A stretch of DNA of 53,822 bases from Sulfuritalea hydrogenivorans sk43H (lineage in GTDB: Bacteria > Pseudomonadota > Gammaproteobacteria > Burkholderiales > Rhodocyclaceae). A program made the translations under genes and the position numbers. Position 1 is the first letter of the stretch. The number at the start of each line of letters is the position of its first letter. Shown piece by piece: positions 1-53,822 of this stretch. The stretch is taken from contig CAMBRI010000003.1 in assembly GCA_945870205.1 (NCBI GenBank), positions 1-53,822 of the forward strand, in the 5' to 3' direction. The notes beneath the pieces were generated by a model. It worked only from the letters and a program-made list of their open reading frames with translations. It had not been told where the DNA came from and made no database searches.

Positions 1-467
1 CCCGAGACGACCACCGGCCCTTTTTCCGGACTCAGGCCGTCATGTTCCATGCGCACCACGGCAAGTCCGGCAGTAAAACCGGCCGTGCCCAGCGCCATGG
101 CATCGCGCAGGGAAAGCCCGGCGGGAAGCTTGACCACCCAGTCGGCCGGAAGGCGCGCCATTTCGGCATAGCCGCCATGATGCGCCACCCCGATGTCGTA
201 ACTGGTCGCCAATACCTCATCGCCGGCCTTGAAGCGAGGATCGGCGCTGGCAGTGACACGCCCGGCCAGATCGACGCCACCGACGCAGGGAAAGCGGCGG
301 ATGATGCGACCGGTCCCGGTCGCCGCCAGGGCGTCCTTGTAGTTGATGCTGGAATGCGTAACCGCGATGGTGACCTCGCCCGGGTCGAGTTGCGCATCGT
401 CCATCTCGACGAATCGGCTGACAACCTTGCCGTCTTCCTGATTGATCAGGTAAGCCTTGAACCCCAC
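1..467 (-). CDS. acuI: Acrylyl-CoA reductase-like zinc-free alcohol dehydrogenase (AcuI/YhdH family), 3' part missing
   Basis: The minus strand reads from a GTG at 467 off the window edge, giving about 155 N-terminal residues of a medium-chain quinone oxidoreductase. Motifs typical of AcuI/YhdH are visible: SSINYKDALA near residue 38, FPCVGGVDLAGRV near 63, and the long GGYAEMARLPADWVVKLP stretch near 100. Family members reduce acryloyl-CoA to propionyl-CoA with NADPH in the cytoplasm. The GTG start is chosen because GAGGAGG lies about 6 bases upstream and the family N-terminus (F-K-A-Y/L) begins there. The C-terminal half, with the Rossmann fold, lies outside the window, so the AcuI assignment within the YhdH group is by resemblance only. 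Confidence 0.85.
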   Translation of the reverse strand, partial: MGFKAYLINQEDGKVVSRFVEMDDAQLDPGEVTIAVTHSSINYKDALAATGTGRIIRRFPCVGGVDLAGRVTASADPRFKAGDEVLATSYDIGVAHHGGYAEMARLPADWVVKLPAGLSLRDAMALGTAGFTAGLAVVRMEHDGLSPEKGPVVVS

Positions 468-622
468 GCCAGCCTCCTCGTATTCGTTCTTTACAAGTGC
501 CGATATTTTGTTTTGCGGGCACTGGAGCGGGCGATTATAGCCAGACGAGGCTTACGAAGCGCTGAATCTCCGATCCTTGTGGGGGTTTACATGCGGTCCC
601 GGTCAAGGCAATATCCGTCCCC

Positions 623-1135
623 ATGCAAGGAATACCCATTTTTCTGGCGAGAGTTTTGATACTCGCCGGACTGCTGATTGCCCCCTTTGCCCAGGCCGAC
701 GAACCGGTTCTGGTGCCTCCGCCTTTGCAGGTTTCCTTCGTCGATCGTGCCAGCGCCACCGCGCAGGACGCCATCGATCAGGCCATGGATCTGCTCGGCA
801 TTCGCTACCGTCGCGGTGGCAGTTCTCCCGAAGCCGGCTTCGATTGTTCGGGCTTTGTCAGCCATGTTTTTCGCGAAGGTCTGGGCATGGTCCTGCCCCG
901 CAGTTCCAAGGAAATGAGCAAATCCGGCGAGGAAATCAGTCGTGACGAACTGCGCCCGGGTGACCTGGTCTTCTTCAATACCATGCGCAAGGCCTTCTCC
1001 CATGTAGGCATCTATCTCGGCGACAATCAGTTTGTCCATGCGCCGCGCAGTGGCGGTCGGGTGCGCATCGAGGATTTGCGCGAGAGCTACTGGATGAAAC
1101 GATTCAATGGTGCACGCCGCGTCAATCTCGACTAG
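623..1135 (+). CDS. NlpC/P60 family peptidoglycan hydrolase (secreted)
   Basis: The protein has 170 residues. Residues 1-25 are a signal peptide ending AQA without a lipobox, so export to the periplasm is expected. The NlpC/P60 domain covers roughly residues 45-165. The catalytic cysteine is C75 in FDCSGFV, the catalytic histidine H127 in FSHVGIYLG, and the third polar residue is probably H139 in FVHAPRS. Such enzymes cut D-Glu/meso-DAP bonds in stem peptides (Spr/MepS-like). It stands alone and is followed by a terminator hairpin before the iron-transport gene. The substrate bond is inferred from the family. Confidence 0.9.
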   Translation: MQGIPIFLARVLILAGLLIAPFAQADEPVLVPPPLQVSFVDRASATAQDAIDQAMDLLGIRYRRGGSSPEAGFDCSGFVSHVFREGLGMVLPRSSKEMSKSGEEISRDELRPGDLVFFNTMRKAFSHVGIYLGDNQFVHAPRSGGRVRIEDLRESYWMKRFNGARRVNLD

Positions 1136-1163
1136 TCACGGTCAGTTCCAGGCCGTCAAGCTG

Positions 1164-1185
1164 CCAGCATTCGCTGGTTTTTTTT
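1164..1185 (+). terminator. Rho-independent terminator after the NlpC/P60 gene
   Basis: CCAGC (1164-1168) and GCTGG (1173-1177) form a 5-bp stem with an ATTC loop, followed at once by eight T residues. It lies 28 bases after the NlpC/P60 stop codon. Confidence 0.65.
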
Positions 1186-1193
1186 GGCTTGCT

Positions 1194-1212
1194 ATTGCGA
1201 ATGCTTCTTAAT
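1194..1212 (+). promoter_or_regulatory. Possible Fur box upstream of fbpA
   Basis: The stretch around TTGCGAATGCTTCTTAAT resembles the proteobacterial Fur consensus (GCGAATGATTCTC-like core), with some mismatches. It sits about 40 bases before the ferric-binding protein start, where iron-dependent repression is expected. Read by eye only. Confidence 0.45.
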
Positions 1213-1249
1213 ACAATACTTCAATGAACAACTTGATCGACCGCCACCT

Positions 1250-2287
1250 ATGAAACTCCTCGCCATGAAATCATCCACTTTGCCTGCGGCCCTGCTTGGC
1301 CTTCTGATCCTTGGTAGCAGCGCTGCCGCAGCGCAGGAAAAAGTTCTAAATATATATTCCGCCCGCCACTACCAGACGGATGAAGCGCTCTACGCCAACT
1401 TCACCAAGCAAACCGGTATCAAGGTCAACCGCATTGAGGCCAAGGAAGACGAACTTCTGGAGCGCATTCGCAACGAGGGCGCCAACAGCCCGGCCGACAT
1501 CTTCCTCACCGTCGATGCAGCACGCCTTGCCAAGGCTGACGAATTGGGCCTGTTCGCTCCCGTCAAGTCAAAAGTGATGGAAGAACGCATCCCCGCCAAT
1601 CTTCGCAGTGCGGACTGGTTCGCCTTCTCGACCCGCGCCCGCGTCATCGTCGCCAGCAAGGATTTGGTCAAGGCAGAAGACGTGCAGAGCTATGAAGACC
1701 TCGCCAGCCCCAAACTCAAGGGCAAGGTCTGCTCGCGCTCGGGAAGCCATCCCTATAACATATCGCTGATGGCCGCGCTGATCGCGCACATCGGCGAAGC
1801 CAAGGCGGAGGAATGGGCGCGTGGTGTGGTCGCCAATTTTGCCCGCGCACCGAAAGGCGGGGATACCGACCAGATCAAGTCCGTCTCCGCCGGAGAATGC
1901 GGGGTAGCAGTTTCCAACACCTACTACGTCGCCCGCCTGCTGCGCTCAGACAAACCGGAAGATCGCCGCATAATGGAACGCGTCAACATCATCTGGCCAA
2001 ACCAGAAAAGCTTCGGCACACACATCAACATATCCGGCGGTGGCATGCTGAAAACAGCACCGAACAAGGAATCCGCCGTCAAATTCCTCGAGTATCTCGC
2101 CAGCGACGACGCCCAGCGCTATTTCGCCGACGGCAACAATGAATGGCCTTCAGTCGCCAGCGTGGTGATCAAGAACCCGGCGCTCGAAGCCATGGGCAAG
2201 TTCAAGGCCGACAATCTGCCGGTGGCAACGCTGGCGAAAAATGCCGTTGCCGCGCAACGTATTTACGATCGCGCCGGCTGGAAGTAG
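1250..2287 (+). CDS. fbpA: Ferric iron ABC transporter, periplasmic binding protein (FbpA/FutA family)
   Basis: The product has about 345 residues. A signal peptide ends in SSAAAAQE, and the mature protein begins VLNIYSARHYQTDEALY, the usual opening of class III ferric-binding proteins. The paired iron-ligand tyrosines are visible in SNTYYVARLL. It would bind Fe3+ in the periplasm and pass it to the FbpB permease. An upstream in-frame ATG at 1184 would put unrelated residues before the signal peptide, so 1250 (MKLLAMKSS) is preferred; 1265 is also possible. No strong ribosome site precedes either. The permease and ATPase are close by (2655-5426), supporting one Fbp system under Fur control. 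Confidence 0.92.
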   Translation: MKLLAMKSSTLPAALLGLLILGSSAAAAQEKVLNIYSARHYQTDEALYANFTKQTGIKVNRIEAKEDELLERIRNEGANSPADIFLTVDAARLAKADELGLFAPVKSKVMEERIPANLRSADWFAFSTRARVIVASKDLVKAEDVQSYEDLASPKLKGKVCSRSGSHPYNISLMAALIAHIGEAKAEEWARGVVANFARAPKGGDTDQIKSVSAGECGVAVSNTYYVARLLRSDKPEDRRIMERVNIIWPNQKSFGTHINISGGGMLKTAPNKESAVKFLEYLASDDAQRYFADGNNEWPSVASVVIKNPALEAMGKFKADNLPVATLAKNAVAAQRIYDRAGWK

Positions 2288-2307
2288 CAGCGACCGGCGG
2301 GCCTCGC

Positions 2308-2330
2308 CCCGGCGACCATTGTTCGCCGGG
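2308..2330 (+). terminator. Hairpin after fbpA (terminator-like, no T run)
   Basis: CCCGGCGA (2308-2315) and TCGCCGGG (2323-2330) form a perfect 8-bp stem with a 7-base loop, 20 bases after the fbpA stop. No T tract follows, so it may stabilise the mRNA end rather than terminate intrinsically. Confidence 0.4.
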
Positions 2331-2418
2331 AAGAAACAAACTGTTCCTGATCCAATATTTCGTGCCATGACGAATGTCTCTATAGTGCGGACTTCGCCCA
2401 CCGCATCAGGAGAACAGA

Positions 2419-2658
2419 ATGTCCAAGCCGGAAATCGCTGCAAAAACCCCCTTCGCCATTGACGTCGAGAAGGGCAAGGATTACTACTGGTGTTCCTGCG
2501 GCAAGAGCAAGTCACAGCCTTTTTGCGACGGCAGCCACAAGGGCTCTGAATTCAATCCGGTCAAGTACAGTGCCGAGGACAGCAAGACAGTGTACTTCTG
2601 CGGATGCAAGAACAGCGCCAACGGCGCGCTGTGCGACGGCACGCACAAGAGCCTTTAA
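2419..2658 (+). CDS. Small protein with two CDGSH iron-sulfur motifs (CISD3-like)
   Basis: The 79-residue protein consists almost entirely of two CDGSH units. The first is WCSCGKSKSQPFCDGSH (about residues 24-40), the second FCGCKNSANGALCDGTH (about 59-75). Each supplies the three-Cys/one-His ligands for a [2Fe-2S] cluster. It starts at an ATG preceded by AGGAGAA, and a TATAGT at 2381-2386 could be its -10 element. Its stop codon overlaps the stop of the convergent fbpB gene through a shared TTAA. A role in iron-sulfur or redox handling beside the iron transporter is inferred. Confidence 0.92.
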   Translation: MSKPEIAAKTPFAIDVEKGKDYYWCSCGKSKSQPFCDGSHKGSEFNPVKYSAEDSKTVYFCGCKNSANGALCDGTHKSL

Positions 2659-4331
2659 CAGGAACTGACTTCGCTGCGCCCGGCGGCAATCTGCCGGGCC
2701 AGCAGAATGATGGGCAGCAGACCCACCACAACAATGGCCAGTGCCGCGCTCGAGGCTTCGGCCAGACGTTCGTCGGCCGCCAGAGTGTAGGTCTGTGTCG
2801 CCAGCGTGTCGAAATTGAAGGGACGCATGACCAGCGTGGCCGGCAATTCCTTCATCACATCGACAAATACCAGCAGCGCGGCCGTCAGCAGGCTGCCACG
2901 CATCAGCGGCAGATGCACTCGGCGCAATGTCTCGCCCTGACTGCTGCCAAGGCTCTGCGCCGCAGCTTCCATGCTCGGCGTAATCCGGGCCAGGCCGGCT
3001 TCCACGGATTGCAGGGCAATCGCCAGAAAACGAGCCAGATAGGCATAAACCAGCGCAGCGATGCCGCCGGTCAGGATGAGTCCCGGATTGACTCCGGTCA
3101 TCTGTTGCCACAAGGCCCCCAGCACATGATCAAAGCGGGTGACCGGGATGAGTACCCCCACCGCAATTACCGAGCCCGGTACCGCGTAACCGAGGCCGAC
3201 CACGCGACTGGCCAATCTCGGTAGACGCTGTCCGCCACGCGCCGCAAAGCCCAGCAGCAAGGCCAGCAGAGCCGCCAGCAGGGCCGCCAGCGCCGCCAGC
3301 GTGAAACTGTTCCTTGCAAGTATCAGAAAACGCCCGCCAAATTCGCTGCCACCTTCTCCGGGATCACCCATCGACAGACGCAGCAGCAGCAGGGCGGGAA
3401 GCGCAAAACCGATGAGCACCGGAATCGCGCAGCCGATCTGCGCCAACAACGCATGCCAACCAGTGAGTGTCTGTCGTGTGGCGCGGCGTCGCCCGCTGGT
3501 GTCGTGATAGCGAGCGCGACCACGGCTCACCCGTTCAAACAGGATCAACAAGGCCACGAAACCGAGCAGCGCCGCGGCAAGCTGCGCTGCGGCGACGCGG
3601 TCGCCGAGCGAGAACCATGCACGGTAAATCCCGGTGGTGAAAGTCTGCACCGCAAAGTAGGCCACGGTGCCGTAATCAGCCAGCGTCTCCATCAGCGCCA
3701 GCGCGATGCCGGCCGCTATGGCCGGGCGTGCCATTGGAATCGAGACACGCCAGAAACCCTGCCAGGGATTGAGGCCGAGGGCGCGTGCCGCCTCAATCAT
3801 GCCGCCGGCGCGTTCGAGGAATGCAGTGCGCACCAGCAAATAGACATAGGGGTAGAGCACGCAGGTAAACAGCACGATGGCGCCCCCCAGCGAGCGAACG
3901 TCCGGGAACCAGTAGTCGCCCTTGTGCCAGCCGAAGCTCTCGCGAAGCCAGGTTTGCAGGGGACCGACGAACTGGAGGAAATCGGTATAGGTGTAGGCCA
4001 GCACATAAGCCGGCATCGCCATGGGCAACAACAACGCCCATTCCGCCATGCGCCTGCCAGGGAAGTCGTTGAGCGCCACCAGCCAGGCCGCTCCGGTGCC
4101 CATCGCCGCGACGCCGACGCCCACGCCGAGGCACAACCAGATCGAGTTCGCCACATACTCGGGCAGCACCGTGGCCATCAGATGACCCCAAGTCTCACCA
4201 GTCCCGCCCGAGAAAAGATTGACACCGACAGCGAGCACCGGCAGCGCGACCAGAACCGCGAGCGCGAAGGAGAATAGGGGAAGCGACAAGGATGATCGGG
4301 ACACGGCCGGCAGATTATAATTGAGACTCAT
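2655..4331 (-). CDS. fbpB: Ferric iron ABC transporter, fused permease (FbpB/SfuB family)
   Basis: The 558-residue membrane protein contains two binding-protein-dependent permease domains in tandem, so one chain forms the whole channel. The cytoplasmic EAA loops that contact the ATPase are EAARALGLNPWQGF in the first half and EAAAQSLGSSQGETL in the second. About twelve hydrophobic segments are visible. It partners FbpA and FbpC. The start is uncertain: the ATG at 4331 lies inside a Fur-box-like palindrome, and a TATAAT lies just downstream of it on this strand, so a GTG at 4304 or TTG at 4289 may be the true start. Confidence 0.92.
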   Translation of the reverse strand: MSLNYNLPAVSRSSLSLPLFSFALAVLVALPVLAVGVNLFSGGTGETWGHLMATVLPEYVANSIWLCLGVGVGVAAMGTGAAWLVALNDFPGRRMAEWALLLPMAMPAYVLAYTYTDFLQFVGPLQTWLRESFGWHKGDYWFPDVRSLGGAIVLFTCVLYPYVYLLVRTAFLERAGGMIEAARALGLNPWQGFWRVSIPMARPAIAAGIALALMETLADYGTVAYFAVQTFTTGIYRAWFSLGDRVAAAQLAAALLGFVALLILFERVSRGRARYHDTSGRRRATRQTLTGWHALLAQIGCAIPVLIGFALPALLLLRLSMGDPGEGGSEFGGRFLILARNSFTLAALAALLAALLALLLGFAARGGQRLPRLASRVVGLGYAVPGSVIAVGVLIPVTRFDHVLGALWQQMTGVNPGLILTGGIAALVYAYLARFLAIALQSVEAGLARITPSMEAAAQSLGSSQGETLRRVHLPLMRGSLLTAALLVFVDVMKELPATLVMRPFNFDTLATQTYTLAADERLAEASSAALAIVVVGLLPIILLARQIAAGRSEVSSC

Positions 4332-4335
4332 TCTC
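4319..4335. promoter_or_regulatory. Fur-box-like palindrome between fbpB and fbpC
   Basis: AATTGAGACTCATTCTC has the GAGA...TCTC palindromic form of proteobacterial Fur boxes and lies between the divergent fbpB and fbpC genes. On the minus strand a TATAAT (4315-4320) directly abuts it, so a bound repressor would cover the promoter. It overlaps the annotated fbpB ATG. Confidence 0.55.
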
Positions 4336-4361
4336 TACAAGCCGCAATCTACTCGACGCTC

Positions 4362-5426
4362 ATGTTCTTGCTCGAAGTCGACCGTGTCAGCCATGCCTAC
4401 GGCAAGCAAGCCGTGGTGCGTGACCTGTCCTTTGCTCTGGCACAGGGTGAAATCGCCTGCCTGCTGGGATCATCGGGCTGCGGCAAGACGACCATGCTGC
4501 GGCTGATCGCCGGTTTCGAGGCGCCTTCGGCGGGAAGCATCCGCGTGAACGGCGTGACGATCGCCAGCGAAACAACCCGAGTGCCGCCGGAAACACGCCG
4601 CATCGGCATGGTGTTTCAGGATTACGCCTTGTTCCCCCATTTATCGATCGCCGACAACATCGGCTTCGGCCTGCGTCGTGAGGCGGCTTCCGAGAAGCGG
4701 AGACGCATCGAGGAAATGCTCGAACTCATCGGCCTGTCCGGTCGCGGCGAGCGCTATCCGCACGAACTGTCGGGCGGCCAGCAACAACGCGTGGCGCTGG
4801 CGCGTGCCCTGGCGCCGCAGCCGCATCTGCTGCTGCTGGACGAGCCGTTTTCCAACCTCGATGTCGAACTGCGCGAGCGCCTGTCGCTTGAAGTACGTGA
4901 CATTCTGAAGCGCGCAGGGATGGCGGCGATTCTTGTCACCCATGACCAGAACGAAGCCTTTGCGGTGGCCGACATGGTGGGCATCATGCGCGAAGGCCGC
5001 ATCGAGCAATGGGATACGCCCTACAACCTGTATCACCGCCCCGCAACGCGGCACGTGGCCGATTTCGTCGGTCAGGGAGTATTCCTTCCCGGCGAAGTGC
5101 TGTCGCGCCAGATAGTCGAAGTCGAATTGGGGCGGCTCGAGTCCGACGTACCGATGGATTGCGGTTCGAGCTGTGCTGAATGCAAGCGCGACTGCCGGCT
5201 GGACGTGCTGCTGCGCCCTGACGACGTGATCCACGATGACGCCAGCGAGGTCAAGGCCGAAGTTATTGCCAAGGCATTTCGCGGCGCAGAGTTCCTCTAT
5301 ACGCTGCGTCTTGCATCGGGAGCCCAAGTCCTGTCACTGGTGCCATCCCACCACAACCATGCCATCGGCGAGAGGATCGGCATCCGGCTCGATGTCGATC
5401 ACGTAGTCACCTTTACCCAGAACTGA
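4362..5426 (+). CDS. fbpC: Ferric iron ABC transporter, ATP-binding protein (FbpC family) with a four-cysteine insert
   Basis: The 354-residue ABC ATPase has Walker [10 protein letters not shown] at residues 36-44, the signature LSGGQQQR, and Walker [13 protein letters not shown]. After the ATPase domain comes a TOBE-like regulatory region. An unusual insert in it, [12 protein letters not shown] (encoded at 5160-5195), carries four cysteines spaced C-x3-C-x2-C-x3-C just before [11 protein letters not shown]. It energises uptake through FbpB. The gene is divergent from fbpB over the Fur-box-like site, and its stop overlaps the aat start by one base. The cysteine cluster could bind metal or be redox-active; this is inference. 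Confidence 0.93.
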
Positions 5427-6136
5427 TGGTCCCCTGGTTAGGCGCAGAATCCGCATTCCCCCCGCTTGCCACGGCACTGACCGACCCCAACGGTCTGCTC
5501 GCCGCTGGAGGCGACCTCAGCCCGCAACGACTGCTCGCCGCCTATCGGCAGGGCATCTTTCCCTGGTACTCGACGGGCGAGCCTATCCTCTGGTGGAGTC
5601 CCGATCCGCGCATGGTGCTGTTCCCCGGCGAGTTGAAGATATCTCTGTCGCTGGCCAAGACCTTGCGCAATGCGAACTACGAAGTGCGACTCGATACCGC
5701 CTTCGCCGACGTGATCCGGGCCTGCGCCAGCAAGCCGCGCCAGGGCCAGTCAGGAACCTGGATTACCGACGAAATTCAGGCCGCCTACTGCGAAATGCAT
5801 GAACTTGGCCACGCGCATAGCGTGGAAACCTGGATCGACGGCAGCCTTGCCGGGGGCCTCTACGGGATGGCAATCGGCCACGCCTTCTACGGTGAATCGA
5901 TGTTCAGCAATGTGCGCGACGCATCGAAAATTGCACTGGCTCATTTGTGCGCCCACCTCAAGCAGCGCGGATTCGGCATAATCGACTGCCAGATGGAAAC
6001 CACACACCTCGCCTCTCTCGGAGCACGCCCAATTTCCCGCCGTGACTTTGTCGCCCGACTGGCCGAGCTGTGCCCACGTGGCGACGCACCGGCACTCTGG
6101 CCGGCCGCGGCGATTGACGGCCATTTCAGGCTCTGA
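5426..6136 (+). CDS. aat: Leucyl/phenylalanyl-tRNA--protein transferase
   Basis: The 236-residue product is a near-complete Aat: [35 protein letters not shown], and the [18 protein letters not shown] core. It adds Leu or Phe from aminoacyl-tRNA to proteins with N-terminal Arg or Lys, making substrates for ClpS/ClpAP degradation. The ATG overlaps the fbpC stop (TGATG), so translation is probably coupled to the iron-transport ATPase. The bpt gene follows 13 bases later. Confidence 0.96.
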
Positions 6137-6149
6137 CCGTGACCCACCC

Positions 6150-6878
6150 ATGACCCACCTGCGCGACCTGCCGCCATTTCCGCTGCTGCAGTTCTATGCG
6201 ACGGCACCCTACGGCTGCTCCTACCTGCCCGGCCGCGTCGCCCGCTCCCAGGTGGCCACACCGACCCACCTGATCGACAGCGCCACCTATGGCGAACTGG
6301 TGCGCGCCGGTTTTCGCCGCAGCGGTGTTTTCACCTATCGACCCTATTGCGATGCCTGCCGCGAATGCCAGCCCGTGCGGCTTGACGTGTCGGCGTTCAA
6401 GCCCAATCGCAGCCAGCGCCGCGCCCTCGTCCAGCATGGCGCTCTGACTGCGCGCGAATGCAGCCTGACATTCCGCGAAGAGCACTACCAGCTCTACCAA
6501 CACTATCAGGCGGCGCGCCATTCCGGTGGCGGCATGGATCAGGACAGCCGCGACCAGTACGCCCATTTCCTGCTGCAAACCCACGTAGACAGCCGGCTTA
6601 TCGAATTTCGTGAGGAAGGCGTGCTACGCGTTGTCAGCATCATCGACGTGCTGGCTGACGGGCTCTCCTCGGTCTATACCTTTTACGACCCGGATATTCC
6701 CAACGCGAGTTATGGCACTTTCGCCGTTCTCTGGCAGATCGCGCAGTGCCAACATGTCGGACTGCCCTGGCTCTATCTAGGTTACTGGATCCGCGACAGT
6801 CGCAAGATGGCCTATAAGGCCAGCTTTCGCCCACTGCAGGCACTGCGCCACGGCGAGTGGCAGCCGATCGAGGACTAG
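6150..6878 (+). CDS. bpt: Aspartate/glutamate leucyltransferase (Bpt, R-transferase family)
   Basis: The 242-residue protein shows the bacterial arginyl/leucyl-transferase pattern: [17 protein letters not shown] near the N-terminus, the cysteine-rich [25 protein letters not shown], and SVYTFYDPD followed by YLGYWI. Bpt transfers Leu to N-terminal Asp or Glu, feeding the Clp N-degron pathway like Aat. It follows aat closely and probably shares its transcript. The start at 6150 gives the canonical MTHLRDLP; a GTG at 6139 is out of frame. The older arginyltransferase (ate) label is less likely for a bacterium. Confidence 0.93.
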
Positions 6879-6921
6879 GCCGGGCAATTGCTGGTGCTGA
6901 TGACGCGGCGAAAATTCCGCG

Positions 6922-9066
6922 TCAGCGAGCAGTTGCCGTCTCCCTTCGTCGATAGCCCCGCCAAGCCGGCCATATTGCCGCGCCGAGCACCAGCACAAGC
7001 AGCAGCAAGGGCCAGACTACCGGCCGATTCCACTCGGCGCGGCGTTGCTCGCGCAAGGCGGCGTCCACGCGCTGATATTTGAGCGTGTTGTGACCGACCT
7101 TGCTTGGCTTCCGGTTGGTCAGCCAGGCATGTCGCAAGGTGTAGTCCTTGGGATGAAATCCCCAGATCCACGGTGCATCGACGCGCAGTATGGCTGTCAT
7201 GCGCTCGATCAGTTCCTGGCGTTCGGCACCGTTTTCCATGGCTTTCATGCGATCGAACAGCCTGTCGTATTCCGGGTTCTCATAATTGGCCGCATTCTCT
7301 CCGGTATGTTTCACCTTCCCCTGCTTGCCGTGCAGCAGGAACATGAAATTCTCGGGATCGGGGTAATCCGCGTTCCAGCCGAAATAGAACAGCTGTACCG
7401 CTCCCTTGCGCACCTTTTCCTGAAAGCGGTTGTAGTCCGTGCTGCGCACCACCAGTTGCGTATCAATCCTGGCGAACTGCTTGTTGAGCCAGTCGATGCG
7501 GGCCTTGGCGCCCACCCCAGTGGCCGTGGTGTCGAGATTGATCACCAGCGGTTCACCACTTTTTGCCTCGCGCCCGTTGGGCCAACCGGCCTCAGCCAGC
7601 AAACGCTTTGCTTCGGCAATCGACTTGCGCCGGGGTTGCCCGTCAACCCAATCGTATATGTGCCGGTTGATGCCTGCGGCACCTTCCCGGTACCCGAATA
7701 TGCCAGGAGGGATAGGTCCCTGGGCGGGCACGCCGCGCCCATTCTGGAATATCGAAATGAATTCTTCCTGGTCGATGGCAATCGAAATCGCCTGGCGCAG
7801 CTTGCGCGCCCTTTCTGCCGCGACAGGATCCACGCCGCCGCCCACCAGCGGGTCCAGCCAGTTGAAACCCATGTAGGAACTTGACGTTGCCACCGAGGTG
7901 GTCAGCACAATTCCCTGAGCGCGCATGTCATCGGACAGCGTGATCTCGCCGGCATTCACCTGCACGGCCTGATCGAAGGCATCCGACGAAATGCCCGACG
8001 CATCATAGTAGCCCTGCAGAAACTTGTTCCAGTAGGGTATCTGTTCCTTTTCGCGGGTAAACACCACCTTGTCGATGAAGGGCAATAGCGCGCCGCAATC
8101 CTTGATCAGGCCTTCCTTGACGTCCTCTGCTTCGCCTTCGCATGGATAGCGCTCCTCGCGAAAATTCGGATTCCGCTCCAGTACCATGCGCGCATTCGGA
8201 TTGTTCTCGGTCAGCATGTAGGGTCCGGTACCGATCGGATACCAGTCGAGGGTAAGGTTCTTTTCCGCCATGCCCGGCTGGCTGTGAAACCTGTCCGCTT
8301 CCCACGGCATCGGCGCAAAGAAGGGCATCGCCAGCCAGTAGAGGAACTGCGGGTACTTGCCCTTGACGCGGATCCGGTAGCGGTAGCGGTCGATCACCTG
8401 CGCGCCTTCTAGCGGGTGCTGGCGCAGGTCGATCCACGGTTGATCCTGCTCCGCCTTCAGGCGCTTGGCGAAATCGCCTAGGCCCACCACGTAGTCGTCC
8501 ATCAAGCCGAAGATCGGTGAATGCAGGCGCGGGTGGGCCAGGCGCTTGAGGCCATACACGTAATCCTCGGCAGTCAGTTCCCGCGTGTCACGCTGCGTGA
8601 AATCGCGCAGTTCGCTGATACCGGCCAGTTGTTGCGCTGACAAGGAGTGATAGATGAAATCCCCCGATGCCGTGCGGGCAAAGGCCGGGTGCGGTTGGTA
8701 GCGGATGCCGGGCTTCAGCGTGATCACGTAATCGGTAAAGGCGATCCGTGCGACATCGGCATTGGCGGGCAATGCACGCCCCTGGGCGTCGATGTAGCGC
8801 GCTTGCGGCACCGCCACGACAGTAGCCGCGGTCAGCGCATAAGGTCGCTTGAGGTAGTGGTACTGCAGCGGCGGCTCATAGATCTGCGCGGTGAAGGTGA
8901 TTTCGTCTTCGCTATAGGATTGCACCGGGTCGAGATGCTTGGGCCGTTCGGTGAACGCGCTGTAAAGGATGTTCCGGCCGCGATCCGCAGCCGGATACGG
9001 GTCGTTCCAGGCACTGCCGCAAGCAGTCAGCAGCAGCAGGAACAGGCAGGAGATTAGGCGACGCAT
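6922..9066 (-). CDS. Family 5 extracellular solute-binding protein with lipobox and C-terminal membrane anchor
   Basis: The product has about 714 residues. The N-terminus MRRLISCLFLLLLTAC is a lipoprotein signal with C16 as the acylated residue. The body matches oligopeptide/dipeptide binding proteins (SBP_bac_5): KHLDPVQSYSEDE, YPIGTGPYMLTENNPN, and repeated AEAKRLLAEAGWP-type segments. A second hydrophobic segment, WPLLLLVLVLGAAIW, sits about 30 residues from the C-terminus and is followed by positive residues. Most family members lack such an anchor. No oppBCDF-type permease or ATPase genes adjoin it, so its transporter is elsewhere or it is a sensor. Start 9066 is chosen for the signal peptide. 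Confidence 0.88.
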   Translation of the reverse strand: MRRLISCLFLLLLTACGSAWNDPYPAADRGRNILYSAFTERPKHLDPVQSYSEDEITFTAQIYEPPLQYHYLKRPYALTAATVVAVPQARYIDAQGRALPANADVARIAFTDYVITLKPGIRYQPHPAFARTASGDFIYHSLSAQQLAGISELRDFTQRDTRELTAEDYVYGLKRLAHPRLHSPIFGLMDDYVVGLGDFAKRLKAEQDQPWIDLRQHPLEGAQVIDRYRYRIRVKGKYPQFLYWLAMPFFAPMPWEADRFHSQPGMAEKNLTLDWYPIGTGPYMLTENNPNARMVLERNPNFREERYPCEGEAEDVKEGLIKDCGALLPFIDKVVFTREKEQIPYWNKFLQGYYDASGISSDAFDQAVQVNAGEITLSDDMRAQGIVLTTSVATSSSYMGFNWLDPLVGGGVDPVAAERARKLRQAISIAIDQEEFISIFQNGRGVPAQGPIPPGIFGYREGAAGINRHIYDWVDGQPRRKSIAEAKRLLAEAGWPNGREAKSGEPLVINLDTTATGVGAKARIDWLNKQFARIDTQLVVRSTDYNRFQEKVRKGAVQLFYFGWNADYPDPENFMFLLHGKQGKVKHTGENAANYENPEYDRLFDRMKAMENGAERQELIERMTAILRVDAPWIWGFHPKDYTLRHAWLTNRKPSKVGHNTLKYQRVDAALREQRRAEWNRPVVWPLLLLVLVLGAAIWPAWRGYRRRETATAR

Positions 9067-9095
9067 GACGGCGAGTTTAGCTGATCCGCTATAAT
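9065..9095 (+). promoter_or_regulatory. Possible sigma-70 promoter for fabI
   Basis: A perfect TATAAT (9090-9095) lies 31 bases before the fabI ATG. A partial -35 (ATGACG, 9065-9070) is 19 bases upstream. AAGGA precedes the start codon. Confidence 0.45.
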
Positions 9096-9125
9096 CCGCC
9101 GCTGGGTTCAACCAAGGAAAAAGCG

Positions 9126-9926
9126 ATGGGATTTCTCGCTGGCAAACGCATTCTGATCACCGGCCTGATCTCCAACAGGTCAATCGCTTACGGCATAGCC
9201 AAGGCCTGCCACCGCGAAGGCGCTGTGCTTGCCTTCACGTATCAGAACGAACGCGTGCGTGATCGCATCGCCAAATTCGCCGACGAATTCGACTCCAAGG
9301 CCATTTTCCCCTGCGATGTCGCCAACGACGCCGAGATCGATGCAGTCTTCGCCGAACTGGCCAAGCACTGGGAAGGGCTCGATGGCCTGGTGCACTCCAT
9401 TGCCTTCGCCCCCAACGAGGCGATCGAAGGAGACTTTCTGGACGGAATCTCGCGCGAGTCCTTCCGCATTGCCCACGATGTATCGTCCTACAGCTATCCG
9501 GCGCTGGCCAAAGCGGCCCGCCCGCTGCTGCTCAAAGGCAACAACCCCTCGCTGCTGGCGCTGAGTTATCTCGGCGCCGTGCGCACCATGCCCAACTACA
9601 ACACCATGGGCCTGGCCAAGGCCAGCCTCGAAGCGGCGACGCGCTACCTGGCGTTCTGCCTCGGCCCACAGGGCATCCGCGCCAATGCGCTTTCCGCCGG
9701 GCCGATCAAGACGCTGGCGGCCTCCGGCATAGGCAATTTCGGCAAACTGCTGGCTTATAACGCCCACCACGCGCCGCTGCGGCGCAACGTGACCGTCGAC
9801 GAAGTCGGCAACGCCGCAGCCTTCCTCCTGTCCGATCTCGCCAGCGGCATCACCGGCGAAATCCTCTACGTCGATGGCGGCACGCACACCACGGCGATGG
9901 GCAACGCCGATCCGCTGCCGGGCTGA
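9126..9926 (+). CDS. fabI: Enoyl-[acyl-carrier-protein] reductase (NADH) FabI
   Basis: The 266-residue protein is a full-length FabI, an SDR-fold enzyme catalysing the last step of each fatty-acid elongation cycle. The NADH-binding start is [15 protein letters not shown]. The catalytic set is Y148 (SYLGA), Y158 and K165 in [25 protein letters not shown] is the substrate-binding loop. It would be the target of triclosan-type inhibitors. It ends at a bidirectional terminator shared with ppiD. Confidence 0.97.
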
Positions 9927-9950
9927 CCAAACCGGTTGCCGCCCCAAACC

Positions 9951-9971
9951 GTGCGCGCCTCCGGCGCGCAC
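9951..9971. terminator. GC-rich hairpin after fabI
   Basis: GTGCGCGC (9951-9958) and GCGCGCAC (9964-9971) form a perfect 8-bp stem with a CTCCG loop, just before the main terminator. Confidence 0.45.
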
Positions 9972-9977
9972 ATAAGG

Positions 9978-10004
9978 AAAAAGCCCCGCGTTGCGGGGCC
10001 TTTT
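9978..10004. terminator. Bidirectional Rho-independent terminator between fabI and ppiD
   Basis: GCCCCGC (9983-9989) and GCGGGGC (9993-9999) form a 7-bp stem with a GTT loop. It is preceded by five A residues and followed by CTTTT, so it works on both strands for these convergent genes. Confidence 0.85.
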
Positions 10005-10022
10005 CGTTGGAACGGCGGGCGG

Positions 10023-11924
10023 TCAACGCTCCTTGCTCTCCAGCAGCACCTTGTTGATCTCGACCGGATACTTTTCCTTCAAGGTACTCATCCAGGCAGC
10101 AAACTCTTCCTCGGACACGAAGCGGGCATATTGCTGGGCCAATGCGCGGCTGCGCGGATCATCCTTGGCGATCTCAGCGGCCTTGACTGAACTGACGCGA
10201 TACAGCGCATAACCGTTTCCGGGAAAGGCCACCCCCGTGTGCGCCGGAAGCTTGCCCGCATCCACCTTGAACACCGCACGCAGGGCATCCGGGGAAAGGC
10301 CTTGCGCCGCGGTGCGACTTACGCTGCGTGCCGGCGACCATTTGAGGTCTAGCGCTTCGCCTTTTTCCAGACGCACCAACTTTGCCTCGCCATCCTTCGT
10401 TGCCAGAATGACGGCTTCATCGCGAATCAGGCGCTTCTCGATGTCTGCCTTGACTGCATCCAGGGGCTGCAATGCCGCGGGCTTATGCTCCAGAACGCGG
10501 GCCGAAACCAGGGTTCCCGGCGCGACTTCGACGGCTTCCGAGTTGCGCTTGTTCTTCAGGCCGTCGTCGCTGAACAAGGCAGCGGCCAGCTTTGGGTTGT
10601 CAAACGGTGGGGGCAACTTGCCGCCCTTGGCCAGCCAGGGGGTCTGGCGCGTTTCCAGCTTCCATTTTTCGGCAGCCGGCTTCAGGCTGTCTGCCTGCTC
10701 GTACACGATGTTGCCAAATGCCTCGGCTGCCTCGGAATACTTCTTGATGCCGCTTTCCCGTTTGAGTTCAGCCTGAATCTCGACTTTAACTTCCTCGAGT
10801 GGCTTGATACGTTCGGGCCGCACGCCCGTCACACGAATGATGTGGAAGCCGAAATCAGAGCGCACGACCTCCGAGATCTGCGCTTCCTTGAGCCCAAACG
10901 CGACGTCCTCGAAAGCTTTCACCATCGCGCCGCGAGCGAACCAGTCCAGATCCCCGCCCTTCTCGGCGGAGCCCGGGTCCTGCGAGTTCTGCTTGGCGAC
11001 CGTGGCAAAATCACCGGGAGTCTTCTTCACCCGTGCCAGCAATTCATCGGCCTTGGCACGTACCGCCTTGGCTTGCGCCTCCGCTGCGTCCTTGTCCAGG
11101 CGTAGGAGGATATGGCTGGCACGACGTGTCTCGCCCGCCTTGTAGCGATCAGCATGCGAGGTATAGTAGCTCTTGACTTCCTCATCGCTGACAGTGGCCT
11201 GTGCCGTCAACGCATCACGGCTCAATACAAGGAATTCGGCACGTACTTGTTCCGGCACTTCGAACTGCTTGCGATTGGCCTCGTAGAACTTCGACACCGC
11301 GTCGGCGGCGAGTTTCACCTGGCCGGCATAGCTTTCCGGCAGAAGTCGCGCTTCGGCAAGCTCGCGTTGTTCCAGTTGCGTTGCGAACCAGCGGGCAGCG
11401 GCTGCCTGCCCCGTGATGCCGGCTTCGGTGACCGGCAACATCAGTTGCTGCATGGCCATGTCCTGGCGCAGGCGCGCCTCGAACATCTCCTTGCTCATGT
11501 TCTGCGCCGCGACCAGCGCCTCGTAGCGCTCCTTGGAAAACTTGCCGTTCTCCTGCAGCGAGGGGACGCCGGCAATGAACTGCACCAGTTGCTCGTTGCC
11601 GACCACCAGACGGGATTTCTTTGCCTGCTCGGCCAGCAGGCGTTGTGTCACCAGCGAGTCAAGTACCGCGCGACGCATTTGCGGCGTTTCGAACATGGCC
11701 GGATCGACTTTGCCGCCCAGTTGCGTACGCAAGCGGTCCTGCTGTTCACGCAGCGCGGACTGCAATTCCTGACGGGAGATCTTGGCGTCACCCACGGTCG
11801 CGACAGCGGCTCCGACATCGGCGTTGCGCACGTAGGAATCGACACCCCAGAAGGCAAACGGAAGCGTGATCAGGGCGAGGAAGCCCTGGGTGATTTTCTT
11901 GTTGTTGCGGACGAAATCGAGCAT
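10023..11924 (-). CDS. ppiD: Periplasmic folding chaperone PpiD (SurA-N/parvulin-type PPIase)
   Basis: The 633-residue protein starts MLDFVRNNKKITQGFLALI, with a single transmembrane anchor at about residues 12-27. A SurA-like chaperone domain follows. The parvulin domain lies at about 265-365 (RRASHILLRLDKD, FATVAKQNSQDPGSAEKGGDLDWFARG, VRSDFGFHIIRVTGV). It assists outer-membrane and periplasmic protein folding from the inner-membrane face. In the reconstructed ancestor it lay directly downstream of tRNA-Val; the island now separates them, leaving only about 57 bases of original upstream DNA. Confidence 0.94.
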   Translation of the reverse strand: MLDFVRNNKKITQGFLALITLPFAFWGVDSYVRNADVGAAVATVGDAKISRQELQSALREQQDRLRTQLGGKVDPAMFETPQMRRAVLDSLVTQRLLAEQAKKSRLVVGNEQLVQFIAGVPSLQENGKFSKERYEALVAAQNMSKEMFEARLRQDMAMQQLMLPVTEAGITGQAAAARWFATQLEQRELAEARLLPESYAGQVKLAADAVSKFYEANRKQFEVPEQVRAEFLVLSRDALTAQATVSDEEVKSYYTSHADRYKAGETRRASHILLRLDKDAAEAQAKAVRAKADELLARVKKTPGDFATVAKQNSQDPGSAEKGGDLDWFARGAMVKAFEDVAFGLKEAQISEVVRSDFGFHIIRVTGVRPERIKPLEEVKVEIQAELKRESGIKKYSEAAEAFGNIVYEQADSLKPAAEKWKLETRQTPWLAKGGKLPPPFDNPKLAAALFSDDGLKNKRNSEAVEVAPGTLVSARVLEHKPAALQPLDAVKADIEKRLIRDEAVILATKDGEAKLVRLEKGEALDLKWSPARSVSRTAAQGLSPDALRAVFKVDAGKLPAHTGVAFPGNGYALYRVSSVKAAEIAKDDPRSRALAQQYARFVSEEEFAAWMSTLKEKYPVEINKVLLESKER

Positions 11925-11947
11925 GCGCTGAATACCCTAGATGCGAC

Positions 11948-11971
11948 AAAGGCGAACCCTTGTTCGCCTTT
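11948..11971 (-). terminator. Hairpin, likely the original tRNA-Val terminator
   Basis: AAAGGCGAAC (11948-11957) and GTTCGCCTTT (11962-11971) form a perfect 10-bp stem with a 4-base loop, immediately outside the far attachment site. Before insertion it would have lain just beyond the tRNA-Val 3' end. Confidence 0.6.
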
Positions 11972-11981
11972 GTTCGGTGGT

Positions 11982-12001
11982 GGTGCTGACGGGGTCGAAC
12001 C
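11982..12001. repeat. Attachment site, far end of the island (duplicated tRNA-Val 3' segment)
   Basis: GGTGCTGACGGGGTCGAACC is identical to 25512-25531, the T-arm and acceptor part of tRNA-Val read on the opposite strand. No other part of the tRNA is present here, so this is the target duplication left by integration rather than a tRNA gene. Confidence 0.88.
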
Positions 12002-12050
12002 TAGCCGGAAACCCTTGCTACTACTGGCCTGTCCATACAACGTCAACAGC

Positions 12051-12071
12051 TGTACCGTCAAAAATACCGTC
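12051..12071. repeat. Integrase arm-type repeats, far end
   Basis: TGTACCGTCA (12051-12060) and ATACCGTC (12064-12071) match the TATACCGTCA repeats beside the integrase at the other end. Likely binding sites for the integrase arm domain. Confidence 0.6.
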
Positions 12072-12163
12072 GGCGAAGATCGGCTACCTTTGTCAATGCG
12101 TCAATTATAGCAGTGAGGGGCTATCGTTTTCGGGCGGATGCTTGCTATTGCGTAGCCATCTTT

Positions 12164-12185
12164 CGCCGTGTCGCCAGCGCCGACT
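12164..12185 (+). repeat. 22-bp direct repeat, copy 1
   Basis: Identical to 13033-13054 (begins CGCCGTGTCGCC, ends GCGCCGACT). The two copies are 869 bases apart and bracket the degenerate repeat region. Confidence 0.8.
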
Positions 12186-12332
12186 TTCCCAGCCATCTGA
12201 CCACCGGCAACGCCGGCCAGCGAGCGCGCCCTCTGGCGCGGAAGCGAACCACACCACCCACGCGCAGCGCCAGAAGAACCCAACGCCGCGAAGCAAGCCG
12301 GTATAGCCTTTGCCCGGGCTGGGGCGCAAGAC

Positions 12333-12433
12333 ATAACCGACCATTACCCGAACCCGCAGGGCGCGAGAGCGGCAGGCTGGGGAGGGAGCGAAGCGGAAGG
12401 GGCCACGGCCTACTTTGGGTAATGCGCGGTTAT
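12333..12433. repeat. Imperfect inverted repeat bracketing a purine-rich loop
   Basis: The arm at 12333-12352 (ATAACCGACCATTACCCGAA) pairs with 12414-12433 with three mismatches over 20 bases, enclosing about 61 bases of G-rich sequence. It could fold into a long stem-loop or represent terminal repeats of a small inserted element. Confidence 0.65.
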
Positions 12434-12622
12434 GTTCAATCGCGCAGCGATTTACCTCTGCCCGGCGGCGTGACAATCGCGCAGAGCGCGCTGGCTGGGT
12501 TCATCGGGTTTGACTTTGCTGACTTGACACACATGGGCATCGCAGCCGTCCGCTTCACCGCTGGTAAGCAGCGGCGGGCCACGAAGTGCGGAACGACGAG
12601 CGGCATCCCGGCGTAGCCGCCG

Positions 12623-13010
12623 AAGCCGTGGGCTGCCTTATCGCCGACGGCGCAGGCTGCGGGCAGTACGCGAGACAGTTGATGCAGTGTGAAAGTCGGC
12701 GCTGGCGAGACGGCGATAGTAGGAGAGGCAAAGCCGTGACGCAGCTTTACCGCGTGACGGCGTGGTGCAGGATGTGATGAGGTAGCCGCCTGCAAGCCGC
12801 AAGCTGGCGAGCGGTCTTATGCTGGCCAGCGCAGTGGCGCAGCGGCGGCGGGGCAGGAGCAGCAGCGGTGAGCGAAGACACTAAGCCGTGACGCAGCTTT
12901 ATCGCGTGACGGCGGGCGTCCAGTACGTGACGCGGTAGCGATGGCGCGGGGCTTGCGGGTTCTTTGCAAGCGCCGTGACTGAGCGGGTGACGGGTGCATC
13001 AGTGCTCGCA
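12623..13010 (+). repeat. Degenerate direct repeats (AAGCCGTGACGCAGCTTTA family)
   Basis: The 32-base segment at 12731-12762 recurs at 12883-12914 with a single C/T difference, and similarity continues for about 25 bases further. A more diverged copy begins near 12624 (AAGCCGTGGGCTGCCTTATC) and a weak fourth near 12969. Spacing is uneven (about 106 and 152 bases), which argues against a simple tandem array. Confidence 0.7.
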
Positions 13011-13032
13011 TCGGGTCAGGCTTGCGGCAACG

Positions 13033-13054
13033 CGCCGTGTCGCCAGCGCCGACT
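13033..13054 (+). repeat. 22-bp direct repeat, copy 2
   Basis: Exact second copy of 12164-12185. Similarity stops at the next base, so the copies mark the edges of the repeat-rich block. Confidence 0.8.
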
Positions 13055-13214
13055 ATCTGGAATGTGAGGACTGGGGGAGGACGAATCACTTTCGCATATC
13101 CGGAAAATACGCCCTACTCGCAAGCGGAGTATTATTTCGCCACCATGTCTCACCCACGATCTATCTGCCCCCCCCTGATCCTGTCGGTTTTACTGTCACA
13201 CTTCAAGTACTCAC

Positions 13215-13487
13215 ATGATCATTACGTACATCGGAATTTACTGTTTAGTTGGCTTACTGGTACTCGCATTGCGCGCGTGGTTGGCACACCGCCGGCCGAC
13301 GTTTTGGGATACCGCAGAGAAAATGGACAAATGTGCCGAACGTGGTGTCGACGAATACATGTATCCCGACGGCGTGCCGTTTCGTCTGCTTGCGGCAAGA
13401 CGTATCGCCACAGGACTGGCGATGATTGTCGGCATTCTCGGATGGCCCGCTGTTGTTGTTGCGCTCATCAGCCGTCAACTGGGCTAA
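13215..13487 (+). CDS. Small membrane protein, unknown function
   Basis: The 90-residue protein has an N-terminal transmembrane segment (about 3-22, IITYIGIYCLVGLLVLALRA) and a second at about 68-87 (GLAMIVGILGWPAVVVALIS). A polar loop of about 45 residues between them contains PTFWDTAEKMDKCAERG and PDGVPFRLLAARR. No family is recognised. It overlaps the next open frame by 46 bases, suggesting coupled translation. No strong ribosome site is visible, so the exact start is uncertain. Confidence 0.6.
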   Translation: MIITYIGIYCLVGLLVLALRAWLAHRRPTFWDTAEKMDKCAERGVDEYMYPDGVPFRLLAARRIATGLAMIVGILGWPAVVVALISRQLG

Positions 13488-13774
13488 GCCCCGTCTCGAT
13501 CAACCTCGGCCGTGAAGTTGCCACCTTTCCTGCCTTCGATGATCCGGACGAGGTCGGGGCAGTGATCTACGCCATCAATCAATCGCGCATCAAACATGGC
13601 CTGCCGCCGCATCAATGGGACTTCGCTGATTTGTTGGCGCTGGGCGTGCCGCGAGACATTGCGGGAGCATTATCGCCGCAAGAACTGCCGAAGTTGCACA
13701 CCGAAAAGGGATCGATTTCAAACTGGGACGAAGTTCGGCAACTGACTGTCACTGAAATTTTTGAAGATTTGTGA
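13442..13774 (+). CDS. Hypothetical soluble protein overlapping the small membrane gene
   Basis: The frame from the ATG at 13442 encodes about 110 residues. The first 16 (MARCCCCAHQPSTGLS) overlap the preceding gene and look non-native. The rest reads like a real globular protein: INLGREVATFPAFDDPDEVG, AVIYAINQSRIKHGLPPHQW, DFADLLALGVPRDIAGALS. No known family is recognised. The true start may lie downstream, or a frameshift may have joined it to the previous gene. It ends 23 bases before the first secreted mosaic gene on the same strand and is probably cotranscribed with it. Confidence 0.5.
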   Translation: MARCCCCAHQPSTGLSPVSINLGREVATFPAFDDPDEVGAVIYAINQSRIKHGLPPHQWDFADLLALGVPRDIAGALSPQELPKLHTEKGSISNWDEVRQLTVTEIFEDL

Positions 13775-13797
13775 ACTGCATTGGCTAGGAGCCGCAA

Positions 13798-15087
13798 ATG
13801 ATCATATCCAGTGTGGTATCTGCTGCATGTCGGTTTATCCGGTCGCTGGCAATCTTGTTTTTGCTAGCGCCCCAGACTGTGTTTGCGGACTTCTGCTCGG
13901 TCGATAATTTTGGAAACGTCACGTCGTGTTTCCCGAGTGCGGACATGTGCCAGCAGTGGGCGCGGACTTCGCAGGGGCATTGTGTGTTTAGGCAAAGTGG
14001 TGGCACCCCTGCGGGTGGCGGTGCCCCGCAGGGGGGTGACTGGCTTGGTAACCTCAACCAGACACTTGGCGGGATTGCAGAACGACAGCGGGCGGCCATC
14101 AAAGATGCAAAGGCAAACACCCCAGACTATCTCTTACCTCTATCAACTCCAAGCCAACCTACCTCGCGTGAAACCATCGCTATTATCGAATCGACGCTAA
14201 AGACAGCGCTGGAAATGGAACCCGGGCAAGCCTTAAAGGAGTGGGCAAACCCCGCGAAGGGGTCGAAGGGAATAGTGGGGGTTGAAGTTGTCAAGCAAAA
14301 CCAGTTTGGCGATGCCTGCCGCGAATTCATTATCTCTCTCGACTACAGTTCGGAGCGGCGAGGTCTCAAGGGAAACGCTTGCCGCAATGGCGGAGCTTGG
14401 CGAATTCTCGGTTCAGTGCCGCTTGAGTTTCGTGATGGGAAGATCGTACAAGACGAACCAGCACCCAGTGCTAGCCGGAATAAGACTCCCATTCCTACAC
14501 GGCTACCAAGAAGTGCGGAATGCCTTAATAATATTAACTGTCAAAGCCACAATTGCTATTCTGGACGTTGTGCTGCTGGCGCAGGGTCAATTGTGACTGG
14601 CGAGCAGTGCGTACTTGACATAGAGTGCGCCGGATCGTCGAATTATTGTCATGAAGGTCGTTGCCGAGAGAGCACCCAATCTCAACAAAAAACCGCCGCA
14701 ACGAAGCCAAGGGGAGCAGGCTGCTCCGAGAATTCTGAATGCGAAAGCACGAATTGCATTAAACAACGTTGTGCTGCCTATGTCTCACTCGGGGCTGGTG
14801 AGCAGTGCGTAGGCAACATAGAGTGCTCCGGCACGCTGGTTTGTCGTGAAGGGCGTTGTGGAGAAGGAACGCCACAACAAGCTACTGCGCCGAAGCCACG
14901 GGGAGTAGGCTGCTCCAATAATTCTGACTGTGTTAACAAGAATTGCTATTCGGGGCGTTGTGTTGCTGCCTCTGCGTCACTTCTGGATGGCCAGGAGTGC
15001 AAATTTGACTTGGAGTGTTCCGGCACGTTGCTTTGTCTTAAAGGGCATTGCGGAGAGAGAACCCCAACTGTCGTTGAGCCCAAGTGA
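13798..15087 (+). CDS. Secreted cysteine-rich mosaic protein A (surface-antigen-like domain plus six cysteine modules)
   Basis: The 429-residue protein starts at an ATG after TAGGAG. Domains in order: signal peptide cleaved after A30 (VFA-DF); a four-cysteine module with C33, C44, C51 and C62 containing FCSVDNFGNVTSCFPSADMC; a surface-antigen-like domain at about 160-225 (QFGDACREF, LDYSSERRGLKGNACRNGG, WRILGSVPLEFRDGKIV), resembling the 17-kDa antigen/RT0821 type. The C-terminal half contains six modules of pattern C-x5-C-x4to6-C-x4-C (for example CSNNSDCVNKNCYSGRC), arranged as three pairs separated by KPRG linkers. It is probably exported and disulfide-bonded. Two paralogs (16722, 18110) share everything except the C-terminal domain choice. 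Function unknown. Confidence 0.8.
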   Translation: MIISSVVSAACRFIRSLAILFLLAPQTVFADFCSVDNFGNVTSCFPSADMCQQWARTSQGHCVFRQSGGTPAGGGAPQGGDWLGNLNQTLGGIAERQRAAIKDAKANTPDYLLPLSTPSQPTSRETIAIIESTLKTALEMEPGQALKEWANPAKGSKGIVGVEVVKQNQFGDACREFIISLDYSSERRGLKGNACRNGGAWRILGSVPLEFRDGKIVQDEPAPSASRNKTPIPTRLPRSAECLNNINCQSHNCYSGRCAAGAGSIVTGEQCVLDIECAGSSNYCHEGRCRESTQSQQKTAATKPRGAGCSENSECESTNCIKQRCAAYVSLGAGEQCVGNIECSGTLVCREGRCGEGTPQQATAPKPRGVGCSNNSDCVNKNCYSGRCVAASASLLDGQECKFDLECSGTLLCLKGHCGERTPTVVEPK

Positions 15088-15151
15088 AGATGTGACTAAC
15101 CAACAGGCTGAGCCTGTCTAAATTTTGTGTGTGTGAGGCGGCTAACGTTCC

Positions 15152-15475
15152 TCATCGCGCCTTGGCGATTCGCTTTGCGGCGTTGCGCACACGGGCAAGC
15201 TCATCGGCGGAATAATGGGCCACTTCACACAGCAGCGCAGCCAGTTCGTCGGATCGGCAATAGAAGAACTCAACAGGAACGTTAAGCGCTTGGGCCAATA
15301 GCTCAGCCGTCTCAAATGGTGGCAGATGGGCGCCGGTCTCATAACGGCTGATTCTCGCGCTACTGCATCCTTCGTCGATGCCGATCATCACCCCAAGGCG
15401 ATCTTGCGGGATTCCAGCCGCCTCCCTCGCCAGGCGAAGACGAAGACCAAAGACGGTTTGAGGATGCTTTCGCAT
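15152..15475 (-). CDS. XRE-family helix-turn-helix regulator
   Basis: The 107-residue protein has an N-terminal HTH_3 domain: LRLRLAREAAGIPQDRLG, the recognition segment SSARISRYETGAHLP, and ELLAQALNVPVEFFYC. A helical tail ends RVRNAAKRIAKAR. It is divergent from the zinc-ribbon gene at 15560. A 15-bp palindrome between them (15510-15524) is the likely operator for autoregulation and control of the neighbour. Confidence 0.88.
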   Translation of the reverse strand: MRKHPQTVFGLRLRLAREAAGIPQDRLGVMIGIDEGCSSARISRYETGAHLPPFETAELLAQALNVPVEFFYCRSDELAALLCEVAHYSADELARVRNAAKRIAKAR

Positions 15476-15509
15476 CCTGCGATATTCGTAGTAAGGACTT
15501 GTCTAGTCT

Positions 15510-15524
15510 CTACGTAATACGTAG
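15510..15524. promoter_or_regulatory. Palindromic operator candidate between the XRE gene and the zinc-ribbon gene
   Basis: CTACGTAATACGTAG is a perfect inverted repeat with one central base. It lies 35 bases from each divergent start codon, the place expected for binding by the XRE protein. Confidence 0.65.
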
Positions 15525-15559
15525 CATGTACATTTCTGGGTAAGACATGGAGATGGAAA

Positions 15560-16090
15560 ATGGGGTTCTTTTCCACCGTTGGAAGTATGCTAAAAGCCAA
15601 TTCGCGAGCTGTTAAAGTGCGGTTGGTTCTTGAAGAATATTTCAGGCTCGCCGCGAACAAGGGAAGCCCAGTTTACGAAATTACTTTGGATTTAGCAGTG
15701 GGTGCGGAAGGTACAAACCATAATGAGTACGACATAGCATTGATGGTGCTGAATATGTACTCGATGCAGCTTGATTGCAAAGATCGAGATGTAAGGCAAA
15801 TGATCGCATACTGGCTTGGCGCTGGCGAAACCCTAATTGAGAAGAAGCTGGTAAGCGATCCGAACAATGCTCAGGGCGCCTTGTCAATGATGGCCGATCA
15901 AATTGATTTTGGCGAACATTTGACTCGTATAGCCGACAAACCGAACAAGGCGGAAAAAATAACAAGCATTGTTCGCCAAGCGAAAAGTTGCAGTTCTGCA
16001 CAATGTCCAAAGTGCGCGGCGGAATTTAATCCGGAACAATTTCATGCATGCCCGGTGTGCGGCTATCACGAAGCATCGTCAAAGCCATGA
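15560..16090 (+). CDS. Hypothetical protein with C-terminal zinc ribbon
   Basis: The 176-residue product starts at an ATG with GGAG about 7 bases upstream. The N-terminal 140 residues are helical and lack a recognised family. The C-terminus has two CxxC knuckles (CPKCAAEFNPEQFHACPVCGY), a zinc-ribbon signature. The coding sequence is richer in A and T than the flanking chromosomal genes, consistent with acquired DNA. It is divergent from the XRE regulator across a palindrome and may be its target. Confidence 0.7.
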   Translation: MGFFSTVGSMLKANSRAVKVRLVLEEYFRLAANKGSPVYEITLDLAVGAEGTNHNEYDIALMVLNMYSMQLDCKDRDVRQMIAYWLGAGETLIEKKLVSDPNNAQGALSMMADQIDFGEHLTRIADKPNKAEKITSIVRQAKSCSSAQCPKCAAEFNPEQFHACPVCGYHEASSKP

Positions 16091-16175
16091 CGTTAGCCCC
16101 GACAGCTTGCACTGATTCACGGCTGCCTGAACCATTTCGCAATATTTTTCATCGGGGCCGGAGTGGCTGGCGTCC

Positions 16176-16631
16176 ATGCCACTTCCCTTGATGACGAATG
16201 TTTTGTCTCAGCCCGCAAGCCTCCAAGTGCGACTTGGTCTGGACATCGACGGAACCATTACCTCCGATCCGCCCCGCTTCGCTGCCTTGGCGCAGCGTGT
16301 CGTCAATTCCGGTGGTGCGGTTCATATCGTGACCTCGCGTACCCAGCTCGCGCACCAGAAATCCATAGAAGAAATCCGTGGTTACGGGCTGCCGTTCGTT
16401 TCGCTGCACTGCCTGCCGTCCTTCGACGTTATGCAGGGCCGCTGTCCCCACGGCGAACTTGACGAATTTATGCGCTATCTGTGGGGCAAGGTCGAAGTGG
16501 CGCTTGAACTTCAGCTGACGCATTTTTCTGATGACGACCCCCGGGTTGAATGGCTATTTGAAGCCTATGCGGCGAGTATCAGATTCCGAACCCCGGCCCA
16601 GATCGAAGACCTGATCAAGTGGGAAGGATGA
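16176..16631 (+). CDS. Small HAD-like hydrolase
   Basis: The 151-residue protein has HAD motif I as LDIDGTIT (nucleophile Asp in DIDGT), a motif II-like VTSRTQ, and a motif IV-like FSDDDPRVEW. A cap domain is absent or minimal. Members are usually phosphatases or related phosphotransferases; the substrate cannot be told. The start may instead be the ATG at 16191. It lies between secreted mosaic genes A and B on the same strand. Confidence 0.7.
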   Translation: MPLPLMTNVLSQPASLQVRLGLDIDGTITSDPPRFAALAQRVVNSGGAVHIVTSRTQLAHQKSIEEIRGYGLPFVSLHCLPSFDVMQGRCPHGELDEFMRYLWGKVEVALELQLTHFSDDDPRVEWLFEAYAASIRFRTPAQIEDLIKWEG

Positions 16632-16721
16632 GAAGAGTTTGCTTTCTGCATAAATAGAATCAAAGGGGCCAGGCTCCCGGCGCTTTGCGTGTAATCTACC
16701 GATCGGGGCATAGGTGAACAT

Positions 16722-17996
16722 ATGAACATCAAGACTGTTATTGCTGCGCTATCGCTGATCGCTGCAAATTCTGCGTTCGCCGATTTCTGTTCAGTCGACA
16801 ACTTCGGCAACGTTACTTCTTGCTTTCCAAGTGCGGACATGTGCCAACAGTGGGCACGGACATCACAGGGTCGATGCGTGTTGCGGCAAGGAGGCTCTCC
16901 GAGCACTGGGAGCGCACCAGCAGGGGGCGGCAGTGACTGGTTGGGGAATCTTACCAACACGCTTGGGGGTGTCGCGGAAAGGCAGAGGGCGGCAATGGCA
17001 GAGGCGGCGCGGAGAACTCCACCGTACATCCTTCTTCTCGCACCCAGCAACTACCCTCACTCGATTGAGACTGTCACCATCATTGACTCAACGTTGAAGA
17101 CTGCGCTCGAAATGGAGGCAGGGCAAGCCGAGAAGACTTGGGAAAATCCTTCGACAAATACCCGAGGGGGGGTTATTGTCAGTCCGGGAAAACCCAATCA
17201 ATTTGGTGAGGTTTGCAAGGAGTTTGCGATAGGCAGCACTAGCCGTGGGGGACCTAAGGGCATCCGGGGAACAGCATGCAGAAAGAGCGGAACGTGGCAT
17301 GTAATAGGGGCTAGCCCGATGAAGATGAGAGATGGAAAGTTTGTGGAGGACAACGAGCCAAGCAGCACCGCGCCCGAAATGGAAAGGCCACAGAATGCTG
17401 AGGTAACCCCGACCCGTCAGACAAATATTTCCCTTGATCATATCAATGTCAATGGCAAGGCATGGACAAGGTGTCTAGTGGGCCAGAAATGGGGGATGCC
17501 AGACCAAGCAATATGTAACGGCTACTGGATCGCAGAGGGCTTTTCGTCAAGATATCAGATCATCAAACAGATACCTGCATCGGACTTGAGTGCCATGAAT
17601 TGGCGCATTCCAACGAGGGACGAACTGCAAGCCTTTTTGAAACTGATGCAAAGCACGGGACGCCTAGCCGAAATTTGGTGGAGCACGTCAAGCTGCGAAT
17701 GGACGAACGAAGAGGTCAACCTTGACAATGGTTATGCGCGATCCGGTCTTCCCAATTTGGTAATCGACGTTCGCGCGCTCAAAAAGGCCGATAGATGCGG
17801 TGTCAGACTAGTATCAGACACCCCAATCCAGAATTCATCAAACGCAACTTTGCGCTGCGACAACGGATCATGCCCCACAGGGTCTTGGTGTGATGACGAA
17901 ACATGTCGCCCATTCTCCCCACCGCCCTCATGCACGAGTGACGCACAATGTAAAAGTGGATATCGTTGCTGGAAAGGGATTTGCAAGTTTTTTTGA
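16722..17996 (+). CDS. Secreted cysteine-rich mosaic protein B (with DUF1566/Lcl-like domain)
   Basis: The 424-residue paralog of protein A has a signal peptide cleaved after A20, the same four-cysteine module (C23 onward), and the surface-antigen-like region (QFGEVCKEFAIG, GIRGTACRKSGTWHVIG). Next comes a different domain at about 240-370: INVNGKAWTRCLVGQKW, NWRIPTRDELQAFLKLM, EIWWSTSSCEWT and CGVRLVSD. This pattern matches DUF1566/Lcl C-terminal domains, which have a C-type-lectin-like fold. Two C-x4to5-C-x5-C-x4-C modules close the protein (CTSDAQCKSGYRCWKGIC). The ATG has AGGTG upstream. Function unknown. Confidence 0.8.
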   Translation: MNIKTVIAALSLIAANSAFADFCSVDNFGNVTSCFPSADMCQQWARTSQGRCVLRQGGSPSTGSAPAGGGSDWLGNLTNTLGGVAERQRAAMAEAARRTPPYILLLAPSNYPHSIETVTIIDSTLKTALEMEAGQAEKTWENPSTNTRGGVIVSPGKPNQFGEVCKEFAIGSTSRGGPKGIRGTACRKSGTWHVIGASPMKMRDGKFVEDNEPSSTAPEMERPQNAEVTPTRQTNISLDHINVNGKAWTRCLVGQKWGMPDQAICNGYWIAEGFSSRYQIIKQIPASDLSAMNWRIPTRDELQAFLKLMQSTGRLAEIWWSTSSCEWTNEEVNLDNGYARSGLPNLVIDVRALKKADRCGVRLVSDTPIQNSSNATLRCDNGSCPTGSWCDDETCRPFSPPPSCTSDAQCKSGYRCWKGICKFF

Positions 17997-18109
17997 AAGC
18001 AGAAATGGTCAGACTCGAATTGAATTCCAGCCGATATGACGATGCTCTGTTTTTCGCGGGAGCCGCGTTTGACGCGCCCAGTTAAGCACCCTACGCATCC
18101 GGAGTGAAC

Positions 18110-19846
18110 ATGCGAAGACTATTTTTTCTGCTGGCTATTCTTCTTGCATCGCCGAGTGCCATGGCGGACTTCTGCTCGGTCGACAACTTCGGCAACATCA
18201 CATCCTGCTTCCCGAGTGCGGACATGTGCCAGCAGTGGGCGAGGACTTCACAGGGGCGTTGCGTGCTGCGATCGAGCGGCGGAGCGCCTTCAGGTGGCAC
18301 AGGCCCAAACTCGGGCAACCCCGACTGGCTGCAAGGTTTGGGAAACATGGCGAGGCAACGCAGTCAAGAATTACAGCAAGGACGTGACGCCACGCCGGGA
18401 TGGATCGCCCCACTTAGCCCAAGCAGCAATTACCTGACGCCGGCGCTTGTAAACAAGCTGACATCACAACTCAACAACATGCTGGAAATGTCGCAAGGGC
18501 GAGACTTTAAGCCTTGGAAATCGTCAAGCGCCAATGGATTCATGTCGGTTGAAGTCGGCGCAAAGAATCAGTTCGGCGATATCTGCCGCGAATTCGTTGT
18601 TACTCTCGACTACAGTTCGGAGCGGAAAGGCATTAAGGGGAACGCTTGTCGTAGTGGTGGAACGTGGCGAATTCTCGGTTCGGTTCCACTTGAGTTTCGT
18701 GATGGGAAGATCGTTGAAACTCAATCAGCCATCGACGGGAGGAATGAATCGAGCAAAAAGAGCCCCGGTGGAGGACAGTGTAAAGAACATCTCAACTGTG
18801 CCAATGGCTTTTGGTGCGATTCAGGAACCTGCGTTCCATATGCCAAAAGTTCTGGTGGTGGGCAGTGTGTAGATCACACCAACTGTGCAAATGGCTTTTG
18901 GTGCGATTCAGGAACATGTGTTTTACATGCCCAAAAGCCGAGTCAGATTGATCGCGAGTCGGAAGATCGGGCGCGCCAAGAAGCCGCAGGGCGGACAAAT
19001 GATGCCGCCGAAATGCGGCCCGGCAAGGTGTTCAAGGACTGCGCCGATTGTCCCGAGATGGTGGTGATTCCCGCCGGCAGCTTCGAGATGGGTTCCCCCG
19101 CCTCGGAAGCGGGTCGAATGGATTCCGAAGGACCGCAACACAGGGTAGTGATTTCGGCCTTTGTGCTCGCCAAGACTGAAATCACCCGTGGTCAGTTCGA
19201 GGTGTTTGCCAAAGACACTGGATATTCAGCCGGTGGTGAGTGCATAGTTTTCGAGAATGGAAAATGGGAAAAGAAGAGAGGCAAGAACTGGCGTGATCCG
19301 GGCTACACGCAGTTGGACAATCATCCGGCTGTCTGTGTCAACTGGGACGACGCCAAGGCTTATGTAAGTTGGCTGGCGCTCAAGACTGGCAAGCCTTACC
19401 GGCTACCCAGCGAGGCGGAATGGGAGTATGCCGCGCGGGCAGGGGCGACGGCAGCGCGGTATTGGGGCGAGAGTCCCGATCAGGTGTGCGGCCATGCCAA
19501 CGTAGCTGACCAGACGATCAAGAGTCAGGTACCCGGCGCCTCTCACAGTTGCACAGACGGTCATGCCTATACGGCACCGGTGGCGAGTTATAAGGCAAAT
19601 GTTTTCGGCTTGCATGACATGATCGGGAATGCGTGGGAGTGGACCGATGACTGCTGGAACAAGACTTACAGCGCCGCACCAAGCGACGGCAGGGCATGGA
19701 CCAGCGGCGACTGCATGCGGCGCATGCGGCGTGGCGGTTCTTGGTTAATGAGTCCGCAGTTGACCCGCTCCGCCTTCCGCTTAAGCAACCTCACGTCGGG
19801 CCGTACCTTCGACAGCGGGTTTCGTCCTGCAAGGTCGCTTCCGTAA
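18110..19846 (+). CDS. Secreted cysteine-rich mosaic protein C (with SUMF1/FGE-like domain)
   Basis: The 578-residue paralog starts at an ATG after GGAG. It has a signal peptide cleaved after A19, the four-cysteine module from C22, and a surface-antigen-like region nearly the same as in A (KGNACRSGGTWRILGSVP). Two cysteine modules lie on an 87-bp tandem repeat. From about residue 300 there is a formylglycine-generating-enzyme-like domain: MVVIPAGSFEMGSP, LAKTEITRGQFEVF, PVCVNWDDAKAYVSWL-type core, YRLPSEAEWEYAARAG, GNAWEWTDD, RRGGSWLMSP and SGFRPAR. The cysteines that true FGE carries after RGGS are absent, so sulfatase activation is unlikely and a ligand-binding role is more plausible. Confidence 0.82.
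   Translation: MRRLFFLLAILLASPSAMADFCSVDNFGNITSCFPSADMCQQWARTSQGRCVLRSSGGAPSGGTGPNSGNPDWLQGLGNMARQRSQELQQGRDATPGWIAPLSPSSNYLTPALVNKLTSQLNNMLEMSQGRDFKPWKSSSANGFMSVEVGAKNQFGDICREFVVTLDYSSERKGIKGNACRSGGTWRILGSVPLEFRDGKIVETQSAIDGRNESSKKSPGGGQCKEHLNCANGFWCDSGTCVPYAKSSGGGQCVDHTNCANGFWCDSGTCVLHAQKPSQIDRESEDRARQEAAGRTNDAAEMRPGKVFKDCADCPEMVVIPAGSFEMGSPASEAGRMDSEGPQHRVVISAFVLAKTEITRGQFEVFAKDTGYSAGGECIVFENGKWEKKRGKNWRDPGYTQLDNHPAVCVNWDDAKAYVSWLALKTGKPYRLPSEAEWEYAARAGATAARYWGESPDQVCGHANVADQTIKSQVPGASHSCTDGHAYTAPVASYKANVFGLHDMIGNAWEWTDDCWNKTYSAAPSDGRAWTSGDCMRRMRRGGSWLMSPQLTRSAFRLSNLTSGRTFDSGFRPARSLP
18767..18940 (+). repeat. 87-bp tandem repeat inside mosaic gene C
   Basis: Two units (18767-18853 and 18854-18940) each encode a GGGQC...NCANGFWCDSGTC module. 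The central 30 bases or so (around TGGCTTTTGGTGCGATTCAG) are identical, indicating recent duplication. Confidence 0.8.
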
Positions 19847-19880
19847 TTCGGTGGAGCGAAGAGAAGGAAGCGACCTTGCA
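19828..19880. repeat. 15-bp perfect inverted repeat across the stop codon of mosaic gene C
   Basis: TGCAAGGTCGCTTCC (19828-19842) and its exact complement (19866-19880) are separated by 23 bases that include the TAA stop. It could be a terminator shared with the convergent gene at 19884, though no T run follows. Confidence 0.8.
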
Positions 19881-19883
19881 TTT

Positions 19884-20198
19884 CTACTCACCCCGTCGCC
19901 ACACCCGTGCCCCACCACCGGCCCGTGAGTAATCTCGGCGCTGGGTGAAGCCAAGTTGCTTCAGCGCGGCGGCAACGCCAGCGGCACTGGGGTGCGCCCT
20001 GAACTCGCCTTGGAGCCTTGGGATCAATTCGGCGGCAGTGAGGTCGCGGCGGCGCTGATTTTCCGTCATGGTGGCGAAGAGCCGTTCAAGCTGCGTAAGC
20101 AGCGGCGTGTAGGTGGTTGCCGAGGGGGGCGACTCTGAACGCTTTTCTGCGTTGGCAGCTTCTGTCATGCGAATCAGTTGGGCGATATAGCCTTTCAT
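19884..20198 (-). CDS. Hypothetical small helical protein
   Basis: The 104-residue protein starts at an ATG with a strong AAGGAG 7 bases upstream. The second half (ELIPRLQGEFRAHPSAAGVA, ALKQLGFTQRRDYSRAGGGA) resembles a winged-helix-like DNA-binding segment ending in a basic tail, but no family is recognised. It lies on the same strand as the primase-like gene, separated from it by the 166-bp palindrome. Confidence 0.65.
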   Translation of the reverse strand: MKGYIAQLIRMTEAANAEKRSESPPSATTYTPLLTQLERLFATMTENQRRRDLTAAELIPRLQGEFRAHPSAAGVAAALKQLGFTQRRDYSRAGGGARVWRRGE

Positions 20199-20265
20199 AA
20201 AATGCTCCTTAGATCACTTGAAAACCAGAAAACCACCGGTGGCGTCTTGGCGAGATTTCGTTTCG

Positions 20266-20431
20266 TCGGTTTTGACAGTGGAGGGGGGTGGCCCTTTTCA
20301 GAAAATTCGAGTGGCGGCAGCAAGTGACGGAAGACGACAGAACTGGATTTATTCTTACGTCAGTTTGTGTCAGCACTTTCCGGCCCTCACAATTTCTCAA
20401 AGGTGCCACCCCTCCCCAGTGCCAAAACCGA
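20266..20431. other. Long imperfect palindrome next to the primase gene, candidate replication origin
   Basis: The left arm, starting TCGGTTTTGACAGTGGAGG (20266-20298), pairs with the right arm ending CAGTGCCAAAACCGA (20399-20431). Pairing continues inward (CTTTTCAGAAAATTCGAGTG against its counterpart around 20383-20398). An inner pair, GACAGAACTG/CAGTTTGTGTC, closes on an AT-rich loop (GATTTATTCTTACGT). The right arm abuts the primase-like gene stop codon. A perfect CCACCGGTGG palindrome lies nearby at 20233-20242. P4-type elements carry their origin near the primase-helicase gene, so an origin is the favoured reading; a terminator or small MITE is possible. Confidence 0.5.
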
Positions 20432-20433
20432 CA

Positions 20434-22773
20434 CTACGCTGCGGCCCGGTAACGGGGGTGGATGAAATAGCGCACTGTCGGGCGGCCTTCGCTGTTGTTC
20501 TGCCGGCCATCTTGCATGGCGCGCAGCCAGCCTAGATCGACCAGCACAGCAACGGCCTCGGCGGCCTCCTTGGTGTTACTCAACAGCGACCAGTTGTGCC
20601 GATACACCTCGCGGACGGTGAACCCGTCCTTCAGGGCACCGCGCTGGATGTGCTTGGAGAGCGCCTTGGCGGAATCCATCGTCGCCGAGGTGACGGCGGC
20701 ATAGGCACGCTTGGCGTGCTCGAACAGAAACCGCTGCCACAGAACCGCCCGCTTCAGCGATTCAATCTGGATATCACCCTGCGCGCCCAGAATCAGATGG
20801 TCGAGCAGCGCCATCGCCGGCACCAGCTTGCGGTACTTGCTGATATGCGACTCCAGTGCGGGATGATGCTCGCTTTGGCGCAACGACTTTTCGAGGTGTT
20901 CCCACCATACGTTAAACAGATGCTGCGCTTCATCGGAAAAGCACATTACGGGAATGCCGTCGACGTCAAACGGAATGCGGGCACCCAAGGCCACGGGGTC
21001 GAGACTTGCCAGCCGGTCGAACACCCGATCCGCAGCCGTCGCCGCGTCCATGTTGGGATGACGGTCAACACGGGTCCAGTCTGACGAGATGTCGGGATAC
21101 ACCAGCAGTTGCAGGCGCTGGGCGAGACCATCGTCGCCCTTGCCGCCATAGACCGCACTGCGGAGATACTCGCGCAACTTGGAAGGCTGCAAGCCGCCAA
21201 GCAGGGAAAAGCACAACCGAGGAATGCGAACAGTGCCGCGCTCGATGCGGTCAAAGGTGTAGCTCTGCTGGCCGTTCCATGCCTCAAGGTAGAACGCACG
21301 AGATGCTTCCTGCCCATCACCATCAAGGCGCACCAGCAAACCGGACAGTTCGTCCTGAAACACCATCAGGCCATGAGGATTGCCGCTTAGCACTTGGCCC
21401 AGCTTCTGATAAGTGGAGTCGTTCAGGAGCAAGCGCGGCGGTTGGGGTTCTTCGGGCTCAACAGGAAACTGCCCCGGAAGAATGGGGAGACCCTTCTTGA
21501 TGTCGGTTTCGATTTTCTTCTTCGCAGCTTCGTACTGCATCCGATCAAGTTCGTGCTGGGTTCGATCTTTACTGAATGCGGCGAGTGCATCGGACTCCAG
21601 TCGCCGCAACGGAGAAAGTACTTGCGCCAAGGCTGGGGACTTCATCACACCGGGGCGCCCCACCACGGCACCCCAGAGGTTGGGCACCTCGACCCAGCCG
21701 GTATCGCGGCGCTTGGGCTGCACGCCGATTCGGTTACCGACCACGGCACCGGCAGCGACCATAGCGCCGACAGCGAGATACTCGACGGGGCATTGCATCC
21801 GGTCCGCGACATCGCCGACCCAGTCCCGAAATACTTGGGGCAGAAGCCGCATATCGAAGGGCGGGACGGGCGGCAGCGTGGCGTTGATCGCCTCGGGCTC
21901 CGGCCAGTCGGTATCGTTGGCGGCGGCAGCTGCGGGGGTGTCGTAGCGGCGGGCGCGGTCGAGCACCGTTTCATCATCGAGCGGCGGGACGATATGGGCT
22001 GCGTTGTAGTCGAGCAGGATGCCGTCGATGGTGGATTGATCCAGCCCCTTGCCGCGCAAATGGCCGGCATAGCGCACCAAGGTTGATTCCCGCCCTTCGC
22101 CATCGCCGACCCGCGCCGGGGGTACGTAGCCGAAGCCGGCAGCCAATGCGGCAGTGACCGACAACGGCGCGGATGCCCGATCAATGAGAAGCGCATCAAC
22201 ATCAACGGCGGCACCATCGAAACCGTATGTCTCGGACGTGGTGACCGGGGTGTAGATCGGCTGCTCGCCCCGATAGACGGATGGATCGAAAACGATGGCA
22301 CCTTCCCCCAGGTCGCCGATCATCATGGCCTGTAATCGTTCGCAGACTGAGATGCACTCCGCTCGACTCATTGGACGAGAGGCGAGGAGGATCGCGCGGG
22401 CGCGTGGTGCTTCCGCCGTCGAACTGGCCGTGGTGTAGGCGAAGCCGCGATAACGTTTCAAGTGTTCCAGCAACGCGGCGAGCTTCTCGACACTGGCGAA
22501 ACCGTCGAAGTCAAACGGGAGAAACGCGCGAGGCTCGACATGATCTTTCAGCCGCCAGTGCGCCACGCCCGGGTACTCGGTCGGCTTCTGGTAATGAGCG
22601 CCTCGCTGCAGCGGCGCACAGATGAACGTCAGGTGCTTCGTCGGGGAACGATCAGCCAAGACGACGTTCTCGAATTCGTCAAACGTGGCGGCATAGTGTT
22701 GCGCGGGCGCGTTGTCGAACTTGTTGCTGCCTCGGGAGTAGTGCAAACCCGTGTCAAGTTTGGTAGTATCCAT
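20434..22773 (-). CDS. Primase-like replication protein with DUF3987 (YfjI-type) domain
   Basis: The 779-residue protein has an N-terminal region that looks like an archaeo-eukaryotic-type primase: AFLPFDFDGF holds a DxD pair (D88, D90) and RARAILLASRPMS follows. A PriCT-like linker lies near 215-275. The DUF3987 region runs from about 305, with a Walker A-like GRPGVMKSP and motifs FQDELSGLL and FSLLGGLQPSKL. Such proteins replicate or maintain integrative elements. The ATG is preceded by AAAGGAA. It heads the minus-strand genetic core that also includes alpA and the integrase. Confidence 0.82.
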   Translation of the reverse strand: MDTTKLDTGLHYSRGSNKFDNAPAQHYAATFDEFENVVLADRSPTKHLTFICAPLQRGAHYQKPTEYPGVAHWRLKDHVEPRAFLPFDFDGFASVEKLAALLEHLKRYRGFAYTTASSTAEAPRARAILLASRPMSRAECISVCERLQAMMIGDLGEGAIVFDPSVYRGEQPIYTPVTTSETYGFDGAAVDVDALLIDRASAPLSVTAALAAGFGYVPPARVGDGEGRESTLVRYAGHLRGKGLDQSTIDGILLDYNAAHIVPPLDDETVLDRARRYDTPAAAAANDTDWPEPEAINATLPPVPPFDMRLLPQVFRDWVGDVADRMQCPVEYLAVGAMVAAGAVVGNRIGVQPKRRDTGWVEVPNLWGAVVGRPGVMKSPALAQVLSPLRRLESDALAAFSKDRTQHELDRMQYEAAKKKIETDIKKGLPILPGQFPVEPEEPQPPRLLLNDSTYQKLGQVLSGNPHGLMVFQDELSGLLVRLDGDGQEASRAFYLEAWNGQQSYTFDRIERGTVRIPRLCFSLLGGLQPSKLREYLRSAVYGGKGDDGLAQRLQLLVYPDISSDWTRVDRHPNMDAATAADRVFDRLASLDPVALGARIPFDVDGIPVMCFSDEAQHLFNVWWEHLEKSLRQSEHHPALESHISKYRKLVPAMALLDHLILGAQGDIQIESLKRAVLWQRFLFEHAKRAYAAVTSATMDSAKALSKHIQRGALKDGFTVREVYRHNWSLLSNTKEAAEAVAVLVDLGWLRAMQDGRQNNSEGRPTVRYFIHPRYRAAA

Positions 22774-22789
22774 TTTACAAGTTCCTTTC

Positions 22790-22820
22790 GCCCGCGCTCA
22801 AACGCGGGCTTTTGTTTTTT
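22790..22820 (+). terminator. Hairpin with T run on the plus strand
   Basis: GCCCGCG (22790-22796) and CGCGGGC (22803-22809) form a 7-bp stem followed by TTTTGTTTTTT. It overlaps the 3' end of the minus-strand gene at 22798 but has terminator polarity on the plus strand, where it would stop antisense transcripts. Confidence 0.5.
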
Positions 22821-23295
22821 GGAGTTCAGTGGCGAGGATTGCGGCCAGGCAACATTCGCGGACATCGGTATGAATGGCGTCCGATTGCAGCGCGCCGTAC
22901 CAAAATTCCTGTACCGGGATGCCAGGGGCAAACGCCACAACAACCCTTGTGCCACCTTTCAGCGCCCAGCCAATCTCGACCAACGTGCCATAGCAGTCGG
23001 GTGCAGTGATGTAGGCGAGGAGCAGATCGGCGGCATCAAGCGCGGTGTTATTGTTTGCGATAACGTCGCGTTGTGTAACTTCAGGCCCGCATTCGTCGCC
23101 AACTGCGCCATGCAAATTGGGACCGTGCCGGCAGCCGTGATCGCAGGAAACGAAGAACGGCCCGACGTAGCTGAAAGCATCGGTTTGGATCGGTCCATCT
23201 GCCCATAGGTGGCCGCGTAGATCAGGCACAAGATGATGTCGCCAATCGTTCTTACCGATCTTGCCGGCGAGGTAAAGATTCGGGTGGTTCATCAT
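22798..23295 (-). CDS. Nucleoside 2-deoxyribosyltransferase-like protein
   Basis: The 165-residue product opens NLYLAGKIGKNDWR, the usual first strand of the nucleoside 2-deoxyribosyltransferase fold. Later it has ALDAADLLLAYITAPDCYGT followed by LVEIGWALKGG, where the Glu fits the catalytic residue of the family. Relatives exchange or hydrolyse the base of (deoxy)nucleosides or nucleotides. The start overlaps the alpA stop (ATGATGA) after GAGAGGTGG. A role in nucleotide metabolism of the element or in phage defence is speculative. Confidence 0.7.
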   Translation of the reverse strand: MMNHPNLYLAGKIGKNDWRHHLVPDLRGHLWADGPIQTDAFSYVGPFFVSCDHGCRHGPNLHGAVGDECGPEVTQRDVIANNNTALDAADLLLAYITAPDCYGTLVEIGWALKGGTRVVVAFAPGIPVQEFWYGALQSDAIHTDVRECCLAAILATELQKTKARV

Positions 23296-23558
23296 TCCAC
23301 CTCTCCACTTGGGACTTTTACCGATGTATTGCGGTGACCATGAAGCATCGCAACCAGCGAACGAATTTCGTCCTCAGTCTTACCCGCGATGCGGGCTGCG
23401 TTCAAGGCCTCTACTTCACTATCTGGCCACCCGACTGCCCGTGCGCCGATCTTCACTGGGCGGGTGAATAGTCCATTTTGGATATCTAGATAATGGGCGC
23501 TGCGTGAGCGTCCGCGCTTCATTGTGACGCTGCGGACTCGAAGAATGGTATTCGCCAT
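23292..23558 (-). CDS. alpA: AlpA-family phage/island regulator
   Basis: The 88-residue protein starting MANTILRVRSVTMKRGRSRS matches the AlpA winged-HTH family, with GLFTRPVKIGARAVGWPDSEVEA as the characteristic second half. AlpA in P4-like elements activates the integrase gene and controls excision. Start 23558 is preferred because AGAGG lies 7 bases before it; an upstream ATG at 23642 would add 28 unrelated residues. Its stop overlaps the deoxyribosyltransferase-like start. Confidence 0.88.
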   Translation of the reverse strand: MANTILRVRSVTMKRGRSRSAHYLDIQNGLFTRPVKIGARAVGWPDSEVEALNAARIAGKTEDEIRSLVAMLHGHRNTSVKVPSGEVE

Positions 23559-23638
23559 GTTTGTACCTCTTGGGCTAGTAATGAACATGGCGATTTTCTT
23601 GTGATGCCGCTTCGATGTCGAAGGATTGAAATCTGATT

Positions 23639-24058
23639 TCAATCCTCCTCTCTGTCCTCCCCCGGGATAACAAATTCAACCTGACGAAATTCTGGGTTTT
23701 TGTTCCAATAGGTTCGCAGCGTTTCTTCGGTCAGACCAAAAGGCTTGCCACGGTGTTCGCCTATCGTGCCGACAGCCTGCTCAAGAGTAAGACCTAGCCC
23801 CCCCGCCTCTAAGGGAAGTCTCGCTGCTGCAATCCACCCCATTGCCAAACGCCTTTTGAAGTCCTTATTTCTTGCCGCCAGCCCCTTTCGCTCCCCTTTC
23901 CCTGCTCTCACATCCAGAGCACTGTTAGCGTCCTCACCGGCCGCGATCGAATTCAAAGCGTCGGTAAGAAATGTTCTATCGGTCGGTCGCAGCCCTTTGC
24001 CCGCACCAATAGCGCGAGCGATCCGACTCAACCTGTTTTGTGCGTCACGAATATTCAC
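23639..24058 (-). CDS. Hypothetical island protein with possible HTH
   Basis: The protein has about 139 residues from the GTG at 24058 (GGAG 8 bases upstream), or 142 from the GTG at 24067. A basic centre (DVRAGKGERKGLAARNKDFK) precedes a segment that could form a helix-turn-helix (LTLEQAVGTIGEHR, FGLTEETLRTYWNKN). No named family is recognised. It sits between the integrase and alpA genes on the same strand. Confidence 0.65.
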   Translation of the reverse strand: MNIRDAQNRLSRIARAIGAGKGLRPTDRTFLTDALNSIAAGEDANSALDVRAGKGERKGLAARNKDFKRRLAMGWIAAARLPLEAGGLGLTLEQAVGTIGEHRGKPFGLTEETLRTYWNKNPEFRQVEFVIPGEDREED

Positions 24059-24085
24059 TTGGATCACTCCGGATGCATAACAGCA

Positions 24086-25300
24086 CTATGCAGCATTGCC
24101 ATGCAGAGAAATCACCTCCGCCCCAGCCTTGATCTTGTCGATGTAGTCTGCCCATTGCTGCATCATTGCCTTGCGCTCCGGCAGGTACTCCGCCCGGTTA
24201 TATGCCGCACGCACGGCATTCCGCTCGTTGTGGGCTAACTGGCGTTCAATAACGTCGTGCCGAAACCCCTGCTCATTCAGCATTGTCGATGCAGCACTGC
24301 GGAACCCGTGCCCGGTCATGCGACCCCGGTAACCCATGCGTGCCAGCGCGTAGGTGACGGTATTTTCTGAAATTGGCCTGTCCTTGCTCGTGGTGGACGG
24401 AAACACAAGGCGCCCATTACCCGTCAAGGGGCGCAACCCTTCCAAGACTGCAATTGCCTGCTTTGACAGCGGGACGATATGCGCTTCGCGCATTTTCATG
24501 ATCTCGCCCGGTATGCGCCATAGCGACGCGTCAAAATCGAACTGCGACCACTCGGCGAATCGAACTTCCTTGGTGCGCTGGAAAGTCAGCGCCAGCATCT
24601 GCATCGCGGCTTTGGTGGTGACCTCGCCCCGATAGTTGTCAATATCGCGCAGCAGTTGGGCGTAATCAGAGGGATCGGTTAGTGCGGCATAGTGTGCCTG
24701 CTTGACGGTCGATAGCGCCCCCTTGAGACTTGGCGTCGGGTCTGACTTCGCTTTGCCGTCGCTGACGGCGTAGCGAAATATAGCTCCGCAGTGCTGCTGT
24801 ACCCGATGCGCCATATCCACAGTGCCGCGCTTCTCGATGGCGCGCAGCATCGCCAGCAGGTCGGGGGCGGTCAATTCGGCAATCGGGCGGGGACCGATTG
24901 CAGGGAACGCATGACGTTCCAATGCTGATTTGGTCTTGCCCGCGTAAGTGGCTGTCCATTCCGCGCCCTTGATGCGCATCCAGTCCCGAGCCACTATCTC
25001 AAAGGTGCAAGCTTGGGCGTTGCGCCGTTCATGTTTAGCTTGCTTGCGCTCGCCGCAAGGGTCGATACCCTGCGCCAGTAGTTTGCGCGCTTCGTCGCGC
25101 TTGTCGCGGGCCAGTCTGAGGCCGGTATCGGGAAAGGTTCCAATCGCCATCGTCTTGCGCTTGTCGGCGAAACGGTAGTCAAAGCGCCAGAGCTTTCCAC
25201 CTGTTGGCTGAATCAGCAGGTACAGCCCTTTCTCGTCGGCCAGCTTGCGGGCCTTGTCGGTCGGCTTGGTTGCGCGGATGCCGGTGTCAGTCAGTGCCAT
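24086..25300 (-). CDS. int: Tyrosine recombinase integrase (P4/CP4-57 type)
   Basis: The 404-residue protein has the N-terminal DUF4102 arm-binding domain (MALTDTGIRATKPTDKARK, GLYLLIQPTGGKLWRFDYR). A core-binding SAM-like domain follows, then the catalytic domain: Arg in FQRTKEVRFAEW, HGFR in TGHGFRSAASTML, and the tyrosine in RAAYNRAEYLPER. It catalyses integration at the 3' end of tRNA-Val, whose intact gene lies 206 bases upstream, and excision with an AlpA-controlled factor. Arm-type repeats between the gene and the tRNA support this. Confidence 0.95.
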   Translation of the reverse strand: MALTDTGIRATKPTDKARKLADEKGLYLLIQPTGGKLWRFDYRFADKRKTMAIGTFPDTGLRLARDKRDEARKLLAQGIDPCGERKQAKHERRNAQACTFEIVARDWMRIKGAEWTATYAGKTKSALERHAFPAIGPRPIAELTAPDLLAMLRAIEKRGTVDMAHRVQQHCGAIFRYAVSDGKAKSDPTPSLKGALSTVKQAHYAALTDPSDYAQLLRDIDNYRGEVTTKAAMQMLALTFQRTKEVRFAEWSQFDFDASLWRIPGEIMKMREAHIVPLSKQAIAVLEGLRPLTGNGRLVFPSTTSKDRPISENTVTYALARMGYRGRMTGHGFRSAASTMLNEQGFRHDVIERQLAHNERNAVRAAYNRAEYLPERKAMMQQWADYIDKIKAGAEVISLHGNAA

Positions 25301-25352
25301 GGTGCCCCCTGTCGGTTGCTGAGTCGGCTGACGTGGCGGTTATTTCAGAAGG

Positions 25353-25431
25353 TATACCGTCAACCATTCCGTATACCGTCAGCTATACCGTCAAAAATGA
25401 CGGTATTTCATGGAATCAGTTTAGACGGTAT
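25353..25431. repeat. Integrase arm-type repeats, integrase end
   Basis: TATACCGTCA occurs at 25353, 25372 and 25384, with inverted forms TGACGGTAT at 25398 and GACGGTAT at 25424. The same motif occurs at the far end of the island. The copies overlap the expected integrase promoter, so integrase binding may also autoregulate it. Confidence 0.75.
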
Positions 25432-25451
25432 CGGACGACTGCGCAAATGAA

Positions 25452-25474
25452 AAAGCCCGCAGGACGCGGGCTTT
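25452..25474 (-). terminator. Terminator downstream of tRNA-Val, within the island
   Basis: AAAGCCCGC (25452-25460) and GCGGGCTTT (25466-25474) form a perfect 9-bp stem with an AGGAC loop. On the minus strand the stem is followed by TTTTT, so it stops tRNA-Val transcription before the integrase. A tandem GGACTTCTTT repeat lies beside it (25476-25495). Confidence 0.75.
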
Positions 25475-25506
25475 AGGACTTCTTTGGACTTCTTTACAGA
25501 GATGCT

Positions 25507-25582
25507 TGGTGGGTGCTGACGGGGTCGAACCGCCGACATTCTGCGTGTAAGGCAGACGCTCTACCAACTGAGCTAAGCACCC
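25507..25582 (-). tRNA. tRNA-Val (anticodon TAC)
   Basis: The 76-base gene has GGGTGCT/AGCACCC acceptor pairing, a D arm TAGCTCAGTTGGTAGAGC, an anticodon stem-loop CTGCC-TTACACG-style with TAC, a T arm GGCGGTTCGACCCCGTC, and an encoded CCA. It is intact and regenerated by the island's core sequence. Confidence 0.97.
25512..25531. repeat. Attachment site, tRNA end of the island
   Basis: The 20-bp core GGTGCTGACGGGGTCGAACC within tRNA-Val is identical to 11982-12001. It covers part of the T arm and acceptor stem, the usual target of P4-type integrases. Confidence 0.88.
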
Positions 25583-25641
25583 GGTGAACGGTCGCTGCCC
25601 ACAGTGGGCAGCCGGCCGCAATTCTATCAGTTCGCGCCTGC

Positions 25642-28059
25642 TCAGTGGGTCACCACACCGGTGACGGCCGCATCGTCTGCAACCACCGCCACGGCGGGCG
25701 TTGCGGCCACTTCGGGACGTGGCTGCGGCATGCGTTCGAGCGCCAGTTCCAGCACCTTGTCGATCCAGCGTACAGGCAAAATCTCGATCCGGTTCTTGAT
25801 GGTGTCGGGGATCTCGGCCAGATCCTTGACGTTTTCCTCGGGAATCAGCGCCGTATGGATACCGCCGCGCACTGCGGCCAGCAACTTTTCCTTGAGGCCA
25901 CCAATGGGCAGCACTTCGCCGCGCAAGGTGATCTCGCCCGTCATTGCCACGTCGGCGCGTACCGGGATGCCGGTCAGGACCGACACCAAGGCGGTGCAAA
26001 TGGCAACCCCGGCGCTCGGACCGTCCTTCGGCGTCGCACCCTCCGGCAGGTGGATGTGGATATCGTTCTTCTGGTAAAAATCGTCGGCAATGCCCAGTGC
26101 CTGGCTGCGCTTCCTGACCACCGACAGCGCGGCCTGGATCGACTCCTGCATGACTTCGCCCAGCTTGCCGGTGGTCATGGTCTTGCCCTTGCCGGGCAAG
26201 GCCACGGCTTCGATGGTGAGCAGTTCGCCGCCGACTTCGGTCCATGCCAGTCCCGTGACCTGGCCGATCTGGTTTTCCTTTTCCGCCATGCCGAAGCTGT
26301 AGCGACGCACGCCGAGGAACTTGTCGAGATTCTTCGCATTGACCACGATCTTGTTCTTGCGCGCCTTCATCACCAACGACTTCACCACCTTGCGGCAGAT
26401 CTTCGAAATCTCGCGCTCCAGGGCACGCACGCCGGCCTCGCGCGAGTAGTAACGCACGATGTCGCGCAGGGCATCCTCGGTGATGGTCAGCTCGTCGCGC
26501 TTGATGCCGTTGTTCTTCTGCTGCTTCGGCACCAGGTAGCGCAGACCGATATTGACCTTTTCATCCTCGGTATAACCGGAAAGGCGGATCACCTCAAGGC
26601 GATCGAGCAATGCTGCAGGAATATTCAGGGTGTTGGCGGTGGCAACGAACATGACATCGGACAAGTCGAAATCGACTTCGATGTAATGGTCCTGGAAGGT
26701 ATGGTTCTGTTCCGGGTCAAGCACTTCGAGCAGCGCCGACGAGGGATCACCGCGGAAGTCCTGCCCCATCTTGTCGACTTCGTCGAGCAGGAACAGCGGG
26801 TTCTTGACCCCAACCTTGGTCATGTTCTGCAGGATCTTGCCCGGCATCGAACCGATGTAGGTGCGGCGGTGGCCGCGGATCTCGGCTTCATCGCGCACGC
26901 CGCCCAGCGCCATGCGGATGAACTTGCGATTGGTGGACTTGGCGATCGACTGGCCCAGCGAGGTCTTGCCCACGCCGGGAGGACCGACCAGACACAGAAT
27001 CGGCGCCTTGACCTTGTCCACGCGCTGTTGCACGGCAAGGTATTCGACGATGCGTTCCTTGACTTTGTCGAGGCCATAGTGGTCACGGTCGAGGATCTTC
27101 TCGGCGGCCGACAGATCCTTGCTGATACGCGACTTCTTTTTCCACGGCAGCGCCAGCAGGGTTTCGATGTAGTTGCGCACCACGGTGGCTTCGGCCGACA
27201 TGGGCGACATCAGTTTGAGCTTCTTTACCTCGGCATTGATCTTGGCCAGGGCTTCCTTGCTCATCCCGGCAGCCTTGATCTTCTTTTCCATCTCGTCGAT
27301 GTCGGCGCCTTCTTCACCTTCGCCGAGTTCCTTCTGGATGGCCTTGACCTGTTCGTTGAGGTAGTACTCGCGCTGGCTCTTTTCCATCTGGCGCTTGACG
27401 CGGCCGCGTATGCGCTTCTCGACCTGCAGGATGTCGAGTTCGGCCTCAAGCTGGCCAAGCAGTTTTTCCAGGCGATCCGAGACACCGAAGACTTCCAGCA
27501 CTTCCTGCTTCTGCTCCAGCTTCAGCGGCAGATGGGCGGCGATCGTGTCGGCCAGACGGCCGGCCTCCTCGATGCCGGCGAGCGAGGTCAGGACCTCGGG
27601 CGGAATCTTTTTGTTCAGCTTAACGTACTGATCGAACTGCGCCAGCACCGTGCGGCGCATGGCTTCGACTTCGTTGTCAGAGCGCTCTTCGACCGGAATC
27701 AGGCTGACATCGGCCACGAACAGGGCGCGCTGATCCTCAATTCGCAGTACGCGTGCGCGCTGCACCCCTTCGACCAGAACCTTCACGGTTCCGTCGGGCA
27801 ATTTGAGCATCTGCAGGATATTGGCCAGGCAGCCGATCTCGTACATGTCTTCCGGCACGGGTTCATCCTTGGCGGCGGACTTCTGCGCCACGAGCAGGAT
27901 GCTCTTGCCGGCTTCCATAGCTGTTTCGAGGGCCTTTATCGATTTGGGGCGGCCGACAAACAGCGGAATTACCATGTGCGGGAATACCACCACATCACGC
28001 AAGGGCAACAGCGGCAGGGATTGGGTCTCTACGGGGGAAGCGGGCAAGCCAGACATCAT
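25642..28059 (-). CDS. lon: ATP-dependent protease Lon (La)
   Basis: The 805-residue protein has the LAN substrate-binding domain ([21 protein letters not shown]), an AAA+ module with Walker [12 protein letters not shown] and [11 protein letters not shown], and a C-terminal Ser/Lys protease. The serine is in PKDGPSAGV and the lysine in [14 protein letters not shown]. It degrades misfolded and regulatory proteins in the cytoplasm. It follows clpX on the same strand but has its own sigma-32 promoter. The hupB gene that often follows lon in proteobacteria is absent; tRNA-Val comes next. Confidence 0.98.
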
Positions 28060-28090
28060 CGTGTCCTTCAGTTATGAGTCACGCCATCCA

Positions 28091-28117
28091 CATTGGGGCG
28101 ACGGACTCGTATTCAAG
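28091..28117 (-). promoter_or_regulatory. Sigma-32 (heat-shock) promoter for lon
   Basis: On the minus strand CTTGAA (28112-28117) is followed after 13 bases by CCCCAATG (28091-28098), close to the RpoH consensus CTTGAAA-N13to15-CCCCATNT. The lon ATG is 32 bases further on. Confidence 0.75.
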
Positions 28118-28142
28118 GCGGCCTCAGTCAAACCCGGCCGCC
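28117..28142 (-). terminator. Hairpin between clpX and lon
   Basis: GGCGGCC (28117-28123) and GGCCGCC (28136-28142) form a 7-bp stem 4 bases after the clpX stop. The T run is minimal, so termination is probably partial. It directly abuts the lon -35 element. Confidence 0.45.
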
Positions 28143-28145
28143 GGA

Positions 28146-29414
28146 TCAGTTCGAGCCGGAGACTTTCGGCTGATCGGCGTACATCATCAGCGGCTGGGCA
28201 CCGCTTTCAATGGTGTTCTCGTCGATCACGACCTTGCTTACGCTCTCCATGGTCGGCAATTCGTACATGGTATCGAGCAACACGTTTTCGAGAATCGAGC
28301 GCAGGCCGCGCGCGCCGGTCTTGCGCTTCAAGGCTTTCTTGGCAATTGCCTGCAGGGCGGAGGGGCGCACTTCAAGTTCCACGCCTTCCATGGCAAAGAG
28401 CTTGTGATACTGCTTGATCAGGGCATTTTTCGGTTCAATCAGAATTTCGACCAGGGCCTCCTCGTCGAGTTCCTGCAAGGTGGCTATCACCGGCAGGCGG
28501 CCAATCAACTCCGGGATCAGGCCGAACTTGATCATATCCTCGGGCTCGACCTGCTTCAGCATCTCGCTGACATTGCTGGCATCGCGGCTCTTCACCTCGG
28601 CGCCAAAGCCGATGCCGCCCTTCTCGGATCGATTGCGAATCACCTTGTCGAGCCCGTCGAAAGCACCACCGCAAATGAACAGGATGTTGGTGGTGTCGAT
28701 CTGGATGAAATCCTGGTTCGGATGCTTGCGCCCGCCCTGCGGCGGAATGCTGGCGATCGTTCCTTCGATGAGCTTCAGCAACGCCTGTTGCACGCCCTCA
28801 CCTGAAACATCGCGGGTGATCGAGGGGTTGTCCGACTTGCGCGAGATCTTGTCGATCTCGTCGATGTAGACAATGCCCTGCTGGGCCTTCTCGACTTCAT
28901 GGTCGCACTTCTGCAGCAACTTCTGGATGATGTTCTCAACGTCCTCGCCGACATAGCCAGCCTCGGTCAGGGTGGTCGCGTCGGCCATCACAAAGGGCAC
29001 ATTCAGCGTGCGCGCCAGGGTCTGCGCCAGCAGCGTCTTGCCCGATCCCGTGGGGCCAATCAGCAGTATGTTGCTCTTCGACAGTTCAATGCCGTCGCTG
29101 CCCTTTTCCTGGTGGCGGATGCGCTTGTAGTGATTGTAGACAGCGACCGCAAGGATCTTTTTCGCCGAATCCTGGCCGATCACGTACTGATCGAGCATCT
29201 CGCGGATTTCCTTCGGCGCCGGCAACTCGCGCTTCGAACTGCCCGCCGGCTCCGCAGCAATCTCGTCGCGAATGATGTCGTTGCACAGCTCGATGCATTC
29301 GTCGCAAATAAAAACCGAGGGACCGGCAATCAGCTTCTTGACTTCATGCTGGCTCTTGCCGCAGAAGGAGCAATACAACAGCTTTTCGCTGCTACCCGAT
29401 TTCTTTTCCGCCAT
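28146..29414 (-). CDS. clpX: ClpX, ATP-binding unfoldase subunit of ClpXP
   Basis: The 422-residue protein has an N-terminal zinc-binding domain (C15, C18, C37, C40 in YCSFCGK and ICDEC), then the AAA+ domain with Walker [11 protein letters not shown] and Walker [11 protein letters not shown]. The IGF-type ClpP-docking loop is present as [12 protein letters not shown] nearby. It lies 24 bases after clpP in the tig-clpP-clpX cluster. Confidence 0.98.
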
Positions 29415-29438
29415 TTTCGTCTCCGTCCGTGCGAGCGC

Positions 29439-30128
29439 TCAAGCCTTGGCAGCTTCGGGCGCTTCGTCGCGACTGGTCAGCACCTTGTCGACCAGGCCGT
29501 ACTCTACTGCCGCTTCGGCTGAAAGGAAGTTGTCGCGATCGGTATCGCGCTCGATGCGCTCGATCGTCTGGCCGGTGTGGTGCGCCAGCATGCTGTTGAG
29601 CTTCTGCTTGAGGAACAGGATTTCCTTGGCGTGGATCTCGATGTCCGACGCCTGCCCCTGAAAGCCGCCCATGGGCTGGTGAATCATCACGCGCGAATTC
29701 GGCAGGCAATAGCGCTTGCCCTTCTCACCGGCGGCGAGAAGGAAGGAACCCATGCTGCACGCCTGACCGATGCACAGCGTCGATACGTTGGGCTTGATAA
29801 ACTGCATGGTGTCGTAAATCGCCATGCCGGCGGTAACCGATCCGCCCGGCGAGTTGATGTAGAAAAAGATATCCTTGTCCGGGTTTTCTGATTCCAGAAA
29901 CAGCAACTGCGCCACGATCAGATTGGCCGTGCCGTCGTTCACCGGTCCGACCAGAAAAATCACCCGCTCGCGCAGCAGGCGCGAGTAGATGTCATAGGCC
30001 CGCTCGCCGCGTCCGCTGGTCTCGATAACCATGGGCACCAGACCCAGGCCCTGCGTGTCGGGTGCCGGTGCATCCCAGGCACCCTTGTTTTGTCGCGAAC
30101 CGTACATGGACATCTCCGGCAGGATCAT
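29439..30128 (-). CDS. clpP: ClpP, proteolytic subunit of Clp protease
   Basis: The 229-residue serine peptidase has catalytic S125 in [11 protein letters not shown] and H150 in VMIHQPMGG. The first ATG overlaps the tig stop (ATGA), giving an N-terminus about 14 residues longer than E. coli ClpP. An internal ATG (MSMYG or MYGSRQ) preceded by GGAG could be the real start. It degrades substrates delivered by ClpX, or ClpA with ClpS, the latter linking to aat/bpt. Confidence 0.97.
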
Positions 30129-31447
30129 CCTGCATTTCCCATCAGTGCATCAAAGGCGATCGGTGCTTCGCTGACTTTGGCGTTAGCAAGGGCCCAATCC
30201 ACCACGTTGTTCTCCAGCGCCAAGGCCTCGGCCTCGGCCAGTCGCTGTGGTTGGGAATAGTACCAGCGGACCACTTCCTTGGGGTCTTCGAAGGTTTCCG
30301 CAAACTCGTCCACAATGGTGCGCACTTGTTCTGGCTTGACATGCAAGTCCTTGGCCTTGACCAATTCAGCAAGAAGCAAGCCAAGCTTCACGCGGCGCGT
30401 CGCCTGATCCGTAAACCAGGAGGGCTCGACCGGAATGTTCTTCATTCCCATGCCGCGCTGCTCCATATCGCGGCGCGCCGCTTCTGCCATCTGCTCGGAC
30501 TCCATCTCGACCAGCGCCTTGGGCACCTCGACCGGGTTCACCTTGAGCAGCGCATTCATGACCTGCTCCTTGACCTTGGCCAGCAGGCGTTTCTTCACTT
30601 CGCGTTCCAGATTCGAGCGCACTTCGACGCGCATCTTTTCGATATCGCCGTCGGCGACACCTAGTTGGCGGGCGAAATCGGCATCGATTTCCGGCACCCG
30701 GGCAGCCTCGACCTTCTTGACTGTCATGTCGAACTGCACGGAAGAGCCAGCCAGTTCCGCGGCCTGATACTCGGCCGGGAAAGTAACGTCGAAAGTCTTC
30801 GTCTCGCCCGCCTTGACCCCTTCAAGCTGAGCCTCGAAATCCGGCAACATCATGCCGCCACCGACCATGACCGAATAATCGCTGGCCTTGCCGCCGGGGA
30901 ATTCTTCGCCATTCTTGCGCCCGGTAAAATCGATCACCAGACGGTCATCCTTCACGGCCGCCCGGTCGGTCTCGACATAGGACGTGCGTTGTTTGCGCAG
31001 AACGTCGAGAGTCAGGTCGACCTCGGCTTCGGTCACCGTCAGCGTCGGCTTTTCGATGGTCTCGCCGGAAATATCCGCCGGCGTGATCTCGGGATAGACC
31101 TCGAATATCGCCGTAAAGCCCAGCTGTCCGGGGTTTGCGTCCGCTTTCGGCTCGATGCGCGGGTAGCCGGCAACGCGCAGATTCTGCTCGCGCACCGTCG
31201 CGCCATAAGCCTTTTCAACCGCCGCACCGATCGCCTCGGAGCGCGCCTGAGAACCATACTGCTGCGCCACCATTTTCATCGGCACCTTGCCGGGACGGAA
31301 ACCCGCCATCTTCACGGTGCGCGACATCTGCTTCAGGCGCTGCCCGACATCCTTTTCAATATCGGCCAGAACCACCGTCATGTCGATGCGCCGTTCCAGT
31401 GCGCTGGGGGTTTCGATTGCAGCGTCCGTCGTTGCCATATCCGTCAT
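30125..31447 (-). CDS. tig: Trigger factor (ribosome-associated chaperone, PPIase)
   Basis: The product has about 440 residues. The N-terminal ribosome-binding domain includes [17 protein letters not shown] (the ribosome-contact loop), the FKBP domain lies near 160-245 ([16 protein letters not shown]), and a long helical C-terminal arm follows. The start at 31447 ([12 protein letters not shown]) or 31438 is chosen because sequence further upstream runs into the tRNA-Leu gene and has no Tig similarity. It shares the transcript start of clpP-clpX. Confidence 0.96.
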
Positions 31448-31518
31448 CTCTGTATCCGTCTTTGAAGAATTAATTAAGAAAGCGCACCGCGCCGAACCCC
31501 GGCTCCGTGCCCAAACGA

Positions 31519-31603
31519 TGGTGCCCAGGAAGGGACTCGAACCCCCACGCCTCGCGGCGCCAGAACCTAAATCTGGTGCGTCTACCAATTCCGCCACCTG
31601 GGC
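31519..31603 (-). tRNA. tRNA-Leu (anticodon TAG)
   Basis: An 85-base class II tRNA with GCCCAGG/CCTGGGC acceptor pairing, an anticodon loop TTTAGGT between CCAGA and TCTGG, a long variable arm (GCGCCGCGAGGCGT region), a T arm with GGTTCGAGTCC, and an encoded CCA. It lies 71 bases upstream of tig on the same strand. Confidence 0.96.
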
Positions 31604-31824
31604 GCATGTCGCAGGCGGCCAACAGCACAGACCGAACGACACGACGTAGATGGCGAATTTTACCTGCTTTCCCTGATTCTTTCCGACTTGCCGCCACCGC
31701 GCCACGGGTACCGGGCAAGGCAGGCAAGGTGCACCTTGGGGCCGGCACGAAGTCGGCAGGCGATACGTGAGTTACGTTAGAAACAGGGGGACGGCGAGAG
31801 CCCTGTATATACTTCTGCCGCACC

Positions 31825-32673
31825 ATGGCCGTTGATCACTACGAAAACTTTCCGGTTGCCTCGATTCTCTTGCCGGCGCCCTTGCGCGAACCGGTCGCGG
31901 CCATCTATGGCTTTGCCCGCAGCGCAGACGATTTCGCCGACGAGGGAGATCTGTCGCCGCAACAGCGCCGCGCACTGCTCGCCGGCTATCAGGCCGAACT
32001 CGACGCCATCGAGCGCGGGGAGCCCACCCGCCACCCGATTTTCGAGCGCTTGCGACCGGTGATCGCCAACTATCGCCTGCCCCTGCAATTGTTCCGCGAC
32101 CTGCTCGACGCGTTCATGCAGGACGTGGGCCAGGACCGCTACAGCGACTTCGCCGAATTAATGGACTACTGCCGTCGCTCCGCCGATCCGGTCGGACGCC
32201 TGCTGCTGCACCTGTTTGGCCATGCGACGGCCGAAAACCTTTCCCGTTCGGACGCCATCTGCTCCGCGCTGCAACTGATCAACCACTGGCAGGATGTCGC
32301 CATCGACGCCGTGAAGGGCCGCCAGGGCAGGATCTACCTGCCGCAGGACGACATGGTGCGCTTTGGCGTCAGCGACGACGACATCCTGCACGCGGCCAGC
32401 GGCACCGTCCCGGGCCAGCCTTTGCGGGCTCTTCTGTGCTTTCAGGTTGCCCGTGCCCGCACCCTGATGCATTCCGGCGCGCCGCTGGGATGGGATTTGC
32501 CGGGGCGCATCGGCCTCGAAATTCGCGCCATCGTGGCCGGGGGCCTGCGTATCCTGGATAAAATCGAGGCCGTCGATTACGATATCTTCAACCGGCGTCC
32601 CAAGCTCCAATCATCCGACTGGCCACTGCTGCTGTTGCGCTCGCTGGTACGCCCCCTGGACAGCAATCGGTAA
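31825..32673 (+). CDS. hpnC: Hydroxysqualene synthase HpnC
   Basis: The 282-residue trans-isoprenyl diphosphate synthase opens DHYENFPVASILLP, the usual HpnC start. It has the aspartate-rich motifs RSADDFADEG (about residues 32-41) and INHWQDVAID (about 152-161). HpnC converts presqualene diphosphate to hydroxysqualene in the HpnCDE route from farnesyl diphosphate to squalene, the precursor of hopanoid membrane lipids. It is first of three tightly packed genes; hpnD follows after 6 bases. Confidence 0.93.
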   Translation: MAVDHYENFPVASILLPAPLREPVAAIYGFARSADDFADEGDLSPQQRRALLAGYQAELDAIERGEPTRHPIFERLRPVIANYRLPLQLFRDLLDAFMQDVGQDRYSDFAELMDYCRRSADPVGRLLLHLFGHATAENLSRSDAICSALQLINHWQDVAIDAVKGRQGRIYLPQDDMVRFGVSDDDILHAASGTVPGQPLRALLCFQVARARTLMHSGAPLGWDLPGRIGLEIRAIVAGGLRILDKIEAVDYDIFNRRPKLQSSDWPLLLLRSLVRPLDSNR

Positions 32674-32679
32674 AGAGCC

Positions 32680-33513
32680 GTGACACCCGACGAATACTGC
32701 CAGCAACGCGCCGCCGCCAGCGGCTCCAGTTTCTACTACAGCTTCCTCTTCCTCGAACCGCGCCGGCGCCAGGCGATCACGGCGCTGTACGCCTTTTGTC
32801 GCGAGGTCGATGACGTGGTCGATGAATGCCCGGACGCAGAACTCGCGCGTACCAAGCTCGACTGGTGGCGCGGCGAAATCGCCGCGCTGTATGTGGGCCG
32901 CCCGAGCCACCCGGTTACGCAGGCGCTGGCCGGATCGCTGAAGGAATTCCACCTGCCGCAGGAGCAGTTGCTGGAAATCATCGACGGCATGGAAATGGAC
33001 CTCGATCAGGTCCGTTATGCCGATTTCAAGTCACTACACCTGTATTGCTATCGTGTCGCCAGCGTGGTCGGCCTGCTCGCCGCAGAAATCTTCGGCTACC
33101 GCGACCGCCAGACACTGAAGTACGCCCACGACCTCGGTCTCGCTTTCCAGCTCACCAACATCATCCGCGACGTCGGCGAAGATGCGCGACGCGGCCGCAT
33201 ATACCTGCCGCAGGACGAACTGGCACGCTTCGGCGTGGCGGAAGCCGACCTCTCCCAGGCGATCTACAGCGACAAGTTCCGATGCTTGATGGAGTATCAG
33301 GTCGAGCGTGCCCAGGCCACCTACCAGCAGGCCTTCGCCCAACTGCCAGCGACGGACCGCAAGACACAACGGGCGGGCCTGATCATGGCCGCGATTTACC
33401 GTGCCACGCTCGACGAAATCGTTCGCGACCGATTCCGGGTGCTGGATCAGCGGATTTCGCTGCCGCCGCTGCGCAAGTTGTGGCTGGCCGGCAAGACATG
33501 GCTGAAAGCCTGA
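32680..33513 (+). CDS. hpnD: Presqualene diphosphate synthase HpnD
   Basis: The 277-residue protein starts at a GTG and has AAASGSSFYYSFLFL, the metal-binding EVDDVVDECPD motif (about 47-57), and the second motif IIRDVGEDARRGRIYLPQDEL. It condenses two farnesyl diphosphates to presqualene diphosphate. It overlaps hpnE by 16 bases. Confidence 0.94.
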   Translation: MTPDEYCQQRAAASGSSFYYSFLFLEPRRRQAITALYAFCREVDDVVDECPDAELARTKLDWWRGEIAALYVGRPSHPVTQALAGSLKEFHLPQEQLLEIIDGMEMDLDQVRYADFKSLHLYCYRVASVVGLLAAEIFGYRDRQTLKYAHDLGLAFQLTNIIRDVGEDARRGRIYLPQDELARFGVAEADLSQAIYSDKFRCLMEYQVERAQATYQQAFAQLPATDRKTQRAGLIMAAIYRATLDEIVRDRFRVLDQRISLPPLRKLWLAGKTWLKA

Positions 33514-34766
33514 AGCTTGCCGTCATCGGCGCCGGCTGGGCCGGCCTGGCCGCCGCCGTGGAGCTCACCGCTGCCGGTCACCAGGTCGAGGTGTTCGAAG
33601 CATCGCGCGTGCCCGGCGGTCGTGCCCGCGCCGCGCGGATCGATGGTCACACCGTCGATAACGGTCAGCATATCCTGATCGGCGCCTACACCGAGACGCT
33701 GCGCCTGATGCGCGTCGTCGGCGCCGATCCCGATGCCCTGCTCAGGCGCACGCCGCTGCGCTTCGAGTTCCCGGGTGAATTCCTGATGAGCGCACCGCGC
33801 TTGCCGGCACCCCTGCACACCGCTTTTGCTTTGCTCCTTGCGCAAGGACTCGACTTGCGCGAAAAATGGGCGGCAATCTGCCTCATGCAGGGCCTGCAAG
33901 CCAGTCGCTTTCGCGTCGAGCCGGATATTTCGGTCAGCGAATGGCTGGAGCGCAACAAGACGCCTCCCCGCCAGCGGCGGTTCCTGTGGGAACCACTGTG
34001 CATCGCCGCCCTGAATACCCCGGCCGATCGCGCCTCAGCCCAGGTGCTGGCCAATGTTTTGCGCGACAGCCTTGCCGGCTCGCGATCCGCCAGCGACATG
34101 CTGCTGCCGCAAGTGAATCTCTCGGCGCTGTTTCCCGAGCCCGCGACGCAGTTCGTTTCCCGCTGCGGCGGCACTATGCATCTGGGCCGTCGCGTCAATT
34201 CCATCCGGCGTGAAAATGACGCATGGCTGATTGACGATGCCGGACCGTTCACGCAAGTCGTGATCGCCGTTGCGCCCTATCACCTGGCCAACCTGGTGCC
34301 TTCGCTGGCACCGCAGGCAGCGCATTTCGAGTGGGAACCCATCGTCACCAGCTACTTCACCTACCCGGACACGGTGCGCCTGCCGCAAGCCATGCTCGGC
34401 GTCGACGCCGGCCTCGCACAGTGGCTGTTCGATCGCGGGCAACTTTGCGGACAGCATGGCCTGATCGCCGCCGTCATCAGCGCCCGCGGCCGCCATCTGG
34501 ACTTGTCGACGCAGCAGCTTGAACGCGGCATCCATACCGAAATCGCCGGCCTGGTTGCCGGCCTGCCGGCGCCGCTCGCCGTGCAGACCATCACCGAAAA
34601 GCGCGCGACCTTTGCCTGCCTGCCCAATCTGCACCGGCCCCGCTCAGCCAGCGGGCTGCCGGGTTTGTGGCTGGCAGGCGATTATGTGGCGGGCGACTAT
34701 CCCGCTACCATCGAGGGCGCGGTCAGGAGCGGCGTTGCGGCCGCGCGCAAGATGCTTTCTGCCTGA
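33498..34766 (+). CDS. hpnE: Squalene-associated FAD-dependent desaturase HpnE
   Basis: The 422-residue flavoprotein starts MAESLKLAVIGAGWAGLAAA, with a GxGxxG dinucleotide fold at about 10-15 and a C-terminal FAD motif (GLPGLWLAGDYVAGDYPATI). It reduces hydroxysqualene to squalene. The start overlaps the hpnD end, implying translational coupling. No squalene-hopene cyclase is in the window. Confidence 0.94.
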   Translation: MAESLKLAVIGAGWAGLAAAVELTAAGHQVEVFEASRVPGGRARAARIDGHTVDNGQHILIGAYTETLRLMRVVGADPDALLRRTPLRFEFPGEFLMSAPRLPAPLHTAFALLLAQGLDLREKWAAICLMQGLQASRFRVEPDISVSEWLERNKTPPRQRRFLWEPLCIAALNTPADRASAQVLANVLRDSLAGSRSASDMLLPQVNLSALFPEPATQFVSRCGGTMHLGRRVNSIRRENDAWLIDDAGPFTQVVIAVAPYHLANLVPSLAPQAAHFEWEPIVTSYFTYPDTVRLPQAMLGVDAGLAQWLFDRGQLCGQHGLIAAVISARGRHLDLSTQQLERGIHTEIAGLVAGLPAPLAVQTITEKRATFACLPNLHRPRSASGLPGLWLAGDYVAGDYPATIEGAVRSGVAAARKMLSA

Positions 34767-34796
34767 TTCCGGCGGCCCGATACTGCTGCATGTAAA

Positions 34797-35468
34797 TCAT
34801 CCTTCGAGCCGCCCGCCCGACAGGCGCAGCGTCCGCCCGCAACGATTTGCCAGCGCCTCGTCGTGGGTCACCAGAATCAGTGTGGTACCCGCCTCGGAAT
34901 TCATGGCGAACATCAGGTCGATGATCTGCGCCCCGGTCGTCGCATCGAGGTTGCCGGTCGGCTCGTCGGCCAGCAGCAGTTGCGGGCTCATGGCAAAGGC
35001 CCGCGCCAGCGCGACACGCTGCTGTTCGCCGCCGGAAAGATGCTTGGGATAGTGTCCAAGGCGCTCAGCAAGGCCGACCCGGGCCAGCATCGCCTCTGCC
35101 GTTGCGCGTGCGTCACCGCGGCCGGCGAGTTCCAGCGGCAGCATGGTGTTCTCCAGCGCCGTCAGGGCCGGCAAAAGCTGGAAGGACTGGAAGACGAAGC
35201 CGAGCAGCCGGCCGCGCAGTCCGGCACGGGCATCCTCATCGAGAAGGGCCAGATCCTGCCCGCCCAGACGCACGCTGCCTGACGTCGGAAGATCAAGACC
35301 CGCCATCAAGCCGAGCAAGGTCGACTTGCCCGATCCTGAGGCGCCGACGATTGCCACCGCCTCACCGGAAGTCACGGCAAACGAAATCTCGTGCAGAATC
35401 GTGAGCGTACCCTCACCACTGGGAACGATTTTTCCCAGTTCGGCGATATCGATCACTACCTCTGCCAT
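34797..35468 (-). CDS. ybbA: YbbA/LolD-type ABC transporter ATP-binding protein
   Basis: The 223-residue ATPase has Walker A GASGSGKSTL, signature [14 protein letters not shown], and Walker B LLLADEPTGNLD, in the MacB/LolD/FtsE class. E. coli ybbA is likewise divergent from tesA, which supports the name. The start at 35468 has GAGGGG 6 bases upstream. The usual FtsX-like permease (YbbP) does not follow; downstream is convergent hpnE. Confidence 0.87.
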   Translation of the reverse strand: MAEVVIDIAELGKIVPSGEGTLTILHEISFAVTSGEAVAIVGASGSGKSTLLGLMAGLDLPTSGSVRLGGQDLALLDEDARAGLRGRLLGFVFQSFQLLPALTALENTMLPLELAGRGDARATAEAMLARVGLAERLGHYPKHLSGGEQQRVALARAFAMSPQLLLADEPTGNLDATTGAQIIDLMFAMNSEAGTTLILVTHDEALANRCGRTLRLSGGRLEG

Positions 35469-35484
35469 CAACGACCCCTCACGC

Positions 35485-36105
35485 ATGTTCAAGAAATTCA
35501 TCTCCCGTTGCTTCTTCCTGATCCTGTTTTGTTGCAGCCTCGCCGTCAGCGCGGCGGAGCCACGCATTCTGGTCTATGGCGACAGCCTCTCCGCCGGCTT
35601 CGGCATTGGCGTCAGCCAGAGCTGGCCGGCCCTGCTCGGACAGCGCCTGAAGGCGAATGGTTCCAGCCTTACCGTCACCAACGCCAGCATCAGCGGCGAA
35701 ACCACGGCCGGCGGACGGGCGCGTTTTGGCGCGGCGCTCGCCCAGTTCAAACCGGCCGTGGTCATTCTCGCGCTGGGCGCCAATGACGGCTTGCGCGGCC
35801 TGCCTGTCGCAACCATGAAAGACAACCTCGGCTTCATGGTGGCCCTGGCGAAGAAGCAAGGTGCCCGGGTGCTGCTGGTCGGCATGCACCTGCCGCCCAA
35901 CTACGGACCAAAGTACACCCTGGAATTCGATGCCGCCTTCCGCGATCTCGCCAGGCGTGAAAAAATCGCCTTGCTGCCCTTCCTGCTCGAACCCGTCGCA
36001 CTCGACCAGAACGCCTTTCAGGCCGATGGCCTGCATCCAACCGCCGCCGCGCAAACGCTGATCCTCGATCACGTCTGGAACGCGCTGAAGCCGTTGCTCG
36101 GATGA
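35485..36105 (+). CDS. tesA: Acyl-CoA thioesterase I / lysophospholipase (TesA, SGNH hydrolase)
   Basis: The 206-residue periplasmic protein has a signal peptide ending AVSAAEP and the SGNH blocks GDSLSAGFG (Ser), TVTNASISGETT (Gly), GANDGLRG (Asn) and DGLHPTAAA (Asp-His). It hydrolyses acyl thioesters and lysophospholipids. Its ATG is only 16 bases from the divergent ybbA ATG, so each promoter must lie within the other gene or be very compact. Confidence 0.93.
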   Translation: MFKKFISRCFFLILFCCSLAVSAAEPRILVYGDSLSAGFGIGVSQSWPALLGQRLKANGSSLTVTNASISGETTAGGRARFGAALAQFKPAVVILALGANDGLRGLPVATMKDNLGFMVALAKKQGARVLLVGMHLPPNYGPKYTLEFDAAFRDLARREKIALLPFLLEPVALDQNAFQADGLHPTAAAQTLILDHVWNALKPLLG

Positions 36106-36115
36106 TGCAATACGC

Positions 36116-37186
36116 ATGACATTCATATCTGAAAAACTACCCAGGGGAGTGGCGACGGTAGCACAACTTGCCGAATTCGACGCCGTCATCGACGCCCGCG
36201 CACCCGGCGAATACGCGGAAGACCACCTGCCGCACGCCACCAGCATGCCGGTGCTCGATGACGACGAGCGCGCCCGGGTCGGCACGCTGTACAAGCAGGT
36301 ATCGGTATTCGAGGCGAAAAAGCTCGGTGCATCGCTGGTCTCGAAAAACATTGCGCGTCACATCGAACAACACCTGCTCGACAAGCCGAAGAGCTGGCGG
36401 CCGCTGGTGTATTGCTGGCGCGGCGGCCAGCGCAGCGGCGCCTTCACCCACATCCTGCGCGAAATCGGCTGGGATGCGCATCGCCTTCAGGGGGGCTACA
36501 AGAGCTGGCGCCAGCACGTCATCGCACAACTCACATTGCTGCCGCCGCAACTGAAGTTTCGCGTCATCAGCGGCGCCACCGGCAGCGGCAAGAGCCGCCT
36601 GCTGGAGGCCATCGCCGCGCGCGGCGGGCAGATCCTGCACCTGGAAGAACTGGCCGCGCACAAGGGTTCGGTGCTGGGCAATCTGCCGGGCCAGCCGCAA
36701 CCCACGCAAAAAGGCTTCGAGTCGCAGTTGTTGGCCGCACTGTCCGCGCTGGATCGGGCGCAAACGGTGTTTGTCGAGGCCGAGAGTCGCAAGATCGGCC
36801 GCCTGCAATTGCCCGACACCATTCTGGCCGCCATCCGCGGCGCACCCGGTCTGCGCATCGAGGCTGGGCTGGACGCCCGGGTCGAATTCCTGTCGCACGA
36901 CTACGACTACGCGATTGCCGATCCGAAATGGCTGATCGAGCGCCTGGCACATCTGAAGGGCCTGCAAAGCACGGAAACGCTCGAGCGCTGGCATGCGCTG
37001 GTTGCCGCACGGGATTTCAAGACCCTGGTCGAGGAACTGCTGACGCTGCACTACGACCCGCTGTACCAGCGTTCGCAAGCCACCAACTACAACTCGTTTG
37101 CCGGTGCAACCCGCCACACCACCGAACGGCTTGATGCCGCCGCGCTCGACCGGCTGGCCACCGAGATTCTCGCTACATCTGCCTGA
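36116..37186 (+). CDS. mnmH: tRNA 2-selenouridine/geranyl-2-thiouridine synthase MnmH (SelU)
   Basis: The 356-residue protein has an N-terminal rhodanese domain (FDAVIDARAPGEYAEDHLPHA; catalytic Cys in VYCWRGGQRSG) and a C-terminal P-loop domain (GATGSGKSRLLEA). It converts 2-thiouridine to geranylated and then 2-selenouridine at the tRNA wobble position. It begins 11 bases after tesA and overlaps the convergent response regulator by 14 bases. Its selenophosphate source (selD) is not in the window. Confidence 0.95.
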   Translation: MTFISEKLPRGVATVAQLAEFDAVIDARAPGEYAEDHLPHATSMPVLDDDERARVGTLYKQVSVFEAKKLGASLVSKNIARHIEQHLLDKPKSWRPLVYCWRGGQRSGAFTHILREIGWDAHRLQGGYKSWRQHVIAQLTLLPPQLKFRVISGATGSGKSRLLEAIAARGGQILHLEELAAHKGSVLGNLPGQPQPTQKGFESQLLAALSALDRAQTVFVEAESRKIGRLQLPDTILAAIRGAPGLRIEAGLDARVEFLSHDYDYAIADPKWLIERLAHLKGLQSTETLERWHALVAARDFKTLVEELLTLHYDPLYQRSQATNYNSFAGATRHTTERLDAAALDRLATEILATSA

Positions 37187-37931
37187 ACAAATGGGCGTGG
37201 CCGCGGCTCACGGCCAACGTCTCCGGGCGATCCCGCAGTTTCAGTGCAACGCGGCCGAGCGCATCGTGGCGGGCCGAGACGACCTGCCGCACATTCACCA
37301 GCGTGCCTCGATGCACCTGCCAGAAATGGGCGGGGTCGAGCTGCTCGGTCAATTCCTTGATCGTCGTACGGATCAGCAGTTCGGCATCGCGCGTGAATAC
37401 CGCCGTGTACTTGTCGGTTGCCTGGAAGTAGCAAACCTCATCCACCGAAACCAGCCGCACGTCGTTGCCCACCGAAGCGCGCACCCAGCACAAATGTTCG
37501 GCAGCCTTTGGCAGCAATGCCTGCAGGCGCCGCAGAAGGTCGTCGGATTGCGCCGGGGCGGGCTCTGCGGCCAATCGTTGAAGACGTTCGATCGCCAGTC
37601 CCAGGCGTTCGTCGCTGATCGGTTTGAGCAGATAGTCCACCGCTTCACGCTCGAAAGCCTGTACCGCAAACTCGTCATAGGCGGTGACGAACACCACGCG
37701 GCAGGCACCTCGTACCTGTGCCGTCAGGCTTTGCACGACGTCCATGCCCGAGAGTCCGGGCATGCGAATGTCGAGAAATGCGATGTCCGGATGCAAACCT
37801 TCGATCATGTCTCGCGCTTCGATGCCATTGGCAGCAATACCCACGATCTCGAGTTCCGGCCACAGAACTGCGAGTCGTGCCTTGAGATGCTTTGCGAGCA
37901 AGTCCTCGTCGTCAGCGATCAAAGCCTTCAC
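37173..37931 (-). CDS. LytTR-family response regulator (AlgR/LytR type)
   Basis: The 252-residue regulator has a receiver domain with acidic pocket D7/D8, phosphoacceptor D54 in IAFLDIRMPG, T82-type VTAYDE and K in LLKPIS. The C-terminal LytTR DNA-binding domain covers about 148-250 (VSVDEVCYFQATDKYTAVF, FWQVHRGTLVNVRQV). It overlaps the kinase gene by 4 bases (ATGA). Confidence 0.94.
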   Translation of the reverse strand: MKALIADDEDLLAKHLKARLAVLWPELEIVGIAANGIEARDMIEGLHPDIAFLDIRMPGLSGMDVVQSLTAQVRGACRVVFVTAYDEFAVQAFEREAVDYLLKPISDERLGLAIERLQRLAAEPAPAQSDDLLRRLQALLPKAAEHLCWVRASVGNDVRLVSVDEVCYFQATDKYTAVFTRDAELLIRTTIKELTEQLDPAHFWQVHRGTLVNVRQVVSARHDALGRVALKLRDRPETLAVSRGHAHLFRQM

Positions 37932-38923
37932 AGCGCGGCCCCTGCCGGCAGGCTCATTGTGGCCGTGACGCCGGTGCCGGCTTCCGAGCTCAACTCCAGT
38001 CTCGCCGCTGGCCCGTAGATGGCCGAAAGACGGGCCCGGATGTTGGCAACGCCAATTCCTTCGCCGGGGGCCTCGCCAAAACCGAGCCCATCATCGGCGA
38101 CCTGAATCTGCAAGGAATCACCCTGCCTTCTCGCCGTCACGGTGACACACCCGCCGGCGACCTTCGGCTCCAGGCCATGGCGGATCGCGTTTTCCACCAG
38201 GGGCTGCAGCAGCATGGGCGGAAACGCGGCAGCCAGGAGTTCCGGCGCAATGTCGAAGGCATAGACCAGGCGTTCGCCCATGCGAATCTTCAGGACGTCG
38301 AGGTAGGACGTCAGCAGCGCCACCTCGTCGCCCAGCGTTCCGCCATCGGCACGCGTGCGGGTCAGGCTCGAACGCAGGTAGCGGATCAGCGCATCGAGCA
38401 GGCTTGCCGCGAGTTTCGGATCGGCCTCGATCAGCGCAGCGACGTTGGCCAGCGAATTGAACAGGAAGTGCGGCTCGATCTGCGCCTGGAGCATGCGCAA
38501 CTGAGCGGCCAGAGCCTGCTTCTCCGCCTCCAGTCGCGCCAGTTCGCGCCCCTGGAGCTCGATCTCCAGCGTTGTGTTGCGCTGGCGCAGCCAGAAGAAG
38601 CCGACAGCGATGCCGCCGAAGACCAGCCCGAGGAGCAGCGACTGCGCCTCGTGCGAGCCGTCGGGCGAACTGCCGACACCCGTCAGCATCCGTCCCAGCA
38701 TGCCGCCAGCCATAGCACCGGCCACAACGCCCACGGCGAGCGCCGCCCCGCGCAACACGCCGGTCAAGGGCAGGCGCAGCAGCAACTGCAGCAAGGCGAA
38801 AATGCTCAGACCGACACACTGCGAGAACACCAGATTGACCGAAAAGCTGCCGCCGAACTCCAGCGCGGCAAGAAAGCCCGCGATCAGGGCATTGAAGGCG
38901 ACAGTGGCGAGCAGTGACGGCAT
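37928..38923 (-). CDS. LytS/AlgZ-type sensor histidine kinase
   Basis: The 331-residue kinase has four transmembrane segments in the first 150 residues, a coiled linker (RQRNTTLEIELQGREL), the His_kinase domain with the phosphorylated His in QIEPHFLFNSLANV, and an HATPase domain (LVENAIRHGLEPK, VADDGLGFG). No periplasmic sensor domain is present, so the signal is probably sensed in or at the membrane. It is translated with the response regulator and follows the small membrane protein gene by 7 bases. Confidence 0.92.
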   Translation of the reverse strand: MPSLLATVAFNALIAGFLAALEFGGSFSVNLVFSQCVGLSIFALLQLLLRLPLTGVLRGAALAVGVVAGAMAGGMLGRMLTGVGSSPDGSHEAQSLLLGLVFGGIAVGFFWLRQRNTTLEIELQGRELARLEAEKQALAAQLRMLQAQIEPHFLFNSLANVAALIEADPKLAASLLDALIRYLRSSLTRTRADGGTLGDEVALLTSYLDVLKIRMGERLVYAFDIAPELLAAAFPPMLLQPLVENAIRHGLEPKVAGGCVTVTARRQGDSLQIQVADDGLGFGEAPGEGIGVANIRARLSAIYGPAARLELSSEAGTGVTATMSLPAGAAL

Positions 38924-38930
38924 TGTTGGA

Positions 38931-39239
38931 TTATTCCACGCTCTTGGTGGCCAGCAGTTGCCGGACCTTGCGTTCTTCCCATTCGGCACCCAGCCAGCGA
39001 TCACGCGCGAACGTGGCGAACGCGTGCAGGGCCAGCCATACCGCCCAGCCCAGGAGCGGCCAATGAAACCAAAGGCGTCCGGGCGAGGACAGCAGGTTGA
39101 TAGCCAGGAGCCCTGCATTTACCGCAACGAAGACCAGCAGATGCATGTAGAACCGGCGCAGCTTATGCACCTGACGATAGGCTTCCACGTCGGCCGCGGA
39201 AAGATTCGGATCATCCTTGAAACGGAAATGGCGTGACAT
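38931..39239 (-). CDS. 2TM-domain small membrane protein
   Basis: The 102-residue protein has two transmembrane segments (FYMHLLVFVAVNAGLLAINL and WPLLGWAVWLALHAFATFA) flanked by the charged stretches typical of the 2TM family (DVEAYRQVHKLRRFY and DRWLGAEWEERKVRQLL). It is the first gene of a three-gene operon with the kinase and regulator and may be an accessory sensor component. AGGAGAAA precedes the ATG. Confidence 0.85.
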   Translation of the reverse strand: MSRHFRFKDDPNLSAADVEAYRQVHKLRRFYMHLLVFVAVNAGLLAINLLSSPGRLWFHWPLLGWAVWLALHAFATFARDRWLGAEWEERKVRQLLATKSVE

Positions 39240-39391
39240 GATTTTCTCCTTGACGGTTTCCCGCCTGGACGGGATGGCTTGCAGTCTCGGAGGGTTCAGC
39301 CGGCTTTACCAGCCCGATCCGACGGTTGGGACGATTTGCGGCTTGAACTGCGCCGACAAGGGATGAAACGCAAGGATCGCGCTCCGGCCCG

Positions 39392-39925
39392 CTAACCAGG
39401 CAATAGAGAATCGCCGCGCCGGGTGGCGCACAGACGCTGTACCACGGCCTGTCGCGGAGTCTCGACCTGGCCCTGCTCGAAGGCGACCACCGTCAAGCGC
39501 CGCTTGACGACTTCGAGCAATTCTCCGGGCCGCAGCAGGAAGGCCGGATTCGACGGCTTGCCAAAGCGTTCGTTGCCGACCATAAAGGTTTCGTAGATCA
39601 GGACGCCATTGACGTCCAGGGTGCCAAGCAGCATCGGCAGCAGCGGCCGGAACAGATAGTTGGTGACCACGATGCCATCGAATGTGCGCCCGTGGTAGGG
39701 CCAGGGACCGCTTTCGAGGTCGGTCAGGCGGGTGACGATGCCGGGCTCTTTGGCAACAATGTCCGCGAGGGCATCTGCGTCGCGATCGAGCGCTTCGACG
39801 CGGTAGCCATTCCTTGCCAGCAGCAGGGAATGGCGCCCCTGACCGCAGGCCAGATCCAGCACGGATCCGCCCGCCGTGATCAAGGGGAAAAAGCGTTTGA
39901 TCCAGGGTGATGCGTTTTCGCTCAT
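39392..39925 (-). CDS. Class I SAM-dependent methyltransferase (TehB-like)
   Basis: The product has about 177 residues. Motif I is GSVLDLACGQGRHSLLLA, followed by VEALDRDADALA and VTNYLFRPLLPMLLGTL. Substrate unknown; similar small proteins are annotated as tellurite-resistance-like methyltransferases. The start is chosen as MSENASPW; in-frame ATGs at 39937 and 39949 are alternatives. No clear ribosome site is visible. It is divergent from the cyclase gene, 72 bases away. Confidence 0.82.
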   Translation of the reverse strand: MSENASPWIKRFFPLITAGGSVLDLACGQGRHSLLLARNGYRVEALDRDADALADIVAKEPGIVTRLTDLESGPWPYHGRTFDGIVVTNYLFRPLLPMLLGTLDVNGVLIYETFMVGNERFGKPSNPAFLLRPGELLEVVKRRLTVVAFEQGQVETPRQAVVQRLCATRRGDSLLPG

Positions 39926-39997
39926 AGGTAGCTGCATGTCGGGTATCATTTTGAGTCTAAACCATGTCGCAAGCCACGTCCGCTGGCTTCTTATCAC

Positions 39998-41338
39998 ATG
40001 TCCGCAAAACCGAGCACGCCGGCTGGAAGCGCACTGGACAGGACCGATGCCCTGCGCGAGCGGCTGAACACGACAACGGACGCCTACAGCCGCTTCGTGC
40101 CGCGCGAGTTCCTCAACCTGCTGGGTATCGACGATATACGCAAGGTGGAACTGGGACAGCAGGTCGAGCGCAAGATGACCATCCTGTTCTCCGACATCCG
40201 CAATTTCACCGCGCTGTCGGAGACGATGAGCCCGCAGGAAAACTTCAACTTCCTCAATTCCTTTCTCATACAGATGGAGCCCGTCATCACGGCGCATGGC
40301 GGCTTCATCGACAAGTACATCGGCGACGCCATCATGGCGCTGTTCCCGGATTCGCCCGATGAGGCTTTGCGTTGCAGCCTGGCGATGCTGCAACGCCTCG
40401 AAGAATACAACGACGGCCGTCAGCGCGCCGGCTATCGTCCGATCAAGATCGGCATCGGCATCAACACCGGCATCGTCATCCTCGGCACCATAGGCGGCGC
40501 GGCGCGCATGGACGGCACGGTGATCGGCGACGCCGTCAATCTGGCCGCGCGCATGGAACGCCTGACCAAGGAATACCGGGTCTCGATCCTCATCAGCGAG
40601 TACACCCTGTACTGCCTCGACCAGCCGGAACTTTGGTCGATCCGCTTTCTCGATCGCACGCAAGTGCGCGGCAAACAGGGCACACAGTCGGTTTATGAAG
40701 TGTTCAACGGTGATCCCGCTTCCCTGGCGCAGGCCAAGACCAAGACCCTGAAGAATTTCGAAGAGGCACTGGCCTACTATCATGTCGATGACATCGGTGG
40801 CGCCCGCGCTCGACTCGCCGCCCACGTTGCGGCCGTGCCGAATGACCATGCCGCCCATGTTTACCTCGAACGCTGCGCAGCCCCCGCCAGCGACCTGGCC
40901 AGCCTGCGTCCCGACCTGCCTGCCGCCTGGCGCGGCGAGTTTTCCTTTGGCCAGGCCACAGTGGATACCGCCCACGAAAACCTGCTCGCCGACATGAACG
41001 CCCTGGCAGGTGCGATCAACGTCGGTGCGCTGGACATGACACCACCGCTGCTGGTCCAGATCAAGGATACTGCGGCCCACGATTTCGCACTTGAAGAGCA
41101 ACTCATGGCGACGGACGACTATCCCTTCCTCAAACTGCACGCTCGCCAGCACCAGCGGTTTTTCGAATATTTCGAAGAACTGCGCCGCGAAATAGAACTC
41201 GGCGAGGTCGATCGGGTTTACCTGGCATTTCGCATCAAGCGCTTCCTGACCGGCTGGCTGGTCAACCATATCCTCAGTGCCGACCGCCATTACGGCCACC
41301 ATCGGCGCGGCAGGGGTGCGGCACAGGCACTTCCCTGA
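39998..41338 (+). CDS. Class III nucleotidyl cyclase fused to a hemerythrin-like domain
   Basis: The 446-residue protein begins with a short helical region, then an adenylate/guanylate cyclase catalytic domain (about 55-240) with metal-binding D66 (ILFSDIRNFT) and D110 (DKYIGDAIM), and the transition-state N/R pair in GDAVNLAARME. From about 310 there is a bacteriohemerythrin-like domain: H326 (VDTAHENL), E366 (ALEEQLM), H381 and H385 (HARQH), H424 and D429 (NHILSAD). The expected His four residues before E366 is Asp (D362), with His one position earlier (H361), so diiron binding may be altered. O2 or redox control of cyclic nucleotide synthesis is inferred. Confidence 0.9.
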   Translation: MSAKPSTPAGSALDRTDALRERLNTTTDAYSRFVPREFLNLLGIDDIRKVELGQQVERKMTILFSDIRNFTALSETMSPQENFNFLNSFLIQMEPVITAHGGFIDKYIGDAIMALFPDSPDEALRCSLAMLQRLEEYNDGRQRAGYRPIKIGIGINTGIVILGTIGGAARMDGTVIGDAVNLAARMERLTKEYRVSILISEYTLYCLDQPELWSIRFLDRTQVRGKQGTQSVYEVFNGDPASLAQAKTKTLKNFEEALAYYHVDDIGGARARLAAHVAAVPNDHAAHVYLERCAAPASDLASLRPDLPAAWRGEFSFGQATVDTAHENLLADMNALAGAINVGALDMTPPLLVQIKDTAAHDFALEEQLMATDDYPFLKLHARQHQRFFEYFEELRREIELGEVDRVYLAFRIKRFLTGWLVNHILSADRHYGHHRRGRGAAQALP

Positions 41339-41439
41339 GCAATCCCGACAGGCACGCACCTGCGGAAGATGCTATGCTTTGCTGCACTGCACCAACCACA
41401 TTTTGACGAGATGCCTACCCGACGCCGCGTAATCCTGCC

Positions 41440-44130
41440 ATGAACAACGAACAACACTACCTGCACACCCTTTTCGAGCCGCAATCCATCGCCATTATCG
41501 GCGCCTCCGAATCGCCCAACTCCATCGGCGTCACGCTGGTGCGCAACATGCTCGACTCCGGCTACACGGGCAAGCTGTTCTTCGTCAATCCCAAGCATGA
41601 AACCGTGTTCGGCCATGAAAGTTATGCATCCGTCGATACCATTCCGCAACGCCTCGACATCGCGGTGATCTGCACCAAGGCCAGCACGGTGCCCGAGATC
41701 ATCGATGCCTGTGGTCGGGCCGGCTGCAGAAATGCCATTGTTATTTCCGGAGGATTTGCCGAAGCCGGACCGCGCGGTGCTTCGCTGGAACGTGCCGCAC
41801 TGGAAAACGCCCGCCGCCACGGCATGCGCCTGCTGGGCCCCAACTGCCTTGGCATCATGCGACCGGGCAGCCAGATCAACCTGACTTTCGGCCATGGATT
41901 TGCGCATCCGGGCACCATCGGCCTCATCTCACAATCCGGCGCCTTGTGCACGGCCATTCTCGACTGGGCCCTGCCGAACAAGGTCGGCTTCTCGAACGTG
42001 GTCTCGCTGGGTGCCGAAGGTGACATCGATTTTGGCGAAGTGCTCGACTACATGGTCTCCGACCCGCGCACCGAAAACATTTTCCTGTACATCGAGGGCA
42101 TCAAGAATGCGCGCCGCTTCATGAGCGCCCTGCGGGCCGCGGCGCGTTGCAAGCCGGTACTGCTGATCAAGGTCGGCAAGCATCCGGCCGGCGAAAAGGC
42201 GGCGCTGTCCCACACCGGCGCCCTGGTAGGCGCCGACGACGTATTCGATGCCGCGCTGCGGCGTGCCGGCGTCGTGCGCCTGGCCAACGTCGGTCAGATG
42301 TATGCCGCGGCATCCGCCCTGTTCTCGCATTTCCGGCCCCGCGGCAAGCGCCTGGCGATCATCACCAATGGCGGCGGTCCCGGCGTCATGGCGGCCGATC
42401 ACGCCGCCGACATCGGCATCCCGCTGGCCCAGTTCGACGCCGCGACCGTTACCCGTCTCAACGAAATGCTGCCGGCCACCTGGTCCAAGTCCAACCCTGT
42501 CGACATCCTCGGTGACGCCGACCCGACACGCTACGGCGTGGCACTGCAGGCCTGCATCGACGACGACAACATCGACGGCGTGCTGGCCATCCTGACGCCG
42601 CAGGCGATGACCGACCCGACGCAGGCCGCGCGTACGGTGATCGAGATCGCGCGCCAGAGCGACAAACCCCTGGTGACCTGCTGGATGGGCGAAGATCAGG
42701 TGAGCGAAGCGCGCAAGCTGTTTCAGGGCGCCGGCATTCCTACCTTCCGCACCCCCGAACCGGCGGTTGACCTGTTCTCGCATATTTCGAACTACTACCG
42801 CAACCGGCAGCTGCTGATGCAAACACCGGCCTCGATCTCCGAACAGGCTCCGCCGCGCCTGGAGTCGGCGCGCCTGGTCATCGAAACGGCACTGATGGAA
42901 GGGCGCAAGGTATTGAGCGAAATGGAATCGAAGGCAATCCTGTCCGCCTTCAGGATTCCCATCGCGCAAACCGTGGTCGCCCGCTCCGCTTCCGAAGCCA
43001 TGGTACTGGCTGAAGAACTCGGACTTCCCGTAGTGATGAAGGTCGACTCGCCCGAGATCGCGCACAAGAGCGATTCCGGCGGTGTGCGCCTGAACCTGAA
43101 CAGCCTCGCCGCGGTGCGCGACGGCTGGCTGGAAATCATGGACGAGGTGAAGAAGATCCGTCCCGATGCGCATATCAACGGCATTGCCATCGAGCCGATG
43201 ATCCAGAAACCCAACGGTCGCGAGCTGATGGTCGGCATGATGCGCGACAAGATTTTCGGCCCCACCATCGTCTTCGGCCCCGGCGGGACCAGCGTCGAGT
43301 CCTACAACAGCGACCGCGCGGTCGCCTTGCCGCCGCTCAATCCGGTGCTGGTGGCCGACATGCTGGCGTCGACCCGGACCACCGCACGGCTTGGCAAGTT
43401 CCGCAACATGCCGCCGGTCAAAATGGAGGCGATCGAAGCCGTCCTGCTCAGCGTTTCGGCCATGGTCTGCGAACTGCCGTGGATCAGCCACATGGACATC
43501 AACCCGCTGATTGTCGACGAACATGGAGCCGTCGCGGTGGATGCGCGCATCACCATCGAAAATACTCCGATCACGGCAGGGCGTTATGACCACATGGCGA
43601 TCCATCCCTACCCATCCCACCTGAAGTCCGGCTTCAAGGCCAAGGACGGCTCCCAGGTCACCATCCGTCCTATAAAGCCCGAAGACGTCCGCATGGAACA
43701 AGAGTTCGTCAAGGCCCTGTCGCCGGAAGCGCGCTACATGCGCTTCATGAACACCATCCGCGAAGTGTCGCCGGCCCAACTGGTCAGGCTCACCCAGATC
43801 GACTACGACCGCGAAATGGCTTTCGTCGCCACCATCGAGGTCGAGGGCGCGGAAAAGGAAATCGGCGTCGTGCGCTATGCCACCAGCCCGGACGGCGAAT
43901 CCTGCGAGTTCGCCATCGTGGTCGCCGACGACTGGCAGGGCAAAGGTCTCGCGCGCCGACTGATGGGCATCCTGATCGACACCGCACGCAGCGCCGGTCT
44001 GCGCTACATGCACGGCGATTTCCTGTCCGAAAACACCCGCATGCTGGCCTTCGTCGCCAGCCTCGGCTTCGTCCTCTCCGCTCATCCGGAGGACCACGGG
44101 CTCAAGCGTGGCGTGCTGGTCCTGAACTGA
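41440..44130 (+). CDS. pat: Pat-type protein lysine acetyltransferase (NDP-forming acyl-CoA synthetase domain plus GNAT)
   Basis: The 896-residue protein has an acyl-CoA synthetase (ADP-forming)-like region at about 1-705 (CoA-binding SIAIIGASESPNSIG, LLGPNCLGIM, GLISQSGALCTAILDW; H258 in ALSHTGALVG; ATP-grasp part DSPEIAHKSDSGGV). A GNAT domain at about 735-896 has the acetyl-CoA loop DDWQGKGLARRLM. Homologs (Pat, YfiQ/PatZ) acetylate and switch off AMP-forming acyl-CoA synthetases. The synthetase-type histidine is retained, so ADP-forming synthetase activity cannot be excluded. It is flanked by two cyclase genes and an acyl-CoA synthetase gene. Confidence 0.92.
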   Translation: MNNEQHYLHTLFEPQSIAIIGASESPNSIGVTLVRNMLDSGYTGKLFFVNPKHETVFGHESYASVDTIPQRLDIAVICTKASTVPEIIDACGRAGCRNAIVISGGFAEAGPRGASLERAALENARRHGMRLLGPNCLGIMRPGSQINLTFGHGFAHPGTIGLISQSGALCTAILDWALPNKVGFSNVVSLGAEGDIDFGEVLDYMVSDPRTENIFLYIEGIKNARRFMSALRAAARCKPVLLIKVGKHPAGEKAALSHTGALVGADDVFDAALRRAGVVRLANVGQMYAAASALFSHFRPRGKRLAIITNGGGPGVMAADHAADIGIPLAQFDAATVTRLNEMLPATWSKSNPVDILGDADPTRYGVALQACIDDDNIDGVLAILTPQAMTDPTQAARTVIEIARQSDKPLVTCWMGEDQVSEARKLFQGAGIPTFRTPEPAVDLFSHISNYYRNRQLLMQTPASISEQAPPRLESARLVIETALMEGRKVLSEMESKAILSAFRIPIAQTVVARSASEAMVLAEELGLPVVMKVDSPEIAHKSDSGGVRLNLNSLAAVRDGWLEIMDEVKKIRPDAHINGIAIEPMIQKPNGRELMVGMMRDKIFGPTIVFGPGGTSVESYNSDRAVALPPLNPVLVADMLASTRTTARLGKFRNMPPVKMEAIEAVLLSVSAMVCELPWISHMDINPLIVDEHGAVAVDARITIENTPITAGRYDHMAIHPYPSHLKSGFKAKDGSQVTIRPIKPEDVRMEQEFVKALSPEARYMRFMNTIREVSPAQLVRLTQIDYDREMAFVATIEVEGAEKEIGVVRYATSPDGESCEFAIVVADDWQGKGLARRLMGILIDTARSAGLRYMHGDFLSENTRMLAFVASLGFVLSAHPEDHGLKRGVLVLN

Positions 44131-44151
44131 GTCTGCGCCAAGCTCCGAAAA

Positions 44152-44715
44152 ATGGAACGCTGCCCCTGGTGCGGCACCGACCCGCTCTACACGGCCTATC
44201 ACGACAGCGAGTGGGGCGTTCCCTGCCATGACGAGCGCACGCTGTTCGAGTTCCTCATCCTCGAAGGCGCGCAGGCCGGGCTGTCGTGGATCACCATCCT
44301 CAGGAAGCGCGAGAACTATCGCCGCGCCTTCGACAACTTCGATCCCGCCCGGATTGCCCGCTACGGCGAGGCGGATGTGGCGCGCCTGCTGGCCGATGCC
44401 GGCATAGTTCGCAACCGTCTGAAAATTGCAGCCAGCATCGGCAACGCCTGCGCCACGCTGGAACTCTACGAACAGGGCGGCAGCCTGGACCAATTGCTGT
44501 GGCAGTTTGTCGAAGGTCGCCCGCGCATCAATCGCTGGCGCAGCATGTCCGAGATTCCGGCGATCACGCCGCAGGCCGAGGCGCTCTCGAAGGAACTCAA
44601 GCGTCGCGGCTTTCGCTTCATCGGCCCTACCGTCATATACGCCCACATGCAGGCGACCGGAATGGTCAATGACCATCTGCTGTCCTGCCCGCGCCACGCC
44701 GAACTCGGCGGCTGA
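44152..44715 (+). CDS. tag: DNA-3-methyladenine glycosylase I
   Basis: The 187-residue enzyme begins RCPWCGTDPLYTAYHDSEWG with the zinc ligands Cys4 and His17. LSWITILRKRENYRRAF is the catalytic helix region, and C-terminal zinc ligands lie in VNDHLLSCPRH. It excises 3-methyladenine from alkylated DNA. It lies 21 bases after pat on the same strand. Confidence 0.96.
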   Translation: MERCPWCGTDPLYTAYHDSEWGVPCHDERTLFEFLILEGAQAGLSWITILRKRENYRRAFDNFDPARIARYGEADVARLLADAGIVRNRLKIAASIGNACATLELYEQGGSLDQLLWQFVEGRPRINRWRSMSEIPAITPQAEALSKELKRRGFRFIGPTVIYAHMQATGMVNDHLLSCPRHAELGG

Positions 44716-44820
44716 GCGCCAGTCCCTGGCAGGCTACCGCAACCATTGCGTGGCAATGGCCACGATTTAATCTGGTTACAATAGCCGGACCTGCAGACTC
44801 CCGGTTCCGCCCTGTCGCGC

Positions 44821-47178
44821 ATGCAAATCGACTTCGAAACCATTCGCGAAATCCTCGAACACCGCCTGCACCAGGAGGACATCGAGAAGCTGCTGCACGG
44901 GCTCGACGAGTCCGGCAAGGCCGAGCTGTTCTTCCGCATCACCGAACTGTTGCGCCGCACCTCGGCACTGGCCGACATCGCCAATCGCGTCTCCGACAGC
45001 CTGTCGCTGGATGTATTGTTTCCGCGCCTGATGGAGGTGGTCACCGAAGCGCTCAACGCCGACCGCAGTTCGCTGTTCCTCCACGACCCAGAGACCAACG
45101 AGCTTTTTTCGCGCGTGATGCAGGGCGATGCCATGGGCGAAATCCGCTTCCCCTGCCACCTTGGTGTCGCCGGCTCGGTGTTCACCCGCGGCGAGGCGGA
45201 AATCATCACCGATGCCTATGCCGACTCCCGCTTCAATCAGGAAGTCGATCGGCGCACCGGCTACCGTACGCGCAATATCCTCTGTGTGCCGATCCGCAAC
45301 AAGAACCGCGATGTGATCGGCATCACCCAGGTGCTGAACAAGCATTTCGGCGACTTCGACGGCGAAGACCAGCGCCTGCTTGAAGGGCTCTCGCTGCAGG
45401 CGTCCGCAGCGCTCGAAAATGCGCGCCTGTTCGAGAAAGTCGAGCGCCAGCAGCGTGAGGAAGCCATGCTGCTCGAGATCAGCATATCGATCGTTTCCGA
45501 GATTCACCTCGACCCGCTGCTGATGAAGATCATGGCCGCCGCCACCACGCTGCTCGACGCCGATCGCGGCACCCTGTTCCTTTACGACCCGGACCGCGAT
45601 GAGCTGTTCTCACGTGTTGCCGGTGGCATCAGCAGCGAAGAAATCAGATTCCCGGCGAACGCCGGCATCGCCGGCGAGTGCTTCAGCACCAGCGGCGTGA
45701 TCAACATTACAGATGCCTACGGCGATTCGCGCTTCAATCCCGAATTCGACCGGCAAACCGGTTATCGAACGCAGAGCATGCTGTGCATGCCGATCATCGC
45801 CCGAGGCGAACGCAAGATCGGCGTGATGCAGATCCTGAACCGCAGGGGCGGGGTATTCGGCAGCGCCGACGAAAGACGCCTGCGCGCATTCTCGGCACAG
45901 GCGGCAGTGGCAATCGAGAACGCGCAGCTGTTCGACGAGATCAATGCCGAGCGCAACTACAACGAAGCCATCCTGCACAGCATGAACAACGCCGTGCTGA
46001 CACTCGACGCCCATGGCGTGGTGCGCAAGGTCAATGAGTCGGCACGACGCATCCTGCGCCGGACCGATGCCCAACTGATCGGGCACACACTGGAGAACCT
46101 TTTTGTCGGGCGCAACAACTGGGTGGCCAAGAGCCTGGAGAAAGTCCGCGGTTCGGGCAACACCGACATCACGGTCGATACCGACCTGTTCGTCGAAGGC
46201 AGCGAGGCGGTGTCGGTGAATCTGGCGACGGTGGCGCTGACCAGCATTCGCGACGAATCGATCGGCTACATGCTGATGATGGAAGACATCACCCGCGAGA
46301 AGCGCCTGCGCAACACCATGTCGCGCTACATGAGCAAATCGGTGGTGGACCAGCTCATGGAAAGCGGCGAAGCCGTGCTGGGCGGCACCGGGCGCGACGT
46401 CAGCGTACTGTTCTCGGACATTCGCGGCTTCACCTCGATTTCCGAGCGCCTCGGCGCCAAGGAAACCGTGGCCTTGCTCAACGAGTATTTCACCGACATG
46501 GTGGATATCGTCTTCGCCCACAACGGGGTGCTCGACAAGTACATCGGCGACATGATCATGGCGGTCTTCGGCTCGGTGCTGCAAAGCGACGACGATGCGA
46601 GCAATGCGGTGATGGTCGGCAACAAGATGATGACCGGCCTGCACCAGTTGAACCGACGCCGCGCCGCGCGCGGCGGCGAGCCGATCCGGATCGGCGTCGG
46701 CATCAGCACCGGCAACGTCGTCGCCGGCAATATCGGATCATTGAAACGAATGGAATACACGGTGATCGGCGACAGGGTCAACCTTGCCGAACGCCTGGAA
46801 GGCGCCAACAAGTTCTACGGCACCTCGATCCTGATCTGCGACGCCACCTGGGCAGCCGTCAAGCATCACGCCGCGGCCCGCGAAATCGACCTGATACGGG
46901 TGCGCGGCCGGGATATGCCGGTCGCCATCCATGAGACGCTGGGCCATCATTCCGAGGACAGCTTCCCGCATCGCCAAGACGCCCTGGGGGCCTTCAACGA
47001 GGGCCTGATCCGTTACCGCCAGCGCGACTGGGTCGGTGCGCTGCAATGCTTTGGCCAGGCTCTCGCTGCCAACCCTGGCGACGGCCCCTCCAGAATCTAT
47101 CGCGAGCGCTGCGAGATCTACCGTAACACGCCACCGCCCGCCGAATGGGACGGCGTATGGACCCTGCAAAGCAAGTAG
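44821..47178 (+). CDS. GAF-GAF-PAS class III nucleotidyl cyclase (CyaB-like)
   Basis: The 785-residue protein has a helical N-terminus, GAF-A (about 60-200), GAF-B (about 225-370), a PAS domain (about 385-490), a class III cyclase domain (about 505-690, with VSVLFSDIRGFTSI and LDKYIGDMIMAVF), and a TPR-like tail (AFNEGLIRYRQRDWVGALQCF). This is the layout of cyanobacterial CyaB1/CyaB2. Both GAFs contain the DSRFN...DxxTGYRT block. GAF-B has N340-R341, F346, D350-E351, close to the NKFDE cyclic-nucleotide-binding motif (K replaced by R); GAF-A has N173-K174 and a less exact remainder. Product feedback by cAMP is inferred. Confidence 0.92.
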   Translation: MQIDFETIREILEHRLHQEDIEKLLHGLDESGKAELFFRITELLRRTSALADIANRVSDSLSLDVLFPRLMEVVTEALNADRSSLFLHDPETNELFSRVMQGDAMGEIRFPCHLGVAGSVFTRGEAEIITDAYADSRFNQEVDRRTGYRTRNILCVPIRNKNRDVIGITQVLNKHFGDFDGEDQRLLEGLSLQASAALENARLFEKVERQQREEAMLLEISISIVSEIHLDPLLMKIMAAATTLLDADRGTLFLYDPDRDELFSRVAGGISSEEIRFPANAGIAGECFSTSGVINITDAYGDSRFNPEFDRQTGYRTQSMLCMPIIARGERKIGVMQILNRRGGVFGSADERRLRAFSAQAAVAIENAQLFDEINAERNYNEAILHSMNNAVLTLDAHGVVRKVNESARRILRRTDAQLIGHTLENLFVGRNNWVAKSLEKVRGSGNTDITVDTDLFVEGSEAVSVNLATVALTSIRDESIGYMLMMEDITREKRLRNTMSRYMSKSVVDQLMESGEAVLGGTGRDVSVLFSDIRGFTSISERLGAKETVALLNEYFTDMVDIVFAHNGVLDKYIGDMIMAVFGSVLQSDDDASNAVMVGNKMMTGLHQLNRRRAARGGEPIRIGVGISTGNVVAGNIGSLKRMEYTVIGDRVNLAERLEGANKFYGTSILICDATWAAVKHHAAAREIDLIRVRGRDMPVAIHETLGHHSEDSFPHRQDALGAFNEGLIRYRQRDWVGALQCFGQALAANPGDGPSRIYRERCEIYRNTPPPAEWDGVWTLQSK

Positions 47179-47251
47179 CGGCGGTAACGCGAATCTTCAA
47201 GCTCCGTGCGCCCGTCACACAGCACTCGCATCACTACCAGGCACGGAAGCA

Positions 47252-48790
47252 ATGACGGAACTTTCATCCCTGCTGGCGCATCACGCACGCTATCGCCCGC
47301 AGGCCACAGCCGTGGTGTTTGGCGAACTGCGGCTGAACTACCGGGACTTCCATGCCAGGGTAGAGCGCGTTGCGCATGTGCTCGCCGGGCTGGGCGTGCG
47401 CAAGGGACAGCGCGTTGCATCGCTGCTGCCCAATACACTGGAACTGCTGGAATTCTATTGGGCATGTGCACGGATCGGCGCCGTCGCCGTACCTTTGTCG
47501 CCGCTGCTGACCGGCACTGGCCTGTCCAGCCTGATCAACGATGCAGGCGCCGTCTGCCTGATCACCCAGCGCAGCCTGCTGCCGGTGGTGGCCGCCGTGC
47601 TGCCCGCACTGCCAACGCTGGCCCCGGCGCGCGTCCTGCTGATCGATGGCAAGCAGCAGCCCTGGGGCGACTATGCGGCGCTGGCCGCCGCGGCAGCGGC
47701 GACCGAGGTGCCTGCGGCCGACGTCAGCCCGGACGATCTGTTCAACATCATGTACACCTCGGGCACCACGGGCCTGCCCAAAGGCATCATGCACAGCCAC
47801 CGCGTGCGCGCCATGTATGCGCTGCAGTTGGGCGGCGCCTGGCGCATGACGCCAGAATCGGTGGTGCTGCACAGCGGGGCCATCGTCTTCAACGGCGCCT
47901 TCGTCACCCTGATGCCGGCCTTCCATCTCGGCGCCACCTATATCCTGCACCGTCAGTTTGACGCTGCAGAAATGATCGAAACCATTGCCGAGGAACGAGT
48001 CACCCACATCATGGTGGTGCCGGCACAGATCATCGCCCTGCTCGACTCGCCGGCATTCGATCCGGCGAAACTCGCATCGCTGCAGATGATCCTCTCGCTC
48101 GGCGCGCCACTGGCGCAGCCGCGCAAGGATCAGCTGAACCAACTGCTGCCGGGCCGCTTCCACGAGCTTTACGGACTCACCGAGGGTTTCGTCACCATCC
48201 TCGACAAGACCGATGCGGTACGCAAAGCCGGCTCGGTGGGCTGCCCGCAGCCCTTCAGCGAAGTGCGCATCGTGGATGATGCCGGGCGTGATCTACCGCC
48301 GGGGCAGCCGGGCGAAATCGTCGGCCGCGGCCCCTTCGCCATGCAGGGCTACTGGGGCAAGCCGGAACTCACCGCGGAAACCATGCGCAATGGCTGGATC
48401 TTCAGCGGCGACATCGGCCACCTCGACGCGGAGGGCTACCTCTACCTGGTCGATCGCAAGAAGGACATGATCGACTCGGGCGGGGTCAAGGTCTATCCGC
48501 GCGACATCGAGGAAATTGCCGCCGCCCACCCCGCAATCGCCGAAGTGGCCGTCTTCGGCATTCCGCACCCGACCTGGGGCGAGACTCCGCTCGCCGCCGT
48601 GGTGCTGAAAGCAGGCGCCGACGCGACCGCCGAAGAACTGCGCGACTGGATCAACGAACGCGTCGCCGCACGCTATCAACGCGTCCGGGAAGTGGTCATC
48701 AAGGCGGCATTCCCGCGCAATGCCGCCGGCAAGACGCTGAAGCGCGACATGCGCGACCCGTACTGGGCCGATCGCGCTAAACCGATTTAG
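47252..48790 (+). CDS. AMP-forming acyl-CoA synthetase (class I adenylate-forming enzyme)
   Basis: The 512-residue protein has the P-loop MYTSGTTGLPKGIMHSH, A5 motif LYGLTEGF, A7 GDIGHLDAEGYLYLVDR, A8 hinge DRKKDMIDSGGVKVYPRDIE, and the C-terminal catalytic lysine K494 in PRNAAGKTLKRD. That segment fits the PX4GK signature recognised by Pat-type acetyltransferases. It activates a carboxylic acid, probably fatty or aromatic, as the CoA thioester. Start 47252 has GGAAG upstream; frames further upstream overlap the cyclase gene. Its end overlaps the convergent MFS gene by 14 bases. Confidence 0.9.
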   Translation: MTELSSLLAHHARYRPQATAVVFGELRLNYRDFHARVERVAHVLAGLGVRKGQRVASLLPNTLELLEFYWACARIGAVAVPLSPLLTGTGLSSLINDAGAVCLITQRSLLPVVAAVLPALPTLAPARVLLIDGKQQPWGDYAALAAAAAATEVPAADVSPDDLFNIMYTSGTTGLPKGIMHSHRVRAMYALQLGGAWRMTPESVVLHSGAIVFNGAFVTLMPAFHLGATYILHRQFDAAEMIETIAEERVTHIMVVPAQIIALLDSPAFDPAKLASLQMILSLGAPLAQPRKDQLNQLLPGRFHELYGLTEGFVTILDKTDAVRKAGSVGCPQPFSEVRIVDDAGRDLPPGQPGEIVGRGPFAMQGYWGKPELTAETMRNGWIFSGDIGHLDAEGYLYLVDRKKDMIDSGGVKVYPRDIEEIAAAHPAIAEVAVFGIPHPTWGETPLAAVVLKAGADATAEELRDWINERVAARYQRVREVVIKAAFPRNAAGKTLKRDMRDPYWADRAKPI

Positions 48791-50012
48791 CTCGCAGCGG
48801 CGCTACCTTGCGGCCCATGGCCAGCACCGTCAGCACCGCCAATACCTGCAGCAGCGCCACCCCCGGCAATACGCCGTCGCGCCCTCCCGCATCGAGCAGC
48901 GCGCCGAAGGCCAGAGGCCCCAGGGCCAGGCCGACATCGAGCCCGGAATAGACAAAGCCATAGACCCGGCCGAAAGCCGGTGAGGCGTTGCCTCCGGGCA
49001 GGGAATCGGTGGCCACCCGGCGCACCAGCAAATCGCGCGATGGACCCGCAAGGCCGACGCCGACGCCAATGCCGACCATGAGCGGAATCACGGCCCAGGC
49101 CGGCGGCAATCCGCTGGCCAGCACCGAGGCAAATACAGCAGCACCGACCAGGGCGGCGCCCACGGTGCGGTCGTGCTCATGCACCCGCACGGCAACGAAA
49201 CCGCCGACCACCATGCCAGCCGCCGAACCCAGCAGATAGCCGGTCAGCGCCGCCACGCCCGCCGCGGCAGTGAGGCCGTAGATGCCGCCCAGCACCGGCA
49301 CGGAAAAGCTCTGCAAACCGCCGAAAGCCGCCGTGATGAGCAGGAAGAACATGAAGGCCAGCCAGATCACCGGAGCGCCAAGGAAGCCGAAGGTTGTCCC
49401 GCTCGCCCTGGCTCCGGCGCCGGCCTTTGCCACATCGTCATCCAGCAAGGGTCGCGCCATTTGCAGGGCGGCAATCGAGCACAAGGCGACCAGCGCTGCC
49501 GCAATGCCCGCACCACGCCAACCGGCCCAGGCCAATGCCATGCCTGAAATCGTGGCGCCCATGGCCCAACCGAGGTTCCCCGACAGGCCATGAACGGAAA
49601 ACGCATAACCGAGCCGCGCCGGCGAAACCTTCTTGTTGAGCAAGGAAAAATCCGCCGGATGAAATACCGCGTTGCCGGCACCCGCCAGGGCCACCGCCAG
49701 CAGCAACATCGGGTAATTGACCGCCAGCGAGAGCGCCAGGCCCGAGGCTGCCAGCAGGCTCATGCCGGCCATCAAGACGCGGCGCGCGCCGTAGCGGTCG
49801 ACAACAATGCCGGCAAAGGCCTGACCGAACCCGGAAATGGCGAAAAACACGGTCATCAGGAAGCCGGCTTCCGTATAGCCGAATCCGAAGTCCGGCATCA
49901 GCAGCGGAAACAAGGGGGGTAACAAAAGATGAAACAGGTGAGAGGTAGCGTGGGCGACACCCACCACCGCAATCACTGCGGCATCGGCGCGTACAGGGGC
50001 ATTCGGACTCAT
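48777..50012 (-). CDS. MFS transporter
   Basis: The 411-residue protein has about 12 transmembrane segments. The conserved loop after helix 2 reads GIVVDRYGARRVLMAG, and GNAVFHPADFSLLNKKVSPARLG is reminiscent of fosmidomycin-resistance (Fsr)-like carriers. The substrate is unknown. It overlaps the acyl-CoA synthetase end by 14 bases on the opposite strand. Confidence 0.88.
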   Translation of the reverse strand: MSPNAPVRADAAVIAVVGVAHATSHLFHLLLPPLFPLLMPDFGFGYTEAGFLMTVFFAISGFGQAFAGIVVDRYGARRVLMAGMSLLAASGLALSLAVNYPMLLLAVALAGAGNAVFHPADFSLLNKKVSPARLGYAFSVHGLSGNLGWAMGATISGMALAWAGWRGAGIAAALVALCSIAALQMARPLLDDDVAKAGAGARASGTTFGFLGAPVIWLAFMFFLLITAAFGGLQSFSVPVLGGIYGLTAAAGVAALTGYLLGSAAGMVVGGFVAVRVHEHDRTVGAALVGAAVFASVLASGLPPAWAVIPLMVGIGVGVGLAGPSRDLLVRRVATDSLPGGNASPAFGRVYGFVYSGLDVGLALGPLAFGALLDAGGRDGVLPGVALLQVLAVLTVLAMGRKVAPLRAKSV

Positions 50013-50143
50013 CGGCCGATGCTAACCGAAATCCGCAGCCGAAATATCTGCTGACACTCGCTAACAGACTTGAGCAAAAGCCCCGCCTATCTTGCGCTCA
50101 TGGGCAGCGCCGGGGCGCTACCCGCCAACCCGAGGAGATCATC

Positions 50144-50860
50144 ATGAGAGTAAAGACCCTGCAACTCAGCGTGCTCGCAAGCGCACTGCTCACCCTGACT
50201 GCGATTGCGCTGCCGGCGCGCGCCCAGGATTCGAACGCATACCGCGACCGCGGCGAATGGCAGCAAGACAGCCGTGAGATCCGCCGCGACAATCGCGAGA
50301 TCCGCCAGGATGTCCGCGAGATTCAGCAGGACCGGCAGGAACTGAGCGGCGACTACCGGGAACTGGCCAGGGACCGCGCCGACTATGCCCGCGCCAAAGC
50401 GCAAGGCGATGTCGCCGCCATGCGCCGCGAGCGTATGGAAATCCGCAACGACAAGCAGGAAATTGGCCGCGACCAGGCCGAATTGCATCGTGATCAGGCC
50501 GAACTGCGTCACGATGTGCGCGAGCGTCGCCAGGATGTGCGCCAGAATCACGCCGAATACCGTAATGACCAGCACTCGGGACAGTGGAATCAGGCAGGCA
50601 GAGGGTCCTGGGGCGAACAGCACAAGAACCGAAGCGAGGTGCGCAGTGACCGCCACGAACAGCGCCAGGACGTACGCGTAGCCCGTAGCGATTACCGTCA
50701 GGAGCATGCGACGCAGGCGCCCGCCGCGCAACGGATCAATTGGCAGGCCCCGGCGCAACAGCAGACCAGTCCCGCTACCGAACGCGCCACCAGCGTGCAG
50801 CAGAACAACGGCAATCACACAGGCTGGCAGCAGGGGCGCGGCAACGCCCGTCGCGGTTAG
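50144..50860 (+). CDS. Secreted highly charged heptad-repeat protein
   Basis: The 238-residue protein has a signal peptide ending LPARAQDS after an ATG with GAGGAGA upstream. Residues about 38-175 are dominated by repeating REIRxDxREIRQD-type heptads with alternating Arg and Glu/Asp, predicting a long soluble charged coiled coil in the periplasm. The C-terminal 60 residues are Gln/Ala/Asn-rich and disordered. No cysteine is present. Function unknown; similar repeats occur in poorly characterised stress-associated proteins, which is only a resemblance. Confidence 0.75.
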   Translation: MRVKTLQLSVLASALLTLTAIALPARAQDSNAYRDRGEWQQDSREIRRDNREIRQDVREIQQDRQELSGDYRELARDRADYARAKAQGDVAAMRRERMEIRNDKQEIGRDQAELHRDQAELRHDVRERRQDVRQNHAEYRNDQHSGQWNQAGRGSWGEQHKNRSEVRSDRHEQRQDVRVARSDYRQEHATQAPAAQRINWQAPAQQQTSPATERATSVQQNNGNHTGWQQGRGNARRG

Positions 50861-50914
50861 CGCGAAATAACTCTTCGGAGCGAGTAGTGATAGTCGAGCG
50901 AAGCGAACCGATCA

Positions 50915-50936
50915 ATAGCCCCCCGTGAGGGGCTAT
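50915..50936 (+). terminator. Hairpin after the charged repeat gene
   Basis: ATAGCCCC (50915-50922) and GGGGCTAT (50929-50936) form a perfect 8-bp stem with a 6-base loop, 55 bases after the stop. No T run follows. Confidence 0.45.
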
Positions 50937-50965
50937 CGTATGCACACAAGTCGAAGCCGGAAACT

Positions 50966-50986
50966 CCTCCCCCTTCAAGGGGGAGG
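50966..50986. repeat. C/G palindrome of dispersed-repeat type
   Basis: CCTCCCCCTT and AAGGGGGAGG face each other across one base, followed by TTGGGAGGGGGATGGGG. This resembles a widespread proteobacterial intergenic repeat. It lies between convergent genes (50860 and 51053). Confidence 0.55.
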
Positions 50987-51052
50987 TTGGGAGGGGGATG
51001 GGGGGCGGGGCTACGAGTCGACTCGCCATACAGGGCCTGAGTTCTACCGGAA

Positions 51053-53659
<2,607 letters not shown>

Positions 53660-53680
53660 GGCAGTAGCCCCAGAAATTAA

Positions 53681-53821
53681 TCACTGGCAATAACATGGGG
53701 ATTGCCCGACGGATTTCAATCCTCCGCCGGCAGGCGGCTGCTTGCGGCGCAGGGCGCGGCCCTTGCCGTACTTCGCCGACTTCACGGCCTGAATCTGCTC
53801 GAAGACGCACACGTAGCCGGC
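53681..53821 (-). CDS. Possible 3' end of an unidentified gene
   Basis: A frame entering from the window edge encodes 46 residues (beginning AGYVCVFEQIQAVKSAKYGK, with a basic stretch GRALRRKQPP) and stops at 53681. The first 30 residues look protein-like, but the last 15 cross the clpB promoter. No family can be named from so little. Confidence 0.3.
   Translation of the reverse strand, partial: AGYVCVFEQIQAVKSAKYGKGRALRRKQPPAGGGLKSVGQSPCYCQ
53693..53719 (-). promoter_or_regulatory. Sigma-32 (heat-shock) promoter for clpB
   Basis: On the minus strand TTGAAA (53714-53719) is followed after 13 bases by CCCCATGT (53693-53700), an almost perfect RpoH promoter 34 bases before the clpB ATG. Confidence 0.85.
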
Positions 53822-53822
53822 A

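Follow-up and report, generated by a model that had tools for sequence, protein, structure and literature searches.

Exported cysteine-rich proteins with exchangeable C-terminal domains as putative cargo of a satellite-like tRNA-Val element in Sulfuritalea hydrogenivorans

The described elements closest to the locus reported here are the PICMIs of the Vibrionaceae, which integrate at fis and in which an integrase, a gene beside it, AlpA, one further gene and a DUF3987 primase are followed by a far-end slot carrying accessory and anti-phage genes (PMC10803314). In that source, one model requires the fis marker and the other leaves it optional (PMC10803314). P4-like satellites (PMC8628076, PMC9122126) also combine an integrase, AlpA and a primase with a variable cargo hotspot. 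In the satellite literature on which we draw, emphasis falls on accessory genes for defence (restriction-modification, retrons and PARIS among them), together with some virulence-like genes.

The window analysed is a stretch of 53,822 nucleotides from S. hydrogenivorans sk43H (contig CAMBRI010000003.1) that contains a 13.5-kb element, element 1, with three related genes, A, B and C. Its features are as follows.

11982..25531: element 1 in full (13.5 kb), bounded by 20-bp direct repeats of the tRNA-Val end
11982..12001: att repeat, integrase-distal copy, 20 bp
12164..13161: repeat-rich region R, common to three elements of the genome, at the same end
13490..13774 (+): ORF of ~90 aa left of A, kept in three elements (open frame 13022-13774)
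13798..15087 (+): gene A, 429 aa; signal, four-Cys segment, beta-domain, six Cys modules
13894..13983 (+): four-Cys segment of A, residues 33-62
14224..14406 (+): 17kDa_Anti_2 match of A (Pfam)
14521..15051 (+): six C-x5-C modules of A
15152..15475 (-): HTH gene within the cargo slot, in a stretch 92% nucleotide-identical to element 3
15560..16090 (+): 176-aa ORF; zinc-ribbon-like matches, all sub-threshold
16176..16631 (+): 151-aa ORF without Pfam match
16722..17996 (+): gene B, 424 aa
16788..16877 (+): four-Cys segment of B, residues 23-52
17115..17309 (+): sub-threshold 17kDa_Anti_2 match in B
17454..17714 (+): weak Lcl_C (DUF1566) match of B
17856..17984 (+): two Cys modules of B
18104..19846 (+): gene C, 580 aa, GTG start
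18173..18262 (+): four-Cys segment of C, residues 24-53
18500..18673 (+): sub-threshold 17kDa_Anti_2 match in C
18779..18919 (+): two Cys modules of C
19049..19834 (+): head of C, FGE/PvdO-like but lacking the catalytic cysteines of FGE
19884..20198 (-): 104-aa ORF right of C, kept in three elements
20434..22773 (-): DUF3987 primase-helicase
22798..23295 (-): 165-aa ORF; nucleoside deoxyribosyltransferase-like match, sub-threshold
23292..23642 (-): AlpA (PF05930, 38.2 bits, cut-off 21)
23639..24067 (-): 142-aa ORF between integrase and AlpA, without Pfam match
24086..25300 (-): tyrosine integrase
25512..25531: att repeat, other copy, 20 bp, inside tRNA-Val 25507-25582 (-)

The core of element 1 runs integrase, 142-aa ORF, AlpA, 165-aa ORF, DUF3987 primase, with A-C between the primase and the integrase-distal end, which is the PICMI order with its far-end slot. 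Element 1 has the genes by which PICMIs are recognised (PF00589 integrase, PF05930 AlpA and a DUF3987 or DUF5906 primase), but it lies at tRNA-Val and not at fis. Unlike PICMIs, it has a betaproteobacterial host and carries exported mosaics as cargo. It differs from P4-like satellites in that none of the capsid-hijack genes psu, sid and delta was noticed among its ORFs of more than 100 aa, scanned without gene-specific models. The sequence-only reading had placed the genes on an island, for which it gave no borders, and the 20-bp att repeats, the integrase and the tRNA-Val bear this out. Among known RNA families, the tRNA alone passed the cut-off in the island, and promoter- and terminator-like sites there did not outnumber those in shuffled sequences.

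Genes A, B and C are full-length open frames on one strand, and each starts with a hydrophobic export signal, for which the sequences suggest A|DFC as the likely cleavage site in all three. The near-invariant four-cysteine segment described earlier was recovered with its spacing, C-x10-C-x6-C-x10-C, exact in A, B and C, and also in a further copy, D, which lies on a second island in this genome. Of 35 residues in the segment, 33 are identical between A and B, yet 20 of these identical residues are encoded by different codons, making it unlikely that recent gene conversion is the sole cause of the near-identity in this pair; for C and D, where the figure is 8 of 35, a recent common origin is as good an explanation. 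Modules of the form C-x5-C-x4to6-C-x4-C number six in A and two each in B, C and D, as had been claimed for the first three, except that x4 replaces x5 in the first module of B. Shuffled sequences contained on average 0.58 (A), 0.04 (B), 0.03 (C) and 0.03 (D), and the observed number was reached in 0 of 2000 shuffles of each protein. Their richness in paired cysteines indicates that the proteins are probably folded with disulfides, and the lack of any lipobox or membrane anchor found after the signal peptide in the family means that they might be released.

The four-cysteine segment gave no credible Pfam match. For DUF3551, which we presumed to be a lead for the cysteine spacing, PF12071 had no match up to E 10 in the segment of A and none anywhere in a whole-genome family search, in which the control genomes also gave none; a plasmid search for DUF3551 kinship produced no match either. 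The predicted structure of the N-module (mean pLDDT 71.2, pTM 0.59) drew 593 Foldseek matches up to E 10 and 0 at E <=0.001, several of the weak ones being NTF2-like, and its profile found nothing credible among solved structures (best E 0.024). The surface-antigen-like domain previously assigned to all three proteins passes the curated cut-off of PF16998 (17kDa_Anti_2; 26.6 bits) in A (28.2) and falls below it in B (23.2) and C (15.1). The family appears to have in common with the RT0821/Lpp0805 surface proteins (PF16998) their C-terminal beta-domain, marked by the motifs W-x-NP, C-[RK]-[EQ]-F and CR. By inspection, 37 of 40 relatives carry a glycine-zipper-like stretch and terminate in the beta-domain, unlike A-C; neither the four-cysteine segment nor the Cys modules occur in any of them.

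The C-terminal tails, or heads, differ among the copies: A has none, that of B is weakly Lcl-like, that of C is FGE/PvdO-like, D has another tail, and a fifth copy, E, is headless. PF03781 (FGE) aligns over the full length of the C head with 221.3 bits (cut-off 23.3) and is carried by C only; the best solved-structure match of this head is PvdO (E 4e-57), and it also matches the Treponema denticola variable protein 2y3c (E 6.5e-06). The FGE active-site cysteine pair presumably follows an RGGS motif, but C has no cysteine after residue 537 and none in the stretch aligned with that pair. For B, PF07603 (Lcl/DUF1566) scores 17.9 bits with the whole protein and 19.4 with the tail, short of its cut-off of 34.9, and the predicted model is poor (mean pLDDT 47.4 for the protein, mostly 21-40 in the tail). 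Profiles of the B and D tails found nothing credible among solved structures, and neither tail had a match among plasmids. Of the heads proposed earlier (none, Lcl-like and FGE-like), the FGE-like one is thus clear and the Lcl-like one weak, and the C-type-lectin-like fold suggested for both is well supported, by sequence, for C only. A ligand-binding role has been described or proposed for lectin folds of the FGE and Lcl types (PMC5006420, PMC11162425), and the heads may bind ligands.

The FGE-type lectin fold of C is shared with the variable proteins of diversity-generating retroelements. Unlike in those systems, the heads here differ by whole domains and not by point changes, and no reverse transcriptase was found: there were 0 matches in this genome (85% complete), in a search whose control matched 3 of 14 genomes. 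Diversification of the heads by a retroelement is therefore unlikely.

Identity between A and C is 36% in the linker but 72% in the beta-domain, and between A and B it is 64% and 41%; the domain relations shift along the proteins, as in a mosaic. These identities, together with D, which joins another tail to the N-module on the second island (element 2), uphold the proposal of a shared module with exchangeable heads. Many island-borne tandem copies, which would have argued for a system, did not emerge. The A-C cluster is the sole tandem cluster found; the N-module is present in 2 of 31 genus genomes; and E, from a congener (a Sulfuritalea MAG), is not on a recognised island, no integrase or tRNA having been recognised within 20 kb. 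Beyond the genus, drawn samples of the family, order, class and phylum gave only partial matches that lacked the four cysteines. Nor did support emerge for a dedicated recognition system: no reverse transcriptase was found, and the PADLOC defence models returned 0 families for each of A, B, C and D.

Two sibling elements in the same genome, 2 and 3, share the ORFs flanking the cargo slot, which therefore occur three times. Both have an integrase and a DUF5906 primase, and Pfam detected no AlpA in the two of their candidate ORFs that were tried. Both carry exported cargo, with the four-cysteine family present in element 2 and absent from element 3. By a crude rule applied to a hand-picked, biased set, 9 of 18 cargo proteins are exported, compared with 12 of 61 in the background and 1 of 20 in the core. 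Queries with the flanking ORFs and the primase found nothing among viral contigs.

Our preferred, though tentative, reading, which we regard as possible rather than probable, is that a satellite-type tRNA-Val element carries A, B and C as cargo, and that their products are exported envelope proteins combining a conserved assembly module with exchangeable binding heads. The genes would occupy the slot in which PICMIs carry accessory and anti-phage genes. Once exported and disulfide-folded, the proteins would use the half comprising the four-cysteine segment and beta-domain as a module for assembly or retention in the envelope and the exchangeable tails as binding heads, and the element would spread a surface trait along with its host. 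What the sequences show is the architecture of the proteins, its conservation and mosaicism, the borders and core order of the element, and its siblings; we infer that the proteins are retained, bind and confer a benefit, and the trait would most likely limit competing phages at the envelope or alter cell contact. That A-C lie on a small satellite-like mobile element suggests that the bacterial surface can be altered in part by elements of this kind. For this reading we count the four-cysteine protein sequence kept despite codon differences, the heads differing from A to E, the domain relations that shift along the proteins, the att repeats with the integrase, AlpA and DUF3987 in PICMI order, the thrice-found ORFs flanking the slot with exported cargo in both siblings, the export counts, and the binding roles described or proposed for FGE-type and Lcl-type folds. 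Against it count the lack of a defence model for A-D, element 3 without the family, the headless E with no recognised island, the rarity of the module, AlpA missing from the sibling ORFs tried, the sub-cut-off and poorly modelled head of B, an export enrichment drawn from a biased set, and the absence of a lipobox or anchor.

Rather unlikely, in our estimate, is that the proteins are adhesins or matrix proteins that bind surfaces, polysaccharide or neighbours in biofilms, the island merely carrying a niche trait that has nothing to do with phages. Heads of a binding type would suit such a role, and Lcl is an adhesin, secreted and also found at the surface, with a lectin-like, DUF1566-containing region that recognises glycosaminoglycans (PMC11162425); however, the Lcl match of B is weak, and the slot corresponds to the defence slot of PICMIs. 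Neutral hitchhiking, in which duplicates and shuffled domains persist without selected function on a decaying mobile element, would account for the rare distribution and for the sibling element that lacks the family, but we think it quite improbable in view of the full-length open frames and a four-cysteine protein kept amid many synonymous changes.

We give even less credence to two further functions. The best solved-structure match of C raises the prospect that C works like PvdO, which is periplasmic and required for the last oxidation of pyoverdine (PMC6206403), and that the family handles small ligands as periplasmic enzymes or metal-ligand proteins; yet C scores 244 bits with the NCBIfam PvdO model, whose cut-off is 500, only C has this head, and no siderophore genes were noticed next to it, leaving the idea a slim chance. 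Equally slight is the likelihood of contact-dependent competition, with element-spread, exported immunity or competition factors acting against toxins of neighbours or predators: exported, cysteine-rich proteins with exchangeable heads on an island would fit, but no Pfam toxin domain matched A-D, no effector gene was recognised adjoining them, and nothing points specifically to competition.

If A-C are satellite cargo as we prefer, a slot with exported proteins, one family of which joins a module to a head, would widen the satellite repertoire and offer, in an environmental genus, a few surface proteins open to testing; among papers found by searching an open-licence library, none describes this layout in its title or the opening of its abstract. 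A bolder and clearly doubtful extension is that satellites of the genus keep an outer-shell slot, in which exported one-module mosaics with swappable heads, replacing intracellular defence genes or beside them, would block or sense competing phages at the surface before DNA entry.

Two minor observations concern individual proteins. The trypsin-TPR protein of element 3 matches PADLOC RT-Protease models through its protease part, and 15 phage records, including 8 from Microcystis phages, contain matches to the head of C at less than 60% identity.

The three same-strand genes that the sequence-only reading proposed as a family of exported, cysteine-rich mosaics (A, B and C) were found where it had placed them:

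13798-15087, + strand, ORF, gene A
16722-17996, + strand, ORF, gene B
18104-19846, + strand, ORF, gene C

All three begin with an export signal ending in A|D-F-C, and both of the proposed cysteine features were recovered: the common four-cysteine segment with its 10-6-10 spacing, and the C-x5-C-x4to6-C-x4-C modules (six in A, two in B, two in C), which are far more numerous than in shuffled tails. The surface-antigen-like domain assigned to every member scored above the 17kDa_Anti_2 cut-off in A, and under it in B and C. Of the differing C-terminal domains (heads), the FGE-like domain of C was borne out by an FGE-sulfatase match of 221.3 bits; the Lcl_C match of B has a score under the cut-off. 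The A-B-C layout is real. The six modules of A form three tandem pairs: over 14574-15023 a 60-nt repeat returns at intervals of 198 and 192 nt.

The head of C is closest to PvdO (E 4e-57), with a weaker match to human FGE (about 3e-26), and the stretch that aligns with the catalytic cysteines of FGE contains no cysteine. In the predicted structure of the shared front half (the N-module), the four-cysteine part forms a strand-strand-helix-strand unit; a linker modelled with low confidence comes next, and then helices and a five- to six-stranded sheet. No known fold was close to this model. FGE-type lectin folds are described as a general scaffold for binding ligands, one that can also serve in enzymes (PMC5006420), and the DUF1566 region of Lcl has been suggested to recognise carbohydrate or to form trimers (PMC11162425).

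The four-cysteine segments of A and B are identical at 33 of 35 residues, with different codons at 20 of those 33; those of C and D, a fourth copy on a second island of the same genome, are identical at all 35 with 8 codon differences, and 22 of 36 positions are invariant across five sequences. Linker and beta-domain identities are 36% and 72% for A and C (Fisher p 2.6e-5), 64% and 41% for A and B (p 0.0055), and 77% and 48% for B and D (p 0.00056), the segment borders and these three of the six pairs among A-D having been picked after the identity table was viewed. The kinship among A-D shifts along the protein, which fits domain exchange.

The genome assembly (4.44 Mb, 391 contigs, 85% complete) holds four family copies: A, B and C in the window, and D on contig C11, which has two cysteine modules and, in addition, ~100 C-terminal residues without Pfam assignment. 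The N-module was found in 2 of 31 genus genomes, this one and the congener MAG G256, whose copy E is headless and 220 aa long; within the 20 kb surrounding E, no integrase was recognised by eye in the ORF listing and no tRNA was found by ARAGORN. Broader samples gave matches in 5 of 297 genomes (family), 10 of 399 (order), 54 of 369 (class) and 56 of 398 (phylum), own genome counted; these samples overlap, and scoring was confined to the top 8 or 10 candidates per genome from a first look, such that a divergent copy could escape. Among the matches listed in the four samples, none outside this genome and G256 covered even one of the four cysteines; those matches were located in the beta-domain, some reaching into the linker. 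Of 40 relatives inspected from the family, order and class samples (one, L009, probably spurious), 37 have a glycine-zipper-like stretch and none has the four-cysteine pattern or the cysteine modules. Two scans of genome contigs yielded solely E, two scans of viral contigs yielded no copy, phages yielded none, and plasmids gave two weak matches, both to the beta-domain. The front half is so far known from this genus only, built on a widespread beta-domain.

The island carrying A, B and C (element 1, 11982-25531) is delimited by a 20-bp repeat of a tRNA-Val end and lies between a PpiD-like gene (under the NCBIfam cut-off) and lon. GC content is 0.52-0.56 over 13501-19500, versus 0.59-0.63 over 1-12000. 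The minus-strand core encodes an integrase, a 142-aa ORF, AlpA, a 165-aa ORF and a DUF3987 primase, the AlpA ORF overlapping each neighbour by 4 nt as mechanically listed. In PICMI, a phage satellite of Vibrionaceae, the order is given as int, mostly a gene overlapping or adjoining int, alpA, often one gene, and prim; the interval from prim to fis houses defence systems (PMC10803314). The island matches PICMI in gene order and in the placing of its cargo slot, and differs from it in integration site and host; we term it PICMI-like and do not class it as a PICMI. Element 2, on contig C11, is bounded by a 60-nt repeat of a tRNA-Arg end (90% identical), encodes a DUF5906 primase and an integrase, and carries D together with a 284-aa zinc-ribbon protein. 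A, B, C and D are mobile-element cargo. Since the cargo slot is on a PICMI-like core, our leading guess is that A-D act on phages at the envelope level; a role in adhesion ranks next.

The two ORFs that flank the cargo of element 1, one of ~90 aa to the left of A and one of 104 aa to the right of C, have three copies apiece in this genome; the second set belongs to element 2 and the third to element 3 (contig C31, locus L065). An exact 48-bp repeat marks the borders of element 3; by eye it resembles a tRNA-Thr end, and ARAGORN detected no whole tRNA there. Its cargo, from which the four-cysteine family is absent, consists of a 236-aa ORF, an HTH gene, a 109-aa exported cysteine protein, a PEGA protein and a trypsin-TPR protein; the last (L065 7053-8273), which is exported and joins a trypsin-like protease to TPR repeats, adjoins the PEGA protein and the 109-aa cysteine-repeat protein. 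Integrase-like genes at L065 1371-2675 and 13151-14572 each lie directly ahead of a copy of the 48-bp repeat (2816 and 14742), which suggests that several elements stand in tandem at a single site.

All three elements have a repeat-rich region, R, at the end away from the integrase. Copies of R are:

12164-13161 of the window (element 1)
257-1423 of L005 (element 2)
2976-3627 of L065 (element 3)
loci L088, L089, L092 and L093

Short REP-like units of R occur in all 31 genus genomes, and long copies are few. Six further loci were retrieved for R; in four of them, all from congeners, 80-206 bp separate a long copy from a tRNA end. L089 and L090, both among the six, contain further elements with integrase and AlpA, whose cargo, by reading, includes exported proteins. 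At L088 (9694-17959), a tRNA-Thr is followed by R, a kinase-like gene and, by eye, apparent type I restriction-modification genes.

A crude signal-peptide rule called 9 of 18 cargo proteins exported, compared with 12 of 61 background proteins encoded nearby (p 0.016 for this comparison) and 1 of 20 core proteins, in a set biased by the discovery of elements 1 and 2 via exported proteins and by hand-picking of L089, L090 and the cargo ORFs. The sole core call, an HTH protein, is surely false. In element 3, which was discovered via the flanking ORFs, the rule called 3 of the 5 cargo proteins exported. Two small exported proteins, one in the L089 cargo (11330-11911) and one near E (L014 10951-11613), neither with a Pfam match, have by eye a like start, Y-[ED]-D-C-[IV]-L.
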